Below are positions 1-64,000 of a DNA stretch of 64,000 bases, in pieces. The stretch is taken from positions 1 to 64,000 of the forward strand of contig JAKSIF010000010.1 of assembly GCA_024398965.1 (NCBI GenBank). The letters are read 5' to 3'. Positions within the stretch are counted from its first letter, which is position 1, and each line of letters begins with the position of its first letter. This DNA is from Fibrobacter sp. (lineage in GTDB: Bacteria; Fibrobacterota; Fibrobacteria; Fibrobacterales; Fibrobacteraceae). Below the pieces are notes generated by a model, which was not told the origin of the DNA, ran no database searches, and saw only the letters and a list, made by a program, of their open reading frames with translations. The position numbers were made by a program, and so were the translations under genes.

Positions 1-18
1 ATTCTTTATACATGAAAA

Positions 19-46
19 CCCCGAAAGTTGTGTCCAACTTTCGGGG
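19..46 (-). terminator. Rho-independent terminator of the epimerase gene
   Basis: A perfect 12-bp stem (CCCCGAAAGTTG against CAACTTTCGGGG) encloses a 4-nt loop. Read on the minus strand it is followed by TTTT. It lies 29 bp past the stop of the leftward epimerase gene. Confidence 0.85.
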
Positions 47-74
47 TTCACATCAAATGGAAAGCCTTTTTTTA

Positions 75-995
75 CTACACCTGGTCGAAGGTCCACTTCA
101 CATGATCCATCATGAAGTCGTGGGCATCGAATACCAGGCCGAACTGGTCCTTGATCTTACCGACTTCAAAGCGCATGGGAGTATCGCCCCAGCCCAGGTC
201 GGTTTCTACAATCTTGGACTTTGTATCGGGCTTCAAGGAAAGCATCATCTCGGCAATTTCCTTCCAGCCAATCCATACGTCGCCAAGACCCAGGTAGATT
301 TCTTCGTTCTTGTCGGATTCCAGCAATCGAACATAAAGTTCTGCCTGCTGGCTTGCATGAATAAACTGGGTTCCATCATTCTTGATCAGGTTGATATCGC
401 GACCTTCCTTGACGGCACGAGCCATGTCAAAGAAGCGACGGTCCGGCTGGCAGCAGCCATCGATATAGGCAGGGTTGCCGAAGGTATAGCCCGGACGGAT
501 AATGTTTCTGGTCATCTTCACTTCGGGGAAGCTTGTACCATAACCATGGGCAAAGCCCAAGACGAAGGCCTCGCCGGCAGCCTTGGTGGCACCATAAAGA
601 TCTACGGGAAGGTTGGAGGTCACTTCGCGCATCACCGGGCGCATACGGCCCATGGCGGCGGTACTACTGGTGTAGATGAACTTCAGGCAGCCCGCCTTGG
701 CAGCACTTTCAAGAATGTTCACCGTAGCGCGTGTATCATTCATCAGCATGGTGGCAGGAGTCTCGCCCCAGCCAAGGGCAATATGGATACAGGCGTCACA
801 GCCTTCGAGACCGGCGGCGATTTTGTCAAAATCGGTAAGGGAGCATTCAACGAAACTCACGTTGGGCTGAGCCTTAAGGCTAGGGACCTTGTTGGGATGA
901 CGTGTGGCAATCACAACCTCGTGACCCTTGGCCAAAAGAGCCTTGACCACATAATGACCAATAAAACCTGTTCCACCGGTTACAAAAACTTTCAT
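75..995 (-). CDS. NAD(P)-dependent epimerase/dehydratase, extended SDR family
   Basis: A 306-residue oxidoreductase of the extended short-chain dehydrogenase family, probably acting on a nucleotide sugar or similar substrate in the cytoplasm. The N-terminus MKVFVTGGTGFIG is the Rossmann dinucleotide motif. A Ser-Ser-Thr patch (YTSST) is followed by the catalytic YGATK (YxxxK), with the usual substrate-binding region behind it. An upstream in-frame start would add 11 residues, but the ATG at 995 is preceded by AGAGG at good distance and starts directly on the Rossmann strand, so I chose it. The gene stands alone with its own terminator; the neighbour ddl is divergent. The substrate cannot be read from sequence alone. 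Confidence 0.85.
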   Translation of the reverse strand: MKVFVTGGTGFIGHYVVKALLAKGHEVVIATRHPNKVPSLKAQPNVSFVECSLTDFDKIAAGLEGCDACIHIALGWGETPATMLMNDTRATVNILESAAKAGCLKFIYTSSTAAMGRMRPVMREVTSNLPVDLYGATKAAGEAFVLGFAHGYGTSFPEVKMTRNIIRPGYTFGNPAYIDGCCQPDRRFFDMARAVKEGRDINLIKNDGTQFIHASQQAELYVRLLESDKNEEIYLGLGDVWIGWKEIAEMMLSLKPDTKSKIVETDLGWGDTPMRFEVGKIKDQFGLVFDAHDFMMDHVKWTFDQV

Positions 996-1100
996 AAAAA
1001 CCTCTTTTCCTAAAAATATATATAGCAAAACCCAGAAACAACAACTCTAAACACAAAAAAGTTTCCCCCCGTAACCACTTTGCGAAGGCACGAGACTTCA

Positions 1101-1190
1101 ATTATGAATTATGAATTACGAATTACGAATTGATCATCTTTCATCTTTCATCCTTCATCCTTCATTTTTCATTCTTCATCCTTCACCTTT
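1101..1190. repeat. AT-rich low-complexity intergenic repeat upstream of ddl
   Basis: Direct repeats of ATTATGAATT / ATTACGAATT are followed by a pyrimidine-rich run of CTTTCAT / CCTTCAT / TTTTCAT units. The same two-part style recurs before the phosphatase gene at 28.6 kb and in the composite elements at 2.3 and 48.3 kb. It is non-coding and ends about 70 bp before the ddl start. Confidence 0.6.
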
Positions 1191-1260
1191 ATCCTTTCTC
1201 CTTTATCCTCTCCCCTATCTTTTGCTACATTTTTATCGTAAGATTTCCAAGAGGTTTTAT

Positions 1261-2295
1261 ATGGCACGTATGCGCGTTCTCGTTCTGATGGGTGGTCCTT
1301 CCACCGAGCATGATGTTTCTGTGGTCAGCGGTACCGGTGTGGTCCGCGCCATGAATCCGGACAAGTACAATATCCATCCGGTGCTTATCGACAAGGACGG
1401 CACCTGGCACTGGTCTTCCCGCGAACTGTCCCCCTACCAGAAGGACAACTTCAGCGTGAACTACTTCCGCGGTCTCGAAGGCACGGCAGCCAACACCAAG
1501 AAGAACCCGGCCCTCTCTGAACTGCCGGATGCAGACATTGCATTCCTCGCCCTCCACGGCAAATGGGGCGAAGATGGCCATATCCAGGCCTTGCTTGAAA
1601 ACTGGGGAATTCCCTACACCGGTTGCGGCCTTTTGGCTTCCGCTCTCGCCATGGACAAGATCAAGTCCAAGGAAATCTACCGCGCAAACGGCATCCCCAC
1701 TCCGGACTACAAGGTCATCTGGAAGCACGACTTTACTGGCGACACCCTGGTGAAGGTTTCTGACGAACTTGGATTCCCCCTGGTCATCAAGGATCCTCTG
1801 GGCGGTTCCTCCATCGGTATCGGTATCGCCAAGGATCTTGACGAAGCAGGCAAGATTGCTCAGGACCTGTTCAAGGATTCCAACCGCCTCCTCTGCGAAA
1901 AGTTCATCGCCGGTGGCGAAGCAAGCTGCGGCTACATCGAAGGCGAAAAGCCCCTGCCTCCTACAGAAATGCGCATGACCACCCGTGAATACTTCGACTA
2001 CGAAGCCAAGTACAACGGCGAATGCCAGGAAGTGACCCCCGCAGAATTTGCGCCGGAACTTACCGCACGCATTCAGGAACTGGTGAAGAACGCTCACTAC
2101 GCTCTGGGCGGCGCAGGCTACAGCCGTACCGACGTCCGTATTACCAAAGACGGCGAACTGTACGCCATTGAAACCAACACCCTGCCCGGCATGACTCCCA
2201 CGAGCCTCCTGCCCCAGCAGGCCGCATGCAACGGAATTACCTACAGCCAGCTCATCGACATGATCATCGAAAAGAGCCTGTATATTAAGAGATAA
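1261..2295 (+). CDS. ddl: D-alanine--D-alanine ligase
   Basis: A 344-residue ATP-grasp ligase that joins two D-alanines for the peptidoglycan stem peptide, in the cytoplasm. Visible features: N-terminal MGGPSTEHDVSVVSG (the ddl signature GGxSxEhdVS); LHGKWGEDG; the ATP-grasp core around VIKDPLGGSSIGI; and a C-terminal GYSRTDVRI followed by IETNTLPGMTPTSL, the Mg/ATP and D-Ala site. Length is typical. An in-frame ORF runs about 50 residues upstream through repeat DNA, but the ATG at 1261 follows AGAGG and starts at the family N-terminus. tsaB follows after a 123-bp repeat-filled gap, so co-transcription is uncertain. Confidence 0.95.
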   Translation: MARMRVLVLMGGPSTEHDVSVVSGTGVVRAMNPDKYNIHPVLIDKDGTWHWSSRELSPYQKDNFSVNYFRGLEGTAANTKKNPALSELPDADIAFLALHGKWGEDGHIQALLENWGIPYTGCGLLASALAMDKIKSKEIYRANGIPTPDYKVIWKHDFTGDTLVKVSDELGFPLVIKDPLGGSSIGIGIAKDLDEAGKIAQDLFKDSNRLLCEKFIAGGEASCGYIEGEKPLPPTEMRMTTREYFDYEAKYNGECQEVTPAEFAPELTARIQELVKNAHYALGGAGYSRTDVRITKDGELYAIETNTLPGMTPTSLLPQQAACNGITYSQLIDMIIEKSLYIKR

Positions 2296-2418
2296 TGAAC
2301 AATTAAAAAATGAACGATGAACAATGGTTATAATGGTACGGCTTTGCCGTACTCATAAAAAAGCAGCGAAGCTGCCATTATGACAATTGTTAATTATTAA
2401 TTGTTCATTGTTAATTTT
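2296..2418. repeat. Composite intergenic inverted-repeat element
   Basis: The left side carries AATGAACAATTAA / GATGAACAATGG units; the right side carries their inverse (AATTGTTAATTATTAATTG, TTCATTGTTAATT). Between them sit two compact hairpins with trinucleotide loops: GTACGGC-TTT-GCCGTAC and GCAGC-GAA-GCTGC. The whole gap between ddl and tsaB is filled by it. A similar arrangement lies at 48297-48418. No coding potential. Confidence 0.65.
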
Positions 2419-3063
2419 ATGATGAACTTAGACTTATTTGTAGACACCTCCCGCAAGGGAATTTCCATGGCTCTGCATTGCGCAGAAAAGTCCATTTACG
2501 AAGAAACCGTAGATGGAGCCGCACGTGGCGAAACCGCCTCTGCAATCATGGACGAACTACTTAACCGAGTCGGAGCAACTCTTGACGATGTAAAGCGCGT
2601 CATGGTTACAGTCGGCCCCGGCTCCTTCAGCGGTTTACGTACCGGTGTCGCCTTCTGCCAAGGGCTTTGCTTCAGCGGCAAACGCGAGCTATACGGTGTC
2701 AGCACCTTGCAGGCACTTGCCTGCTTTGGTTCCGCCAACGACAAAGACGCAGCCGTTGTAATCCGCGCCCGTAGCGGTTACTGGTACCTGCGTCTGAACG
2801 AAGCCGAAAGTTTCATTCCCACAGAAGAAGTAATCGCCCAACTCAAGGCCGCAAGCCCCAAGGCAATCGTCCTCGACGATGCAGCCCTTGCCGACGAAGC
2901 CCTCAGCGAAACTGTTAAATCCCTGGAAGCCGCAGGCACCGTGATTGCAAACGAAAAGGCACAACCTCTTTCAGCCTGGTCTCCCCTCTTTGACAAGGTT
3001 AAGGCAAGCCTGATCCAGGAAGCCAACTACATCCAGCCCTCCTACTTCGAGAAGCTGCACTAG
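2419..3063 (+). CDS. tsaB: tRNA threonylcarbamoyladenosine biosynthesis protein TsaB
   Basis: A 214-residue ASKHA-fold protein of the t6A37 tRNA-modification machinery, the non-catalytic partner of TsaD with TsaE. The family hallmark GPGSFSGLRTG is present near residue 70, followed by CQGLC and a region matching TsaB length. The true start is ATG 2419 or the next codon, ATG 2422, where the family sequence MNLDLFVDTS begins. The upstream TTG in the same frame lies in repeat DNA. No clear Shine-Dalgarno sequence is visible. The rimI-like acetyltransferase follows 18 bp later, a pairing seen in many bacteria. Confidence 0.92.
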   Translation: MMNLDLFVDTSRKGISMALHCAEKSIYEETVDGAARGETASAIMDELLNRVGATLDDVKRVMVTVGPGSFSGLRTGVAFCQGLCFSGKRELYGVSTLQALACFGSANDKDAAVVIRARSGYWYLRLNEAESFIPTEEVIAQLKAASPKAIVLDDAALADEALSETVKSLEAAGTVIANEKAQPLSAWSPLFDKVKASLIQEANYIQPSYFEKLH

Positions 3064-3081
3064 GGCAACTGCGAGAGTTAC

Positions 3082-3516
3082 ATGTCCATCCGGAAAATGG
3101 AAATCCAGGACGTTCCCGCCATCCTTGAAATCCAGAATGCTCTGGCCTTCCAGGAATGGAACGAAAAGCAGTTCGCTTCTGAAATAAAGGCCAGCTACGC
3201 CTACTGTATCGTGGACGAACTGGGCGAAGGGAATATTGCCGGCTACGCCATTTTCCACCTGATGGGGTCAGATTCAGAACTGCTCAGCATTGCCGTTGAT
3301 GCAAGCCTGCAGCGGTCCGGCATTGGCGAGAAGTTGTTGAAAGCCGGACTCGAAAATCTGGACCTTGCCGCAGGGGACGCCTGTTTCCTTGAAGTCAAGG
3401 AACATAACGAAAAGGCCCGCAAGTTCTACGAGAAACATGGGTTCAAGCTTTTTGGCACCCGCAAGAATTATTACTCAGACGGTGAGAACGCCGCACTTTA
3501 CAAGCTAGAGGCTTAA
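3082..3516 (+). CDS. rimI: Ribosomal-protein-alanine N-acetyltransferase-like GNAT protein
   Basis: A 144-residue single-domain GNAT acetyltransferase. The acetyl-CoA motif A is LQRSGIGEKLL (Q/RxxGxG/A) at about residues 75-85, preceded by the beta-4 strand ELLSIAVD. The C-terminal NEKARKFYEKHGFKLFGTRKNYY is the RimI-type end. RimI acetylates the N-terminal Ala of ribosomal protein S18. The assignment rests on the sequence plus its place directly after tsaB (18-bp gap), which is the usual tsaB-rimI neighbourhood. The next gene starts 1 bp after its stop, so the three genes are probably one operon. Confidence 0.85.
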   Translation: MSIRKMEIQDVPAILEIQNALAFQEWNEKQFASEIKASYAYCIVDELGEGNIAGYAIFHLMGSDSELLSIAVDASLQRSGIGEKLLKAGLENLDLAAGDACFLEVKEHNEKARKFYEKHGFKLFGTRKNYYSDGENAALYKLEA

Positions 3517-3517
3517 T

Positions 3518-4369
3518 TTGTCCAGAAACACAAAATCACACGACAAGAAAATCTTCAAGAGAATTACGGCAATTGCCGCTGGAGTCTTGATTCTGCTTGT
3601 TGCAGCATTTTATCTCGTCATGACCAAGAGCGGTCACTGGCTTGTGGACGACGATGAATTTGATCATGTAAAATGGGTTGTTGTTCTTGATGGACAATCC
3701 GCAGACATGGAACGTTCCGACTTTGCCGCAAACCTGCTGAACCAAGGCCGTGCAGATTCCATCTTGATTCTCGGACGTCGAAACTTTAGAAACCGTAGCA
3801 ATGCCGAATTCTACGTAGACGACTTTATGCAACTGGGATCCTTCGACAGCAACGCTGTATTCATGGCCGTTCACGATGACGCCTCCACCATCGGTGAAGC
3901 CTACACCGTAATTCCCTGGCTCAAGGCCCGAAAGGCAGACACCGTTCTGCTGCTGACATCCGCTCCTGCAACCCACAGAGTCAAGCGAATCTTCTCCGCA
4001 CTTTCTGGAGAACGTCCAGTGTATTACACCGCAGACATTCACCACTACATGTACGACGCCGACTCCTGGTACACCAACCGCGAGTCCCGCAAGAACTGGA
4101 TTCGAGAATGGGCGGCTCTCGCCGTCTCGTACATTGACCTTTGGCCCTCCGGAATTTTGACTCCAGCTGATTCCACCTTCTACAGGCCAATCGTCACTGT
4201 TGCTGAATTTGAAAGGCAGAAGGATCCCATCGTTAATCTACAGGACTTGCTTCCCAAGGTTCAGGAAAAGATCAAGGAAGTTGCAGCAACAGAACCAGAC
4301 GAAAAAACTGCAGCCGATTCTGTGAAAACAGATACGACCGCAGTCAAGGATTCTACAAAGAAGAACTAA
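3518..4369 (+). CDS. DUF218 (YdcF/SanA-like) membrane-anchored protein
   Basis: A 283-residue protein with one N-terminal membrane segment (about residues 15-33) followed by a DUF218 domain (about 45-200): VVVLDGQ, then SILILGRR, DDASTIGEAY and VLLLTSAPATHRVKRI. The conserved order of acidic, T/S and H-R residues is that of YdcF, SanA and ElyC proteins, which act in envelope homeostasis. The last 40 residues are Lys/Thr/Asp-rich and look disordered. It starts at TTG 3518, one base after the rimI stop, consistent with translational coupling; the next ATG falls inside the membrane helix. It ends 12 bp before the convergent GH9 gene with no terminator visible between them. Confidence 0.75.
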   Translation: MSRNTKSHDKKIFKRITAIAAGVLILLVAAFYLVMTKSGHWLVDDDEFDHVKWVVVLDGQSADMERSDFAANLLNQGRADSILILGRRNFRNRSNAEFYVDDFMQLGSFDSNAVFMAVHDDASTIGEAYTVIPWLKARKADTVLLLTSAPATHRVKRIFSALSGERPVYYTADIHHYMYDADSWYTNRESRKNWIREWAALAVSYIDLWPSGILTPADSTFYRPIVTVAEFERQKDPIVNLQDLLPKVQEKIKEVAATEPDEKTAADSVKTDTTAVKDSTKKN

Positions 4370-4381
4370 ATCCTAAATAAA

Positions 4382-6097
4382 TTACAAACAAAGTATCGAA
4401 AGCACGGCTGTCAGCGGGGAATTCCAGTTGATGGCCGTTTCGTTACTGGCAAAGGAACAGCGTTCATCCGTATAGGAATGGCCTTCCAGCAAGCTGGGAT
4501 AATGGGGCGCACGATGCATGTCCTGGCGATCCTTGTTCAGGCCTCCAGCAAGAAGCCCAGGGATAGGTTCCTTAACTCCATCGGAATGGCTAAGGCGGTG
4601 ATGAACGTGCATGGGAGAACTCCAGGCGGAACCGGTTACAAAACTGCGGTTCACGGGATTTCGACCGTACACAAAGTTCAGCTGTTCGCGGCACCAGTCC
4701 GGCAGGATTTCACCGTCCACTTCCTTTCGCCAGGTTGATACAACAGCAAGCGTCAAGGCGTGATTACTGATTTCGCCGTTACTGCCCCAGATAAACCTGC
4801 GGATGGAAATTCCATAGGGATCAGCCTTCTGCAGACGGATAATTTCTGCAGCCACCTTCTCCAGGGTTTCTCTGGCCTTTCGCTGCAATTCAAGGTCCTT
4901 ATCCTGCAAGGCAAGCAACATCCAGCCCATGTTCTGGGTGTCACGCCAGTCCACGCCAAAGTTAGGCGGATTCTGCTCCATGTCGCGAACAATCTGATCC
5001 TTCAGTTCCCCGAAGGAACCGTTGCAGAACAAGGCCACGCGAGCCCAGAAGAATTCGTCATCCACATGTTCGTCGCCGTAGCCGCCGCTTCCCTCGGTAT
5101 TATGGGGCCATTCCGCGTCGGGATGTTCCACGGCCCAGCGGTAGGCACGCTCAGCCGCCTGCAGGCACTGCCCCGCGAAGCGTTCGTCAGTACTACGGAA
5201 GACACCGCAGGCTGCCGCCATAACGCCAGCAAAGTTCAGCGTAGACGTGGTGGACTTTCCAAGGATCAAGCGCTTCTGCAGCAGGTCGGAATCCTTAGGC
5301 GAGATAAATCCGTCCCAATGCTCAGGGCTTACCTTAAAGAAGACGCCGCCGTCGGAATCCTGCATGCGGGCAAAGAAATCCAGTTCAAAGCGCAGCTCTT
5401 CCTTCAGGCTAGTGGGCAATTCAAAGGTGCCGCCCACGTTCACAAAATCCGTACTGCATTTCTTGGGATCAACTCGTCCATCGCAAACACTGCAAGCAAG
5501 AAGCATGGTCCCTACGGAAACGCCGCCATTCACGATGTACTTGCCGTAGTCACCGGCGTCATACCAGCCGCCGTGGGCATTCCAGGTTCCCTCACGATTC
5601 ATCATCTTGTGGAATCCAATGCAGTCGTCAAAATGAGCCGCAGGTCTTGCCCACTTTCCGGCAAATTCCTCGGGCAGTTCAACGCCACTACGCTGGTAGT
5701 AGAAGGACTTGATGTTGGCCTTCAGCTGGCGTTCAATCCAACTGTCAGAAATTTCAAACTTTTCTGTGGTAAATACAACCTTGCCGTCAAATACAATCTG
5801 GATGCGGTACTCCCCCGAAACATTCAGTTTCGAGAAATCTCCGCTCCAGAGATTTTCGTTGGAATACTCGCAGACACCAGAATGTTCAAAGGATCCCTCG
5901 CGAAGCAGTCCCTCAAATGCGACCGCTCCATCAACCACCGTTTCCACCCTAAAACCAAAATTCTTTGCCACCAGTTTTTCAGAGCTTTCTGACTTCAATA
6001 CATCAATTAAAGTTGGTACGACAAAGAACACCTTAGGACCACAGGGAACATAGCCCACGTGGTTATAACGGACAGGATAACGGACAAGATCTTGCAT
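4382..6097 (-). CDS. Glycoside hydrolase family 9 enzyme (endoglucanase/cellodextrinase), no signal peptide
   Basis: A 571-residue protein. Residues 1-115 form the Ig-like N-terminal domain typical of one GH9 subgroup (NHVGYVP start, SGEYRI near 95). Residues 120-571 are the (alpha/alpha)6 catalytic domain, with GGWYDAGDYGKY at 177-188 carrying the two Asp residues, MHVHHRLSHSDG near residue 500, and the general acid Glu in SNETAINWNSP near 553. No signal peptide, linker, CBM or C-terminal sorting module is present, unlike the GH5, PL1 and GH43 genes in this window. I infer a cytoplasmic or periplasmic cellodextrinase that processes imported oligosaccharides; an unrecognised export route is not excluded. 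A 22-bp tandem repeat array lies just upstream. Confidence 0.9.
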   Translation of the reverse strand: MQDLVRYPVRYNHVGYVPCGPKVFFVVPTLIDVLKSESSEKLVAKNFGFRVETVVDGAVAFEGLLREGSFEHSGVCEYSNENLWSGDFSKLNVSGEYRIQIVFDGKVVFTTEKFEISDSWIERQLKANIKSFYYQRSGVELPEEFAGKWARPAAHFDDCIGFHKMMNREGTWNAHGGWYDAGDYGKYIVNGGVSVGTMLLACSVCDGRVDPKKCSTDFVNVGGTFELPTSLKEELRFELDFFARMQDSDGGVFFKVSPEHWDGFISPKDSDLLQKRLILGKSTTSTLNFAGVMAAACGVFRSTDERFAGQCLQAAERAYRWAVEHPDAEWPHNTEGSGGYGDEHVDDEFFWARVALFCNGSFGELKDQIVRDMEQNPPNFGVDWRDTQNMGWMLLALQDKDLELQRKARETLEKVAAEIIRLQKADPYGISIRRFIWGSNGEISNHALTLAVVSTWRKEVDGEILPDWCREQLNFVYGRNPVNRSFVTGSAWSSPMHVHHRLSHSDGVKEPIPGLLAGGLNKDRQDMHRAPHYPSLLEGHSYTDERCSFASNETAINWNSPLTAVLSILCL

Positions 6098-6177
6098 GCC
6101 CTAAGATTTAGATATTTAGAGAAAATGAAACCACCCAATTCAAGGGATTTTCCGTTTACCGGCGGAACCACCACCTC

Positions 6178-6273
6178 GGCGACGTTTCAAAGCCATCTTG
6201 GCGACGTTCCGAAGCCACCTCGGCAACGTTCCAAAGCCATCTTGGCGATGTTCCGAAGCCATCCTGGCGACGT
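6178..6273. repeat. 22-bp tandem repeat array (4 copies plus a partial fifth)
   Basis: Units start at 6178, 6200, 6222, 6244 and 6266, each beginning GGCGACGTTCC or a close variant and continuing into AAGCCATCTT. Even- and odd-numbered units differ consistently (TTTCAAAG or TTCCAAAG against TTCCGAAG). The array sits between the stop of nfo and the start of the GH9 gene, both read leftward, so it would lie in the GH9 upstream region or the nfo 3' end. There are no spacers, so it is not CRISPR. Confidence 0.85.
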
Positions 6274-6277
6274 AAAG

Positions 6278-7105
6278 CTACTTAGCCTTGCCTCTCAGCA
6301 GGGCAATTTCTGCCGCATAACCGGGCAGTTCATTGGGCGTTTCCAGGTAAAAAGGCAAATTCTTCAAAACAGGATGATTTACCACCCTTACAAGAGCCTC
6401 AAGACCGATAAAGCCCCCGCCAATCACCTCATGACGGTCCTTATGGCTACCCATCGGATTCTTGCTGTCATTCAGATGAATCGCCTTCAAACGGCCAAGC
6501 CCCACAATCTTGTCGAACTGTTCCAGCACTTCGTCCAGATGGTCCACAATGTTGTAACCACCATCAAATACATGGCAGGTATCCAAACAAACGCCCATCT
6601 TTTCAGAAAGATTCACTCGGTCCAGAATCTGTCGCAGTTCCTCGAAAGTTCGGCCAACCTCGGAACCCTTGCCCGCCATGGTTTCCAGCAGAACCGTGGT
6701 CTTGTGTTCAGGCTTCAGCAATTGATTCAGCATGGCCGTTATATATTCAATTCCCACGTCCACACCCTGCTTCACATGGCTGCCGGGGTGAAAATTGTAC
6801 ATGGCGCCAGGGAAATGATCCATACGGAAAAGGTCATCCCGCATCACGTCCAAAGCATACTGACGAAGCCCCTCGTCGGCGGCACAGGGATTCAAAGTAT
6901 AGGGAGCGTGGGCCAAAATCGGGGCAAAGTGATTTTCTTCCAGCAAGGTCACAAGCTTGGCGGCATCCGCCTTGTCAAAGGGCTTTGCGGAACCGCCACG
7001 AGGATTGCGGGTAAAAAACTGGAAGGTATCCGCCCCAATGGAAAGGGCGGTTCGTCCCATGGCATAAAAGCCATCAGAGCTAGACAAATGGCAACCAATA
7101 TGCAT
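6278..7105 (-). CDS. nfo: Endonuclease IV (AP endonuclease)
   Basis: A 275-residue TIM-barrel Zn enzyme that cleaves DNA 5' of abasic sites in base excision repair. Conserved blocks: [11 protein letters not shown] at the N-terminus; [18 protein letters not shown] (Zn His); [18 protein letters not shown] (Zn Glu); [14 protein letters not shown] (Zn Asp/His); and [22 protein letters not shown] (Zn/active-site cluster). Length matches the family. The start follows the stop of the outer-membrane protein gene by 1 bp, so it is probably translated from the same mRNA as fecR and the barrel gene, an unusual operon partner for a DNA repair enzyme. Confidence 0.95.
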
Positions 7106-7106
7106 G

Positions 7107-10100
7107 CTAGAACTCGTAATTCAAGGAGACCATGCCGTACAAATCCCTGTATTCGTCAGCCCTGCTATCGGGGCGGTAATTAAAGATGGCGCCCAAGGTC
7201 CAAATGGTGTATAGACGGGGAGAATGATGGACTGTCAGCGCAGCAATTGCATCAACGTCCAATTCCATCTCATCAAACTTTTCATTGTCGATTTCGTAAT
7301 TCAGGAAATTCTGACGGATATTTCCTGTCAGGTTCAAGTCAAGGAAATCTTCAGAAAGTGGAATGGTCATGTTTTCAGCGAGGGCCCATTCAAATTCACG
7401 CATTTCGTTTCGATTGTAAATCTTGTAGCGAGGTACCACAGCCAGGACATTCCGGAAGCCCCCAACCTGCGTCGTCAGGGAAACAGGGTAACGCTGTTCG
7501 AAGTAATCACCGCCATGGAAATGATACCCCAGGATTCCAAATGTTTCGTCCTTAAAGTCAAGATCTTCAATCAGGTCGTCCTGCTCAAACTTGGAAAGAT
7601 CATTCCTGAAGGTCCAGGCGCCAGACACCCTAAGAACATTCTTCGGAAGCTTGAACACAAAACCAAGTTCAACAATATTCTTCAACAGGTTTTCATTGAA
7701 CTGGGTGGCCAAATATTCCTCATCGGAAAGGGCGTAGTACTTGGCCCAACGTACGGAGTCGATTTCGACAGTATCGCCATCTTCAACTACCTGCATCACA
7801 GGCTTACCCTTGACAGCATTAAACCAGGGGTCGTCATAGATTCCAGAAGAAAGACTGTAGTTGGAATACAGGCGCTGGTTTGTACTGCGGGTTCTGTAGT
7901 TCACCGCATACTTGACCAACATGGAAATTCGGTCATTCAGTTTGAACTCGTTATTCACATAGGCGTCGTGAATATAGAGAGTTCTGTTTTCGTCCTGCTC
8001 ATGTTTCTTGAGCCACTCATCCTCTGCACCGGAGAACATGCCCCACTGGGTACCCTCCCCCATGCCAAAGATGTTGTAGCCATCAGCAGTATCGGCCGCA
8101 TTTTCGACATTCATCTCGTAGCCAAAACCGAACTTCCAGAAATCACTGATATTCTGTCTAAAGTTACCGCCAACCATTCTTGAATTCTGCAGCAAATCCG
8201 GAGATCCGGCGCTATAGTATTCACTACCAACGTATCTCAGATATCCCTCGATAAAGGTATTGGCATTAGACCACTGGTAAGAACCAGCAACAGCCCAGTG
8301 TTCGTAATTCCAGAAATCCTTATGGTTCGGCTTAACCTCATCATCCTTAGAATCCTTCTTGGCTACTTCACGCGCTCTTTCCAGAACCCTTCTAAGTTCC
8401 TCACGCTTTTCACGATCGGTCTTCTGGACATTCTCGCCAAAGATGGATTCCAGCTGTTCCGAAGTAAGTCGATTTACCTCGTTTGGATTCTTCATCAGTT
8501 TATTCAGAAGGGCGAAATTCGACGCATCCAGGCCAGCGCTGGCAAATTCCCTGTTCACAGCGCGAATCTTTGCTGCATTCGCCGTATCTGCAGAACCAAC
8601 AGAAACCTGTCCATTCAGCTTGATATCACCCGGGTATACAAGCCAGTTACCATCAGCAAAAAATGTTCTTGACGTTACCAAGGGACTTGCCGTGTTTGTA
8701 TTTTCAGACATGCCGTCTCTCAGCAGGGGGTCATCAAGAAGATCCTTGCTTCCAACAAAGCCAAGGGTTCCATTAAAACGGCGGTGCATGTTCCAGCGAA
8801 GCTTGCCACCCACAACAATGGTCTGGGCCTCGGCTTCGCCATCTTCCGTATAGTCATTGTAGGCACTGGGATTTCTACTACCTTCCTTGACAGGAGCCTT
8901 ATATTCACCAGCAAAGGCTGTTCCCACAAAGAGCGGCTCATCCGCCGCGTTCTTGAACAGGCCCAATTCGTACAAGCCACCAAACAGATTGATGCCATTC
9001 AGATAAAGTTCTCCTGCATTGGCAAAAAGGTCGCCCACAATAATCTTCTGTCTTTCATCGGTGTATGCGGCCTGCAAGAAACGAACATCAAGTCGGTTCC
9101 AGCGGTCGCTGGTCAAATCACCGGCAAATTCAAAAGTTTCGCCTTCCGGAGAGGTAAAGGCAAGATTTGCTGTCCAGTAGGCAAAGGCACCTGGCGTCTG
9201 GAAGTAGTTCTTGTAGCGTTCGCCCTCGGCAACCGTATCGCTATTCGAGATGTAATCTTCATGAGAATGATTGTGGCGAGTCGTCACCAAATGGTAACCC
9301 ATGCCCATACCGATGTGTCCGGCCTTTTCCCAAACAGAATCTCGAGCAGCATTCTCTACCTTAAGAATCTTGGTGTTATCGGCGTGTACATTTTCCGGTT
9401 CATCACCAAGAATCGCAAATGTTTCGGCTACATTTTTCTGCAGATCCTTCTTGTTGTGTTCCAAGGACTGCTTTATCGATTCGGAAGGCAGGTCAGCAGA
9501 TACAAGGGCAACCTCGTTATCAATCACAATGGTATTGCGCTGCTTAAAGGTATTGTCGCCAGCATCAAGAATTGCAATTTTATTTTCCATCAGTCTGGAA
9601 TAACGCAAGTTGATGGAAGCCTCCTCCCCGGCAACAAGGGCGATTTCATTCTGCGCCAGGACAGACCCTTCCACATTCACAGAGGCGGCAATGCCAGTCC
9701 AGATACCGGCACCCTGGTTGTTCAGCAGCTTGGACCACTGAATATCAACGGAACTGTTCTTCACAAAAACTGCAGCGCGCCTGGTGTTCTCGATAACAGC
9801 ATCACGAATTTCCAAAGCGCCACTTTCAACAGCAAAACCGAACTCGGCATTGGAAAGATGAACACCCTGGACTTCGGTTCTCTTTACGCCCGTAATAGAA
9901 ATACCATTCCACAGAGACCCATCGGCAGCCGTCAATGTCACAGGATTATTGGCTTCGCCCACAATGGCCAAGGAACCGCCACGGACATCGATACCGGTTT
10001 CAGCAGCAAAGCGAAACTCTACACCGGCTTCAACCACAAGAGCCTTGTCCTCAGGCACAACAATGGTCTCGGTAACCATGTACGGAGACTTGTCTTTCTT

Positions 10101-10205
10101 GATAAATCCAGAAACAACGCCACCTAGGCGAGACTCCGTATCAACAGCAAAAGCACTCACATGGAGTGCTATAAAAATAAGCAGTAGAAATAACCTAAAT
10201 CCCAT
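7107..10205 (-). CDS. Outer-membrane protein: N-terminal parallel beta-helix fused to C-terminal beta-barrel
   Basis: A 1032-residue protein with a signal peptide ([20 protein letters not shown]). Residues about 25-240 show the repeated short-strand pattern of a right-handed parallel beta-helix ([62 protein letters not shown]). From about residue 300 to the end, alternating amphipathic strands rich in Tyr/Trp/Asn finish with SLNYEF, a terminal aromatic expected of an outer-membrane barrel. A charged helical insert ([21 protein letters not shown] type) lies near 590-620. Its ATG overlaps the TAA of the fecR-domain gene (TAATG), so the pair is translationally coupled. I do not recognise a named family for the whole protein. 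Confidence 0.75.
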
Positions 10206-11812
10206 TAACGGACCTCAAAAACCTTCCGCGCCTTTGCCTTGTAACCACTCTTGGCGGTGGCCTCAATGTCAAATCGGTTCAAGGCATCCCTCTTCAATTC
10301 AACTGGAATCTGGTAATCCAGATCTTGAATCTGCCCCAGAGTTTCCTGCAAAATAATTTTGCCATTCTGCTTCACGACAACCTTGTAGAGCGCTTCAGGA
10401 TTGTTATCTGGCAGCTTAATCCTAAATTGCAAGGTCTTAGAAATATGATCCGGAATATCCCTGGGCGGAGGAGGAACAGACAAAACCTCCTTGTGAGCAT
10501 TCACCACATCAATATTGAATCTCTTTATCGGATAGCATCCCATGGACTCAGTGACCTCGGTCGCATTGCCAGCCTGATCCACGACTCCGATAACATACGT
10601 ATGACGACCTTCCTTAAGGTTGATTCGCTTCTGGACATTACGGACAATGGCCTCTTCGGAAACAGGAGCCCCATCGGCGGTAATGGTAAGTACGCCTGCG
10701 TCGTTCTTCATGTTCTTCACCGAAATGTGGGAGGCACAGCGCAAGGAATCGTAAGAAGAAATGGATACCGCAGGAGCGATACTGTTCACTTCGACGCAGG
10801 CCTTGTTCACCTGAAGGTTCACCGTCTTTGTTTCGGTAACGCCGGCACCAGCAAACGTAATAGTCGCCTTGTCCGCGTTCCACAGGCCATTTTCGTCGGT
10901 AAGGGCAATCTTATGCGCAAAGGAATGGGAAACGCCGTCGGCAGCCTTGATCAGGTTTCCAGACTGGTAGGAACCCACCTTTACAACCAGGGAGGCGCTT
11001 TCGTCGGACGTACGATAGAAACCTTCGATATTCAAGCCTTGTCCGCACACTTCAACCGCGGAGGGTGTCGACAGGTTAAAGCCGTTGGCAGAAACGGAAG
11101 CCGCAGCCTTTTCGGCTTCATCCTTCAAGTCCTTCTGGTATACGGAGTCCGCCTTCTGCACATCAGCCACCAGCTCGCTCACAGGCTTCTTTTCCTTCAG
11201 GATCTTTTCAAGACGCTTGGCAAAGCGGACGTCACCGGAAGAAGCCAGTTTTACAACAACCAGGGAATCCAGGCCGAAGGTAGTTTCTCCTGCTACGATG
11301 GAGACACTTTCTGAGCTACCGTTAGGAACAATTTCAAGCTTACCGGATTTCAAGCCTGCAAAGAACACACCTTCACCGCCCACATAGCCTTCTGTACCGC
11401 GAATCGATGCAGTTGCGGTACCGGTCTTGAACTTAAAGTTGGATTTCTTATTCTGAAGTTTGGGAACAGCAAAGTTCAAGTGGCCTTTCTTGATGTTAAG
11501 CTCCGTTTCGTAACCACCATTGTCGTTGGGAGTCAACACATTGACCAGTTCCACCTCGGTGTTTTCAGCAATGCTAATGGTACTGCCATCAACAAAATTG
11601 AAAATCACTTCGGACTCAACACCTGTCTTAACTCGGTCATACTGATATACCTTGGCATTAACACTCAAGGCAGCCCATTCACCCTGCTTAAACTTAAGTC
11701 GTTCGACGGAACCAAGAGTCGAACGAACCTTACCTACAGACTGGGCTGCCAAAGCCATTGCAGGAGCAATGGACAAAGCAATCATGGCACGAAGAAAAGG
11801 TTTCTGGAACAT
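10205..11812 (-). CDS. FecR-domain secreted protein with Ig-like C-terminal regions
   Basis: A 535-residue protein with a signal peptide (residues 1-23, ending ALAAQ). Residues about 25-190 match the FecR domain: KVRSTLGSVE, YDRVKTGVESEVIFNFVDGS, IAENTEVEL, and a TGTATASIRGTEG core, the beta-solenoid strand pattern of FecR/LysM-associated domains. Residues 190-250 are Lys/Glu/Ala-rich and probably helical. The remainder resembles two or three Ig-like folds, with WNADKATITFAGAG and VVDQAGNATEV as recognisable strands. There is no FecI-type sigma gene next to it, so it is more likely an envelope scaffold or periplasmic partner of the downstream beta-helix/barrel protein than an iron-signalling anti-sigma factor. 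Confidence 0.7.
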   Translation of the reverse strand: MFQKPFLRAMIALSIAPAMALAAQSVGKVRSTLGSVERLKFKQGEWAALSVNAKVYQYDRVKTGVESEVIFNFVDGSTISIAENTEVELVNVLTPNDNGGYETELNIKKGHLNFAVPKLQNKKSNFKFKTGTATASIRGTEGYVGGEGVFFAGLKSGKLEIVPNGSSESVSIVAGETTFGLDSLVVVKLASSGDVRFAKRLEKILKEKKPVSELVADVQKADSVYQKDLKDEAEKAAASVSANGFNLSTPSAVEVCGQGLNIEGFYRTSDESASLVVKVGSYQSGNLIKAADGVSHSFAHKIALTDENGLWNADKATITFAGAGVTETKTVNLQVNKACVEVNSIAPAVSISSYDSLRCASHISVKNMKNDAGVLTITADGAPVSEEAIVRNVQKRINLKEGRHTYVIGVVDQAGNATEVTESMGCYPIKRFNIDVVNAHKEVLSVPPPPRDIPDHISKTLQFRIKLPDNNPEALYKVVVKQNGKIILQETLGQIQDLDYQIPVELKRDALNRFDIEATAKSGYKAKARKVFEVR

Positions 11813-11824
11813 CGTAAATCCCCG

Positions 11825-11832
11825 CTAATATA
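11825..11832 (-). promoter_or_regulatory. Candidate -7 promoter element of the fecR operon
   Basis: Reading leftward, TATATTAG lies 12 bp before the fecR-domain start codon. It is close to the TAnnTTTG pattern that recurs in this window. No convincing -33 element or terminator separates it from the SUI1 gene. Confidence 0.35.
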
Positions 11833-11901
11833 CACTTTGAAAATACCCTTTTTTCCCGAAAACGGTCAAGGATTTTTCAGACAGGTGATATATATCAAAA
11901 A

Positions 11902-12231
11902 CTAGCCGCCAGCCAGTTTTACAGTGTATCCGCGTTTTTCCAGTTCAGACTTCAGCACGTTACGCTTGTCGCCTTGGATTTCAATGGCAAAGTCCTTTAC
12001 AGAGCCGCCAACACCACACTTTTGCTTAAGCACGCGGCCAAGTTCCTTGAGCTCCGGTTCATCCAGTGGAACTCCAGTTACAACGCTAGCCATCTTACCG
12101 CCACCAAGGCGCTTCAAGGTTATACGGACAATCCCATCGCCCTGGGGTCTTTCGGCCTTAGGCTTTTCCTGCTTGACGCGGCCGCCCTGTTCTGTTGAAT
12201 AAACCAGCGAGTAACGATCATCCATACCCAT
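11902..12231 (-). CDS. SUI1/YciH-type translation initiation factor
   Basis: A 109-residue protein of the SUI1/eIF1 family as found in bacteria (YciH). The SUI1 core is intact: VRITLKRLGGGKMASVVTG, then LKELGRVLKQKCGVGGSVKD, then IEIQGDKRNVLKSELEKRGY. Bacterial members bind the small ribosomal subunit and influence start-codon fidelity. The ORF is open 7 codons further upstream, but GGAG lies 5 bases before the ATG at 12231, which fixes the start. It is probably monocistronic or reads into the fecR operon. Confidence 0.92.
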   Translation of the reverse strand: MGMDDRYSLVYSTEQGGRVKQEKPKAERPQGDGIVRITLKRLGGGKMASVVTGVPLDEPELKELGRVLKQKCGVGGSVKDFAIEIQGDKRNVLKSELEKRGYTVKLAGG

Positions 12232-12249
12232 AATGGCTCCTTTTTTCTT

Positions 12250-12257
12250 CAAAGATA
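12250..12257 (-). promoter_or_regulatory. TATCTTTG -7 promoter element of the SUI1 gene
   Basis: On the minus strand this is TATCTTTG, an exact TAnnTTTG match, 18 bp before the start codon with the GGAG ribosome site between. The predicted leader is only about 10 nt. Confidence 0.5.
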
Positions 12258-12275
12258 GCTAAACTCAGATGCAAA

Positions 12276-12305
12276 AAAAGACCCGGAACCAAGTCCGGGT
12301 CTTTT
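12276..12305 (-). terminator. Rho-independent terminator of the 3330-aa cadherin protein gene
   Basis: Stem GACCCGGA / TCCGGGTC extended by AAAA/TTTT, with a 6-nt loop. It has A-runs and T-runs on both sides, so it may work in both directions. It lies 15 bp past the giant gene's stop. Confidence 0.85.
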
Positions 12306-12320
12306 CAATACTCGTGAAGA

Positions 12321-15300
12321 TTACTTCTTAGGAGGACGCTTGTAACCGAAGGGCTTCAGCATATCTTCGCTAGTCTTGATCACGTCACCCTTCTTCTTGC
12401 CAGTGGGGTCCTTAACCGGCGGCAAGGTACACTGCAGTTCAGAACGGAGGTTGACCTGAACCTTGTACAGGTAAGAACCTGTTGCAAGGAGCTTGCCGTT
12501 TTCGGTATGGACGTTGCCATCCTTATCCGGTTTCATTTCGAAGTATGCGTTCAGCAAGGCAGCGTCGTTGGTGTAGCTAGGATCGTTCAGCTTCTGAGTG
12601 AAGCTGTAGTAATCCACAAAGCCGCCCAGGTTGGTGTAGATCCAGATGTGAACATCCATCTTGGAGTTGTACAGGTTAGCCTGGTCAATCTTGCCCTTGA
12701 AGTCGCTGTTGAACTTGTTCTGGAACTTTTCAGAGCAGTAGTCACGAACGTATTCTTCAACAGTAACCTTTTCACTGTTCTTGGCATCAACGCCTTCCAG
12801 CGGAACAAGGCCATCGGAGCTAAGCAAGTCATCCAAGGTAGCCATACCACCCACGTCATTCACCATGGGGAGCTTCACATCCATAGCGAGGGTCGGGCCA
12901 AGGTGAGAGCTGTGGCCAGGATACGGTTCCTTGCCGCTGCCTTCCTTGGTATCGAAGGAGCCACCAATCAAGGTTTCAACTTCCTTACCGGTAGAGGGGT
13001 TCTTAATGCTTACAGCATAGGTTTCACCTTCCTTCGGCGGGTTGGAAGCGTAGTATCTGTCAACGCGATCCTGGGTCATCTCGGTAACCGGGTTCACCAC
13101 TGCCACGTCAAGATCCTTACCGTCCTTCATGATCACGAAGATGGTGTCAGAAGCTTCGTTGCCGGCCTTGTCCTTATAGAAGCGGACAATGGAGTTGAAG
13201 CCCTTTTCAAGGCCCTGAGTAGTCAGGGTATCCTGGATAACGCCATCCACAGACCAGACCACGTTCACGAAGTTGGAGCGGATTACAGCACCGCCTTCGG
13301 GGCTGAGAATTTCAACCTTCGGGCCAACCTTGTCGAGAACGATGAATACAGAGGTAGAAGCAGCATTGCCGTACTTGTTCACGAAGGTGTAGGATACATT
13401 GTAACCGGTATCGCCTTCGTCGTTCTTGATGATGTTACCCTTTTCGTCAACAACGTAGCTAACAGTCACGGTGTTGCCAGTGGTTTCATCAACATAGTCG
13501 TAAGTCACGGTCAAAGCACCAGTGGAAATCTGCGGGACCTTGGAACCAGAATTGGAGCCGCTAGAAGAACCGCTGCTAGAGCTAGAGTTGTGGCTGCCGG
13601 AGCTAGAGCTGGAGGGGTTCTTGTTGGGGTTCTTGCTGGGATCCTTGTTAATGGCCTCAACACCAGCGGTAGTCAGCAGGTTACCATCGGTATCGGTAAC
13701 CAGAGCTTCACCAGTCAAGGCGTCAGCCTTGTAGGAAATGGTCACATCCTTGCCACCGATAGTGGTTACGTAGGAAACGGTAATCACTTCGATGGAATCA
13801 ATCTTGCCCTTGCTACCAACCACGGGGACCTTGACAGGATTGCCAGACTTGTCCGTGTTGTAAGATACGGTATAGGTCTTTCCATCAACCTTTTCTTCGT
13901 AAGAAACCTTGACCTGATCGTCGTTCATCGGGACGCGAGAAACACCAGAGCTCGGGTTTTCATTCAGGATGAGCTCACCCTTAACCTTGTTGACCTGCGT
14001 GTAGGTGTCCTTAGATACATGTACAGTATCCAGGTCAACCTTGACGGTGAACGTATCGGTCTTGCCAGAAGCAGGATCCAGCACAGTCACAACAACGTCG
14101 TTCTTGTTGGAGTTGACATAGATGTTAGTGTCAGCCTTATCGGTTCCCTGAACAACGGTGTAGATGTTATCGGCTTCGGTTGCATCGGAACCTGCGGTAA
14201 CAGTAACAATCGGAGTTGCATCGCTAAAGAAGATTACCACGGTATCAGAGCCAGCTTCGTTCTTAGCCGGATCCTTATAGGTGATAATGATGCAGTTCGG
14301 ACCATCATGGAGAGTGGTATCCATAGACATCTCTACCCCATCCTGAGTCCAAGTAATGGTGTTGTCAGGAATGTTGGTGTAAAGGGTGTCGTGACGGTCT
14401 GCGATGTCCTTCTTGGTCCAGGTAGAATCAGAGTTATCAACCTTGGTAATTTCAACCACAGACTTTTCGATTACATCCTTAACCTTGATGGTGACTGTTG
14501 CTGTATCGGCATAAGTACCATCGGAAACCTGAACCTTGATAGTGTAGACAGAGTCGGTTTCGTAGTCCAGAGGTTCGGCAACCTTGATGGTACCATCCTT
14601 CTTGACATCGAACTTTTCACATGCCTTGGAACCGGTTTCGCAAATCGGAGTGAAGGTCAGTTCGCTGTATTCCTTCCTGGTATCCGGATCTTCAGCTACG
14701 ATCTTGCCAACAGAATCACCGGTCTTGATATTTTCGTTCACGGTGAACTTCTGGTCATCAACAGTCGGAGCTTCGTTTACGTCACCAACCTTAATAGTAA
14801 TGGTAGTATCCTTCTTGATGCCAGTCGGATCAGTTACAGAAACCTTGATATTGAAGGACGGAGTCGTTTCGTAATCAAACTTGGTGCTATCCTTAACAAG
14901 GATCTTACCATCTTCGGTAACAGTCACAAATTCGCTGGTGCCGATCAGAGCATAAGTACGTTCTTCCTTGTTTTCCGGGTCATCGAGGTCTTCAGAGGTA
15001 ATGGTGCCAATCAGGTCCTTGTTACCCGGATTTTCGGGGATTTCAAATTCGGTAGAAGTAATGTACGGATCTTCCTTGATGTTGGTCAAGGCGATGTGCA
15101 TGGTATCCACCACAAAGAGTTCCGGCTGCTTCTTGTCCTGGACCTTCACAACCAGGATGTAGGAATCCTTGTCATCTTCGTAGTTGAAGGACTTCTTGGT
15201 CGTGATAACACCAGCTTCGTCAACAGCGAACAGAGTGGTATCGCCACCGACGGCAATGACCATGTTGTCTCGGAAGCTCGGATCCTTTGTATCCAGGTCG

Positions 15301-18300
15301 TCACCCCACTTGATGGTATCCACAACGGAACCCTTCTTGTTGTGTTCCGGGAATTCGAAGTCCTGCTTTACAATGACCGGAGCTTCGTTCACGTCGATGA
15401 CACTGATGATACGGACAACGGAATCCTGACGATCGGTTGCGTCGGTCACGATCAAGGTAACCTTGTGTTCCGGATTAATGGTTTCGTAGTCAAGCTTGCT
15501 GCTATCCTTGACGAATACAACAACCTTATACTTGTCGCCATCCTTAGCCAATTTCACATCGAAGAGGGAATCCACACCAGTCTTGTTGACGTCCTTCAAG
15601 GTCGGAACAAGCTTTGTAACCTGGTCTTCATCCGGGTCTTCAACAACATACTCAAACACAACGGTATTGGTCGGAACGTTTTCTTCCACACCGACTGTCA
15701 GGATCTTGCCATCCTTGTCGCCGCTACCGCTAGAGCAGTTGGCAACACACTTCTTGTCGTCTTCAGTATCGTCCTTACCATTGTCGTCATCGTCAACCAC
15801 AATCGTCGGGTTTTCATCCTTGTCGTTCAAGGTAATCTTCACAGTAACGGTGTCAGCCATGTTTTCGAAGCCATGAGCCTTACCATTGTCAGTTACGATA
15901 ACCTTGACCACGTAGATACTATCCTTTTCGTAGTCGAGGGCATTGTCCTTGTTAACGGTAATTACGCCGTTTGCGTCAACCTTGAAGATTTCTGCATCGC
16001 CCTTGCCGTCCTTGTCGTCGCCATCGGCCAGAGTGTAAGTGAGTTCAGCCCACTTATCCGGGTCGGTTGCAACAGCTACGCCAACGGTGTCGCCAATCTT
16101 GGAATTTTCATCAACACGGAGGCCATCCTTCTTGAGTTCTTCCTTGTTGACGAAGGTCGGGGCTTCGTTCACGTCCTTGACCTTAATAATACGGACCAGG
16201 GTGTCGGCAACATTCTTGTCGGTCTTGTCGTAAACAATGACAGACACATTGTAAATAGAATCGATCTTTTCGTAATCAAGCTTGGAGCCGTCACGTACAG
16301 AAACCACGACCTTGGAAGATGCTTCATCCACAGGCACAACTTCAATCTTGAAGAGAGAGTCTGCAATGTAAGGCTTGGTGGTACCATCCTGAACCAGGGT
16401 GGCAGCAAGCTTTTCAAGGTCACCCTTGTCTTCGTCCTTTACGACGTAGGCAAAGACAACGGTATTGGTCGGAGAGTTTTCATCGATACCCACGGTAACA
16501 ACACGCTTGTCGTCAGACGGATCGTTAGGATCGTCTTCGCAATTTTCAAGGCAGTTGTCATCAGAGTCGTCATCGCCATCGCCGTCACCGTCGGGGATGA
16601 TTTCCGGATTTTCATTCTTGTCGTTCAAGGTAATGGTTACAACCACGGTATCGGCCATGTTTTCGAAGCCATGAGCCTTACCATTGTCGGTTACGATAAC
16701 CTTGACCACGTAGACGCTATCCTTTTCGTAGTCGAGGGCCTTGTCCTTGTTAACGGTGATCACGCCGTTTGCGTCAACCTTGAAGATTTCTGCATCGCCC
16801 TTGCCGTCCTTGTCGTCGCCATCGGCCAGAGTGTAAGTGAGTTCAGCCCACTTATCCGGGTCGGTTGCAACAGCTACGCCAACGGTGTCGCCAATCTTGG
16901 AATTTTCATCAACACGGAGGCCATCCTTCTTGAGTTCTTCCTTGTTGACGAAGGTCGGGGCTTCGTTCACGTCCTTGACCTTAATAATACGGACCAGGGT
17001 GTCGGCAACATTCTTGTCGGTCTTGTCGTAAACAATGACAGACACATTGTAAATAGAATCGATCTTTTCGTAATCAAGCTTGGAGCCGTCACGTACAGAA
17101 ACCACGACCTTGGAAGATGCTTCATCCACAGGCACAACTTCAATCTTGAAGAGAGAGTCTGCAATGTAAGGCTTGGTGGTACCATCCTGAACCAGGGTGG
17201 CAGCAAGCTTTTCAAGGTCACCCTTGTCTTCGTCCTTTACGACGTAGGCAAAGACAACGGTATTGGTCGGAGAGTTTTCATCGATACCCACGGTAACAAC
17301 ACGCTTGTCGTCAGACGGATCGTTAGGATCGTCTTCGCAATTTTCAAGGCAGTTGTCATCAGAGTCGTCATCGCCATCGCCGTCACCGTCGGGGATGATT
17401 TCCGGATTTTCATTCTTGTCGTTCAGGGTAATCTTCACAGTAACGGTGTCGGCCATGTTTTCAAAGCCACGGTCCTTACCGTTGTCGGTTACGATAACCT
17501 TGACCACGTAGATGCTATCCTTTTCGTAGTCGAGGGCATTGTCCTTGTTAACGGTGATTACGCCGTTTGCATCAACCTTGAAGATTTCTGCATCGCCCTT
17601 GCCGTCCTTGTCGTCGCCATCAACCAAGGTGTAAGTGAGCTCAGCCCACTTATCCGGGTCGGTTGCAACAGCAACGCCAACGGTGTCGCCAATCTTGGAG
17701 TTTTCATCAACACGAAGGCCATCCTTCTTGAGTTCTTCCTTGTTGACGAAGGTCGGAGCTTCGTTAATGTCGCGAACATGAATATCCTTGGTCAAGGAAG
17801 CTACGCCATCAAGAGTATCCTTAAGGGTAAGGGTGATGTTGAAGACGGAGTCGCCACGGGCATCCATGATAGCTTCAAAGTCCAGAAGTTCATTGATTTC
17901 AGTGGTCTCGTCACCATTGTTCTTAACGAACAATTCGATGAACATGGAATCATTGTCATCAGACACCAGACGGATACCGAACAGATCTTCAGCAGATACC
18001 TTGCCGTCAACCTTCTTGTTGTCTACGAAGGAAACGCTGAGCTGTTCAAGGCCATCGTAGCCGTCTTCGTCGTGAATCGGCCAGGTCTTGATAACAAAGT
18101 CAACAGGACGGTTTTCCTCAACATCGTAGAACAGCTTGCCATCGTCATCGATAGTCGGATCTTCGTTTTCATCATTAATCTTGATGGTCACTGTAGCTTC
18201 AGAGGACTTGGAAGGTTCGCCCTTATCGGCAACGGTAATCTTCACCTCAATAGACGGCTGAGTTTCATAATCGAATTCTGCATCCTTCTTCACGGTAATC

Positions 18301-21300
18301 ACACCGGTTTCAGGATCAATGTCAAAGTACTTGTTGTCTTCAATAGTATAAACCAAGGTACCATTGGGCACGGTATCGCGGTCAATATCAGAGGCGTTGA
18401 CGCCTTCCTTATCGCCCTTCTTCCAACCATCGGGAAGAGCCTTGTCACCACCCTTGGCAAATTCGCTCACTGCGAACACCTGACCTTCAGCGACTACGTT
18501 TTCTTCGTTTTCATCAAGAACAATAATGTCCTTGGTCAAGGAAACAGATTCGTTGTCATGGTCGGTCAGGGTAATGGTCACATTGAAGACGGAATCGCCA
18601 TTGGCCTTAAGGATTTCTTCAAAGTCCAGAAGTTCATTAATCTCGGCAGTCTCGTCACCGTTGTTCTTAACGAACAGGTCTACATGCAGGGAGTCGTCAT
18701 CGCCCTTATAGACCTTGACGTCAAAGATGTCGGTCGCCTTGACAGCACCTTCTACAGTACCGTTATCGACCAGGGTCACAGACACGTTTTCTGCAGTTTC
18801 TGCTTCATCCGGGTCAATGATTGTCCAGGATTTGAGAATGGTTTTAACAGGAGCATTTTCGCTAATGACATAGCTAGGCTTACCGTCATCGTTGAACTTA
18901 GGAGTTTCGTTTTCATCACCAATCTTGACAGTCACTACAGCTTTAGAGGACTTGGAAGGTTCGCCCTTATCGGCAACGGTAATCTTCACCTCAATAGTCG
19001 GCTGAGTTTCGTGGTCAAATTCAGCACCCTTCTTCACGGTGATCACACCGGTTTCAGGATCGATATCAAAGTACCTGTTGTCTTCAATCGTGTAAACCAA
19101 GGTACCATTGGGCACGGTATCGCGGTCAATGTCGGAAGCGCTGACGCCTTCCTTGTCACCTTCCTTCACCCAACCCTCGGGAAGAACCTTGGTTCCTTCT
19201 GTAGCAAGTTCACCAACTTTAAATACTTGATTTTCAGCAACTACGTTTTCTTCGTTTTCATCAAGAACAACGATGTCCTTGGTCAAGGTTGCAGTCTTGC
19301 CGTCATGGTCAGTCAAGGTAATGGTCACATTGAAGACGGAATCACCATTGGCCTTAAGAATTTCTTCAAAGTCAAGAAGTTCATTAATCTCGGCAGTCTC
19401 GTCACCGTTGTTCTTAACGAACAGATTTACATGCAGAGCATTGTCTTCGCCCTTATAGACCTCGACGCCAAAGATATCGTTTGCCTTGACAGCACCTTCT
19501 ACAGTACCGTTATCGACCAGGGTCACAGACATGTTTTCTGCAGTTTCTGCATTATCCGGGTCAATGATAGTCCAGGACTTGAGAACGGTATCTACAGGAG
19601 CATTTTCACGAACAACATAGCTGGGCTTACCGTCATCGTCGAACTCGGGCTTTTCGTTGACATCGCTCAACTTGATAGTCACCTCAACAGAAGTTCCCTT
19701 AATCGTAGCAGGATCTTCGCCATCGCCACCATCAGAAACTAGAACACGTACAACATAGATGCTATCCTTTTCGTAATCAAGTTCAGCATCTTCCTTAACG
19801 TAGATAACGCCATTTTCATCAATTACAAACGGCAAATCTTCATCGGAACCTTCCACAGCATGAATGGAGTAGGTAAGTTCAGCGAAGGTCTTAATTGCGC
19901 TGTTCTTATCCGGATCCGTTGCGATAAAACGACCATCATCTTCATCTGCAACCGGATCACCGTCTTCAGGTACGACGGTATGAACACGGACACCCTTTGC
20001 ATCTTCCGGAACTGTAAAGAACTGTTCCTCAGCTTCGGGAGCGTCATTTTCATCAACGAGAGAAATTGTTACGAGACCAGTATGGCTCTTCTTGCCGTTT
20101 CCATCAGTGGTTGCGGCATCATCCGTTACAGTAACTTTCAGTGTATAGGTAGGCAGAGTTTCAAAATCAAGTTCAGCAGTGCTCTTTACAGAAACAGAGC
20201 CGTCTTCATTGACTTCAAACAGAGCAGACACAATGTTGTAGTATTCTTCAGTATAATCCTCATCGAAGGCCTTGCTGAGTTCATACTTCATTACATCACG
20301 AGGTTCTGTTTCTGCAACAGGAGAATCCTTTTCCACGTCGGTTGCGGTAATGGAACCTTCAACCTTATGAGTGTTTTCACCAACCAGAATTACAGATTCA
20401 TTCAACACCGGCGGATCGTTTTCTGGATCAACATGAATTGAAATCAACCCCAAATCACTATCTTGTTTCGAAACGGAGGAATTTCCTTCCACATCCATCA
20501 CAGTAAATACAAACGTTGTGTAAACGCCATCACGACTGTACTCATCTTTGTCATTGATGTACTTGAAATCACCATTGGCCAAACGTTCCAAAGCAATAAA
20601 GGATCCAGCAACAACAGGTTCTCCTCCAAGAGTGAGAACGCCCTTTTCAGGAAGTACTGTAATGGTGATACCACTCTGTTCATACATGCCCTTATAGAAG
20701 AAATCTTCTGCTGAGAATGCGTGAATATGGTCCTCTAGCATGCGAACAGAAGCCGGCTTGGTAGACGGATTTTTCTGAGCATCCTGCAATCTCAAGTCAA
20801 AATAACCTTCACGGACGTTGCCATCAAGCACGGCGCCACTCAAGTTCATCACATGAAGACGAATCATTTCGTCAGGTTCAACCACGTCATCAATTTTCAC
20901 ATTAATGTGAATGCTTTCGTTTCTGCTATTCACGTCAGCAGAATCGGTACCAGCCCAGATAACAACCTGGGCAGCCTTATTTTCGGAGCAAAGCGGGAAC
21001 GGATAGGGGTTCACTTCAGATTGATCAACGGTAATATCTGCTGCACTGGCAACATTCGAATATTCGTTAGTCAAATATTCAAAGCAGTAGTCGAAGTAGA
21101 CGTTGACCTTAGTCTTTTCACTCAGCTTAACAGGAACCGGCACGAAGGTATCGTTTTCCTTAAAGACCAGAGAAGCAAAAACCTCGGGAGTAAAGCCAAG
21201 GATAGGAGGATCGAACGGCACATAGCGGAAGCCAGAGCCATCAAAGAAAGCATTAACGTCAATGACGTCAGCGAGCAACTGACCAGCCAAAGTCATGGAC

Positions 21301-22313
21301 TGCCTTACAGTGATTGTGCCCGTAGAAATAAAGGTTCCCTGAATAACATCGCCTTTCTGCATTGCAGCCCAGTCAATATTTTCCGTCGTATAGAACAAAA
21401 GATTTCCGGCGTAATCGGAATTCTTGACAGGAGTTGCAGAACCGGACACCCACTGGAGTTTTTCTTCATCATACACAGCATCCTTGTCCATATAAGACAC
21501 GATAATCTGGTTATGAGAAGGAATACCTCCCTTGAAGCCATTGGTGAGGAAAATTCTAGTCAGACGACCACCATAGGGCATGCGAACTTCAAGAAGGTTC
21601 TCGTTCGTAAACTGGATATGGTCGATAATGATGTCGTATGTGCCAGCACCCTTAGGAACATCAATCGTCGGATGACCGAAAGGATATGCAGCACCCTTGA
21701 GTTGGTCGCGGTTATTATTTGTCTCGATAGCCGGATAAACAACAGCTTCGTTAGCTCCAAGCTTCGGGATCCTCAAATCAGTGTTAATCTGCGGAACAGT
21801 TGAAGGACAGTTTTCGTACTCCGCACCCACAAACTGATGGTCAGGATCGTTATGAGCCTTGAGGTATTCATTATTCGCTGTCCCCTTTACACACTGCGTC
21901 CCCAAAATAAGGTTTGCAGAACCACGCCAGTTGGCCTCCTGGTTGATGGTGATATTCCCAAGGACACGAACCGGACCTGAGGTCAAGGAGTCATTTCCAT
22001 CACTCATGATCAGGTTACCACCAACAAGCACCGGACCACCGATAGTATGCTTGTTGTTACCATTATGCAGGTCAAGGTTACCATCCGCAGTACCAAACCA
22101 ACCAGACTTATCCGGTACAAGGATTTGCTGACCAGAGAAGTTGATTCCATGGGCACCAAACATCTTGTACTTCATCAGGTCTTCCCAGAAGCCCTGCTGC
22201 TTGGAATCATCGATACCGTCAAAGTACAACGGAGCTACATCCGCAGCCATTGCAGGTACCACCATAGCCAAGGCCAGGGTCAATTTTCTAAGCAAATTCT
22301 TTCCAAAACTCAT
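12321..22313 (-). CDS. Giant secreted cadherin-repeat surface protein (3330 aa)
   Basis: Signal peptide (1-23, ending AMA), then an N-terminal domain of about 400 residues starting ADVAPLYFDGIDD with beta-rich GGPVLVGGNL and VRVLGNI strands, then a long array of cadherin-type repeats (about 540-2600) marked by DVNEAP, DENEENV and DYEKDSIY motifs that supply inter-repeat Ca2+ ligands. Asp-rich loops containing DGDGDGDDD plus a Cys pair (near 1640 and 1905, diverged near 2170) resemble thrombospondin type-3 calcium loops. A Ser/Asn-rich linker lies near 2890-2925. The C-terminal 400 residues end with a FlgD-like fold (HIWIYTNLGGFVDYY, ATGSYLYKVQ) and a basic tail KPFGYKRPPKK. A GGAG ribosome site precedes the start. 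I infer a cell-surface or secreted adhesin, exported by Sec and perhaps a type IX-like route. The next gene upstream is a shorter paralog. Confidence 0.85.
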   Translation of the reverse strand: MSFGKNLLRKLTLALAMVVPAMAADVAPLYFDGIDDSKQQGFWEDLMKYKMFGAHGINFSGQQILVPDKSGWFGTADGNLDLHNGNNKHTIGGPVLVGGNLIMSDGNDSLTSGPVRVLGNITINQEANWRGSANLILGTQCVKGTANNEYLKAHNDPDHQFVGAEYENCPSTVPQINTDLRIPKLGANEAVVYPAIETNNNRDQLKGAAYPFGHPTIDVPKGAGTYDIIIDHIQFTNENLLEVRMPYGGRLTRIFLTNGFKGGIPSHNQIIVSYMDKDAVYDEEKLQWVSGSATPVKNSDYAGNLLFYTTENIDWAAMQKGDVIQGTFISTGTITVRQSMTLAGQLLADVIDVNAFFDGSGFRYVPFDPPILGFTPEVFASLVFKENDTFVPVPVKLSEKTKVNVYFDYCFEYLTNEYSNVASAADITVDQSEVNPYPFPLCSENKAAQVVIWAGTDSADVNSRNESIHINVKIDDVVEPDEMIRLHVMNLSGAVLDGNVREGYFDLRLQDAQKNPSTKPASVRMLEDHIHAFSAEDFFYKGMYEQSGITITVLPEKGVLTLGGEPVVAGSFIALERLANGDFKYINDKDEYSRDGVYTTFVFTVMDVEGNSSVSKQDSDLGLISIHVDPENDPPVLNESVILVGENTHKVEGSITATDVEKDSPVAETEPRDVMKYELSKAFDEDYTEEYYNIVSALFEVNEDGSVSVKSTAELDFETLPTYTLKVTVTDDAATTDGNGKKSHTGLVTISLVDENDAPEAEEQFFTVPEDAKGVRVHTVVPEDGDPVADEDDGRFIATDPDKNSAIKTFAELTYSIHAVEGSDEDLPFVIDENGVIYVKEDAELDYEKDSIYVVRVLVSDGGDGEDPATIKGTSVEVTIKLSDVNEKPEFDDDGKPSYVVRENAPVDTVLKSWTIIDPDNAETAENMSVTLVDNGTVEGAVKANDIFGVEVYKGEDNALHVNLFVKNNGDETAEINELLDFEEILKANGDSVFNVTITLTDHDGKTATLTKDIVVLDENEENVVAENQVFKVGELATEGTKVLPEGWVKEGDKEGVSASDIDRDTVPNGTLVYTIEDNRYFDIDPETGVITVKKGAEFDHETQPTIEVKITVADKGEPSKSSKAVVTVKIGDENETPKFNDDGKPSYVISENAPVKTILKSWTIIDPDEAETAENVSVTLVDNGTVEGAVKATDIFDVKVYKGDDDSLHVDLFVKNNGDETAEINELLDFEEILKANGDSVFNVTITLTDHDNESVSLTKDIIVLDENEENVVAEGQVFAVSEFAKGGDKALPDGWKKGDKEGVNASDIDRDTVPNGTLVYTIEDNKYFDIDPETGVITVKKDAEFDYETQPSIEVKITVADKGEPSKSSEATVTIKINDENEDPTIDDDGKLFYDVEENRPVDFVIKTWPIHDEDGYDGLEQLSVSFVDNKKVDGKVSAEDLFGIRLVSDDNDSMFIELFVKNNGDETTEINELLDFEAIMDARGDSVFNITLTLKDTLDGVASLTKDIHVRDINEAPTFVNKEELKKDGLRVDENSKIGDTVGVAVATDPDKWAELTYTLVDGDDKDGKGDAEIFKVDANGVITVNKDNALDYEKDSIYVVKVIVTDNGKDRGFENMADTVTVKITLNDKNENPEIIPDGDGDGDDDSDDNCLENCEDDPNDPSDDKRVVTVGIDENSPTNTVVFAYVVKDEDKGDLEKLAATLVQDGTTKPYIADSLFKIEVVPVDEASSKVVVSVRDGSKLDYEKIDSIYNVSVIVYDKTDKNVADTLVRIIKVKDVNEAPTFVNKEELKKDGLRVDENSKIGDTVGVAVATDPDKWAELTYTLADGDDKDGKGDAEIFKVDANGVITVNKDKALDYEKDSVYVVKVIVTDNGKAHGFENMADTVVVTITLNDKNENPEIIPDGDGDGDDDSDDNCLENCEDDPNDPSDDKRVVTVGIDENSPTNTVVFAYVVKDEDKGDLEKLAATLVQDGTTKPYIADSLFKIEVVPVDEASSKVVVSVRDGSKLDYEKIDSIYNVSVIVYDKTDKNVADTLVRIIKVKDVNEAPTFVNKEELKKDGLRVDENSKIGDTVGVAVATDPDKWAELTYTLADGDDKDGKGDAEIFKVDANGVITVNKDNALDYEKDSIYVVKVIVTDNGKAHGFENMADTVTVKITLNDKDENPTIVVDDDDNGKDDTEDDKKCVANCSSGSGDKDGKILTVGVEENVPTNTVVFEYVVEDPDEDQVTKLVPTLKDVNKTGVDSLFDVKLAKDGDKYKVVVFVKDSSKLDYETINPEHKVTLIVTDATDRQDSVVRIISVIDVNEAPVIVKQDFEFPEHNKKGSVVDTIKWGDDLDTKDPSFRDNMVIAVGGDTTLFAVDEAGVITTKKSFNYEDDKDSYILVVKVQDKKQPELFVVDTMHIALTNIKEDPYITSTEFEIPENPGNKDLIGTITSEDLDDPENKEERTYALIGTSEFVTVTEDGKILVKDSTKFDYETTPSFNIKVSVTDPTGIKKDTTITIKVGDVNEAPTVDDQKFTVNENIKTGDSVGKIVAEDPDTRKEYSELTFTPICETGSKACEKFDVKKDGTIKVAEPLDYETDSVYTIKVQVSDGTYADTATVTIKVKDVIEKSVVEITKVDNSDSTWTKKDIADRHDTLYTNIPDNTITWTQDGVEMSMDTTLHDGPNCIIITYKDPAKNEAGSDTVVIFFSDATPIVTVTAGSDATEADNIYTVVQGTDKADTNIYVNSNKNDVVVTVLDPASGKTDTFTVKVDLDTVHVSKDTYTQVNKVKGELILNENPSSGVSRVPMNDDQVKVSYEEKVDGKTYTVSYNTDKSGNPVKVPVVGSKGKIDSIEVITVSYVTTIGGKDVTISYKADALTGEALVTDTDGNLLTTAGVEAINKDPSKNPNKNPSSSSSGSHNSSSSSGSSSGSNSGSKVPQISTGALTVTYDYVDETTGNTVTVSYVVDEKGNIIKNDEGDTGYNVSYTFVNKYGNAASTSVFIVLDKVGPKVEILSPEGGAVIRSNFVNVVWSVDGVIQDTLTTQGLEKGFNSIVRFYKDKAGNEASDTIFVIMKDGKDLDVAVVNPVTEMTQDRVDRYYASNPPKEGETYAVSIKNPSTGKEVETLIGGSFDTKEGSGKEPYPGHSSHLGPTLAMDVKLPMVNDVGGMATLDDLLSSDGLVPLEGVDAKNSEKVTVEEYVRDYCSEKFQNKFNSDFKGKIDQANLYNSKMDVHIWIYTNLGGFVDYYSFTQKLNDPSYTNDAALLNAYFEMKPDKDGNVHTENGKLLATGSYLYKVQVNLRSELQCTLPPVKDPTGKKKGDVIKTSEDMLKPFGYKRPPKK
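15840..17760. repeat. 798-bp in-frame tandem repeats within the cadherin giant
   Basis: A 266-codon unit made of two cadherin repeats plus an Asp-rich loop recurs with a period of exactly 798 bp. Two consecutive copies are almost base-identical (for example 16169-16423 against 16967-17221). A third copy shares its first cadherin module but diverges in the loop and second module. The near identity, including synonymous sites, points to recent duplication or continuing gene conversion. Confidence 0.9.
18160..19650. repeat. 747-bp in-frame tandem repeats within the cadherin giant
   Basis: Two adjacent 249-codon units with a 747-bp period each contain a DDGKPSYV-start cadherin repeat and a DENEENVVAE-start repeat. 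They share long stretches (for example 18541-18711 and 19288-19458) but with more substitutions than the 798-bp set, so this duplication looks older. Confidence 0.85.
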
Positions 22314-22347
22314 ATTTCATCTCCTTCGATGAAATTCATCAGCACTT

Positions 22348-22362
22348 ATTCCATATTGGAAT
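22348..22362. promoter_or_regulatory. Perfect dyad upstream of the cadherin giant
   Basis: ATTCCA-TAT-TGGAAT lies 35 bp before the start codon. On the minus strand TATATTCC overlaps its edge. A related dyad, TTCCA-ATT-TGGAA, lies before the second GH43 gene (55167-55179). The rest of the 320-bp gap 22314-22634 is AT-rich and shows only this dyad, the ribosome site and the terminator of the paralog. Confidence 0.4.
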
Positions 22363-22565
22363 ATAAGAAACAAGTACTAATTTTTACACATTTTCAAACT
22401 TTAAATATAGAAAATAAGTTTTCAATTGTAACGATTTATCAACAGCAAATCCCCAAAACCGTTGTATTTACTACAATGTGTGATAAAAAACACGGTATTT
22501 TCCATCGCCGTGCAAGTTTTTTAACAACTTTTCGTATCACGCAAATTTTCTAGGAGCGTGCAAAA

Positions 22566-22590
22566 AAAACAGCCCCCGAAGAGGCTGTTT
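22566..22590 (-). terminator. Terminator of the 1845-aa cadherin protein gene
   Basis: Stem AAACAGCC / GGCTGTTT with an 8-nt loop. Read leftward it is followed by a T-run. It lies 45 bp past the stop of the gene at 22635. Confidence 0.75.
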
Positions 22591-22634
22591 TCAAATTTTT
22601 ACTTGTTTTTCAAGATATTTTCGTATAAATTCGG

Positions 22635-25600
22635 TCACTTTTTCGAAGGACGCTTGTAACCGAAGGGCTTCAGGAGGTCATCATTGGTCTTAACCACATC
22701 ACCCTTCTTCTTGCCAGAGGCATCGTCCACCGGGGGCAAGGTGCAGTGCAGCTTAGACCGGATGTCCACCTCAACCTTGTACAGATAGGCACCAGTAGCA
22801 TAGAGCTTGCCAGATTCGGCGCGCACATTGCCATCCTTATCCGGTTTCATCTCGAAGAACATCTGCAGGAGACCAGCCTCGTTGGTAAAGTCCGGATCAT
22901 TCAGCGGCTGGGTAAAGCTGTAGTAGTCCACGAAGTTACCCAAGGTGGTATAGATCCATACATGGACCTTCATCTTGGTATCGTAGAGGCTTGCCTTGTC
23001 AAAGCCGTTCTTGTAGTCGAACTTGGTATCGCAGTATTCGCTAGCATACTTCTCCACAGAAACCTTACGGCTGCCCTTGGCATCCACACCTTCCAGGGCA
23101 ACAAGTCCGTCAGGACCAATGAGGTCGTCCAGGGTAGCAAGTCCGCCAATGGAATTAACCACAGGGAGCTTCACATCCATAGCCAAAGTCGGGCCAAGGT
23201 GAGAGTGGTGTCCCGGATAAGGTTCCGCACCGCTTCCATCCTTAGTGTCGAACGAGCCACCGATCAAGGTTTCAACTTCCTTGCCTGTGGTCGGATTCTT
23301 GATGCTTACAGCAAAGGTTTCGCCTTCCTTCGGCGGGTTGGATGCATAGTACCTGTCTACGCGGTCCTGGTCCATTTCAGTAACCGGGTTAACAACAGAC
23401 ACTTCAATATCCTTGCCATCCTTCATGATTACGAAGATGGTATCGGAAGCTTCGTTACCAGCCTTATCCTTGTAGAAACGGACAATGGAATTGAAGCCCT
23501 TTTCAAGGCCCTGGAGTGTCAAGGTATCCTGTTCTACCCCATCCACAGTCCAGACCACTTCAACGAAGTTGGCGCGAATAACAGCACCATCTACAGGAGA
23601 CAGGATTTCCACCTTGGGCGGAGCCTGGTCAAGAACAATGAATACAGACTGGGTAGCGGAGTTGCCATACTTATTGGTAAAGGTGTAAGATACAGAATAG
23701 CCTATGTCTCCAGAACCATTCTTGATCATGTTTCCCTTTTCATCCACTGCATAAGAAACTGTTACTGTCTTTCCTGTTGCGTCTACATAATCATAGGTGA
23801 CACTAAACAAGCCAGTTTCCTTGGTGTCTGAGTCAGAGTAGAGTTTTCCATTGGAATCAACGGACAAGGGGGCTCCTGTTGCGCCATCGGCCTTGTAGGA
23901 CACTACAACATCCTTACCATCGACCTTGGTTGTATAGGACACCGTAATGATTTCCACGGAATCAACCTTTCCCTTTGCATTGACAACCGCAGTCTTGCGA
24001 ACTTCACCATCATTGTCAGTATCATAGGATATGACTACATCCACTCCACCAATCTTCTCGGCGTAACTTACCTTGACATCGGTTCCATTCACAGGAGTCT
24101 TAACCATACCGGAGCTCGGATTTTCGTTCAGAACCGGACCATCCTTAACAACAGACTTCATGGTTTCGAAAGACTTGCTGGGTACATCCACGGAACCAAG
24201 ATCAAGCTTCACCACAAAGGACGAATCCTTGCCGTTGACCGGATCTTTCACAGAAACCTTAATGTCGTTCTTTGTGCTGTTGACGTAGATGTTTGTATCC
24301 TTTGCATCAGTACCTTCAACAATCGTGTAGATGTTTCCAGCCTCGTTCGAGTCTGCATTTGCTTCAACAGTCACAATGGGCGCAGCTGTACTCAGATAGA
24401 CAATAACCGTATCTGCGGCAGGGCCATCCAATTCTGGATCATCAAAGACCTTGATAATGACATTCTTACCTTCAGTAAGGGTGGTATCGACACAGAGTTC
24501 CTGCTTAGCACCATTGAAGGAGCAGAATAGTTGCATATCCTCAAGATTCGTGTAAATGACGTCAGGATTCTTCCAGGAAGAGTCCGCATTATCAGCCTCG
24601 GTAAACTTGATATCAGAGGGCTTAACATCGTCTATAGAAACGGTCACCTTCTTTGTAGACTTACCGCCATGGCCATCGGAAACTTCAACAACCAAAACTT
24701 CCGTCGGATTGGTTTCATAGTCTAGCTTTGCTCCGTCCTTCACGGTAACCACACCATCTTCAGAAAGTTCAAAGAACTTGGAAGGTTCAGTCAACTTGAA
24801 AGTCAAGTTTGTATCACCGGCATCAACATCTGTTGCCTTCAAGGTATCCACAACGGTCCCAGACTTAGCAGTTTCCTTAACAGAGATTTTGTCCGTGATG
24901 ATTACAGGATTTTCATTCACGTTTTCCAGGTTGATTGTGATAGTCTTGGTTACGGTCAAGGCTGAATCAGTAGCATCAGTCACCGCAACTTCCAAAGTGT
25001 AGACCAGCGGGTCCTTTTCATAATCAAGATCCTTACGGGTCATGATTACACCTTCCGGAGTAACATAAAATACGTCGGTATCGCCACCTACGGCAGTAAC
25101 AATATTCTGAGTGTATTCTGCGGAATCATCCAAGTCTCCCGTTTCAACGGTTCCAACAGTTGCACCAACACCACTATTTTCGGGAATAGCGAATTTCTGT
25201 TCTTCAAGGGTGGGCATTTCATTAACATTTTCAAGAGTAATGGTCATGGTCTTGGTAACTGTCAATGTAGGATCGGTAGTATCCGTAACTGCGACGGTCA
25301 AGGTGTACACAGAAGGATCTTTTTCGAAATCCAGATCCTTACGAGTCTTGATAACACCATCAGAAGAAACAGTGAATACAGCGGTATCACCGCCAACAGC
25401 AGTAATTACATTGTTCTTGGTAAATTCAACAGCCTTATCCAAGTCACCAGCAACGATGGTACCTACGGTAAAGCCTTCGCCACTATTTTCTTCAAGATTG
25501 AACTTTTGATCGGCAAGAGTCGGCGTTTCATTGACATTGACCAAGGTAATCGTCATGGTCTTCGTTACAGAAAGCTTCGGATCATGAGCATCTGCAACCT

Positions 25601-28172
25601 GAACAATCAATGTATAGGAGGACGAATCCTTTTCAAAGTCAAAATCCTTCTTTGCTGTGATAACACCTTCTGCAGACACATTGAACAGAGCTGTATCACC
25701 GCGTACTGCAGTAACGATGTTATTTGTCAGGGCAACAGCCGTATCTAGGTCACCATATTCAATGGAGCCTATAACATACCCCTTACCCTTGTTTTCTTCG
25801 AAAGCGAACTTCTGGTCTGCAAGGGTCGGCATTTCATTGACATCATTAACCACAATGGTCAAAGTCAAGGACGTCGCCTGAATATCATCCACCTTACCAG
25901 TGGATGCACTCTTGTCGGAAACGATTGCCTTAATTTCGATGGTGGTCTTGTCCATTTTTTCATAGTCAAGGACAACACCGTCCTTAATGGTAATCACACC
26001 CGTAGCAGGATTCATGGCAAACAGGGAATCAACTAACGCAAAGTTTACATCGGCAGGATCAAAGGTATAGACGAATTCATCGTCATCAACATCAAAGACC
26101 TTGATCGCGCCCTGCAGAGTTTCTCCGGCAGGAGTATTTTCATCAACTGTGAAGACAGTATTCTTTGCAGAAGGAGGGTCGTTAACCGGGGTAACGGCGA
26201 TACTAATCGTTGCTGAGCCAGAAACATTACCCATGACATCTTCTACAGCGAAGTTAAAGGAAGCATATTCTTCCTCATCATACTTGTCTTTGACGGCAAC
26301 AAACTGCAAATCGCCAATGCTGTCAACAGGAATCCGCACATGCTTTGTGCTAGAAACCTTTACTGTATCACCCTTATAGAGAAGGGCTCCGTTATTCACA
26401 TTGCCCTGAATGACAATGCCCTTCTGGCTTACAGGAGCCAAGGCTGTGGATTCGTAATAGAAGTCTGTAGATTTAAAGGTAAAGGCAGAATCTTCCTGGG
26501 CTACAACAGCAGCATCCTTAGTAAGAGGAGGGTTATTGGAGTTGGCTACAACCAATTCGAAATAGCCTTCACGTTTGTTACCAGGAAGAACCGCGCCGCT
26601 CAAATTGAACACTTTAAAATGAAGCGTTTCGGGAAGTTCATTAATTGTATCTGCAGCCACATTGATATACACATTGAAGGCAGAGTCAGGATACAGATGT
26701 CCTGCAGTAATTTTAACAATACCGGAATCACGGATTTCATTAATGGAGGAAATCGTTACGCTGTCTTCCTCATATACGGTATCCTTGGCCAAGCACAAAG
26801 GAAGCTTGGCAAGTTCAGTTACATTAAAGTCTTCCAAGGAGGCTGTAGATTCATCGAGATCAAAGCAATAGTTGAAATAGACATTGCTATTTGCCTTTTC
26901 CGACAGTTTAATTGGAACCTTGGAATCTTCATTATTTTCAGGGAAAGTTCCCTGAGCAAGGGCAGTGGGATCCAAATCCAAAATAGGAGGATCAAAGGGG
27001 ACATAACGAAAATCGCCAGTAATATCGGATTCAAAGTGCAGGCTATCTGCAACCAGCTGACCTGCCAAAACAAAGTGGTCCTTAATGGTAAAGGAGCCGC
27101 TGGTCATGAACGTACCCTGGTAGGAAGGTTCTATAAGAGCATCCCACACGATGTCCTTATTCGTATAGAACAGCACATTACCTGCATACTGCTTATTCGT
27201 CACATACGTAGCATTAGCCGGGATGAAATTTTCCCAACTACCGGAAGCACTATTCCAAGTCGCTTCGGGATTCACGTACACAACCTGGATAATACCGCTG
27301 TTTACGGAAGCATCAATATTGATTCCATTTTCCACATAGAAGCGAGAAAGACGGCCATCCTTATGGTCCGCATTCTGCGCTCCAGAGGGCATTCTAATGT
27401 AGAGATATTTGTGCTTTGTATGCGCTAATGTTATTTCGCTCAGGTATTCATCGTAAATCTTTTGAGTAGTATCCAGAATAGGCGGCACATCCAGGTAGAA
27501 TACTTCTCCATCCACGTTATCGGTCATGATAACAGGTTTCAGTTCCACACCAGCAGGGACATCCCACTTGGGAACCGTCAAGTGAACATCAACATTGGGA
27601 ACTTCTGCGGGGCATTTTTCATAGCCGTCTTCGGCAAAAGGAGCGTAAACATCCCCCTTGACGTTAGCCATCCAACGAACTGTTGAAATATTGACGTTAT
27701 TGGGATCCGCACCAGCAATTACAACGTCACCCTTGACACAATAATCACCTTCATAAACAGTACTAGGAGCATTGTACCAACTGGCAAGACCAACATTACC
27801 AAGAACCCTAGCTGGGCCCATCAACAATGTATCACGATCAGGACTTGTGTTTCCAGTACTGAAGTTGAGATTACCACCAACAAGAAGTGGGCCGCCAATG
27901 GTGTGCTGACCATTGTTGAATATGATATCACCGGAGGCGGTGCCATTGAAGCCACTCACTTCGGCAATAATCACGTTGCCCTTATTAAAGTTGATTCCTA
28001 CGGTTCCCCATAGTTTATACTTCATCAAATCTTCCCAGTACTGTTGTTGGGAATCTTCATCTACGCCTTCGAAGTATAGCGGAGCCACATCTGCCGCGAA
28101 AGCAGATCCAGCGAAGAGCAGGGTCATCAGCGGCAAGAAAGTTCGACTTATGTAATTCTTCAATATTTTCAT
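22635..28172 (-). CDS. Secreted cadherin-repeat surface protein (1845 aa), paralog of the 3330-aa giant
   Basis: Signal peptide (MKILKNYISRTFLPLMTLLF to AFA), then the same N-terminal domain as the neighbour (ADVAPLYFEGVDEDSQQQYW). A shorter cadherin array follows, including three clearly related repeats of about 100 residues at roughly 776-1090 (each starting NVNE-PTL-Q-F and containing AVGGDT or AVRGDT and KDLDFEKDP-type motifs). The last 600 residues parallel the giant: VEVVWTVDGVEQDTL, then a FlgD-like end (HVWIYTTLGNFVDYY, ATGAYLYKVE) and the basic tail KPFGYKRPSKK. The giant's Asp-rich Cys loops and poly-Ser linker are absent. It has its own promoter and terminator, so the two paralogs can be expressed independently. 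Function is inferred as surface adhesion or matrix. Confidence 0.85.
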   Translation of the reverse strand: MKILKNYISRTFLPLMTLLFAGSAFAADVAPLYFEGVDEDSQQQYWEDLMKYKLWGTVGINFNKGNVIIAEVSGFNGTASGDIIFNNGQHTIGGPLLVGGNLNFSTGNTSPDRDTLLMGPARVLGNVGLASWYNAPSTVYEGDYCVKGDVVIAGADPNNVNISTVRWMANVKGDVYAPFAEDGYEKCPAEVPNVDVHLTVPKWDVPAGVELKPVIMTDNVDGEVFYLDVPPILDTTQKIYDEYLSEITLAHTKHKYLYIRMPSGAQNADHKDGRLSRFYVENGINIDASVNSGIIQVVYVNPEATWNSASGSWENFIPANATYVTNKQYAGNVLFYTNKDIVWDALIEPSYQGTFMTSGSFTIKDHFVLAGQLVADSLHFESDITGDFRYVPFDPPILDLDPTALAQGTFPENNEDSKVPIKLSEKANSNVYFNYCFDLDESTASLEDFNVTELAKLPLCLAKDTVYEEDSVTISSINEIRDSGIVKITAGHLYPDSAFNVYINVAADTINELPETLHFKVFNLSGAVLPGNKREGYFELVVANSNNPPLTKDAAVVAQEDSAFTFKSTDFYYESTALAPVSQKGIVIQGNVNNGALLYKGDTVKVSSTKHVRIPVDSIGDLQFVAVKDKYDEEEYASFNFAVEDVMGNVSGSATISIAVTPVNDPPSAKNTVFTVDENTPAGETLQGAIKVFDVDDDEFVYTFDPADVNFALVDSLFAMNPATGVITIKDGVVLDYEKMDKTTIEIKAIVSDKSASTGKVDDIQATSLTLTIVVNDVNEMPTLADQKFAFEENKGKGYVIGSIEYGDLDTAVALTNNIVTAVRGDTALFNVSAEGVITAKKDFDFEKDSSSYTLIVQVADAHDPKLSVTKTMTITLVNVNETPTLADQKFNLEENSGEGFTVGTIVAGDLDKAVEFTKNNVITAVGGDTAVFTVSSDGVIKTRKDLDFEKDPSVYTLTVAVTDTTDPTLTVTKTMTITLENVNEMPTLEEQKFAIPENSGVGATVGTVETGDLDDSAEYTQNIVTAVGGDTDVFYVTPEGVIMTRKDLDYEKDPLVYTLEVAVTDATDSALTVTKTITINLENVNENPVIITDKISVKETAKSGTVVDTLKATDVDAGDTNLTFKLTEPSKFFELSEDGVVTVKDGAKLDYETNPTEVLVVEVSDGHGGKSTKKVTVSIDDVKPSDIKFTEADNADSSWKNPDVIYTNLEDMQLFCSFNGAKQELCVDTTLTEGKNVIIKVFDDPELDGPAADTVIVYLSTAAPIVTVEANADSNEAGNIYTIVEGTDAKDTNIYVNSTKNDIKVSVKDPVNGKDSSFVVKLDLGSVDVPSKSFETMKSVVKDGPVLNENPSSGMVKTPVNGTDVKVSYAEKIGGVDVVISYDTDNDGEVRKTAVVNAKGKVDSVEIITVSYTTKVDGKDVVVSYKADGATGAPLSVDSNGKLYSDSDTKETGLFSVTYDYVDATGKTVTVSYAVDEKGNMIKNGSGDIGYSVSYTFTNKYGNSATQSVFIVLDQAPPKVEILSPVDGAVIRANFVEVVWTVDGVEQDTLTLQGLEKGFNSIVRFYKDKAGNEASDTIFVIMKDGKDIEVSVVNPVTEMDQDRVDRYYASNPPKEGETFAVSIKNPTTGKEVETLIGGSFDTKDGSGAEPYPGHHSHLGPTLAMDVKLPVVNSIGGLATLDDLIGPDGLVALEGVDAKGSRKVSVEKYASEYCDTKFDYKNGFDKASLYDTKMKVHVWIYTTLGNFVDYYSFTQPLNDPDFTNEAGLLQMFFEMKPDKDGNVRAESGKLYATGAYLYKVEVDIRSKLHCTLPPVDDASGKKKGDVVKTNDDLLKPFGYKRPSKK

Positions 28173-28185
28173 GATACACTCCCCC

Positions 28186-28233
28186 TTTGAGGAGACTCAA
28201 ACGTTTATTTATCCTTACAAAAGATATATTATA
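28186..28233 (-). promoter_or_regulatory. Promoter and leader hairpin of the 1845-aa cadherin gene
   Basis: Read leftward, TATAAT (28228-28233) and TATCTTTTG (28218-28226) are overlapping candidate -10/-7 elements. The short leader contains the perfect hairpin TTTGAG-4 nt-CTCAAA (28186-28201) directly next to a GGGGGAG ribosome site. The hairpin could modulate translation. Confidence 0.45.
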
Positions 28234-28374
28234 AAGAAGCCAAAGGATAACCAAATATTTACAAGTCATGGATAAAGTGACAATAATAGCCTAATTTTGC
28301 AGATTCTTGTGATGACACACGTATTTTTAACGCACATTTTGCGTTACAACTAAGCAAAAAAAGACTCAATCGTC

Positions 28375-28403
28375 TTGAAAAAAGGTTCAAACCTTTCTAT
28401 ATT
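28375..28403 (+). promoter_or_regulatory. Strong promoter of the SRP RNA gene
   Basis: TTGAAA (28375-28380), a 17-bp spacer and TATATT (28398-28403), followed by GC. This fits a sigma-70-type promoter; it also fits the TTG-N20-TATATTG form seen in FCB-group promoters. The predicted transcript start near 28408 coincides with the 5' strand of the RNA's terminal helix. Confidence 0.7.
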
Positions 28404-28407
28404 GCTG

Positions 28408-28505
28408 GTTCCTAGGCCCTGCGCAATGACTATTTGCGGGCAAATCGCCAGGGCGAAAGCAGCAACGGACTTGCGGATTTTTATGTGCTCAGGTAGCCTA
28501 GGATT
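28408..28505 (+). ncRNA. ffs: Small signal recognition particle RNA (4.5S type)
   Basis: The conserved apical SRP motif is present: GCCAGG-GC-GAAA-GC-AGCAACGG, the CAGG/AGCA internal loop that binds Ffh under a GNRA tetraloop. The flanks close the rod: GCAA.TC pairs with GA.TTGC, GCGCA with TGTGC, CCTG (28418-28421) with CAGG (28490-28493), and TCCTAGGC (28410-28417) with GCCTAGGA (28496-28503). Length is about 98 nt, as expected for the bacterial small form without an Alu domain. TTTTTTT follows directly. The helix between the symmetric loop and the tetraloop is only 2 bp, one shorter than usual. Confidence 0.85.
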
Positions 28506-28513
28506 TTTTTACT

Positions 28514-28548
28514 AACCCGCCGGATTTCTAACCGCGGGTTATTTTTTT
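28514..28548 (+). terminator. Terminator after the SRP RNA
   Basis: Stem AACCCG / CGGGTT with inner CGG/CCG, then ATTTTTTTA. A first T-run (28504-28510) already follows the closing helix of the RNA, so two stop signals are stacked. Confidence 0.8.
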
Positions 28549-28590
28549 ATAATTGCACATGGAAACGAAAGATTCCCCGACTCCGCTTTC

Positions 28591-28650
28591 TTAATTGTTA
28601 ATTGTTAATTGTTAATTGTTAATTGTTAATTGTTAATTGTTAATTGTTAA
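28591..28650. repeat. Heptanucleotide microsatellite (TTAATTG)8 before the phosphatase gene
   Basis: Eight perfect copies of TTAATTG plus TTAA, followed by pyrimidine-rich CATCCTTCATTC-like units up to 2 bp before the ATG at 28688. A 7-bp simple repeat can change copy number by slippage and so shift promoter spacing or leader length. In the 28173-28687 gap this and the SRP gene are the only features I see. Confidence 0.9.
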
Positions 28651-28687
28651 TCTTTCATCCTTCATTCTTCATTTTTCATTTTTCACC

Positions 28688-29305
28688 ATGATTCTCTGGA
28701 CCATTCGCCACACCAAGCCCTACAATCCCAACGACCTCTGCTACGGCCGTCTGGATTTTGACGTCTCCCCCACCTTCGAAGAAGAAAGCGACGGCGCCAT
28801 CAAGGCACTGATCGAAGCCGGAGCAAAGCCGACCAAGCTGTACGCCAGTCCACTGCTGCGCTGCAAACGACTTGCCGAAAAGGCCGGCGCAGCGGTAAGC
28901 CTTCCTGTTGAGTACCGAGACGAAATCATCGAAATCAACTTCGGCGACTGGGAAGGCCAAAAACTGAATGAAGTCCCCAAGGACCAGATGAAAAGCTGGG
29001 CAGAAGATCTGCGCGGATACCGTTTCCCAAATGGCGAAAACTTCTTCGACATAGACGAACGCGTTGGACGTCTGCTGGACACACTGGATGATGACGGAGA
29101 ATTCCTTTGGGTGAGTCACGCCGGCGTTATCGCCGCACTGCAGCACTTCGCATGCGGGCTACCCAACGAACAATTCGTAGAGGGAGCCTTCAGCTACGCC
29201 ATGGTAACCAAGTTCGAGTTTAAGCGCAACGCAGACGGACACTACCGCGGAACCTTTACAAAGATCCACGACGGCATCCAGATGGTACCGTTGAAGATCG
29301 GCTAG
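28688..29305 (+). CDS. Histidine phosphatase, alpha-ribazole phosphatase (CobC)-like
   Basis: A 205-residue phosphoglycerate-mutase-fold enzyme. The catalytic His lies in WTIRHTKPY (RHT in place of RHG, as in CobC), followed by CYGRLDFDV (matching LCYGxxD of CobC), YASPLLRC (second Arg), GDWEGQ (catalytic Glu region) and VSHAGVI (second His). CobC removes the phosphate of alpha-ribazole 5'-phosphate in cobalamin assembly, but no other cobalamin gene is in the window, so the substrate is inferred. The ATG at 28688 starts the family N-terminus; upstream in-frame codons lie in repeat DNA. No ribosome site is visible. It overlaps the convergent DUF5683 gene by 4 bp. Confidence 0.75.
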   Translation: MILWTIRHTKPYNPNDLCYGRLDFDVSPTFEEESDGAIKALIEAGAKPTKLYASPLLRCKRLAEKAGAAVSLPVEYRDEIIEINFGDWEGQKLNEVPKDQMKSWAEDLRGYRFPNGENFFDIDERVGRLLDTLDDDGEFLWVSHAGVIAALQHFACGLPNEQFVEGAFSYAMVTKFEFKRNADGHYRGTFTKIHDGIQMVPLKIG

Positions 29306-30264
29306 AAATCAAGCGTAAACAGAGCTTGCGCGCCACCCCTGAAATTGGGCAGCAGCGCCAGATGCAGCGGATTGTCAAAATCGCTCAGCAGGGCGTCAAC
29401 CGCGGCATCACCCATAGAGTACAGATACAGCAGGGCCATGGCCCATATGTACTGGTTTCGATTCTTACGATAGTAGGTAACCCTTTCCTCGACCCTTTCG
29501 TATTCCTCGGACATGGTGGTCTCCCCCGCCATAAGATGTTTGCGATCCAGGTAGTACTCCACCATATTCTGGGAAGTCCAGATACTGGTTGCAGAACCAA
29601 TCAGGCCCATGTACAAAAGACCGGCTTTTCCGAACTCCCTGTTGTACATCTGCCCAAAGCCCGGGAGAATCGCCCAAAGCACAGCACTCTTCATGCTCTT
29701 GAGTTCCACACTCCGGTGATTGTTGTTGTACCAGATACCAAAAGCATCGAACATTCCGTACAGGTGCAAGCCATAGAGCCAGGCAGTCTCTGCCTTGCGC
29801 AAGTCTTCCTGTTCCATTTTCTTGTCGTTGTACGCACGAACTCGGTTCAGGTTCTCGTTGCGTTTAGCCTGAAACACGGCAATGCTATCCCTAGGAGGAT
29901 TGTCGAAAAGAAGCTTTGTGTAGTAGGATACGGAATCCCGGAACGGCGCGGCCTGTTCCAGCACCCGGTCGTACTGGTAGGACTTGTTGAACACCACCTC
30001 GTAGAACAGTGCTAGTTCGATACCTGTAATGAACCCTCCACGGACATAATGCTCTGTGTAGTACTGGCCTCCACCGGGCAAGATACTGAGCAGCATGGTT
30101 ACAGCAAGAGAATTACGTTCCGTGGGAATATCCCACTCGTTAACCTTCAAGGAGTCTATCGCCTCAATGCCGGTAACTCCCTTCTGCAGAGGATCTGCAG
30201 AATAGGCAGAAACCGATAGCACAAGGGCCATCGCTAGACCGACCATCAAGGAACGTAACAACAT
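29302..30264 (-). CDS. DUF5683-type membrane/envelope protein
   Basis: A 320-residue protein with a signal peptide (cleavage near YSA-DP). It has two copies of the Pro-Gly-x-GQ-x-Y motif characteristic of DUF5683: SILPGGGQYYTEHY near 60 and AILPGFGQMYNREFGKAG near 200. Each is followed by a hydrophobic helix (GGFITGIELALFYEV; GLLYMGLIGSATSIW). A helical Lys/Glu-rich stretch lies between them, and the chain ends FTLDF, a barrel-like terminal Phe. Function is unknown; such proteins are common in the FCB group. The start codon sits 5 bp after a TATATTTT promoter element, with no ribosome site. Confidence 0.7.
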   Translation of the reverse strand: MLLRSLMVGLAMALVLSVSAYSADPLQKGVTGIEAIDSLKVNEWDIPTERNSLAVTMLLSILPGGGQYYTEHYVRGGFITGIELALFYEVVFNKSYQYDRVLEQAAPFRDSVSYYTKLLFDNPPRDSIAVFQAKRNENLNRVRAYNDKKMEQEDLRKAETAWLYGLHLYGMFDAFGIWYNNNHRSVELKSMKSAVLWAILPGFGQMYNREFGKAGLLYMGLIGSATSIWTSQNMVEYYLDRKHLMAGETTMSEEYERVEERVTYYRKNRNQYIWAMALLYLYSMGDAAVDALLSDFDNPLHLALLPNFRGGAQALFTLDF

Positions 30265-30269
30265 TGCCG

Positions 30270-30277
30270 AAAATATA
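30270..30277 (-). promoter_or_regulatory. TATATTTT -7 element abutting a start codon
   Basis: On the minus strand TATATTTT is followed by CGGCA and the ATG of the DUF5683 gene. A transcript starting about 6 nt downstream of such an element would be leaderless. Confidence 0.45.
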
Positions 30278-30390
30278 GATAAATGGACTTTGATAAAGGT
30301 AAACCACAGGGAAAGATGCCCGCCAGAAGGAATTTTTTTATTTTTTTTGACGGAGTCTACTCCGTGTCATTTTATGACACTATCTGTTTG

Positions 30391-30398
30391 TATATTTG
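30391..30398 (+). promoter_or_regulatory. TATATTTG -7 element of the pncC/cinA gene
   Basis: An exact TAnnTTTG match 20 bp before the ATG, with AAAGGAA as ribosome site between. The expected -33 TTTG is not clear. Confidence 0.5.
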
Positions 30399-30418
30399 TA
30401 ACATCAAAGGAAATGATA

Positions 30419-30934
30419 ATGGCAAACGAAAACATCCAAGAACTTGCAAAGGCTGTCAAGGAAGCCCTGGAATCCAGGGGCGAAATGATGGCCACTGCGG
30501 AATCCTGCACGGGCGGCCTCATTGCCAGCACCATCGTAGACATTCCCGGTTCCTCCGCGGTTCTTGCCGGCGGCGTTGTCGCCTACCAGAACCATATCAA
30601 GGTGCAGCTTCTGGATGTTCCCGCAGACATTATCGAAAAGCACGGCGTCGTGAGTGCAGAAACTGTCGCCGCCATGGCCGAAGGAGCCCGCAAGAAATTC
30701 GGGTGCCAGTGGGCCGTGGCCACCACAGGCATCGCAGGTCCCGGTGGAGCCGAACCCGGCAAACCCGTAGGAACCGTATGGATGTGTGTCAACAGTTGTT
30801 TGCAAAATGAGGTTTTTTGCGAAGTTTTTCCTGGAAACCGGTCCGAAGTACGTGAAAAATGCGTGTATACAATATTGAGCAGGTTACTTTTTTTGTTAAA
30901 TAGACAAAAAAGCACTTGCACAAGTGAACACTAG
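30419..30934 (+). CDS. pncC: Nicotinamide-nucleotide amidase (CinA C-terminal domain protein)
   Basis: A 171-residue stand-alone CinA C-terminal domain that deamidates nicotinamide mononucleotide to nicotinate mononucleotide in NAD salvage. Conserved blocks: ATAESCTGGLIAS (active-site Ser), GSSAVLAGGVVAYQNHIK, HGVVSAETVAAMAEGARKKF, and ATTGIAGPGGAEPGKPVGTV. The N-terminal molybdopterin-binding half of full CinA is absent. AAAGGAA lies 8 bp before ATG 30419, favouring it over the ATG two codons earlier. recA follows 43 bp later, a neighbourhood seen in many bacteria. The last codons overlap the recA promoter. Confidence 0.92.
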   Translation: MANENIQELAKAVKEALESRGEMMATAESCTGGLIASTIVDIPGSSAVLAGGVVAYQNHIKVQLLDVPADIIEKHGVVSAETVAAMAEGARKKFGCQWAVATTGIAGPGGAEPGKPVGTVWMCVNSCLQNEVFCEVFPGNRSEVREKCVYTILSRLLFLLNRQKSTCTSEH

Positions 30935-30944
30935 TTATTATATT
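30913..30944 (+). promoter_or_regulatory. recA promoter with overlapping inverted repeat
   Basis: TTGCAC (30916-30921), a 17-bp spacer and TATATT (30939-30944). The -35 hexamer is embedded in the inverted repeat CACTTG-CA-CAAGTG (30913-30926), a natural site for an SOS-type repressor. The promoter starts inside the last codons of the upstream pncC gene. I cannot assign the dyad to LexA from sequence alone. Confidence 0.6.
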
Positions 30945-30977
30945 TAAAAACAGATAAAACAAAATACGGAGTCAATC

Positions 30978-32084
30978 ATGGCTAAGAAGATGAATGTACC
31001 AGGCGCAAACCCCATTAGCAACCTTTCCGCAGATAAGGCCAAGGCTGTAGAAGCAGCCATCGCACAGATCGAAAAGAATTATGGTAAAGGTTCCATCATG
31101 GCCCTGGGTCAGCAACCTATCGAAGATATCCCCGTTATCCCCTCCGGCTGTATCCAGCTGGATATGGCCCTGGGCGTAGGCGGTTTCCCCCGCGGCCGAA
31201 TCATCGAAATCTACGGACCCGAATCTTCCGGTAAGACAACCCTTACTCTCCACGCCATTGCCGAAGCCCAGAAGCTTGGCGGTGTGGCAGCCTTCATCGA
31301 TGCGGAACACGCCTTCGACGCAGTCTATGCTCGCAAGCTGGGGGTAGATATCGAATCTCTCCTGGTATCCCAGCCCGACACTGGCGAACAGGCTCTCGAC
31401 ATTGCCGAAACCCTGGTCCGTTCCGGCGCCATCGACATTATCGTTATCGACTCCGTGGCAGCGCTTGTTCCCCAGGCCGAAATCAACGGCGAAATGGGCG
31501 ACAACCACGTAGGCCTCCAAGCTCGCCTCATGAGCCAGGCTCTCCGTAAGCTCACCGGCATTCTCTCCAAGTCCAACACCTGCATGCTGTTCATCAACCA
31601 GCTGCGCATGAAGATCGGTGTCATGTTCGGCAATCCCGAAACCACTACCGGTGGTAACGCACTTAAGTTCTACGCCACCCAGCGTATCGATATCCGTCGT
31701 ATCGCCGCCATCAAGGACGGCGAAGACGTCATCGGTAACCGCACCCGCGTAAAGATCGTGAAAAACAAGGTCGCCGCACCCTTCACCCAGTGCGAATTCG
31801 ACATTCTCTACGGCTGCGGCATCTCCCGCGAAGCCTCCATCCTGGATCTGGCTACCGAAATGGACATCGTCCAGAAGAGCGGTTCCTGGTTTAGCTACAA
31901 CAACGAACGCATCGGCCAGGGTCGCGAGAACACCCGCCTCTTCCTGAAGGACAATCCGGATCTCTGCAACGAAATCGAAGAAAAGATTCGCGAAAGCATG
32001 AAGGATGTGGAACTGTTCAAGCTGAACGAAGGCGACGCTCTGGCTGCTGACGACGACATGGAAATCAGCGCCGACGAAGTTTAA
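30978..32084 (+). CDS. recA: Recombinase RecA
   Basis: A 368-residue RecA that forms ATP-dependent filaments on single-stranded DNA for homologous recombination and repressor cleavage. Walker [10 protein letters not shown] is at 80-88; the Walker B strand is [12 protein letters not shown]; the L1 region follows with [18 protein letters not shown]; the L2 loop is [15 protein letters not shown]; and the C-terminal tail is acidic ([12 protein letters not shown]). Length is typical. It starts at ATG 30978 after CGGAG, with its own promoter overlapping the end of pncC, and has a strong terminator downstream. Confidence 0.99.
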
Positions 32085-32124
32085 CAGGCTTCATCGATCT
32101 TAACAGAATTCTTCCTTAAAAAAG

Positions 32125-32172
32125 AACTTCGGTTTCTCTTTCTTAGCCATTGGGAGAGACCGAAGTTTTTTT
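32125..32172 (+). terminator. recA terminator
   Basis: Stem AACTTCGGT..TCTC / GAGAG.ACCGAAGTT closed by a 14-nt loop region, followed by a run of eight T. Confidence 0.9.
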
Positions 32173-32187
32173 ACTATCTTGATAGAC

Positions 32188-32958
32188 ATGTTCAAACGTC
32201 TTTCCATTCCTGCTATGGCGGTCGCCTTGATGGCCGCATATGCAAACGGTCAGAATTCCTGTCCCAAGTTTCTGATTGGCTCCCCCATGGTCGTAAACAT
32301 CGAGGGCAACTTCGTGAATGCCAAGAATTCCAGGAGCAGGATGGATGTGGAATGGCGTCACCATCCCGAAAGTCTGGACACCTTCTTCGTGAACCTGCCG
32401 GACCGCCCTAGGTTCAATTTCATTACCGCCGGTGAGTACCGTTACCTGGTGTTCCCCGACGCCAAGATCAAGCGGCAGCTGGGATTGCACCACCTGAAGG
32501 AAACCATCGGTGAAACTCCGCTGAAGCTTGACGACATGGAACTTCTTGCAAACGGGCAGTTCCTGTGCAAGGACAGCACCCAGCAGAAGCCCAACATTCT
32601 TTCGACCGCATTCTCAAATATGTGGTGGAGCCTTGTTGCCGACAGTCTGCCGCAACCGTCCCGCGTAACCACGAAAGGCGCCCGCAAGGAAGCTCGAACA
32701 TTTTTCATCCGTCAGTGGAAGATTTACTCCGGCGAAAGCTTGCCCACCCTGGTAAGGCTGGAAAGCGAAAAATATAGCGGTGAAATCTGGATCCGTTCCG
32801 CCTACCCTATGCAGGCTTTGGAATCCGACCCGTTAAAAAACAACGTGGAGAAGAAATCCCCCACACCCATGCCTGACTTATTCAGAAAAATTCCTGTGAA
32901 AGGGGAAAGAAAAATACCCCTGATACTCAAGCTGAATCAGGAACTTCTGCGCGAGTGA
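32188..32958 (+). CDS. Secreted protein of unknown function
   Basis: A 256-residue protein with a signal peptide (MFKRLSIPAMAVALMAAYANG). The mature part is beta-rich with recurring edge-strand patterns (YRYLVFPDAKIKRQLGL, TFFIRQWKIYSG, KYSGEIWIRS), loosely reminiscent of LolA/DUF4292-type periplasmic lipid-binding sheets. I do not recognise the family with confidence. The ATG at 32188 lies 6 bp after TATCTTG, with no ribosome site, so the mRNA may be leaderless. Its last 81 bp overlap the 3' end of the convergent barrel gene, unusually long for a real gene pair. Both frames look genuine (signal peptides, consistent composition). Confidence 0.65.
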   Translation: MFKRLSIPAMAVALMAAYANGQNSCPKFLIGSPMVVNIEGNFVNAKNSRSRMDVEWRHHPESLDTFFVNLPDRPRFNFITAGEYRYLVFPDAKIKRQLGLHHLKETIGETPLKLDDMELLANGQFLCKDSTQQKPNILSTAFSNMWWSLVADSLPQPSRVTTKGARKEARTFFIRQWKIYSGESLPTLVRLESEKYSGEIWIRSAYPMQALESDPLKNNVEKKSPTPMPDLFRKIPVKGERKIPLILKLNQELLRE

Positions 32959-33858
32959 TCCATCGTAGAAATCCTTCCTGGTTCTACGCCAACCACCAAC
33001 TTCAACAGTAACATTCCTTAATCCCTGATTCCAGGAGAAATGCGCACCCAAAAGGCCCTTGCCATATCCAAGGGATTCCTTTTCCACCGTGTTGTGGCTG
33101 CGCAGATAACCGGTCCTGTAGTAAGTACTTTCAAAGACAAGGGCAAGGTTTTCATTCAAGGGGAAACGTCCGTAGGTTTCCAGAACAACCAGGAAATCAC
33201 GGCTGAACACAGGGATATTCAACTTGTAGTCGTAGCTCTTGCCGTCATAGTCCGTACTGACGTCTGACAAGATATAGTGAAGAACCAAGCCAAGAACAGA
33301 GCCTCTCGGGAACGAATAGTTCAAGCCCACATTCATATCGAAAAGCTGAACATAGTCAAACTCTGCGTCATCGTCCCAAACATTGTCGACGATATAGTCG
33401 GCGTTCCAAGTATCGGCGATTTTTCCGCCGTCAGCCACATCGGCTGTCACCATTTCAAGGTTCGACTTGAAGTACAGGTAACTCTCATAGGTAAAGTTGG
33501 CCTCGATCTGGGGGTTCATCTTGAAGGGACGAAGACCGATTCCTGCAGAGTACCCCCCATAGAAGGGAGAAAGATCCACGGAAGCATCCATGCGCAGATA
33601 GGTGGGTGTACGGCCAAGTCGCTCGCCATAGGACAAGGTATCCAGCGGTTCCAGCCACGTAAAGTTCACTGCGCCTTCGGCCTGAGGTAGCCACTGACCC
33701 CAGACAAAAGGGGTATTTGCGCTGAAGCCCCAGGACATATTCGGACCGTAACGGAATCCGCTTTGCGCACTTTCGTTAAAGCCGAAGGCATGAAGATTGC
33801 CTACGGCGAAGGCCATAACCAGGCCCAAAAGTTGCAAAATGTTCCTAAACTTCAGCAT
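32878..33858 (-). CDS. Putative outer-membrane beta-barrel protein
   Basis: A 326-residue protein with a signal peptide (MLKFRNILQLLGLVMAFAVG to HAFG). Alternating amphipathic strands rich in Tyr/Phe/Asn and Asp-containing turns run throughout (YSAGIGLRPF, IEANFTYESYLYF, NVGLNYSFPRGSVLGLVLHY, NLALVFESTYYR, GAHFSWNQGL). The strand IQLEYQGYFSF would be a normal barrel C-terminus with a terminal Phe, but eight extra residues (PFHRNFSE) follow it and run into the oppositely oriented neighbour. Function unknown. Confidence 0.7.
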   Translation of the reverse strand: MLKFRNILQLLGLVMAFAVGNLHAFGFNESAQSGFRYGPNMSWGFSANTPFVWGQWLPQAEGAVNFTWLEPLDTLSYGERLGRTPTYLRMDASVDLSPFYGGYSAGIGLRPFKMNPQIEANFTYESYLYFKSNLEMVTADVADGGKIADTWNADYIVDNVWDDDAEFDYVQLFDMNVGLNYSFPRGSVLGLVLHYILSDVSTDYDGKSYDYKLNIPVFSRDFLVVLETYGRFPLNENLALVFESTYYRTGYLRSHNTVEKESLGYGKGLLGAHFSWNQGLRNVTVEVGGWRRTRKDFYDGSLAQKFLIQLEYQGYFSFPFHRNFSE

Positions 33859-33939
33859 TTCAGTGTAAAATTAAAAATAAATTCCTCCATTGGCCGATTT
33901 AATTCTTATTTTGTGGTCATCAAATTTAGAGGAGATTAT

Positions 33940-34380
33940 ATGAAGCTTTCTCATCTATGCGTGCTCGGCATCAGCGCCCTCATGTTCTGGGGCTGCGCCA
34001 GTCGCTATTCCTCCCCCATTCTGATTGAACGCGGTGAAGGACGCAAGGAATACGAACGCGAATACTTCGCCATCAAGGAAAGTATGGGCATCGACAAGCG
34101 CTTGAAGGACGTTTTCAAGCAGGGTTACATTGAAGAAGGCATGACCAACGACATGGTTAACCTTCTTTGGGGACCTCCCGACCATGAAAAGGAAACTTCT
34201 TCCAGCTGCGTTTGGGAATACTACACTCGCGAAGGCAAGCTCATTACCCGCCTTATCTGGAAGCACCCTGACCAGGCTCGTCTGAAGGGTTACGAAGGCG
34301 AATGGATTCTGGAAAAGATCGAAGGCGACCGCTACGGTGGATCTCCGGCTCCTCAGTCCAAGCACTCCAGCAACTACTAA
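33940..34380 (+). CDS. Lipoprotein with a SmpA/BamE-like domain
   Basis: A 146-residue lipoprotein: signal with lipobox ALMFWGC (Cys about residue 19). The mature region contains IEEGMTNDMVNLLWGPPDHEKET followed by CVWEYYTREGKLITRLIW, the pattern of the SmpA/OmlA (BamE) fold, where a helix with G-x-T precedes LLG-P and a W-x-Y strand. BamE is an accessory lipoprotein of the outer-membrane barrel assembly machine; whether this one plays that part is inference. The ATG at 33940 follows GGAG; the longer ORF upstream overlaps the divergent gene and is rejected. A good terminator follows. Confidence 0.7.
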   Translation: MKLSHLCVLGISALMFWGCASRYSSPILIERGEGRKEYEREYFAIKESMGIDKRLKDVFKQGYIEEGMTNDMVNLLWGPPDHEKETSSSCVWEYYTREGKLITRLIWKHPDQARLKGYEGEWILEKIEGDRYGGSPAPQSKHSSNY

Positions 34381-34403
34381 TCCTAGTTGATTCGGTAATT
34401 TGG

Positions 34404-34435
34404 CAGCTCCGATACGCATCGGGGCTGTTTTTTTT
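34404..34435 (+). terminator. Terminator of the SmpA-like lipoprotein gene
   Basis: Stem CAGCTCCGAT / ATCGGGGCTG (one G-T pair), 4-nt loop, then eight T. Confidence 0.9.
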
Positions 34436-34511
34436 AGCCCGGTCTTCCCCTGGCGGTCCATTTTTACTAAATTTAGCCCGTTAAATTTTTAAACCTCTCA
34501 AGGAGTTAATT

Positions 34512-35273
34512 ATGCGTCAGTATATCATTGCTGGTAACTGGAAGATGAACAAGACCGTTAGCGAATCCGTACAGCTCGCTAAGGACATCGTTGAAGCCGT
34601 TAAGGACGTGAAGAAGACCGAAGTCGTCATCGCTCCAACCTACCTCGCTGCTGCTAAGGTTGCAGACGTCGTTAAGGGCACCAACGTTAAGCTCGCTATC
34701 CAGGACATCCACTGGAAGGACCAGGGCGCATACACCGGTAAGGTTTCCGTTGACATGGTTAAGGAAATCGGCGCAGAATACATCATCATCGGTCACTCCG
34801 AACAGCGTCAGTACTTCCACGAAACCGAAGAAACCGTAAACCTCAAGGTCAAGAAGACTCTCGAAGCCGGCCTCAAGCCCATCATCTGCATCGGCGAAAC
34901 TCTCGACGAACGTAACGGTGGCAAGCTCGAAGCTGTTCTCTCCACTCAGGTTAAGGGCGCTTTCGAAGGCGTTTCCGCTGAAGACGCTGCTAAGTGCGTT
35001 CTCGCATACGAACCGGTTTGGGCAATCGGTACTGGCGTAACTGCTACCGACGAACAGGCTCAGGACACCCAGGCTTTCGTACGTTCCGTCGTTAAGGAAA
35101 TCTACGGCGAAGCAATTGCCGAAGGCATGCGCATCCAGTACGGTGGCTCCATGAAGGGCGCAAACGCTGCTGGCCTCCTCGCTCAGAAGGACATCGACGG
35201 CGGTCTCATTGGTGGTGCAGGCCTCAAGGCTAACACCTTCATGGAAATCATCGCAGCTGCAGAAGCTAAGTAA
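34512..35273 (+). CDS. tpiA: Triosephosphate isomerase
   Basis: A 253-residue TIM barrel interconverting dihydroxyacetone phosphate and glyceraldehyde 3-phosphate in glycolysis. Catalytic set: Asn/Lys in AGNWKMNKT (Lys 13 region), His in IIGHSEQRQ, Glu in AYEPVWAIGTG, the phosphate-gripping loop 6 after it, and YGGSMKGANA near the end. AAGGAG precedes the ATG. Leucine is encoded almost only by CTC, the sign of a highly expressed gene here, and it matches the two tRNA-Leu(GAG) genes close by. secG follows 45 bp later. Confidence 0.99.
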   Translation: MRQYIIAGNWKMNKTVSESVQLAKDIVEAVKDVKKTEVVIAPTYLAAAKVADVVKGTNVKLAIQDIHWKDQGAYTGKVSVDMVKEIGAEYIIIGHSEQRQYFHETEETVNLKVKKTLEAGLKPIICIGETLDERNGGKLEAVLSTQVKGAFEGVSAEDAAKCVLAYEPVWAIGTGVTATDEQAQDTQAFVRSVVKEIYGEAIAEGMRIQYGGSMKGANAAGLLAQKDIDGGLIGGAGLKANTFMEIIAAAEAK

Positions 35274-35318
35274 TTTCCAGCCATTTGAAACTTTTAACTA
35301 CTCAAGGTATATAACACT

Positions 35319-35720
35319 ATGACAACTCTCTTTTGGATCGGTATCGTCCTCCACGTGTTCCTCTGCTTGTTCCTCATGCTCCTCGTTCTGGTTCAGAACG
35401 ACAAGATGGGTGGCCTTGCAGGTCTTGGCGGCATGACTTCTCAGTCCGCCTTCTCCACCGCTGGTGCAGCAACCTTCATCCAGAAGTTGACCCGTGTCGT
35501 TGCTGTTATCTTCTTCCTGGTGGTAATCGGCCTCGGTCTTATCGTTGCTAAGCAGGATCAGACTGTGGAAGAATCCGCCATGCAGAAGGCAACCCGCGAA
35601 AACGCAGCACAGCAGGCTCCGGCAATGCCGGCTCTCCCGACTAACTTCGGCGCACCCGCAGCAACCGATGCCGCACCCGCAGCTGAAGTTCCCGCTGCTC
35701 CCGCACCGGCTGCCGAGTAA
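35319..35720 (+). CDS. secG: Protein translocase subunit SecG with extended Ala/Pro tail
   Basis: A 133-residue inner-membrane subunit of SecYEG. Two membrane segments (about 4-26 and 58-78) flank the conserved cytoplasmic loop GGLAGLGGMTSQSAFSTAGA, the SecG signature. The last 50 residues are an Ala/Pro-rich low-complexity tail (PAAEVPAAPAPAAE end) longer than in most SecG proteins. It lies downstream of tpiA, a frequent neighbour pair, and reads towards tRNA-Leu with no terminator visible between them. Confidence 0.95.
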   Translation: MTTLFWIGIVLHVFLCLFLMLLVLVQNDKMGGLAGLGGMTSQSAFSTAGAATFIQKLTRVVAVIFFLVVIGLGLIVAKQDQTVEESAMQKATRENAAQQAPAMPALPTNFGAPAATDAAPAAEVPAAPAPAAE

Positions 35721-35785
35721 TTAAGGTTTCGAAAGAAGCTTTTGTTGTTGATTGCCGGTGCGCAAGCATCGCAGCCAACAACCGC

Positions 35786-35869
35786 GCGGTCGTGGTGGAA
35801 TTGGTAGACACGCTAGCTTGAGGTGCTAGTGGGAGCGATCCCATGACAGTTCAAGTCTGTCCGACCGCA
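35786..35869 (+). tRNA. tRNA-Leu (anticodon GAG), copy 1
   Basis: An 84-nt class II tRNA. Acceptor stem GCGGTCG / CGACCGC with discriminator A; D arm GGTGGAATTGGTAGACA; anticodon stem CTAGC/GCTAG with loop TTGAGGT, giving anticodon GAG; variable arm; T arm containing GTTCAAGTC. CCA is not encoded. It lies 65 bp after secG with no clear promoter, so it may be processed from a tpiA-secG transcript. Confidence 0.97.
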
Positions 35870-35877
35870 GTAAAAGG

Positions 35878-35903
35878 TCCGTCCCTTTGGGGCGGATTTT
35901 TTT
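35878..35903 (+). terminator. Terminator after tRNA-Leu copy 1
   Basis: Stem TCCGTCCC / GGGGCGGA (one G-T pair), 3-nt loop, then seven T. Confidence 0.85.
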
Positions 35904-35938
35904 ATTTTAGCCCTACGGTTATCGAGGGAGGACGATTC

Positions 35939-36169
35939 ATGATCAAGTTTTTTTTCGCGACAGCTATCTTCATTTGCGGTTGCTCATTAGATTCGGAGCG
36001 TGAGTGCCTAGAAGACAGAGATTTCTGCCTAGACTACGATATCGACCGACAAAACAACTGCATCGACGAAGACGCCTACAAGACTTGCATCCAGAAATAT
36101 TCAAAAAAAGCAATGACTAACGTTGAAGAATTCTGCAAGGACCAAAGCACCTACAAGTGCAGTAATTAG
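35939..36169 (+). CDS. Small cysteine-rich lipoprotein
   Basis: A 76-residue protein. Its N-terminus (MIKFFFATAIFICGCS) is a lipoprotein signal with Cys at 13 and 15. The mature part holds six further Cys residues (EC, FC, NC, TC, FC, KC) in an acidic, polar chain, suggesting up to three disulfides after export. A strong GGGAGG lies before the ATG. A longer ORF in the same frame runs back into the tRNA gene and is rejected. No family recognised. It sits alone between tRNA-Leu copy 1 and murD. Confidence 0.7.
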   Translation: MIKFFFATAIFICGCSLDSERECLEDRDFCLDYDIDRQNNCIDEDAYKTCIQKYSKKAMTNVEEFCKDQSTYKCSN

Positions 36170-36340
36170 CCAGAACAACGCAGCCAATCCGCTGAACAAA
36201 AGAACTGACGGTTGCTAAATTTTACCCCGTTAAAAAGGAAATCCCGTCTAGATCCTTGATTCTATCGGACCTGCTGCCCTCCAGAATGACTGGTCGAGGA
36301 TAACATTGGCCGGGATGACATTTGAAGATAAAGGTTTAAC

Positions 36341-37708
36341 ATGAACAACAATTTGGTTTTTCCCGTTGGTATTCTTGGCTTTGGCGTAGAAGGCCAAAGT
36401 ACGCTTCGTTACCTATTCCGTGAAGGCGTCAAGGAAATCGTCGTAATGGACAAGAACCCGGTGAACTTGCCGGAAGTTCCTGCAGGCGTAAACGTGAAGG
36501 TTTGCAGCGGAGAAAAATACATGGATGGTCTTAAGGATTGCGTAACAGTCGTTCGTTCCGCAGGCGTCTACCCCATGAGTCCAGAACTGTTCGCCTTCCA
36601 GATGAATGGCGGCATGATGACAAGCCAGATTCAGTTGTTTTTAGAACAAACTAAATCAACAAAGACCGTAGGCGTTACCGGTACTTTGGGCAAGGGCAGT
36701 ACCGTCAGCATGATCAGCCACATTCTTGATAAGTGCGGCAAAGCAAATATCATCGGCGGAAACTTCGGCGTTCCTGCGCTGGACCTGCTGGAAGACGATT
36801 CCGCAGACCGCATCAGCATTCTGGAACTTTCCAGCTTCCAGCTGATGACCTTGTCTATCTCCCCGGATGTAGGCGTAGTTCTCCGCGTAAGCACAGAACA
36901 TTTGGACTGGCATAAGACTGTTGAAGAATACCGCGACGCCAAGGCAAATTTGGTACGTTGGCAGAAGTCAGCAGGCACTTGCGTTTACCTGAAGGACGCA
37001 GCCCCCTCCGCAAAGATCGCAAGTGAAAGCCCCGCCCGTAACAAGCTTTCTGTAAGTGTTGCCGACGGCGAAAATGGAAGCAACGACGGCAACGCAGTTA
37101 TCGACGGATCCATCCTTACAATCGGAAACGACAAACTGTTCCTCAGCGATTGCAAGGTCCGCGGCATTTACCAGCTGGAAAACATGGCTGCAGCAACCTT
37201 GGCTTGCACCGCCCTGGGCATCAAGGTGGCGGACGCTTTCGAAGCCCTCAAGAGCTACGAAACCCTCCCCTTCCGTATGGAATTCAAGGGCGAAAAGAAG
37301 GGTATCGAATTCTACAACGACAGCTACGCCACTCGCCCCGACGCAACCATCGCAGCCACCGGCAGCATGAAGCGCCCCTTCGCACTGATTCTTGGCGGTT
37401 CCGAAAAGAACGCCGACTTTACGGAACTTAGCAACATCCTGGTGAAGGACCGCCCGAACCTGAAGCGCGTAGCCCTCATTGGCGCCACTGCAGAACGCAT
37501 GCTTGCCGACCTGAAGAAGGCTGGTGTAGACGCCGCCGGCATCAAGACCGCCATCTTCCCCACCCTGGAAGAAGCCTTTGCAGACAGCCTCGCTATTGGC
37601 GAAGGCGGCACCGTGATCATGAGCCCCGCTTGCGCAAGCTTCGGCCTGTTCAAGAACTACAAGGTCCGTGGCCAGGTCTTCGACAAGCTGGTCGCCGACG
37701 TGAAGTAA
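36341..37708 (+). CDS. murD: UDP-N-acetylmuramoyl-L-alanine--D-glutamate ligase
   Basis: A 455-residue Mur ligase adding D-Glu to the peptidoglycan precursor. N-terminal Rossmann-like UDP-binding domain (GILGFGVEGQSTLRYL); central ATPase domain with GVTGTLGKGSTVSM, ELSSFQL and EHLDWHKT; C-terminal domain with FYNDSYATRPDATIAA, ILGG and MSPACASFGLFKNYKVRG. These blocks identify MurD. Odd point: the P-loop reads GTLGKGST, with a Gly inserted after the Lys and Leu for the usual Asn (GTNGKS/TT), more like folylpolyglutamate synthase. The gene is outside a division/cell-wall cluster. A terminator follows. Confidence 0.93.
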   Translation: MNNNLVFPVGILGFGVEGQSTLRYLFREGVKEIVVMDKNPVNLPEVPAGVNVKVCSGEKYMDGLKDCVTVVRSAGVYPMSPELFAFQMNGGMMTSQIQLFLEQTKSTKTVGVTGTLGKGSTVSMISHILDKCGKANIIGGNFGVPALDLLEDDSADRISILELSSFQLMTLSISPDVGVVLRVSTEHLDWHKTVEEYRDAKANLVRWQKSAGTCVYLKDAAPSAKIASESPARNKLSVSVADGENGSNDGNAVIDGSILTIGNDKLFLSDCKVRGIYQLENMAAATLACTALGIKVADAFEALKSYETLPFRMEFKGEKKGIEFYNDSYATRPDATIAATGSMKRPFALILGGSEKNADFTELSNILVKDRPNLKRVALIGATAERMLADLKKAGVDAAGIKTAIFPTLEEAFADSLAIGEGGTVIMSPACASFGLFKNYKVRGQVFDKLVADVK

Positions 37709-37736
37709 ATCTCTGAACAGAAATCGCAAAAAAATC

Positions 37737-37766
37737 AAGACGGTCTACCTCAAGGCCGTCTTTTTT
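37737..37766 (+). terminator. murD terminator
   Basis: Stem AAGACGG / CCGTCTT with a 12-nt loop, followed by six or more T. Confidence 0.8.
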
Positions 37767-37837
37767 ATAAGGCTTTCAAACATAGCGGAAAAAATCATCC
37801 GTCATTTTCGAACCGTAAAAAAAATTTGAACAAAGAT

Positions 37838-37890
37838 AAAGCTCGGGATTGAATTTGAGGGAACAATTACCGAGCTTTTTAATTTTTTCT
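37838..37890 (+). other. Orphan hairpin with T-run, possible small RNA 3' end
   Basis: Stem AAAGCTCGG / CCGAGCTTT (9 bp) encloses a 23-nt loop and is followed by TTAATTTTTTC. murD already has a terminator about 75 bp earlier and the next tRNA promoter is downstream, so this hairpin terminates no known gene. A short transcript from about 37770 would be one explanation. Confidence 0.35.
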
Positions 37891-37921
37891 AAAAAAAATA
37901 AAGAAAATACGCCCTTATCCC

Positions 37922-37952
37922 TTTACAAGTGTCAAAAGTATTTATATCTTTG
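37922..37952 (+). promoter_or_regulatory. Promoter of tRNA-Leu copy 2
   Basis: TTTACA (37922-37927), 17-bp spacer, then TATCTT, which is also the exact TAnnTTTG element TATCTTTG (37945-37952). The tRNA 5' end lies 38 bp downstream. Confidence 0.6.
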
Positions 37953-37989
37953 TGTCGCTCTCGAAAGAGGGCGTTCCATTAAGGATCTC

Positions 37990-38073
37990 GCGGTCGTGGT
38001 GGAATTGGTAGACACGCTAGCTTGAGGTGCTAGTGGGAGCGATCCCATGACAGTTCAAGTCTGTCCGACCGCA
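37990..38073 (+). tRNA. tRNA-Leu (anticodon GAG), copy 2
   Basis: Base-identical to the copy at 35786-35869 along all 84 nt; identity extends only a few bases into the flanks. Loop TTGAGGT gives anticodon GAG. This copy has its own promoter and its own terminator. Confidence 0.97.
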
Positions 38074-38076
38074 GTA

Positions 38077-38113
38077 GAAAAGACCCAGTGAAAACTGAGT
38101 CTTTTCTTTTTTT
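38077..38113 (+). terminator. Terminator after tRNA-Leu copy 2
   Basis: Stem GAAAAGAC / GTCTTTTC with inner CAG/CTG, then seven T. Confidence 0.85.
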
Positions 38114-38177
38114 GTTTAATCAACAACAGCGAAAAACCCCTTAAAAATAGCGACGAAAAAAGCTATTTTTCTTCTAA

Positions 38178-39314
<1,137 letters not shown>

Positions 39315-39342
39315 ATCTCCTCAAGTTTCCTACGAACTTAAG

Positions 39343-39369
39343 AAGTCCGGCTCACCGCCGGGCTTTTTT
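39343..39369 (+). terminator. tgt terminator
   Basis: Stem AAGTCCGGC / GCCGGGCTT (9 bp, one G-T pair), 5-nt loop, six T. Confidence 0.85.
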
Positions 39370-39380
39370 CCATTAAAAAA

Positions 39381-39400
39381 CCTCCGGCAAGAACCGGAGG
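39381..39400 (-). terminator. Terminator of the GH5 gene
   Basis: Stem CCTCCGG / CCGGAGG with a 6-nt loop. Leftward it is followed by six T. It lies 33 bp past the GH5 stop, back to back with the tgt terminator. Confidence 0.85.
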
Positions 39401-39433
39401 CTTTCTGAGGATAATCTCTATTGAGATTGCTGA

Positions 39434-42205
39434 TTAGCGAAGAGCAATGCGAGTAGTCTTTACATCGCTGCCGCTCATGACGCGAACCATGTAGTTACCG
39501 CTGGCGAGGCCTGCGAGAGAAACCTGATGGTTACCGGCAGACATTTCGGAAACGTTCATGACTACGTGGCCCATCATGTCGAAGATCTGGACCTTCAGAG
39601 CGCCAGACTTGGAAGTCTGAACGTTGAGAGTCATACCCTGGACAGAAATCTTGAGACCGCTGTTAGCAACGCGTGCCGGCTTGATTGCAGAGGGATTGCC
39701 AACGCAGACAACGTCGTCAACGAAGAGGTACGGAATTTCCGGCTGATCGTCGAAGCCCTTGTAGCCCACAACTTCCCAAGCCATCTTCTTGATGGCGGCA
39801 TGGTTAAGATCCTTAGGATCACGAGTCCAGGACGGCTGTTCAATAAGATCCCAGGGCATTACAACCCAGGTCCATTCTGCAGCATCAGCAACTTTATATT
39901 CGTGATATGCATAGTCTTCAACCTGGCCATCCTGAATCTTGAACTTATGGCCAGCACCTCTATAGCGGTAGGCAATACCTTCGCAGGAACTTAAATCAAA
40001 GCCCTTGGAAGTATCTTCAACCATGTTGAGGCCAAGAGCAACAAACGGAGCTTCTGCATATTCAGCCTGTTCCCAGTGAATATCGGTCATACCGACAAAG
40101 CCCTTGCTGCCATTGGTCGGGTCGCCACCGGCAAAGTTGACGATATAGCCGCCCAAAACAGGATCATAGGTATTGGAAATGGTAGACTTACCACCCGGTT
40201 CACTGTCGTTGTATGCATACCAAACACCAGTGGTGTTAGCAACGTGGTCGCCATCTTCGATATCATCGATAATGAAGGCTACAGACGGAGCCGTGGTGGT
40301 GGGTCCAGCAATCACAGAGCTAGAGGAAACAGCAGGAGTAATGCCAGAGGAGGAAGAGCCAGCAATAGGATTGTTGGAAGAGGAGCTGCCCACAACAGGA
40401 GTATTGGAGGAAGAGCTACCAACAACAGGAGTATTAGAAGAAGAAGATGTCGTTGTAGAAGAGCCACCGGTAATAGCCTTGATGGAAACGCCATTGCAAC
40501 GCACATCATCCACATAGAGATAAGGATGAGTCGTCTTCTGCTTGCTATCCGGAACGTCGAGAGCGCCCTTCACCTGCCAACCGAAGGCAGTCACAGCACC
40601 CATGCCCTTGTCCAGGCTAAAGTGAGATGCAACATCGCCCCAGTCTTCCTGAATGAACTGGTCCCAAGAAAGTTCCACTTCCTTCCAGTCATCGGAGCCA
40701 TCCTTGGTCACATAGTGGAAGTTCCAGTTGGTAACCTTGGCAGTTTCCACGCGGAAGTTGTGGCTAGCGCCCTTGAACTTATAGCTAATGGACTTACATG
40801 CGCTCAAGTCGTAGGACTTCTTGGGATTCTTGTCCAGATTCAAACCGATAGTCACGTAGGGAGCGTACTTGTATGCACCCTGGGAGAGCTTAATGTCGGT
40901 AATACCGGCAACATACTTGGAAGTATTCTTATCGCCACCCGGAGCCTTCATAAGAACATCATAAACTTCCTTGCCGTCATCGGAGGTCCACTTCTTGTTG
41001 GAGATGGAGGTGTTGCCCTTACCATCTTCATCGTCGTCGGAATCTGCGAACGCAGACCACCAGCCACCGGTATAGGCGTAATGATCGCCGTCTTCCAGGT
41101 CGTCAATAAGATCAGTGGAAGTGCCGTTAGCAACACCAGTGGAGAAGCCGGAATTGCCACTACCACCGTTACCATTCTGGAGACCGCAATCCTTATAGCC
41201 GGTCTTGCCGTTCATCCAGCCCTTCACCATGGTTCCGGAGGTTTTGTAAGTCAATCCATTATCAAAGGCAAGGTTCTGGAATGCAGCGGAGCCTTCGTTA
41301 ATGGCAGAAGCAGACCAGTTGGCCCAGGAAATCTTATTGGTGTTCATCCAGTTGATCCAAGCCTGGCTTGCAGATTCATTTGCACCACCGTTACCATCGG
41401 CAGAAACGGTACCCCATTCAGAAGCGAACACAGGAACACCCTTGCTCATAGCTTCTTCGGCACGGGAATTGTATCCACCGTTACCCACCTGGTGAGTTGC
41501 TGCGTAAAAGTGCAGAGAACAAGCGTAGTTCTTATCGTTAATGCCAGCAGCGGCACACTGTTCCGGATGGCTGGACCATTCGGGGCTGCCCACCAAAACC
41601 AGATTGTCGGAATACTTACGGATTGTGGAAATCACAGACTTTGCATGGGATGCAACAGTACCCATGTCTGCGCCCACAGGTTCATTCCACACTTCGAAAA
41701 TCACATTGTTATAGGAACCATATTCCTTGGCTGCGTATTCGAAGAATTCCTGAGCCTGAGAAGTCTTACCATTAGCACTTTCGATGTGCCAGTCGATAAT
41801 CACATAGATATCGTTTTCAATGGCTGCGTTAACAACGTTCTTCAACATACCCAGCTGAAGAGTCTTACCATTGTCGGAGCTCAGGTAACCACGGCCCTGA
41901 TCCTGGAACTTTTCATTATCAACACCCATGGCAAAACGAAGAACTTCAATGTTCATTTCGTTCACCATACGGTTCACAGCCTTTTCGGTGTAGAACACCG
42001 TGGAGCTATCCGCAGCATTACTCCAGAAAAGGCTCATACCCTTAACCTGGACTGCAGAGCTTGCATACTGGGGGCAAGAACCAGACAGTTTGCCACTATT
42101 GGCCTTCAGTTCACCATAGGTGCTGACAGGGCCGACACGGCTTGCACTAACAGCCATTGCAGAAGTTGCAGCGGCGAGCAGTGCAGTAGCGATAATCTTC
42201 TTCAT
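39434..42205 (-). CDS. Secreted GH5 endoglucanase with two CBM11-like modules and C-terminal sorting domain
   Basis: A 923-residue protein. Signal peptide (1-20); GH5 domain about 45-345 with DWH at 138-140, the acid/base Glu 175 in FEVWNEP and the nucleophile Glu 263 in FASEWGT. First CBM11-like module from about 372 (IDDLEDGDHYAYTGGWW), then a Ser-rich linker built of about 30-bp DNA repeats (NTPVVGSSSS units). Second CBM11-like module from about 640 (IDDIEDGDHVANTTGVWY). The C-terminal 75 residues (QIFDMMGHVV, SGNYMVRV) form a type IX/gliding-type sorting domain. Expected action is endo-cleavage of cellulose or mixed-linkage glucan outside the cell. The ATG at 42205 follows GAGG; the longer ORF start is rejected. 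Confidence 0.92.
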   Translation of the reverse strand: MKKIIATALLAAATSAMAVSASRVGPVSTYGELKANSGKLSGSCPQYASSAVQVKGMSLFWSNAADSSTVFYTEKAVNRMVNEMNIEVLRFAMGVDNEKFQDQGRGYLSSDNGKTLQLGMLKNVVNAAIENDIYVIIDWHIESANGKTSQAQEFFEYAAKEYGSYNNVIFEVWNEPVGADMGTVASHAKSVISTIRKYSDNLVLVGSPEWSSHPEQCAAAGINDKNYACSLHFYAATHQVGNGGYNSRAEEAMSKGVPVFASEWGTVSADGNGGANESASQAWINWMNTNKISWANWSASAINEGSAAFQNLAFDNGLTYKTSGTMVKGWMNGKTGYKDCGLQNGNGGSGNSGFSTGVANGTSTDLIDDLEDGDHYAYTGGWWSAFADSDDDEDGKGNTSISNKKWTSDDGKEVYDVLMKAPGGDKNTSKYVAGITDIKLSQGAYKYAPYVTIGLNLDKNPKKSYDLSACKSISYKFKGASHNFRVETAKVTNWNFHYVTKDGSDDWKEVELSWDQFIQEDWGDVASHFSLDKGMGAVTAFGWQVKGALDVPDSKQKTTHPYLYVDDVRCNGVSIKAITGGSSTTTSSSSNTPVVGSSSSNTPVVGSSSSNNPIAGSSSSGITPAVSSSSVIAGPTTTAPSVAFIIDDIEDGDHVANTTGVWYAYNDSEPGGKSTISNTYDPVLGGYIVNFAGGDPTNGSKGFVGMTDIHWEQAEYAEAPFVALGLNMVEDTSKGFDLSSCEGIAYRYRGAGHKFKIQDGQVEDYAYHEYKVADAAEWTWVVMPWDLIEQPSWTRDPKDLNHAAIKKMAWEVVGYKGFDDQPEIPYLFVDDVVCVGNPSAIKPARVANSGLKISVQGMTLNVQTSKSGALKVQIFDMMGHVVMNVSEMSAGNHQVSLAGLASGNYMVRVMSGSDVKTTRIALR

Positions 42206-42341
42206 ATCATCCTCATTTTGATTATTCACCAATCCCGCATCAAAGATACATACATATGGAGCAAGTTCCTTGTAATATTTTTGGATACATTTTTCCAGCC
42301 CCTTTAAACGGCATTATGCAAACAAGTTTTTACAGTAAAAA

Positions 42342-42365
42342 TCCCTCTGGAATTGTCCAAAGGGA
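42342..42365 (-). terminator. Terminator of the PL1 gene
   Basis: Read leftward, stem TCCCTTTGGA / TCCAGAGGGA (one G-T pair) with a 4-nt loop and then TTTTT. Between this and the GH5 start, TGGATACATTTTTCCA (42282-42297) resembles the GH43 operator but is one base longer. Confidence 0.8.
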
Positions 42366-42402
42366 ATTATTACCGAGAGAGATTATACCGAATTTTTCGT
42401 CT

Positions 42403-44877
42403 TTATTTCTTGAAGATTTTCTGCAAGAACACCTGACCGTCAATTACAGCCCGGACCAAGTACACACCCGGCTGCAAGCTGTTCAAATCAACACTTGTTG
42501 CAGACGTAGGAACTTGAGCAACGTTCACCTTGCGGCCATCCATGCGGACTATGTCAAGGCGGCGGACATCTCCGGAAATTTCCAGGCGGCAGTCACGAGA
42601 ATTATAGCGAATAACCTGAGCGGAAGCCTTACTTGAAGCAACGATAGCCGCATCATCGTCAGCCTCGGAACCGTCGTCTTCGCCTTCTTCGGAAGAACTG
42701 CTGGAGTCGCCATTTACATTGGAACTACTGGAGGAATCCACCTTTTCGCTGGAGCTGGAACTTGCTGGAGTTTCGCTAGAGCTAGATTCCTCGGCAGGAG
42801 TCGAGCCACCAGAGGTTACCGTAATGACACCGGATTTTGTTACGTCACCGCTATCGCCGCGGTTTGTTTTCACAGTGTACTTGTACTCACCGACTTTTGC
42901 TGTGGAGGAAACAGTACCTGTAATGTAGAAGTTAGAGCCTCTCATTTCGCCCTTGAGACCTTCGGGCAAGCCGGTAACGGTTGCACCTGTTGCACCGGCC
43001 ACAGTGTAATAGAATTCCGTTACAGCAGCGCCCTGGGCCACAGCCTGGTTCGCACTGCCGGAGCCATGCTTGGTAAGAGTTGCCGAGCCATCTTCGGGAA
43101 CAACGACACTGCTGGAGGACGCCGGCTTGGAGCTGCTGGAACTGGAGGAATTTACGCTAGAAGAGGAGGCTACTGAACTAGAAGAAGATGCTACAGAGCT
43201 ACTGGACACCACAGGCGTTTCAATGGGCTTGATGTCGCCATCGCCCTGGATGCTCTTGAGAGTTCCCTTGTAGGCGACGAGGGCAGCCTTCAACTTTTCA
43301 TCCACCTCATACTTTTCGTCATCGACGGCGTTGTTGAAAGTCCACTTGAAGTCACCGCCCTTGATACGGCCTGCATAGGTCATCACGTTGGTTTTTGCAA
43401 CGGCAGGAGCGTCTACAGAGTACTTATAGGGCAAGTTCAAGTCAAAGTTGTTGTGCTTATTTGCCCCGTCATAGGAAGTAACGGTCGCAGGCATTTCCTG
43501 GGTACGGCTTGTTACAACGTAGGCGTCAAAATCTTTCTTGGAATCAATCGCACCAATTGCTGTTTCAACACCCTTCAATGTATACTTGCTTGCTCCATAG
43601 GGAATAAAGGTTCCGCCCTCGATGTAGTTGTTGAAGGCTTTGATGGAACCGCCGGCTTCCTTGCTGAAGGTACCGTAGTTGGCAGGATCACGCTTTTCGG
43701 TACCGGCATAGACGTCGCTACCCTGCATGGAGGTAAGCATGGGGTACTTGCAGTTACGGAAGTAATTTGCTTCTGCAAAAATGGAGGAACCGAGAGTAGA
43801 ACCAATACCATACTTGGCATTGCCATCGTAGTAGTTGTTATAGACGTGAGCGCTATAGAAGCGTACACGAGGATGACGGCTATCGGAATGATCGTACCAG
43901 TTGTGGTGATAGGTAATGTAGAGCCCCTCGGTCGTACCTTCGGAAAGACCGAGCAAGTTGGACTTGCCGTTATCGAAGAAGTGGTTGTAGCTGAAGGTAA
44001 TGTAGGTGGACTTCTTGCAGTCCAGGGCGCCATCGCCCTTCACCTGGTCCTTGTCGGAACCTGCATCGCCATAGAAGAAATCGTTGTTATGAACCCATAC
44101 GTACTGGTCGTTCTGCTGAAGGCCCACGTTGTCGCCTTCGGAGCTATTCACGTTCATGATACCCATGTTGCGGACTTCCACGTTCTGGGCATTCTTGATG
44201 CGGATGCCCCAACCGTTAGCCACGGCATCTGTACCGATACCTTCGACCGTCACATAGGAATTGTCGGAACTACCCAGGTCAATAAGCATGTCGCCCTGCA
44301 CCAGGGAATCGGAATCCGTTACGTTGCCAATAAAGCGGAAGTCAACCGGTCGGGTTTCGTAACCTTTCTTCATGCAGTTGAGAATCCCCTGGAAACTCTT
44401 GCAGGTCGTAGTTGTGCCCTTGGAAGAGGTGGTCACGTCCATGGTGACCTTGTCCTTGGTATTTTCGGAAATGTAAAGCACCACGGCGCCGCTCTTAAGA
44501 GTACCGTCGGCATTGTAGGCGCCAGGAACGCGGTTGTTGCTAAAGGCAAAACCGGCGCGATCGTGAGCCAGAACCGTCACCGTCTTTTCTGCAGAGACTT
44601 CACCATTGCTGGCCTCCACCTTAAGGGTGTGAGAACCCGCCTTGAGGCCCGGCACATCGGCACGCATATAGGAACCATAACTGCGGATCAGCTGGTTGTC
44701 GATCTTTTTGCCATCGGCATAGACGTTGTAGCTGGTTGCACCACTTACCGGAGCCCATTCAACAAAGGCGGATTCAAGCCAGCCTTCGGCAGAGTTCACG
44801 GTAACGGCGGCGGATGCCATTCCGGCAAGGAGAGAGAGCCCAAGGCTCATTCCGGCAACGATTTTAGAGTTTTTCAT
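42403..44877 (-). CDS. Secreted family 1 polysaccharide lyase (pectate lyase) with fibronectin-like and sorting domains
   Basis: An 824-residue protein. Signal peptide (about 1-24), a fibronectin type III-like domain (WLESAFVEWAPVSGATSYNVY) to about 100, then the PL1 parallel beta-helix from about 110 to 520, with GWGIRIKNAQNVEVRNM, YNHFFDNGKS, and the catalytic/substrate region HHNWYDHSDSRHPRVRF (RHPR Arg). Ser-rich linkers flank an Ig-like module near 620-710. The C-terminus (RLDIVRMDGRKV, LQPGVYLVRA) is a type IX-like sorting domain. It should cleave polygalacturonate by beta-elimination. GGG lies 6 bp before the ATG at 44877, which I prefer to the ATG two codons upstream that directly abuts the ribosome site. 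Confidence 0.9.
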   Translation of the reverse strand: MKNSKIVAGMSLGLSLLAGMASAAVTVNSAEGWLESAFVEWAPVSGATSYNVYADGKKIDNQLIRSYGSYMRADVPGLKAGSHTLKVEASNGEVSAEKTVTVLAHDRAGFAFSNNRVPGAYNADGTLKSGAVVLYISENTKDKVTMDVTTSSKGTTTTCKSFQGILNCMKKGYETRPVDFRFIGNVTDSDSLVQGDMLIDLGSSDNSYVTVEGIGTDAVANGWGIRIKNAQNVEVRNMGIMNVNSSEGDNVGLQQNDQYVWVHNNDFFYGDAGSDKDQVKGDGALDCKKSTYITFSYNHFFDNGKSNLLGLSEGTTEGLYITYHHNWYDHSDSRHPRVRFYSAHVYNNYYDGNAKYGIGSTLGSSIFAEANYFRNCKYPMLTSMQGSDVYAGTEKRDPANYGTFSKEAGGSIKAFNNYIEGGTFIPYGASKYTLKGVETAIGAIDSKKDFDAYVVTSRTQEMPATVTSYDGANKHNNFDLNLPYKYSVDAPAVAKTNVMTYAGRIKGGDFKWTFNNAVDDEKYEVDEKLKAALVAYKGTLKSIQGDGDIKPIETPVVSSSSVASSSSSVASSSSVNSSSSSSSKPASSSSVVVPEDGSATLTKHGSGSANQAVAQGAAVTEFYYTVAGATGATVTGLPEGLKGEMRGSNFYITGTVSSTAKVGEYKYTVKTNRGDSGDVTKSGVITVTSGGSTPAEESSSSETPASSSSSEKVDSSSSSNVNGDSSSSSEEGEDDGSEADDDAAIVASSKASAQVIRYNSRDCRLEISGDVRRLDIVRMDGRKVNVAQVPTSATSVDLNSLQPGVYLVRAVIDGQVFLQKIFKK

Positions 44878-45137
44878 ATCCATCCCTTTTTAAACACACA
44901 TTTTTCGATTTAAGTAGGCTTCCTACCATTGTTCTCAAATCTTTTCACAAAATATACATCACAAAAATTCAAAAAGCAATAGTTTTTATCAATTTTTAAC
45001 ATTTTTAGCAAAACGATGTTCTCAATTTTTATACAAAGACGTAGAAGAAACTCTGAACAACTCCTGTTTTGAAGGGGTATAACGCGCTTCTTTCTCTCAT
45101 TTTTTCGTTTTTTTCACAAAAAAACGCCTTTTTTCGC

Positions 45138-45165
45138 TTTACTAATCTACTTTTAGCCCTATAAA
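45138..45165 (+). promoter_or_regulatory. Promoter of the acyl-CoA synthetase gene
   Basis: TTTACT (45138-45143), 16-bp spacer, TATAAA (45160-45165), 22 bp before the ATG. The 310-bp gap 44878-45187 is otherwise AT-rich with no gene visible. Confidence 0.5.
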
Positions 45166-45187
45166 GAGATTTTTTAAGGAGCTTGTA

Positions 45188-46960
45188 ATGGAGCCGCTGA
45201 AATACCAGTCTCTCGCCCATCTATTTTTTGCAAACTGCGAGCGAGAGGATTTTGAAGGATGGAATCACCGTAAACACGAACAATGGGTTCATTTTTCCAG
45301 ACAGCAGCTCAGGGACCAGACCCGTTTTTTGGCCCTAGCCTTTAGACAGCGCGGTATCAAGGCCAACCAAAGTATCGGTATCGTGGCAAACAGCTGCCCC
45401 GAGTGGATCATGACGGACATCGCATCTCAGCTGAATCACGCCCGCGTAGTCCCCCTGTTCCCAAACATCTCCTCCGAGAATTTCAACTTCCAGTGCGACG
45501 ATTCCGACGTCCAGATTCTGCTTCTGAACAACGTTAGCGAACTGGACCCCGCCCTGCAGGAATCCCTCTCCCGCTTCAAGGCTGTCATCTGCATCGACCC
45601 TGACTCCAGCTGCCCGGACAACGGCGTTTACTGGGACGACCTGATCCGCGAAGGCCGCGAGCTTTCCAAGGACCCCGAATCCACCATGTGGATCCAGAAC
45701 CAGCTGGATTCCATCGAGCCGGATGATCTTTTCAGCATCATCTATACCAGCGGCTCTACCGGCCGCCCCAAGGGCGCCGAGCTGTCACACAGAAACATGC
45801 TGGTTCAGGTCCAGACTATTAGGCGAGACATTCTCCAGCTGAACCGCGCTACTGACGTAGGCCTAGTCGTCCTGCCGGTAGCACATGTTCTTGAACGCAT
45901 GACTGTCTACTTCTTTATTCTGAACGGCACAAAGCTGTACTTCGCAGACACTCCGAAGAACACTGCTCTCCTGATGAAGGAAGTTCGCCCCACCGCCATG
46001 ATGGTGGTGCCCCGCATTTTGGAACGCGTCTACGAAAGCATGACCGCAGCGGCAGATCAGTTCCACGGTCCCAAGCGCTGGCTATTGAACAGAGCCATCA
46101 AGCTTGCGAAGATCGAGGACCCTCTGAAGCGCCCCAGCATCGGCAAGAGAATTTACGACAAGTTGGTCTACAGCAAGATGCGCGAAGCCATTGGCGGAAG
46201 ATTCCGCATTATCGTTTCCGGCGGCGGCGCCTTGAACAAGTCAATTTGCCGCTTCCTGCTGAACGTAGGCATTACAGTCTGCGAAGGCTACGGCCTTACG
46301 GAATGCTCCCCCGTGCTTTGCGTCAACGACCCCAAGAGAGTTCGCCCCGGTAGCGTAGGCTTCCCCCTCTCCTACCTGGATGTAAAAATCGGCGAGAACA
46401 ACGAAATTCTAGCCAAGGGCGACAGCGTATTCAAGGGTTATCACAACGCACCCGACCTGAACAAGGAGATTTTCACCGAAGACGGTTATTTCAAGACCGG
46501 TGACCAGGGCACCTTTGATGACGAAGGCCGCCTGATCATCACCGGACGCATCAAGGAACTTCTGAAGACAAGTACAGGCAAATACGTAAGCCCCAACCCC
46601 ATTGAGGTTGAGATTAGCCGCCACCCGCTGGTGGAACAGGCTCTTGTCATCGCCAACGACCGCAAGTTCGCTTCCGTACTCGTCTTCTTGAACCCGATCA
46701 ACGCAAGACGTTTCCTGCAGCGCACCAAGGACGATTTCGACATCGACCGCGCTATGGAATCCAAGCGCATCAACGAAGCGATTTCTCGTCACATCACCCG
46801 CATCAACAAGAAGCTGAACCATTGGGAACAAATCCGCAAGTGGACTCTCATTGGCGATAACCTCACCGTTGAATCCGGCCTGTTGACTCCCACCCTCAAG
46901 ATCCGCCGCAAGGCTGCCGAAGAAAAGTACGCCTCTGTCATCGAGGAAATGTACAAGTAG
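45188..46960 (+). CDS. Long-chain acyl-CoA synthetase (AMP-binding)
   Basis: A 590-residue adenylate-forming enzyme of the FadD/long-chain acyl-CoA ligase type, activating fatty acids with ATP and CoA at the membrane. The P-loop motif is YTSGSTGRPKGAELSH near 190-205; the A5 motif is GYGLTECSPV; the A7-A8 motifs are YFKTGDQGTFDDEGRLIITGR and IKELLKTSTGKYVSPNPIE. The C-terminal Lys region is TPTLKIRRK. No signal peptide or other domain. AAGGAG lies before the ATG. It is monocistronic, with a strong terminator. Confidence 0.93.
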   Translation: MEPLKYQSLAHLFFANCEREDFEGWNHRKHEQWVHFSRQQLRDQTRFLALAFRQRGIKANQSIGIVANSCPEWIMTDIASQLNHARVVPLFPNISSENFNFQCDDSDVQILLLNNVSELDPALQESLSRFKAVICIDPDSSCPDNGVYWDDLIREGRELSKDPESTMWIQNQLDSIEPDDLFSIIYTSGSTGRPKGAELSHRNMLVQVQTIRRDILQLNRATDVGLVVLPVAHVLERMTVYFFILNGTKLYFADTPKNTALLMKEVRPTAMMVVPRILERVYESMTAAADQFHGPKRWLLNRAIKLAKIEDPLKRPSIGKRIYDKLVYSKMREAIGGRFRIIVSGGGALNKSICRFLLNVGITVCEGYGLTECSPVLCVNDPKRVRPGSVGFPLSYLDVKIGENNEILAKGDSVFKGYHNAPDLNKEIFTEDGYFKTGDQGTFDDEGRLIITGRIKELLKTSTGKYVSPNPIEVEISRHPLVEQALVIANDRKFASVLVFLNPINARRFLQRTKDDFDIDRAMESKRINEAISRHITRINKKLNHWEQIRKWTLIGDNLTVESGLLTPTLKIRRKAAEEKYASVIEEMYK

Positions 46961-46983
46961 GTTAAAGGTTTAAGGTTAAAGAA

Positions 46984-47013
46984 AAATCCGGCGAGTTGAA
47001 CTCGTCGGATTTT
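46984..47013 (+). terminator. Terminator of the acyl-CoA synthetase gene
   Basis: AAAATCCGGCGAGTT pairs with the following AACTCGTCGGATTTTT (one G-T pair), then T-run. Past it, 47020-47103 contains several short GGC-NNN-GCC-type hairpins. Confidence 0.85.
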
Positions 47014-47103
47014 TCATTTTTGCGCCTATGGCGATATATTTTGTTCAAAGGCCGTAGGCCGGCTCGTTCCTCATAGGGAGGCGAAGCCGACCGGACTCAC
47101 AAC

Positions 47104-48270
47104 TTAGAAGTGGATTACGCGGACCTTGATGACCTTCGGGAGCTTCTTCAGCAATTCAATCACTTCGTCACCGATGGTAGCTTCGGAGTCGATCAGGTTG
47201 TAACCGATCTTGCCGTTGCTCTTGTTGGAGAAGGAAGCGATGTTGATGCCAGCTTCGCCGATCACCTTGGTGATTTCAGCGATCATGTTGGGAACGTCTT
47301 CGTTGATCACGACAACGCGGCTCTTGACGCCCATGTGGGGCTTGTCGTTCAAGGCCGGGAAGTTGACGGAGTTACGAACGCAACCGTATTCGATGTAGTC
47401 CTTCAGCTGTTCAACAGCCATGACTGCACAGTTTTCTTCAGCTTCTTCGGTAGAAGCGCCGAGGTGCGGGAAGCACATGATTTTGTCGTTCTGGATCTGC
47501 TTTGCATCCGGGAAGTCGCTGAGGTAACCCTGGAGGGTACCGTTAGCCAGCATTTCGTAAACCGGGTCCATTTCCACCAGGCCGTTACGGGCGAAGTTCA
47601 AGATATGAGAGCCCTTGAAGTTAGCCAGGTTCTTACGGTTCAGGAGGTTTTCAGTAACACCCTTGATGAACGGAACATGAACGGTGAGGAAGTCAGAATT
47701 TGCAATCACGGTGTCGAGATCAGCAATTTCAACCTTGTTGGAAAGTTCGTGCATGTTGAGAGCGTTAGGATACGGTTCGTAAGCGATAACGCGCATGTTC
47801 TTCCAACGAGCATAGTTAGCAACGAGAACGCCGATCTTGCCGAGGCCGATAACACCGAGGGTCTTGCCAGCCAGTTCGGAACCTGCGAACTTCTTCTTGC
47901 CGCTTTCAACAGTCTTAGCCATATCCGGGTCGTTCAGGTCGAGAGCCTTAACCCAGTTAGCAGCCTGAGCAACATTACGAACAGCCATACCGAGAACAGT
48001 CATCACCAGTTCTGCAACAGCGTTTGCATTTGCACCCGGAGTATTGAACACGCAGACACCCTTAGCGGAAGCCTTGTCGATGGTGATGTTGTTAACACCA
48101 GCACCGGCGCGAGCCACAGCCAGAAGGCCATCGAAGTTGTCGGTATCAACCTGAGCAGAACGCACCAGGATTGCATCCGGATTTTCGATGGTATCAGAAA
48201 CCTGATAGTACTTTCCAAACAGGTCGAGACCCTTCTTGGAAATGTTGTTCATAGTCTTAATAGTTGCCAT
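47104..48270 (-). CDS. serA: D-3-phosphoglycerate dehydrogenase with ACT domain
   Basis: A 388-residue D-isomer 2-hydroxyacid dehydrogenase catalysing the first step of serine synthesis. Substrate domain at the N-terminus (ILVRSAQV, ARAGAGVNNI); NAD-binding Rossmann motif LGVIGLGKIGVLVA near 140; catalytic Arg in NFARNG, Glu in the following acidic segment, and His in PHLGASTEEAEEN. The last 75 residues form an ACT domain (VVINEDVPNMIAEITKVIGE, GINIASFSN), as in serine-sensitive enzymes. Related hydroxyacid dehydrogenases are possible, but length and the ACT tail favour SerA. Not in an obvious operon. Confidence 0.9.
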   Translation of the reverse strand: MATIKTMNNISKKGLDLFGKYYQVSDTIENPDAILVRSAQVDTDNFDGLLAVARAGAGVNNITIDKASAKGVCVFNTPGANANAVAELVMTVLGMAVRNVAQAANWVKALDLNDPDMAKTVESGKKKFAGSELAGKTLGVIGLGKIGVLVANYARWKNMRVIAYEPYPNALNMHELSNKVEIADLDTVIANSDFLTVHVPFIKGVTENLLNRKNLANFKGSHILNFARNGLVEMDPVYEMLANGTLQGYLSDFPDAKQIQNDKIMCFPHLGASTEEAEENCAVMAVEQLKDYIEYGCVRNSVNFPALNDKPHMGVKSRVVVINEDVPNMIAEITKVIGEAGINIASFSNKSNGKIGYNLIDSEATIGDEVIELLKKLPKVIKVRVIHF

Positions 48271-48296
48271 GATTTGTTATTCCTTATTTAGTTTAT

Positions 48297-48418
48297 GTTA
48301 AAAATTAACAGTTAACAATTAACAATGAACAATTTTTAGTTTCGCGGCTGCGCCGCCATTTTTTCCAATTGTTAATCATTCATTTTTCATTGTTCATTTC
48401 GGCACAATCGCAAAGCGA
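48297..48418. repeat. Composite intergenic inverted-repeat element
   Basis: Same architecture as 2296-2418: left AACAGTTAACAATTAACAATG units, a central hairpin GGC-TGC-GCC in CGCGGCTGCGCCGCC, right CAATTGTTAATCATTC and TTTTTCATTGTTCATT units, and a second small hairpin AATCGC-AAA-GCGATT next to the ispG stop. It fills the gap between ispG and serA, both read leftward (ispG ends at 48419). Confidence 0.65.
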
Positions 48419-50161
48419 TTATGCAGGATCCACCCAGCGGCCACGTTCCTTGATAAGGGCCACCAATTCTTCGATGGCGTCTTCTTCGGGGATGTTCTTC
48501 TTCACCGCAGTCTTGCCTTCGAACAAGGTAATGCGGCCCGGACCGCCACCCACGTAACCGAAGTCGGCGTCTGCCATTTCACCAGGGCCGTTTACGATAC
48601 AACCCATGATGCCGATGGAGATATCGGACAGGTGACCGAAGCGGGCCTTGATCTTGCCCATGACTTCCTGGATGTTGTAGAGGGTACGGCCGCAGCTGGG
48701 GCAGCTGATAAAGTTGGTCTTACTGCGACGGCAGTAGGCTGCCTGGAGAATATCGAATGCCAGAAGCACGGAATCCTTGGCACTCTTGTAACCTTCGATG
48801 ACGACAGCATCACCGAGACCGTCGGTAACCAGGCTTCCGATATCAGCGGACACGCGAAGCATGTCGTTATCGGAGTCAGTAATATTTGCGTAAAGCAGGA
48901 TGGGATCCTTGCGACCTGCGGCAGCAAGAGCGGAAGCCATGGCGCGAACACCCATGACCATTTCCTTGCCAGTATAGCAGAAGACAGAGCCTGCAGGAAC
49001 GGAAGCAGGATTTGCGGCAAAGCCAGCAATGTCCATGGAGTCCTTAAATTCAACGACAGGCTTAGACTTCAGGTCGGCCACAGCGAATTCTGCAGAGCGA
49101 CGTTCGCCGGTGAGGCTTACTGCGTCAGCCTTGACGCCCACCTTCACAGGAGCGCTACCGCCAATTTCTACACCATTCAAAACCACAGGTGTAGTTTCAC
49201 GACGTTCATAGTGGTAGGGATCCTTTTCAAAAATAGGAACCGCATAGCTTACCGGTGCTGCGGGCAGAGCGCAGGCCTTGATCAGATCGTGAGCCACAGG
49301 GACTTCGGCCACAGGATCTTCGGTCAAAGAAACGCGGATAGTATCTGCAAGGCCATCCAGCAGGAGAGCTCCGATACCGGCAGCAGACTTCATACGACCA
49401 TCGGCGCCAGCGCCAGCTTCCGTCACGCCAACGTGGAACGGATAAGGCTTGAAGCCTTCCTGCTTGATACGTGCAGCCAGCATACGGTAGGCGGCAATTG
49501 CCACACGAGGATTGCTGGACTTAAGGGACAGGACCACCTGGTCGAAATGTTCAGCTTCGCAGACAGCCAGGTATTCGATGGCGCTTTCCACCATGCCTTC
49601 CACGGTGTCGCCATAGCGGTAAATCATACGGGCGCTGAGAGAACCGTGGTTCACGCCAATACGGATGGCGCGGCCAAGGCGCTTGGCTTCCTGAACGAAC
49701 GGGGTAAACTGTTCGGCAACCTTTTCCTTGCCTTCATCGAACATGGCGTCGGTCTGCTGTTCCAAGGTAAGGATACCAGTATCCACGAAGTTACCCGGAT
49801 TGATGCGGACCTTCTCTACCCACTTGAGAGCTTCAAAGGCAGCCTTGGGCTGGAAGTGAATGTCTGCAGATACCGGAATCTTGCAGCCGGCTGCGCGGAC
49901 ACGCTTCATGACCTCTTCAAGGCCAGCGGCATCAGCAAAGGTCGGAGTGGTAATACGCACCAAGCCACAACCCACCTTGGCAAGATCCAAGGTTTCCTGG
50001 ACGGTCTTTTCCACGTCCTTAGGCTTGGTGGTGGTCATGGACTGAACTAAAATGGGGGCACCGCCCCCGATCAATGCGTCGCCTACGCGAACCTGTACAG
50101 TTTCTCTACGGACTGCGTTAAAGCGGTCTGCAACATACGGAAATTCAGAAAACTTTGTCAT
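48419..50161 (-). CDS. ispG: 4-hydroxy-3-methylbut-2-enyl-diphosphate synthase, long form
   Basis: A 580-residue [4Fe-4S] enzyme of the MEP isoprenoid pathway. N-terminal TIM barrel (VGGGAPILVQSMTTTKP region, VRITTPT, ADIHFQPKAA, KVRINPGN) and C-terminal cluster domain with ISCPSCGRTLYN and a third Cys in GIMGCIVNGPGE. The roughly 200 extra residues between the two mark the long, three-domain form known from Bacteroidetes, Chlamydiae and plants. The ATG at 50161 is preferred. TATATTTTG ends 3 bp before it, and no ribosome site exists. Confidence 0.95.
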   Translation of the reverse strand: MTKFSEFPYVADRFNAVRRETVQVRVGDALIGGGAPILVQSMTTTKPKDVEKTVQETLDLAKVGCGLVRITTPTFADAAGLEEVMKRVRAAGCKIPVSADIHFQPKAAFEALKWVEKVRINPGNFVDTGILTLEQQTDAMFDEGKEKVAEQFTPFVQEAKRLGRAIRIGVNHGSLSARMIYRYGDTVEGMVESAIEYLAVCEAEHFDQVVLSLKSSNPRVAIAAYRMLAARIKQEGFKPYPFHVGVTEAGAGADGRMKSAAGIGALLLDGLADTIRVSLTEDPVAEVPVAHDLIKACALPAAPVSYAVPIFEKDPYHYERRETTPVVLNGVEIGGSAPVKVGVKADAVSLTGERRSAEFAVADLKSKPVVEFKDSMDIAGFAANPASVPAGSVFCYTGKEMVMGVRAMASALAAAGRKDPILLYANITDSDNDMLRVSADIGSLVTDGLGDAVVIEGYKSAKDSVLLAFDILQAAYCRRSKTNFISCPSCGRTLYNIQEVMGKIKARFGHLSDISIGIMGCIVNGPGEMADADFGYVGGGPGRITLFEGKTAVKKNIPEEDAIEELVALIKERGRWVDPA

Positions 50162-50164
50162 ACC

Positions 50165-50173
50165 CAAAATATA
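50165..50173 (-). promoter_or_regulatory. TATATTTTG -7 element directly at the ispG start
   Basis: On the minus strand TATATTTTG-GGT-ATG. If this is the -7 element, transcription would begin at or inside the start codon, giving a leaderless mRNA. Confidence 0.5.
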
Positions 50174-50206
50174 GGAAATCAGCATATTTCGGATTCACTC
50201 CAAAAC

Positions 50207-50236
50207 AAAAACGCCCCGATTTCTCGGAGCGTTTTT
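50207..50236 (-). terminator. Terminator of GH43 gene 1
   Basis: Twelve-bp stem with one mismatch (AAAAACGC.CCGA / TCGG.GCGTTTTT) and a 4-nt loop, 19 bp past the GH43 stop. Confidence 0.85.
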
Positions 50237-50254
50237 TGAATATGGAGGTTGTAG

Positions 50255-52531
50255 TTACTTGGTGGTCTTGACCATGAAGCTCTTGCTACCACTGCGGAGC
50301 ATGTAAATGCCCGGCTGGAAGCCTGCCTCGGAGAGTGCAGCGGAGGCTGCAGAGCCCTTGAAGCTAACAGAACCCAGAACCACACCGTTCATGTTGAAGA
50401 CCTTGTAGGTGGTCTTGCCATCGAGGGCGAGCTTCTGCTGCATTGCAATGCCAATGGTACCGGTAGAATCAGCAGGATCAGCAGAAGGTTCGTCGCCAGG
50501 AAGGGGTTCATCATCATTGGCGTTTTCGCCTGCTGCGAAGTTGATGTAGTCGATATCGAACCAGTCTGCCGTTGCAGTGAAGCGAAGGACATGTTCGCCC
50601 TTGGTCAGGTTCACAGTAGCAGAGACCTTGTTGTAGTCGTCAAAGTTCTGTTCGGCACCTTCTTCCTTCTTGGCTGCAGGCACTGCGATATCTTCGGTAA
50701 TGTCCTTGCCATCCATGGACAGCTTGAAGCTGGAGCCACCGTCAGAAGCCACCGCGGCAAACATGGTATAGGAACCAGTTTCAGCCACATTCACCGTATA
50801 TTCAAGCCATTCATCCTTCTGGATGTAGCCCACGACTACACGGTCATTGGACTTCTTGTACAGATCGACACCGGTATCCTTGCGGTAATCGCTATCGCCA
50901 TGGTTTTCTGCATCATTTTCGTTGTAGGAAGCATATTCTTCGCCACGGCCAGTGCCCGGTTCATCAAAGTCTTCCATCTGGATCTTGCCAGGAATTGCCC
51001 AGGCCTTGCCACCAAAGGGTTTCTGCGGTTCCGGAGGAGTCTTGCCACTACCTTCGAAGCCCCAGCCCTTGATAGCCATAGTGGAATCCTGGGAGCCCTT
51101 GAACACAAGGAACAGCTGTTCCACAATGCCGGAAAGGCCATCTACTTCACAAGAGTTTTCCGCAAAGGTTCCCTTGCTGCTGGTCTTCTTGAGAGTACAG
51201 GTTCCTGCCAGCGTACCCGTTGCAGAGCCCTTGTGGATTTCAATCTTGTTGTTATCTGCAGTGCTTGCGGCTTCTACAGTAAAGCCAGTTGCACCCTTGC
51301 CAAAGTCCACGCCGCTGACGCGGATCCAGGATTCCTTGGTGGAAAGCGGAAGCAACAGATGTTCAGCCACCTTGCCCGGAGCCCAGTTGGAGCGGCTGCG
51401 GATACCCTTCTGCTTGGAACTGGTGAGAGCCGGATACCAATCGTAGGGGTCAAAGTTTTCAATCTGCTTGGGGCCTTCCTTTGTGAACGTCAAGCTATTC
51501 ATGGAACCATCGGCAGCATAGGTAAATTCATCCACGCTTACGCTACGATGGAATGCGGGAACCGGATTCGGCTTACCATCATCGGCAGGAATCTTTTCAA
51601 GGCCATCGTAACCATTAGCAATACGACGATCATGATAGACAACGTACCAGTGGCCCTTGAATTCGGCAATACCATGATGGTTATTGTTGTTGGCATTGAT
51701 GTTCTGGCCATTGATATTGGGGTTGCCCATAAAGATGCCCTTATAGGTGTAAGGACCTGTGGGGCTCTTGGACATACCGTATGCAATGCGCAAGTCTGCA
51801 GTACTGTAAGACAAGTAGTAGTTGTCTTTGTACTTATGGATATAGGAAGCTTCCATAGCCTTGGGACCGCCAATCTTCAGCTGGGTCGGCCTTGTATCGA
51901 AGCCCTTCATATCCTTGTTCAGCTTGTAGATATTGAAGATGTTGTTGTTATTGTCGGCTGCAGGACGGGAATCGCTGCTACCACCGCCAAAGGTGAAATA
52001 GCCTGTGCCGTCGGTATCGTAGAAGATAGCCGGGTCAAAGCACCAGCCAATGCCATCACAGTCAGCAAAGCCACCGCCCCAGTTGTTGATCAATTTCTTG
52101 TTGTTGGGAAGGGGGTTTGTCCAGGGGCCGGCAATGCTGTCGGCACCGATAAGGCCGATACCGCCACCACCGCCATCGGGGAACACAATGTACAGGCGGC
52201 CATCATTAGGATTCTTGGCAATGCCGGATGCCCAGATATCGCCAATGCCGTTTACCTGGCGGGCATCGTAGATGATACCGAAGTCGGTCCAGTTCTGCAT
52301 ATCCTTGGAACGGAAGGCATAGAGGGCCTTGATAGAATAACCGTTTGCGTCATAGGCGGCCGGGTCATCGGAGTCGGTAATGATGTAGAAATACTCATCA
52401 TCGGCAGCAGCACCGGGGTCGGCCAGATAATGATAGGTAGAAATCGGGTTATAAGCCATGGCGCTTAAGCCAAAGCCAGCCATCAAACCCAAGGCGTAGC
52501 ACTTTTTCAATGTTGAGGAAAGAGACTTCAT
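50255..52531 (-). CDS. Secreted GH43 glycosidase with CBM6-like modules, paralog 1
   Basis: A 758-residue protein. Signal peptide (1-26); GH43 five-bladed propeller about 28-340 with the catalytic base Asp 38 (HYLADPG), the pKa-modulating Asp 166 (CFDPAIF) and the general acid Glu 227 (MEASYIHK). A beta-sandwich of CBM6 type follows about 375-505 (SWIRVSGVDFGKG, GTLAGTCTLKK). A clear CBM6 covers about 520-655 (IQMEDFDEPGTG, GDSDYRKDTGVDL, EWLEYTVNV, DIDYINF). The C-terminus (YKVFNMNGVV, FQPGIYMLRSG) is a canonical type IX-like sorting domain. Likely an arabinofuranosidase/xylosidase on arabinoxylan. AAGGAG precedes ATG 52531. Confidence 0.9.
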   Translation of the reverse strand: MKSLSSTLKKCYALGLMAGFGLSAMAYNPISTYHYLADPGAAADDEYFYIITDSDDPAAYDANGYSIKALYAFRSKDMQNWTDFGIIYDARQVNGIGDIWASGIAKNPNDGRLYIVFPDGGGGGIGLIGADSIAGPWTNPLPNNKKLINNWGGGFADCDGIGWCFDPAIFYDTDGTGYFTFGGGSSDSRPAADNNNNIFNIYKLNKDMKGFDTRPTQLKIGGPKAMEASYIHKYKDNYYLSYSTADLRIAYGMSKSPTGPYTYKGIFMGNPNINGQNINANNNNHHGIAEFKGHWYVVYHDRRIANGYDGLEKIPADDGKPNPVPAFHRSVSVDEFTYAADGSMNSLTFTKEGPKQIENFDPYDWYPALTSSKQKGIRSRSNWAPGKVAEHLLLPLSTKESWIRVSGVDFGKGATGFTVEAASTADNNKIEIHKGSATGTLAGTCTLKKTSSKGTFAENSCEVDGLSGIVEQLFLVFKGSQDSTMAIKGWGFEGSGKTPPEPQKPFGGKAWAIPGKIQMEDFDEPGTGRGEEYASYNENDAENHGDSDYRKDTGVDLYKKSNDRVVVGYIQKDEWLEYTVNVAETGSYTMFAAVASDGGSSFKLSMDGKDITEDIAVPAAKKEEGAEQNFDDYNKVSATVNLTKGEHVLRFTATADWFDIDYINFAAGENANDDEPLPGDEPSADPADSTGTIGIAMQQKLALDGKTTYKVFNMNGVVLGSVSFKGSAASAALSEAGFQPGIYMLRSGSKSFMVKTTK

Positions 52532-52620
52532 AGACACTCCTTATACGAGTCAATCCCATTTATCTGTCTATAAATTATCCATAAAAACAGGCAAAAGACT
52601 TGCCAACGCCACACTTCCTA

Positions 52621-52635
52621 TGGACAAAATATCCA
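52621..52635 (-). promoter_or_regulatory. Conserved operator-like dyad, GH43 gene 1
   Basis: TGGACAAAATATCCA, imperfect dyad, starting 90 bp before the start codon. One mismatch from the site at gene 2 and two from the site at gene 3. Downstream (leftward) TTGGCA-N17-TATGGA could be the promoter it controls. Confidence 0.65.
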
Positions 52636-52710
52636 CAACCATTTAACAGAATTGTCGTTTTTTTCAATAAAAACGTCATTTCGAAGGCCGGTCTACCCTT
52701 AACAAAAAAA

Positions 52711-52736
52711 AACGTTCCCGACTATCCGGAAACGTT
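52711..52736 (-). terminator. Terminator of GH43 gene 2
   Basis: Read leftward, AACGTTTCCG / CGGGAACGTT (one G-T pair), 6-nt loop, then a run of nine T. Confidence 0.85.
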
Positions 52737-52775
52737 TTTTGGATGTGTATTTATGGAGACTTTTTGCGTTTGAGG

Positions 52776-55115
52776 CTAGTCAACGACGCGAACACGGCTG
52801 ACCTTACCATTGGAACGGTTGCGAATCAGGAAGATTCCCTGCAAGCTCTTTGCTGCTGCAGCCTTCTGCCACAAGGCAGTAGCCTCAGCCTGAGAACGAG
52901 CATTTACAGAACCAAGCTTGGAACCGTTGAAGTCAAACACGTCGAAGTGGGATACTCCAAGGGTACCAAGGTTCATCTTGTGTCCAATAATGCCATCAGG
53001 TTCAGAGGGATCTTCAGGATCAACGGGATCAACTGCGGGATCGGAAGGATCAGTCGGAGTTTCTTCCGGGTCCTTCACAATGGGATCCGGATCCTTTTCG
53101 CCCTTGTTCACGAAGTTGATGTAGTCGATGTCCATCCAATCGCCGGTGACAGTAAAGCGAAGGACGTGTTCACCCTTGGTAAGCTTTACGTCGGCACTAA
53201 CCTTGTTGTAGTCATCGTAATTCTCTTCGCCAGCTGTTGCTGCAGGAACTGCAATAGACTCGGTAATGTCCTTGCCATCCATGGAAAGCTTAAAGCCGGA
53301 AGTCGAGTTAGCAGAAGCAACAGCGGCATACATGGTGTAGTCGCCATCGGCGGCAACATTCACGGTGTATTCCAGCCATTCGTCCTTCTGGTTGTAGCCC
53401 ACAACAACGCGGTTGTTGGACTTCTTGTACAGATCAACGCCGGTATCCTTGCGGTAATCGCTGTCGCCGTGGTTTTCTGCATCGTTATCACTGAAGGAAG
53501 CGTATTCATCGCCGCGGCCAGTGCCCGGAATGTCGAAGTCTTCCATCTGGATGGTGCCAGGAATTGCCCACGGCTTGTTGCCATCATTGAAGGCCTTCTG
53601 CGGTTCCGGAGGAGTCTTGCCGCTACCTTCGAAACCCCAGCCCTTGATAGCCATGGTGGAGTCCTGAGAACCCTTGAACACCAGGAACAGCTGTTCCACA
53701 ATGCCGGAGAGGCCATCTACATCGCAGGAAGTTTCTGCGAAGGTGTTCTTGGAACCGGTCTTCTTGAGGGTACAGGTGCCAGCCAAGGTACCCGTTGCAG
53801 AACCCTTGCGGATTTCAATCTTGTTGTTGTCGGCAGTGCTTGCAGCTTCTACGGTGAAGCCTGTTGCACCCTTACCGAAATCTACACCAGAAACACGAAT
53901 CCAGGATTCGCTACGGCTAGCCAGCGGAAGCAGGAGGCTACCGGAAACCTTGCCCGGAGCATAGAGAGAACGGCTACGGACACCCTTCTGCTTGGAGCTG
54001 GTGAGAGCCGGATACCAATCGTAGGGATCGAAGTTTTCAATCTGCTTAGGACCTTCGTTGGTGCAGACCACCTGCTTAATGGTGCCGTCGGCGTTGTAGA
54101 ACATTTCGTCCACAGAAACGCTGCGATGATATCCCGGATCCGGATTGGGTTTACCGTCATCGGCAGGAATGATTTCCAGGCCGTCGTGGCCCTTGGCAAT
54201 ACGGCGGTCGTGGTAAACTACGTAGGAATGGCCCTTGAATTCGGCAATACCGTGATGGTTGTTGTTGCCGTTAATGCTCTTGCCATTCATGCTGGGGTCA
54301 CCAAGGATTGTACCCTTCCAGGTAAAGGGGCCCGTAGGGCTAGAGCCCATGCCATAGTCGATGGTAGGTGCACCCTGCTGCCAGCCAGTACTGTAAGAGA
54401 AGTAGTAAGTACCCTTGTGCTTATGGATGTAGGAGGCTTCCAGCATCTTACGGGTAGAAAGGCCATTCACCTTCACGTGAGTGCCGTTACCCACCGGGGC
54501 ATCCTTGGCATCGTTCAGCTTCACAACGTCAAAGTTATCGGTATTAGGACGGCTAGTGCTTTCGCCGCCACCCCAGGTAACATAGGTAGTACCATCGTCA
54601 TCGATGAAAATACCCGGGTCAAAGCACCAGGACACGCCATCGCAACCGATAAGGCCGTTACGACCGCCCACAAGCTTGTCGGAGCCGCGGCCCACCGCAT
54701 TGGACCAAGGACCGGCCATGCTGTCGGCCTTGATGTAGCCGATACCGCCGCCACCGCCATCGGGGAACACGATGTAGAGTTTACCCGTCTTGGGGTCAGC
54801 CGCAATGCCTGCAGCCCAAATATCGTTGATACCGCTCACCTGGCGAGCATCATAGATAATACCGAAGTCGGTCCAGTTCTGCATATCCTTAGAACGGAAA
54901 CCGTAAAGAGCCTTAATGTTATAGCCGGTGGCGTTATATGCAGCCGGATCGTCAGAGTCCGTGATGATATAGAAGTATTCATCATCGGCGGCTGCACCCG
55001 GGTCAGCCAGGTAATGATAGGTGGAAATCGGGTTGTAAGCCAAGGCACCCACGCCAAAACCGGCCATCAAACCCAAAGCATAGCATTTTTTCAATGCCGA
55101 GCCCAAAAATCTCAT
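52776..55115 (-). CDS. Secreted GH43 glycosidase with CBM6-like modules, paralog 2
   Basis: A 779-residue protein, closely similar to paralog 1 over the first 650 residues. Signal peptide; GH43 propeller with HYLADPG, CFDPGIF and LEASYIHK; a first beta-sandwich (SWIRVSGVDFGKG); CBM6 (IQMEDFDIPGTG, EWLEYTVNV, DIDYINF). A Pro/Asp/Glu-rich linker (DPEETPTDPSDP) leads to a C-terminal module unlike paralog 1: FDVFDFNGSKLGS, a helical ALWQKAAAAKS segment, then GIFLIRNRSNGKVSRVRV. The real start is ATG 55115, after AAAGGAG; the ORF is open 36 codons further upstream but those lie in the promoter. The extra upstream dyad TTCCAATTTGGAA is not present before the other two. Confidence 0.9.
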   Translation of the reverse strand: MRFLGSALKKCYALGLMAGFGVGALAYNPISTYHYLADPGAAADDEYFYIITDSDDPAAYNATGYNIKALYGFRSKDMQNWTDFGIIYDARQVSGINDIWAAGIAADPKTGKLYIVFPDGGGGGIGYIKADSMAGPWSNAVGRGSDKLVGGRNGLIGCDGVSWCFDPGIFIDDDGTTYVTWGGGESTSRPNTDNFDVVKLNDAKDAPVGNGTHVKVNGLSTRKMLEASYIHKHKGTYYFSYSTGWQQGAPTIDYGMGSSPTGPFTWKGTILGDPSMNGKSINGNNNHHGIAEFKGHSYVVYHDRRIAKGHDGLEIIPADDGKPNPDPGYHRSVSVDEMFYNADGTIKQVVCTNEGPKQIENFDPYDWYPALTSSKQKGVRSRSLYAPGKVSGSLLLPLASRSESWIRVSGVDFGKGATGFTVEAASTADNNKIEIRKGSATGTLAGTCTLKKTGSKNTFAETSCDVDGLSGIVEQLFLVFKGSQDSTMAIKGWGFEGSGKTPPEPQKAFNDGNKPWAIPGTIQMEDFDIPGTGRGDEYASFSDNDAENHGDSDYRKDTGVDLYKKSNNRVVVGYNQKDEWLEYTVNVAADGDYTMYAAVASANSTSGFKLSMDGKDITESIAVPAATAGEENYDDYNKVSADVKLTKGEHVLRFTVTGDWMDIDYINFVNKGEKDPDPIVKDPEETPTDPSDPAVDPVDPEDPSEPDGIIGHKMNLGTLGVSHFDVFDFNGSKLGSVNARSQAEATALWQKAAAAKSLQGIFLIRNRSNGKVSRVRVVD

Positions 55116-55166
55116 ACATACTCCTTTTACTTGGCACACCATCCAAGTTATACACCTAAAACTACC

Positions 55167-55222
55167 TTCCAATTTGGAACTTGCACCGGGCCGTTCCTCA
55201 CTTGTCATGGACAATATATCCA
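55167..55222 (-). promoter_or_regulatory. Operator-like dyads, GH43 gene 2
   Basis: TGGACAATATATCCA at 55208-55222, 93 bp before the start, is the same element as at genes 1 and 3. A second, perfect dyad TTCCAATTTGGAA (55167-55179) lies between it and the gene. Confidence 0.65.
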
Positions 55223-55246
55223 CACCCCAAATTGCCCAAAAAACAA

Positions 55247-55282
55247 AAAATGCCCCAAAAGGAGTCCCTTTTGGAGCATTTT
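55247..55282 (-). terminator. Terminator of GH43 gene 3
   Basis: Sixteen-bp stem with one mismatch (AAAATGCC.CCAAAAGG type arms) and a 4-nt loop, 22 bp past the stop. Confidence 0.85.
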
Positions 55283-55304
55283 GACGTGTACTTATGAAGA
55301 ATTT

Positions 55305-57575
55305 TTACTGGATTGCGCGAACCCGGGTCACCATACCATTTGCACGGTTACGAATCAGGAAGAGGCCCTGCAGTTTCTTGTCGGCAGCAGTCTTTTGCCA
55401 CATTGCGGAAGCTTCGGACATGCTGGAAGCCTTTTCGGAGGCCAGCACATTGCCCTTCAGGTCGAAAATGTCGTAGTCTGCCTGGTTGGAAACATCCATC
55501 TGCATCTTGCCGGCAATTGCAGTCGGATCAGAAGATTCTTCGCCAGGATTTACCTCGGTTTCTTCACCCGGAAGAGGTTCAGAATCTTCGGCATCCTTAC
55601 CAGCCACAAAGTTGATGTAGTCAATGTCCATCCAGTCGCCAGTTACGGTGAAGCGAAGGATATGTTCGCCTGCAGGCAGGGTAACGTTGGCAGAGACCTT
55701 GTTATAGTCGTCGTAGTTTTCCTCACCTTCCTTAGCGGCAGGAACTGCGATGCTTTCGGTAATATCCTTGCCGTCAAGAGAAAGCTTGAAGCCGGAAGTA
55801 GCATTAGCGGAAGCCACTGCGGCGAACATGGTGTAGTCGCCAGCCTTGGTGACGTTCACGGTGTATTCCAGCCATTCGTCCTTCTGGTTGTAACCAACAA
55901 CTACGCGATTGTTGCTCTTCTTGTACAGATCAACACCGGTACCCTTACGGAGGTCGCTGTCGCCATGATTTTCTTCGTCGTTGTCGAAGTAGGAATCGTT
56001 GCCAGCACCGTAGCCCGGTTCGTCAAAGTTTTCCATCTGAATAGTGCCGGGGATTGCCCAGGCCTTGCCGCCAAACGGGGTCTGCGGTTCAGGTTCACGC
56101 TTGGTACCCTGGAATTCCCATTCCAGAAGGCCCATGGTGGAGTCCTTGGCACCCTTGAATACGAAGAACAGCTGGTCCACAACGCCTGCGAGGCCGGACA
56201 TGGCACAGTCATTATCCTTGTAATCGTTCCAGCCGCTGGTCTTTGCCAGGGTGCAGGTACCAGCCAGAGTACCGGTGACGCTGCCCTTGTGGATTTCAAC
56301 CTTGTTGTTGTCACCAACGCTAGCAGCCTTGATACGGAGATTTTCAGCACCATTGCCGAAGTCTACGCCAGTCACGCGAATCCAGGATTCCTTTGTAGCA
56401 AGCGGAGTGAGCACATGCTTTACGGCCTGGCCCTTGGTCCAGTCGGTACGGCTGCGGACGTTACGCTGCTTGGAACTGGTGAGAGCCTTGTAGGTATTGA
56501 ACGGATCAAACTTACCAACCTGCTTGGGGCCTTCCTTGGTAAACACCAGCTTGTTCATGGTACCATCAGCAGCATAGGTAATTTTATCAATACTTACGCT
56601 ACGGTGGTTACCCGGTTCCGGATCGACGATGCCCAGGGAAGCGGGATGTTCCTTCGCACGGACAAGGCGACGGTCATGATAGACTGCGTAAGTCTCGCCC
56701 TTGAAATCAGCAAAGCCCTGGTGGTTGTTACCGCCATCGCAGCTATGAGTTTCACAGTCGTTAATCTGCCACACAGCACCAATGGCAATACCCTTATAGG
56801 AGTAAGGACCTGCAGGATTCTTAGACATACCGTAGCCAATTTCCTGACCGCTATTATTGAAGCTGATGTAATACCAGTCGCCATGCTTGTGGATGTAAGG
56901 AGCTTCAAAGGACTTTTCAGCAGAAATTCTCTTCAGGGAACTCTTATCCAAGGTCACCTTACCATTGTTTTCGCTGAACTTGATAATGTCAAAGTTGTTA
57001 CCGATGGGACGCTTTACGGAGGAGGTAGAACCACCGCCGAAAATCACATAGCCGGAACCATCGTCGTCAAAGAAGATGCCCGGGTCAAAGCAGTGGTCAA
57101 TATCGTCACAGTTACCGAGGAAGCTGCTACCCCAGTTGGCAGCAATGTAGTTTACGCCATAAGCTTCCTTGATGGGGTCGGTATAGGGGCCGTCGATGCT
57201 GGGAGCGGTAATCATGCCCACGCCGCTTGCGCCATCAGGATATACGATGAAGGGGCGACCATTACGAACGGCAATGCCCGAGGCCCAGGTGTTACCCGGA
57301 TAAGTGCCGAATTCGCGCTTAGACTGGAAAATCAGACCATGGTCAGTCCAGTTCACCATATCCTTGGAACTGAAAGCATACAGACCGATAATATTATAAG
57401 CAAACGGATTGTCACTTACGCACATATCATCGGTATCAGTCAGAATGTAGAAGGTATCGCCATCAGAAGCTGCAGAGGGGTCTGCAAGGTAGTGATAAGA
57501 GGAAATCGGATTTTCTGCCATAGCGGCAGCAGCAAGCATGCTCAATCCAAATACAGTCTTTTTAATATTAATCAT
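55305..57575 (-). CDS. Secreted GH43 glycosidase with CBM6-like modules, paralog 3
   Basis: A 756-residue protein. Signal peptide (MINIKKTVFGLSMLAAAAMA); GH43 propeller with HYLADPS, CFDPGIF and FEAPYIHK. It is the most diverged of the three catalytic domains (for example MCVSDNPFAYNI near the start), so substrate or linkage may differ. The first sandwich is WIRVTGVDFGNGAENL, the CBM6 is IQMENFDEPGYG to DIDYINF. The C-terminus matches paralog 2: YDIFDLKGNVLAS, helical AMWQKTAADKK, GLFLIRNRANGMVTRVRA. GGAG lies 7 bp before ATG 57575; the ORF open further upstream is rejected. Confidence 0.9.
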   Translation of the reverse strand: MINIKKTVFGLSMLAAAAMAENPISSYHYLADPSAASDGDTFYILTDTDDMCVSDNPFAYNIIGLYAFSSKDMVNWTDHGLIFQSKREFGTYPGNTWASGIAVRNGRPFIVYPDGASGVGMITAPSIDGPYTDPIKEAYGVNYIAANWGSSFLGNCDDIDHCFDPGIFFDDDGSGYVIFGGGSTSSVKRPIGNNFDIIKFSENNGKVTLDKSSLKRISAEKSFEAPYIHKHGDWYYISFNNSGQEIGYGMSKNPAGPYSYKGIAIGAVWQINDCETHSCDGGNNHQGFADFKGETYAVYHDRRLVRAKEHPASLGIVDPEPGNHRSVSIDKITYAADGTMNKLVFTKEGPKQVGKFDPFNTYKALTSSKQRNVRSRTDWTKGQAVKHVLTPLATKESWIRVTGVDFGNGAENLRIKAASVGDNNKVEIHKGSVTGTLAGTCTLAKTSGWNDYKDNDCAMSGLAGVVDQLFFVFKGAKDSTMGLLEWEFQGTKREPEPQTPFGGKAWAIPGTIQMENFDEPGYGAGNDSYFDNDEENHGDSDLRKGTGVDLYKKSNNRVVVGYNQKDEWLEYTVNVTKAGDYTMFAAVASANATSGFKLSLDGKDITESIAVPAAKEGEENYDDYNKVSANVTLPAGEHILRFTVTGDWMDIDYINFVAGKDAEDSEPLPGEETEVNPGEESSDPTAIAGKMQMDVSNQADYDIFDLKGNVLASEKASSMSEASAMWQKTAADKKLQGLFLIRNRANGMVTRVRAIQ

Positions 57576-57662
57576 GTGACACTCCATATTGCACATTCCA
57601 TACACTAGCATAAATGTATTCCATTTTTTTACCTGCAAACATGGTACCACAAATAAATACCG

Positions 57663-57677
57663 TGGACGAATTATCCA
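57663..57677 (-). promoter_or_regulatory. Conserved operator-like dyad, GH43 gene 3
   Basis: TGGACGAATTATCCA, 88 bp before the start codon. With the two sites above, the consensus is TGGACRAWWTATCCA. Confidence 0.65.
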
Positions 57678-57802
57678 AGGCGAAATAGTAAACATTTGTT
57701 CACTTTTCTTAAAAACACACAAATTTTACCCCCCTTTTTCAATTCTTTAACCTTTAACCTCTAAACTTTATCCTATCTTTATCCAAGCGTCATTTCACCT
57801 TG

Positions 57803-57851
57803 GTATTCCCGACCAGTTTATTCCACTGGGAGTGCAAGTAGAATACTCGGG
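57803..57851 (+). promoter_or_regulatory. Structured rpsO leader, candidate S15 autoregulatory element
   Basis: CCAGT (57813-57817) pairs with ACTGG (57825-57829). GTATTC (57803-57808) can pair with GAATAC (57841-57846), while CCCGA (57808-57812) can pair with TCGGG (57847-57851). The last two share a base and could form a nested helix or pseudoknot, a typical layout for ribosomal-protein leaders. The ribosome site and ATG of rpsO lie 50 bp downstream. Confidence 0.45.
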
Positions 57852-57903
57852 TGCAAACGTGTAACTAAGTAAAACAAACAAACCAAAAGGAACAGGTAGT
57901 AAA

Positions 57904-58176
57904 ATGGCTACTATTACTAAAGAAAAGGCTGCAGAAATCACCGCTAAGTTTGGCGCAAACGAAAAGGACACCGGTAACGTCCGCGTTCAGATCGCTCTCT
58001 TGACCGAAAAGATCAAGAACCTCACTGAACACGCCAAGCAGCACAAGAAGGACCATCACTCCCTGCGTGGTCTGGCCATGATGGTTGCAAAGCGCAAGAA
58101 CCTCCTCAAGTACTACGGCGAAAAGGACATCGTCGCTCAGCGCGCTCTCATCAAGGAACTCGGTCTCCGCGGCTAA
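57904..58176 (+). CDS. rpsO: 30S ribosomal protein S15
   Basis: A 90-residue primary 16S rRNA-binding protein of the small-subunit platform. Four-helix pattern with TGNVRVQIALLTEKIKNLTEH, the rRNA-binding HKKDHHSLRGLAMMVAKRK, and the end LLKYYGEKD..RALIKELGLRG. Length is typical. Leucine codons are almost all CTC/CTG, as in tpiA. It is followed 20 bp later by pnp, the classical rpsO-pnp operon. Confidence 0.98.
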   Translation: MATITKEKAAEITAKFGANEKDTGNVRVQIALLTEKIKNLTEHAKQHKKDHHSLRGLAMMVAKRKNLLKYYGEKDIVAQRALIKELGLRG

Positions 58177-58196
58177 TACAACTGGAGATTTAAACT

Positions 58197-60464
58197 ATGT
58201 CTATTGACGCATACCAGGCCAAGTACGGCAAGATGCTCGATCCGAAGGAAGAGTCCGTTACTCTTCCCGACGGCCGTGTACTCACGTTCGAAACTGGCAG
58301 ACTGGCAAAGCAGGCTCGCGGTTCTGCTGTTGCCAAGATGGGTGATGCCTTCCTCCTTTCCACCGTCTGCTACGGCGAAGAAAAGGATGGAGACTTCTTC
58401 CCTCTGACTGTTGAATATCGCGAAAAGTCTTACGCTGCTGGTCGCCTTCCGGGTGGCTACAGCAAGCGCGAACCGGGTCGTCCCTCCGACGAAGAAATCC
58501 TCTCCGCTCGTATCATCGACCGCCCGATCCGCCCGATGTTCCCGGAAAACTTCACCCGTGAAGTCCAGGTCATCGTCCAGGTTCTTTCTGCCGACAAGTC
58601 CTTTGCTCCGGACGTTCTCGGTGTTAGCGCCGCATCTCTTTCCATCGGCCTTTCCGAACTTCCGTTCGAACAGCAGGTTGCAGCAGTGCGCGTTGCTGTC
58701 GTCGACGGCCAGAACATCGTGATGCCGACTTACGACCAGCTCGCTGTGGCCGATCTTGACCTGGTGGTCGCCGGTACAGAAGACTCTGTCTGCATGGTCG
58801 AAGGTGGTGCTTACGAAGTTTCCGAAGACACCATGATTGGCGCAATCCTCGCCGGTCACGAAGTCATCAAGGAAATGTGCAAGGCCCAGCAGAAGCTGGT
58901 TGAACGTTGCGCAAAGCCCAAGATGGAACTGAAGCCCCAGCATGTGGGCGAAGAACACGAAAAGCTCCTCGCTACCGTTAAGGAAGTCGTTTGGGAAGAA
59001 CTGAACAAGGACGTTCATTCCAACATGGTGAAGACCGACTTCTATCCGGCAATGGCAGACCTCTGCAAGCGCATGCTTGAAGATGAACGCATTACCGCTA
59101 TTACCGGTGCTGGCGACGAAGCTGATGCAAAGCTCGTTGCCGATGCTAAGGCAATCTTCAGCGATTACGAACGCACCGCAATGCGTGAAATGATCCTGAA
59201 CGAACATGTTCGTCTCGACGGCCGTACCACTACCGAAGTCCGCCCCATCGAAATCGAAATGGGCGTGCTCCCGCGTGCTCACGGTTCCGCTATCTTCCAG
59301 CGCGGTGAAACCCAGGGTCTCGTTATCTGTACCCTCGGCACCAAGGCTGACGAACAGCGCTACGAAAGCTTGCAGGGCGAAGGCTCCAAGAGCTACATGC
59401 TTCATTACAACTTCCCGCCGTACTCCGTCGGTGAATGCAAGAAGCTTGGCCTTTCCCGCCGTGAAATCGGTCACGGTCACTTGGCCGAACGTTCTCTCGC
59501 AGCAGTTCTTCCGCTGCCCGAAGACTTCCCCTATACCATCCGCGTTTGCTCTGAAATCGAAGAATCCAACGGTTCTTCTTCCATGGCTTCCGTTTGCGGT
59601 GGCTGCCTTTCCTTGATGGACGCAGGCGTTCCTATCAAGGCTCCGGTTGCCGGTATCGCAATGGGCCTCATCTCCGAAAAGGGTTCCGTGAAGGAAGGCG
59701 GCAAGATCGAAATCTTGTCCGACATTACCGGCACTGAAGACCACCTCGGCGATATGGACTTCAAGGTGACTGGTACCGCCGAAGGTATCACCGCCTTCCA
59801 GATGGATATCAAGATCCGCGGTATCACTCCGGAACTCATGCGCCAGGCTCTCGAACAGGCCAAGCAGGGTCGTCTCCACATCTTGAACAAGATGACTACC
59901 CTGGGTCTCGCAGAACCTCGCCCCAAGGTTTCCGAAAAGGCACCCACCATGCTCAAGATGAAGATTCCTACCACCAAGATCCGCGACGTGATCGGTTCCG
60001 GTGGCTCCGTCATCAAGGGCATGCAGGCTCAGACCGGTTGCACCATCAACATCGACGACAACGGCAATATCGATATCGCTGCACCCAGCGGTAAGGCTGC
60101 CGCAGTTTGCCGCCGCATGATTGAAGAACTCACTGCAGAACCGGAAGCCGGCCGCAAGTACAAGGGCAAGGTGAAGACGATCCAGCCGTTTGGCGCCTTC
60201 GTTGAAATCCTCCCGGGTCGCGACGGTCTCGTGCACATCTCCGAACTTGCAGACCATCGCGTCGACAAGGTCGAAGACGTTGTTCACGTCGGTGACGAAG
60301 TTGAAGTTCTCTGCCTCGGTGTCGATCCGAAGGGCAAGGTAAAGCTTTCCATGAAGGCACTGCTCCCTCCGAAGCCGGCTGAAGCTGCTCCTGCAGCAGA
60401 AGCACCGGCCGCTGAAGCTCCCGCAGCAGAAGCTGCCGCTCCTGAAGCACCTGCCGAAGCATAA
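58197..60464 (+). CDS. pnp: Polynucleotide phosphorylase
   Basis: A 755-residue phosphorolytic 3'-5' exoribonuclease. Two RNase PH domains (about 10-230 and 310-540) are joined by an all-helical linker; conserved YREKSYAAGRLPGGYSKRE, IIDRPIRPMFP, HFN-type LHYNFPPYSVGE, RREIGHG and the catalytic region with DAGVP and SDITGTEDHLGDMDFKV are visible. The KH domain follows (IRDVIGSGGSVIKGMQ), then S1 (YKGKVKTIQPFGAFVEILPGRDGLVHISEL). The tail is a repeated AAEAPAAEA low-complexity stretch. GGAG precedes the ATG. A 12-bp hairpin terminator follows. Confidence 0.98.
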   Translation: MSIDAYQAKYGKMLDPKEESVTLPDGRVLTFETGRLAKQARGSAVAKMGDAFLLSTVCYGEEKDGDFFPLTVEYREKSYAAGRLPGGYSKREPGRPSDEEILSARIIDRPIRPMFPENFTREVQVIVQVLSADKSFAPDVLGVSAASLSIGLSELPFEQQVAAVRVAVVDGQNIVMPTYDQLAVADLDLVVAGTEDSVCMVEGGAYEVSEDTMIGAILAGHEVIKEMCKAQQKLVERCAKPKMELKPQHVGEEHEKLLATVKEVVWEELNKDVHSNMVKTDFYPAMADLCKRMLEDERITAITGAGDEADAKLVADAKAIFSDYERTAMREMILNEHVRLDGRTTTEVRPIEIEMGVLPRAHGSAIFQRGETQGLVICTLGTKADEQRYESLQGEGSKSYMLHYNFPPYSVGECKKLGLSRREIGHGHLAERSLAAVLPLPEDFPYTIRVCSEIEESNGSSSMASVCGGCLSLMDAGVPIKAPVAGIAMGLISEKGSVKEGGKIEILSDITGTEDHLGDMDFKVTGTAEGITAFQMDIKIRGITPELMRQALEQAKQGRLHILNKMTTLGLAEPRPKVSEKAPTMLKMKIPTTKIRDVIGSGGSVIKGMQAQTGCTINIDDNGNIDIAAPSGKAAAVCRRMIEELTAEPEAGRKYKGKVKTIQPFGAFVEILPGRDGLVHISELADHRVDKVEDVVHVGDEVEVLCLGVDPKGKVKLSMKALLPPKPAEAAPAAEAPAAEAPAAEAAAPEAPAEA

Positions 60465-60491
60465 TTTCGACAAAATCGTTCTTTGAACACG

Positions 60492-60529
60492 AGCCCAACC
60501 ACCAATGGTGGTTGGGCTTTCTTTTTTTG
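60492..60529 (+). terminator. pnp terminator
   Basis: Perfect 12-bp stem AGCCCAACCACC / GGTGGTTGGGCT with a 3-nt loop, then TTTCTTTTTTT. Confidence 0.95.
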
Positions 60530-60630
60530 TAAAATCGAATAAACAAATATCACGAGATATTTTCAAATCTGTGACGTAGCGCACACTAAATATTTTTATT
60601 ATTCATACTGTTTGGCGAATAGGTCTTTGT

Positions 60631-62337
60631 ATGGTTATCGGATATTTATTAGCGCTGTGCGTTCTTGCCGCAGTGAACATCATAATCCTCTTCCGCCTTT
60701 ACCCTAGGCAGAACGGCCCCTATGCACTCATTTTCATGTCGGCCTTCGTCTCGTGCGTAGGCTTTCTGTTGATGGCTCTTTCCTCGGACCTTTCCGAGGT
60801 CCTTCTTGCCAACAAGATGAACTACGTTGGCGCCATATTCCTCCCCCTATTCTCCTTCTTTGCTATTCTCCAGATTTGCAAGATCAAGATTCCCAACCTT
60901 CTTGGCACGGTCCTGATTCTGCTTGCATTCGTTGTTTACGGTCTGTCTGCAACCGTAGGATTTAGCGACCTATACTACACTTCGGCAAAATATATCCTCA
61001 CCTTTGGTGCCGGAAATTTTGAAGCAACCTACGGCCCCGGGCATGCCTTATTCAACCTGATGCTGGCATTCTATGTGTGTGCCAATCTCGGTGTGCTTAT
61101 CTACGCCTTCCTCAAGAAAAAAAATGTTTCCTACAAGTGCCTGATTGCATTTGCCCTTTTGCAAGTCGCCACCATTATTTCCTTCTTCCTAGCAAGATTC
61201 CTCGGTGGAGACACCCTGGTGATGCCCGCAGTCTATGTATTCGACCAGTTCGTAATGCTCTACATCTGTAACCGCATCAAGCGTTACGACATAACCCAGA
61301 GTGTGGTGGATGCCCTTGAGGAAAACAACACAGACAGTTACGTATCCATTTCCTCAAACCTGAAATTTTTAGGATGCAACGACATCGCCTACACCAACTT
61401 CCCCGAACTTACAGATTGCCGAGTGGACCATACGATTATCTCGACCAAGGGGATTGTCGGTTACCTGCTGGAATGGGTTCTGCAGATTAATAGCGGCGAA
61501 GCTCCTGATAGCAAGAACTACGAATTCTCCGGAAAGCACTACAAGTTGACAGTCAAACAGATTTCCATATCCAAGCAAGTCACGGTTAACCTGTTCAAGA
61601 TCGAAGAAGACACAAAGCTGCACCGCTATATCCAGATGCTCGGTTCCAGCAATGACCACCTGGAAACCATGGTCAAGGATAACGCCAACAAGATCCAGAC
61701 CATGCAACAGCAGATGATGGTTGGCCTTGCCAGCATGGTCGAAAGCCGCGACAGCAACACCGGTGGCCATATCAAAAGAACCAGCGATGTTGTCGCCATC
61801 CTGGTAAACGAACTTCGCCGAGACAAGAGCCTTAGTTTTTCCAAGGAATTCTTTGACGCACTGGTTAAGGCTGCTCCTATGCACGATCTTGGCAAGATTG
61901 CCATTGACGACCAGATTCTAAGAAAGCCGGGGCGCTTTACCCCCGAGGAATACGAAGTGATGAAGACCCATTCCCAAAAGGGTGCGGTCATTGTGGAGAA
62001 CCTGCTTTCCCAGGTACAGGACCCGAATTTCGTACAAATTGCCAAGAACGTTGCCAACTATCATCACGAGCGTTACGACGGCAAGGGTTACCCCAGCGGA
62101 CTTGCTGGAGAAAACATTCCCTTCGAAGCAAGAGTCATGGCCATAGCCGACGTTTACGACGCCCTTGTCAGCAAAAGGCACTACAAGGACGAATTCTCCT
62201 TCGAAAAGGCATTTGGTATCATTACCGAAGGAATGGGAACTCAGTTCGACCCGAAGCTATGGAAGTGTTTCTACAACAGCCGTGCAAAGCTGGAAGAGTA
62301 TTACTCCAAGGCAAGTTCCGATTATACCGACAGATAA
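60631..62337 (+). CDS. Multi-pass membrane HD-GYP domain protein (putative c-di-GMP phosphodiesterase)
   Basis: A 568-residue protein. Residues 1-220 contain about seven membrane helices (7TM sensor type), followed by a PAS-like region of about 100 residues and a short coiled helix (ETMVKDNANKIQTMQQQMM). The HD-GYP domain spans about 370-560: DSNTGGHIKR, the HD pair in MHDLGKIAID, LRKPGRFTPEEYEVMKTH, and YHHERYDGKGYPSG, the intact GYP motif, with DVYDAL after it. These residues are those needed for metal binding and c-di-GMP hydrolysis. No diguanylate cyclase is nearby. The signal sensed is unknown. Confidence 0.88.
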   Translation: MVIGYLLALCVLAAVNIIILFRLYPRQNGPYALIFMSAFVSCVGFLLMALSSDLSEVLLANKMNYVGAIFLPLFSFFAILQICKIKIPNLLGTVLILLAFVVYGLSATVGFSDLYYTSAKYILTFGAGNFEATYGPGHALFNLMLAFYVCANLGVLIYAFLKKKNVSYKCLIAFALLQVATIISFFLARFLGGDTLVMPAVYVFDQFVMLYICNRIKRYDITQSVVDALEENNTDSYVSISSNLKFLGCNDIAYTNFPELTDCRVDHTIISTKGIVGYLLEWVLQINSGEAPDSKNYEFSGKHYKLTVKQISISKQVTVNLFKIEEDTKLHRYIQMLGSSNDHLETMVKDNANKIQTMQQQMMVGLASMVESRDSNTGGHIKRTSDVVAILVNELRRDKSLSFSKEFFDALVKAAPMHDLGKIAIDDQILRKPGRFTPEEYEVMKTHSQKGAVIVENLLSQVQDPNFVQIAKNVANYHHERYDGKGYPSGLAGENIPFEARVMAIADVYDALVSKRHYKDEFSFEKAFGIITEGMGTQFDPKLWKCFYNSRAKLEEYYSKASSDYTDR

Positions 62338-62354
62338 GGCTATAGCGAACTTTT

Positions 62355-62362
62355 TATATTTG
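62355..62362 (+). promoter_or_regulatory. TATATTTG -7 element close to a start codon
   Basis: Exact TAnnTTTG match ending 7 bp before the ATG of the membrane protein gene. No ribosome site fits between, so the transcript is predicted to be leaderless or nearly so. Confidence 0.5.
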
Positions 62363-62369
62363 GGCCAAA

Positions 62370-63137
62370 ATGTTTGACGCCCTGAATTTTCATTTTTCTT
62401 TTTACGACTGGCTACTGGTTGTCATGGTGACTGCCCTTGGTACCGTGAGCGCCTACCTTAAGGACCCCCAGCTCAAGGCCGTTACGGCAACCATACCCAT
62501 CCCCTTTGGCTTTGCCTACCTTGCTGTCGGAAAGATCATCGATACGCCCAACGTGATTGCAGGGTTCTACTGCATGCTCTTTGCGAACCTGGTCCGTTTT
62601 TTAACCTACAAATTAAAGTGCCCCATTGTCATTTCCATCATTCTAGGACTCGCCTTTGTGGTCTTTGCCGGAACATTCACCCTACCCCACCTGCCTCAAG
62701 GGGAAGGCGTTTTTCTGGGAGCCTGCCTTTTTGATTTCCTTGTTGGCATCGTCCTGTTCCAAAAACAAAAGTACCAGTCCGGAGTACGCTACAAGACGCC
62801 TCTGCCGGTGTACATCAAGGCCCCTGCTATCGCTTGCGTCGTAGGCGGGCTTATGGTTATCAAGAGCTTTATGCAGGGCTTCTGCACCAGCTTCCCCATG
62901 ATGAATTCCATCGTGAGCTACGAAAGTCGATTTTCTCTTGGAGACCAGTGCCGACAGCTACCTGTATTCCTAATGGTGGGGCCGTTCATGTTCATTATCA
63001 TGCGCTACACGGAGCTTTGGTTTGGTCTCAATCACTGGATTGTGCTGATTATCGGATGGACCGTTTTTACGCCGCCCTATATGCTTTTAAACAAGGAACT
63101 AAAGCGACGTAACGACATAAATTACAACAACTGCTAA
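62370..63137 (+). CDS. Integral membrane protein of unknown function
   Basis: A 255-residue protein with about seven hydrophobic segments (WLLVVMVTALGTVSAYL; ITIPFGFAYLAVG-like second; FYCMLFANLVRFLTY; VISIILGLAFVVFAGTF; VFLGACLFDFLVGIVLF; the stretch ending in GGLMVIKSFM; FLMVGPFMFIIMRY; WIVLIIGWTVFTP). Cys residues occur at CTSFP and DQC in the loop before the last pair. The C-terminus is basic (LKRRNDINYNNC). No family recognised. It lies 32 bp after the HD-GYP gene, on the same strand, but a candidate promoter sits in the gap. Confidence 0.7.
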   Translation: MFDALNFHFSFYDWLLVVMVTALGTVSAYLKDPQLKAVTATIPIPFGFAYLAVGKIIDTPNVIAGFYCMLFANLVRFLTYKLKCPIVISIILGLAFVVFAGTFTLPHLPQGEGVFLGACLFDFLVGIVLFQKQKYQSGVRYKTPLPVYIKAPAIACVVGGLMVIKSFMQGFCTSFPMMNSIVSYESRFSLGDQCRQLPVFLMVGPFMFIIMRYTELWFGLNHWIVLIIGWTVFTPPYMLLNKELKRRNDINYNNC

Positions 63138-63197
63138 AACCGCTTTAGGTCAGAGCCCCCGTGACACGCCTTCCTAGGTGACGGCTGTTACGGTTTT
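63136..63197 (+). terminator. Possible branched terminator after the membrane protein gene
   Basis: AAAACCG (63136-63142) pairs with CGGTTTT (63191-63197), enclosing smaller helices (CCGT / ACGG). It starts over the stop codon. The T-run is short, so this is uncertain. Confidence 0.35.
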
Positions 63198-63263
63198 ATA
63201 TTAGTTTACAACTTTAAATCATCAAAATTCTTATATTAGGAATGACTAGTATAAGGATTTTTT

Positions 63264-64000
63264 ATGAACTTGAAAAAATTTGCGCCATTAACTGTTGCTA
63301 CAATGATGTCTCTCGTAGCAATGGGCACTGTAGCTTGCGGCGACGACTCCTCCTCCGGCACCAGCCCCGTTGTTCCCGAAAATCCCAACGGGCAGGTTAC
63401 TCCTGAAAATCCCAGCGGTAACGGTGCCGAGATTACCAATCCCGACGACAACGGTCAAGGCGGATTACCCGCAGAAACTCCCATTGACACCCCCGTACAG
63501 CCAGGCGATAATACAGGAGACACTCCTGTAGTCACCCCCGGCCAGCAGGATCAGGCCGGCTGTGCAGCAGGACAAGCTTCTGCACCTGTAGCCTTTGAGC
63601 AGTCAAAGTTCAACGATATTGGCGAAGTCTACAAGAACATCCAGTGCGACGAAAAGGTCGTATTCATCGTTCGACATGCAGAACGTGAAGGATTTACCGG
63701 ATCTGTTTCAGCCCTTACCGAAGATGGTTTCGAAGCGGCAGTCAACGCAGGCAAGAAGCTTATAGGCGAAGGCCAGTTCAAGTATATCTACTCCGGCATG
63801 ACCCGAACCATGCAGACAGCCCTCGGTATTGCTGCAGGCCGCGGCGATGCAACCTTCACAATCACCTATGCAGAAGGCGAAGATGGCAATGAGCACTTTA
63901 CGGTTGTCTCTCCCGAATTTACAGCGGACACCATTCCGGCCCTTAAGGATGGTTGGTTCCTGAAAGACAAGGACGCCCGAGACGCCTACATGGCAGCAGA
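63264..64000 (+). CDS. Lipoprotein with histidine phosphatase domain (partial, runs off the window)
   Basis: At least 245 residues, cut by the window edge. Signal with lipobox GTVACG (Cys about 25) followed by GDDSSSG, a pattern typical of Fibrobacter lipoproteins. A Pro/Asn/Asp/Gly-rich linker of about 70 residues (PENPNGQ and PENPSGN repeats) leads to a domain beginning near 130 with VVFIVRHAERE, the RHG/RHA phosphohistidine motif. LTEDGFEAAVNAGKKL and YSGMTRTMQTALGIA (second Arg region) follow. It is a surface-displayed histidine phosphatase (phytase- or phosphatase-like) by inference. AAGG lies 9 bp before the ATG. Confidence 0.8.
   Translation, partial: MNLKKFAPLTVATMMSLVAMGTVACGDDSSSGTSPVVPENPNGQVTPENPSGNGAEITNPDDNGQGGLPAETPIDTPVQPGDNTGDTPVVTPGQQDQAGCAAGQASAPVAFEQSKFNDIGEVYKNIQCDEKVVFIVRHAEREGFTGSVSALTEDGFEAAVNAGKKLIGEGQFKYIYSGMTRTMQTALGIAAGRGDATFTITYAEGEDGNEHFTVVSPEFTADTIPALKDGWFLKDKDARDAYMAA

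Follow-up and report, generated by a model that had tools for sequence, protein, structure and literature searches.

A cadherin-repeat array in a giant Fibrobacter surface protein: probable recent homogenisation of older tandem units

How did two long and exactly identical stretches come to lie next to each other in the stalk of a giant cadherin-repeat protein, and do they imply that the length of this protein varies? The window analysed here, a stretch of 64,000 nt, lies on contig 10 of a draft genome of Fibrobacter sp. (3.59 Mb, 151 contigs, 99.9% complete). The initial annotation had noticed a 798-nt (266-codon) tandem period within a giant cadherin gene; this period is indeed present, on the minus strand, in an ORF of 3330 aa. 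As read from the sequence, the protein starts with a signal-peptide-like N terminus. It matches the Pfam Cadherin family PF00028 (E=1e-104, 9 stretches, above the curated cut-off), with 13 individual matches, 9 of which exceed the 28.8-bit cut-off, and a local profile counts 12-14 cadherin domains. The features to which the text refers are the following, the giant being given from its N terminus onward.

12321..22313, minus strand: giant cadherin-repeat surface protein, 3330 aa (ORF, Pfam and local profile)
21204..22313, minus strand: signal sequence and N-terminal head, predicted beta-solenoid, residues ~24-370 (AlphaFold2, VIA)
20769..21206, minus strand: Calx-beta-like domain ending the head, residues ~370-515 (VIA, Foldseek)
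17824..19462, minus strand: older double-cadherin tandem array, spacing 744/747 nt (73-88% identity; dS 0.35-0.52)
17425..17756, minus strand: cadherin A1, a half-unit and the most diverged A copy (differences to A2 and A3)
16762..17425, minus strand: tract R, copy 1, probably homogenised: acidic CxxxC linker, cadherin B1 and 5' part of A2 (664/664 nt identical to copy 2)
16628..16761, minus strand: A2 3' tail, 134 nt, with private variants, apparently not homogenised (16/134 differences to the A1 tail, 14/134 to the A3 tail)
15964..16627, minus strand: tract R, copy 2, probably homogenised: linker, cadherin B2 and 5' part of A3 (664/664 nt identical to copy 1)
15830..15963, minus strand: A3 3' tail, end of the array (sequence comparison)
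12321..14480, minus strand: C-terminal region past the last cadherin, the most conserved part of the family, with the basic C terminus MLKPFGYKRP (conservation)
22635..28172, minus strand: upstream paralogue, 1845 aa, same architecture with fewer cadherins (Pfam Cadherin)

Extent and age of the identical tract

The array is laid out as A1-B1-A2-B2-A3 and not as three double units: what had been described as a third copy of the double unit turned out to be only a half-unit, the A1 cadherin (17756-17425). Exact identity at a lag of 798 nt extends over 664/664 nt (17425-16762 against 16627-15964), and none of the 146.7 synonymous sites of this tract R differs (95% upper bound of dS ~0.02), which is far beyond chance. 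The double-cadherin copies had been called almost base-identical, synonymous sites included, and this holds true for these 664 nt but not for the other 134 of the 798 nt (16761-16628 against 15963-15830), where 14 differences are found (p = 8e-12 against the 664-nt tract, Fisher test). Identity stops inside the cadherin-A domain. The 5' part of A1 differs from both A2 and A3 at 9 of 197 nt, the B-like domain that follows the A3 tail (15695-15414) is diverged, and the array is adjoined by the second, older one (~19.46-17.82 kb). Within the A tail, the differences per 134 nt amount to 16 for A1/A2, 10 for A1/A3 and 14 for A2/A3, with dS values of 0.28, 0.31 and 0.33, respectively. Judged by these tails, the three A copies appear to be similar in age, and a young pair is seen in R alone.

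We propose that an older A-B-A-B-A cadherin array was probably homogenised recently, either by gene conversion or by expansion plus contraction. From a mechanistic point of view, an old double-cadherin tandem array (A1-B1-A2-B2-A3) would sit in the stalk of a giant secreted surface protein, and one 664-nt segment of it (linker, B and 5' part of A) would recently have been copied over its neighbour. The route would be intragenic homologous recombination, presumably of the RecA type, through gene conversion or through expansion and then contraction, and the identical repeats may in turn make a change in copy number possible. After a clean 798-nt duplication, identity at a lag of 798 nt must extend over 798 nt or more, so that a tract of 664 nt argues for overwriting. 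Intragenic recombination between cadherin double units, as initially annotated, is thus supported by this identical tract, but very recent tandem amplification is not its best reading, since the A tails are equally old (dS 0.28-0.33) and identity covers 664/798 nt. A fresh and simple tandem duplication was rejected as the simplest reading because the identity leaves 134 nt of the unit uncovered and because the tails are old. All differences being clustered in 134 nt, either the neighbour was overwritten or a duplication was followed by a second event in the tail. At a looser threshold of 98.5%, the tract of this giant spans 791/798 nt, so the argument for homogenisation depends on how the 14 differences cluster. 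Overwriting would have erased the earlier history of B1 and B2.

The two-event scenario would consist of a recent 798-nt duplication of B-A, and then of a patch of at most 134 nt in the A2 tail, recombined from an unsampled cadherin copy or strain. It accounts for the perfect identity over 664 nt, and the private differences of the A2 tail are partly clustered (codons 1622-1627), in a way that resembles a templated patch. Amplification of double units is moreover seen in the genus in the form of lineage-specific repeats, and a duplication whose A2 tail was then exchanged for that of an unsampled allele would look no different. We nevertheless consider it unlikely, as it requires two events where homogenisation requires one, as the A2 tail corresponds to that of neither A1 nor A3, and as tail dS hardly differs from one pair of A copies to the next. 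A search of the whole assembly, other contigs included, revealed no further copy of the 798-nt unit, and a 15-mer search for a donor of the private A2-tail block returned only the A2 tail itself and an unrelated site with two mismatches at 46433. Assembly is another concern: the copies may in truth differ slightly, or be more or fewer in number, if they were merged or wrongly expanded during assembly. Tandem repeats are known to cause such errors (PMC8201768, PMC6868369), the exact 664-nt repeats are longer than short reads, and the merging of near-identical copies by a short-read assembler would exaggerate their identity. The initial warning that this region is assembly-prone was fair, in that a draft of 151 contigs cannot guarantee exact copy number or identity. 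However, with the unique A2 tail lying between the two copies of R, the reads have to bear out a loop and the presence of R at least twice; additional copies were found on no stray contig, and comparable tracts occur in independent assemblies, all of which makes an artefact improbable. Provided that the reads were joined correctly, the A2 tail implies at least two R copies, and additional identical units could be collapsed.

Repeats and stalk length across the genus

The giant was matched in 78 of the 80 Fibrobacter genomes searched. The comparison set comprised 40 giants longer than 2200 aa, that of the window and 39 from regions fetched by homology, nearly all of the fetched relatives being labelled Fibrobacter or Fibrobacteraceae. 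Tandem double-cadherin repeats (at least 51 aa, at least 80% identity) were found in 16 of these 40 giants, with lags of 228-290 aa, and the giant of the window was the most extreme of the 16 (400 aa at 95.3% identity, lag 266 aa); the other 24 had no such repeat. In this giant and in several others, the central domains have their best matches among themselves, whereas the flanking domains pair with those of orthologues, a pattern that points to lineage-specific expansion or homogenisation. Giants L045 and L061 share the same 15-domain layout and 94% C-terminal identity. The A domain is 99.0% identical at the DNA level to its neighbour copy in L061 and 78.1% in L045; between the two giants, the B2 beside the A domains is 100% identical and A2 only 77.5%. 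This has the appearance of parallel homogenisation at constant copy number, the same pattern as in the window, and recombination across species could contribute to it. Recent identity tracts shorter than the unit were also seen in L043 (337/711), L077 (409/720) and L061 (380/693), that is 47-57% of it. Recombination may thus overwrite adjacent cadherin domains without necessarily altering the length of the protein, and near-identical repeats alone are no proof of recent amplification.

Protein length had been expected to vary between strains. Only one (L044/L046) of the 94 pairs of giants with at least 70% C-terminal identity differs by at least 200 aa, these pairs not being independent, including many constant-length species without high-identity repeats, and comparing species represented by one genome each. 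The repeat-bearing close pairs L045/L061 and L054/L058 keep their repeat number. In L044/L046 (84% C-terminal identity), a block of 746 aa, about three double cadherins, is absent from L046, so that stalk length changes by whole units over longer time scales. Judged across species, variation in protein length looks weak, and the tuning of adhesin reach by repeat number, as initially proposed, is something that we would infer.

Periscope Proteins, namely SasG, Rib, Sgo_0707 and CdrA (Whelan et al. 2021, PMC8201768; Whelan 2022, PMC9704523), are the closest class in how the giant might work. Like them, the giant is predicted to be a long monomeric surface protein with a putative functional head at the N terminus and a stalk of beta-sandwich domains, which may fold individually and form an extended rod, and its tandem repeats of more than 50 aa have a very high DNA identity and offer a substrate for recombination. 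Candidates of this class were defined by tandem repeats of more than 50 aa with at least 80% identity (PMC8201768), and their defining feature is variation of repeat number between strains. The repeats of the giant would then be kept identical as a device that lets cells or strains differ in stalk length and hence in how far the head reaches. Units of 266 aa with 400 aa at 95% identity, a predicted layout that resembles head, stalk and anchor, and the close pair that differs by about three double units are in line with such a device. Yet length is nearly constant in close relatives, including the two repeat-bearing pairs, more than half of the giants (24/40) have no such repeat, and one unit would shift the stalk by just about two of 12-14 cadherins, so that we regard this explanation as doubtful. 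Unlike Periscope Proteins, the giant has 2-2.5 near-identical units within a stalk of mostly diverged cadherins, and most of its orthologues keep one length. The word 'cadherin' is absent from the Periscope Protein review. We class the giant among surface proteins with cadherin repeats that evolve in concert within the gene; it is Periscope-like, and at most a candidate Periscope Protein.

Predicted structure and attachment role

The stalk model (A1-B1-A2) reached a mean pLDDT of 89.7 and matched cadherin ectodomains, the best match being N-cadherin (E 4.5e-21). Acidic calcium-ligand positions (ENxP, DxD, DYE, DxNExP) were conserved across 30 aligned triple domains, in which E22, E164, D181, D248, D266, N268 and E288 were invariant and further D/E/N positions nearly so. 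The AlphaFold2 model of the head (pLDDT 83.5) shows a beta-solenoid followed by a Calx-beta-like domain. The solenoid resembles ice-binding DUF3494 beta-solenoids (VIA Z 16.6) and tapirins (VIA Z 11.5-13.2), its Foldseek matches were weak, with none at E<=0.001, and a Pfam scan of the head returned no match. The Calx-beta-like domain resembles Calx CBD1 (VIA Z 10.6; Foldseek TMt 0.7, E 0.004). In comparisons of close species, conservation is often lowest in the head, far lower than in the C-terminal part. Among the heads compared (that of the window, 22313-20660, and those of L045, L051, L061, L064, L065 and L073), identities of head and stalk were discordant: L064/L073 share 95% in the head and 71% in the stalk, and L064/L065 share 59% and 90%, respectively, suggesting that heads may be exchanged by recombination. 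We infer that an extended, calcium-stiffened stalk displays a variable head, which would probably serve attachment.

Several known systems invite comparison. With RTX adhesins bearing extender repeats (reviewed in PMC7493085), the giant shares a very large secreted protein of beta-sandwich repeats and predicted calcium-binding, stiffening linkers; unlike them, it has no RTX family match in Pfam and NCBIfam scans, its head, a predicted beta-solenoid and Calx-beta domain, is N-terminal, and its C-terminal domain is family-specific. A match to the last 340 aa was present in 79 of the 80 Fibrobacter genomes; some further genera within the family also had one, and matches from other parts of the phylum were weak. 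The last 592 aa had no Pfam or NCBIfam match, and no anchor family was matched in the giant. Tapirins are cellulose-binding surface proteins of Caldicellulosiruptor. The predicted fold of the head is like that of tapirins and DUF3494 proteins (VIA Z 11.5-16.6), but sequence identity to them is 9-20% with Foldseek E >0.001, and a shared fold is no proof of a shared ligand; a tapirin-like fold for a Fibrobacter head is suggestive. The fibro-slime proteins of F. succinogenes, such as FSU_2502, a 180-kDa cellulose-binding protein (PMC4619616), are likewise surface proteins of this genus, implicated in cellulose attachment, and are listed with PA14 and Fibroslime domains (PMC6851124). Neither domain was found in the giant by Pfam and NCBIfam scans, and it is not a fibro-slime protein. 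The available part of the F. succinogenes proteome study names one cadherin protein, of 22 kDa (Fisuc_2377; PMC4619616), and cadherin is unmentioned in four papers on F. succinogenes S85 (PMC6851124, PMC4668043, PMC3079729, PMC6204037). The literature searched contained no description of the cadherin giant family.

The giant does not stand alone: the order paralogue then giant and a gap of 175-460 nt are kept in all fetched loci that show both genes. Over the last 340 aa, the two proteins of the window are 76-78% identical (12324-13343 and 22638-23639), and the giant is nearer to its paralogue here than to the giant of any sampled relative (67-70%), as is also the case in 5 of 32 genomes, suggesting an older exchange between the C termini of giant and paralogue. 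Fibrobacter, a gut bacterium that digests plant fibre, must be able to attach to it, and little is known of the proteins involved in this attachment. Nearly genus-wide and with no description found in the literature searched, the cadherin giants are good candidates for this role. We tentatively put forward, with low confidence, a genus-wide and undescribed two-gene locus of giant modular adhesins, in which a hypervariable, exchangeable head of solenoid and Calx-beta domain would be borne by a recombining cadherin stalk, its central units repeatedly homogenised and sometimes expanded or lost, with a fixed C-terminal domain. If this holds true, the locus would serve attachment to plant cell walls as a system driven by recombination.

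Other features of the window

A gene for a GH9 cellulase lies ~6 kb downstream of the giant. Just upstream of this cellulase gene is a 22-bp (44-bp) tandem repeat (6171-6273), and the frame that holds it also holds a xylose-isomerase-like gene nearby. An antisense ORF of 2411 aa (12507-19742, plus strand), exactly opposed to the giant, was rejected as a gene and is open through codon usage: of the 3331 codons of the giant gene, just six are TTA, CTA or TCA, none of them downstream of 19742, and the near-absence of these codons from the sense gene keeps the exactly opposed frame open. An ORF of 1621 aa (52743-57608, plus strand) had no Pfam or NCBIfam match. The heptamer TTAATTG is perfectly repeated 8.7 times (28591-28651) at a distance of ~420 bp upstream of where the cadherin paralogue gene starts, and imperfect 7-bp arrays occur at 1100-1209, 2385-2416 and 48298-48334. 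Perfect 7-bp arrays of four or more copies were found only twice in 1.65 Mb of the loci of relatives, and the heptamer arrays are possible variable upstream repeats. Two tRNA-Leu genes, both with the GAG anticodon, lie 2.2 kb apart at 35786-35869 and 37990-38073.
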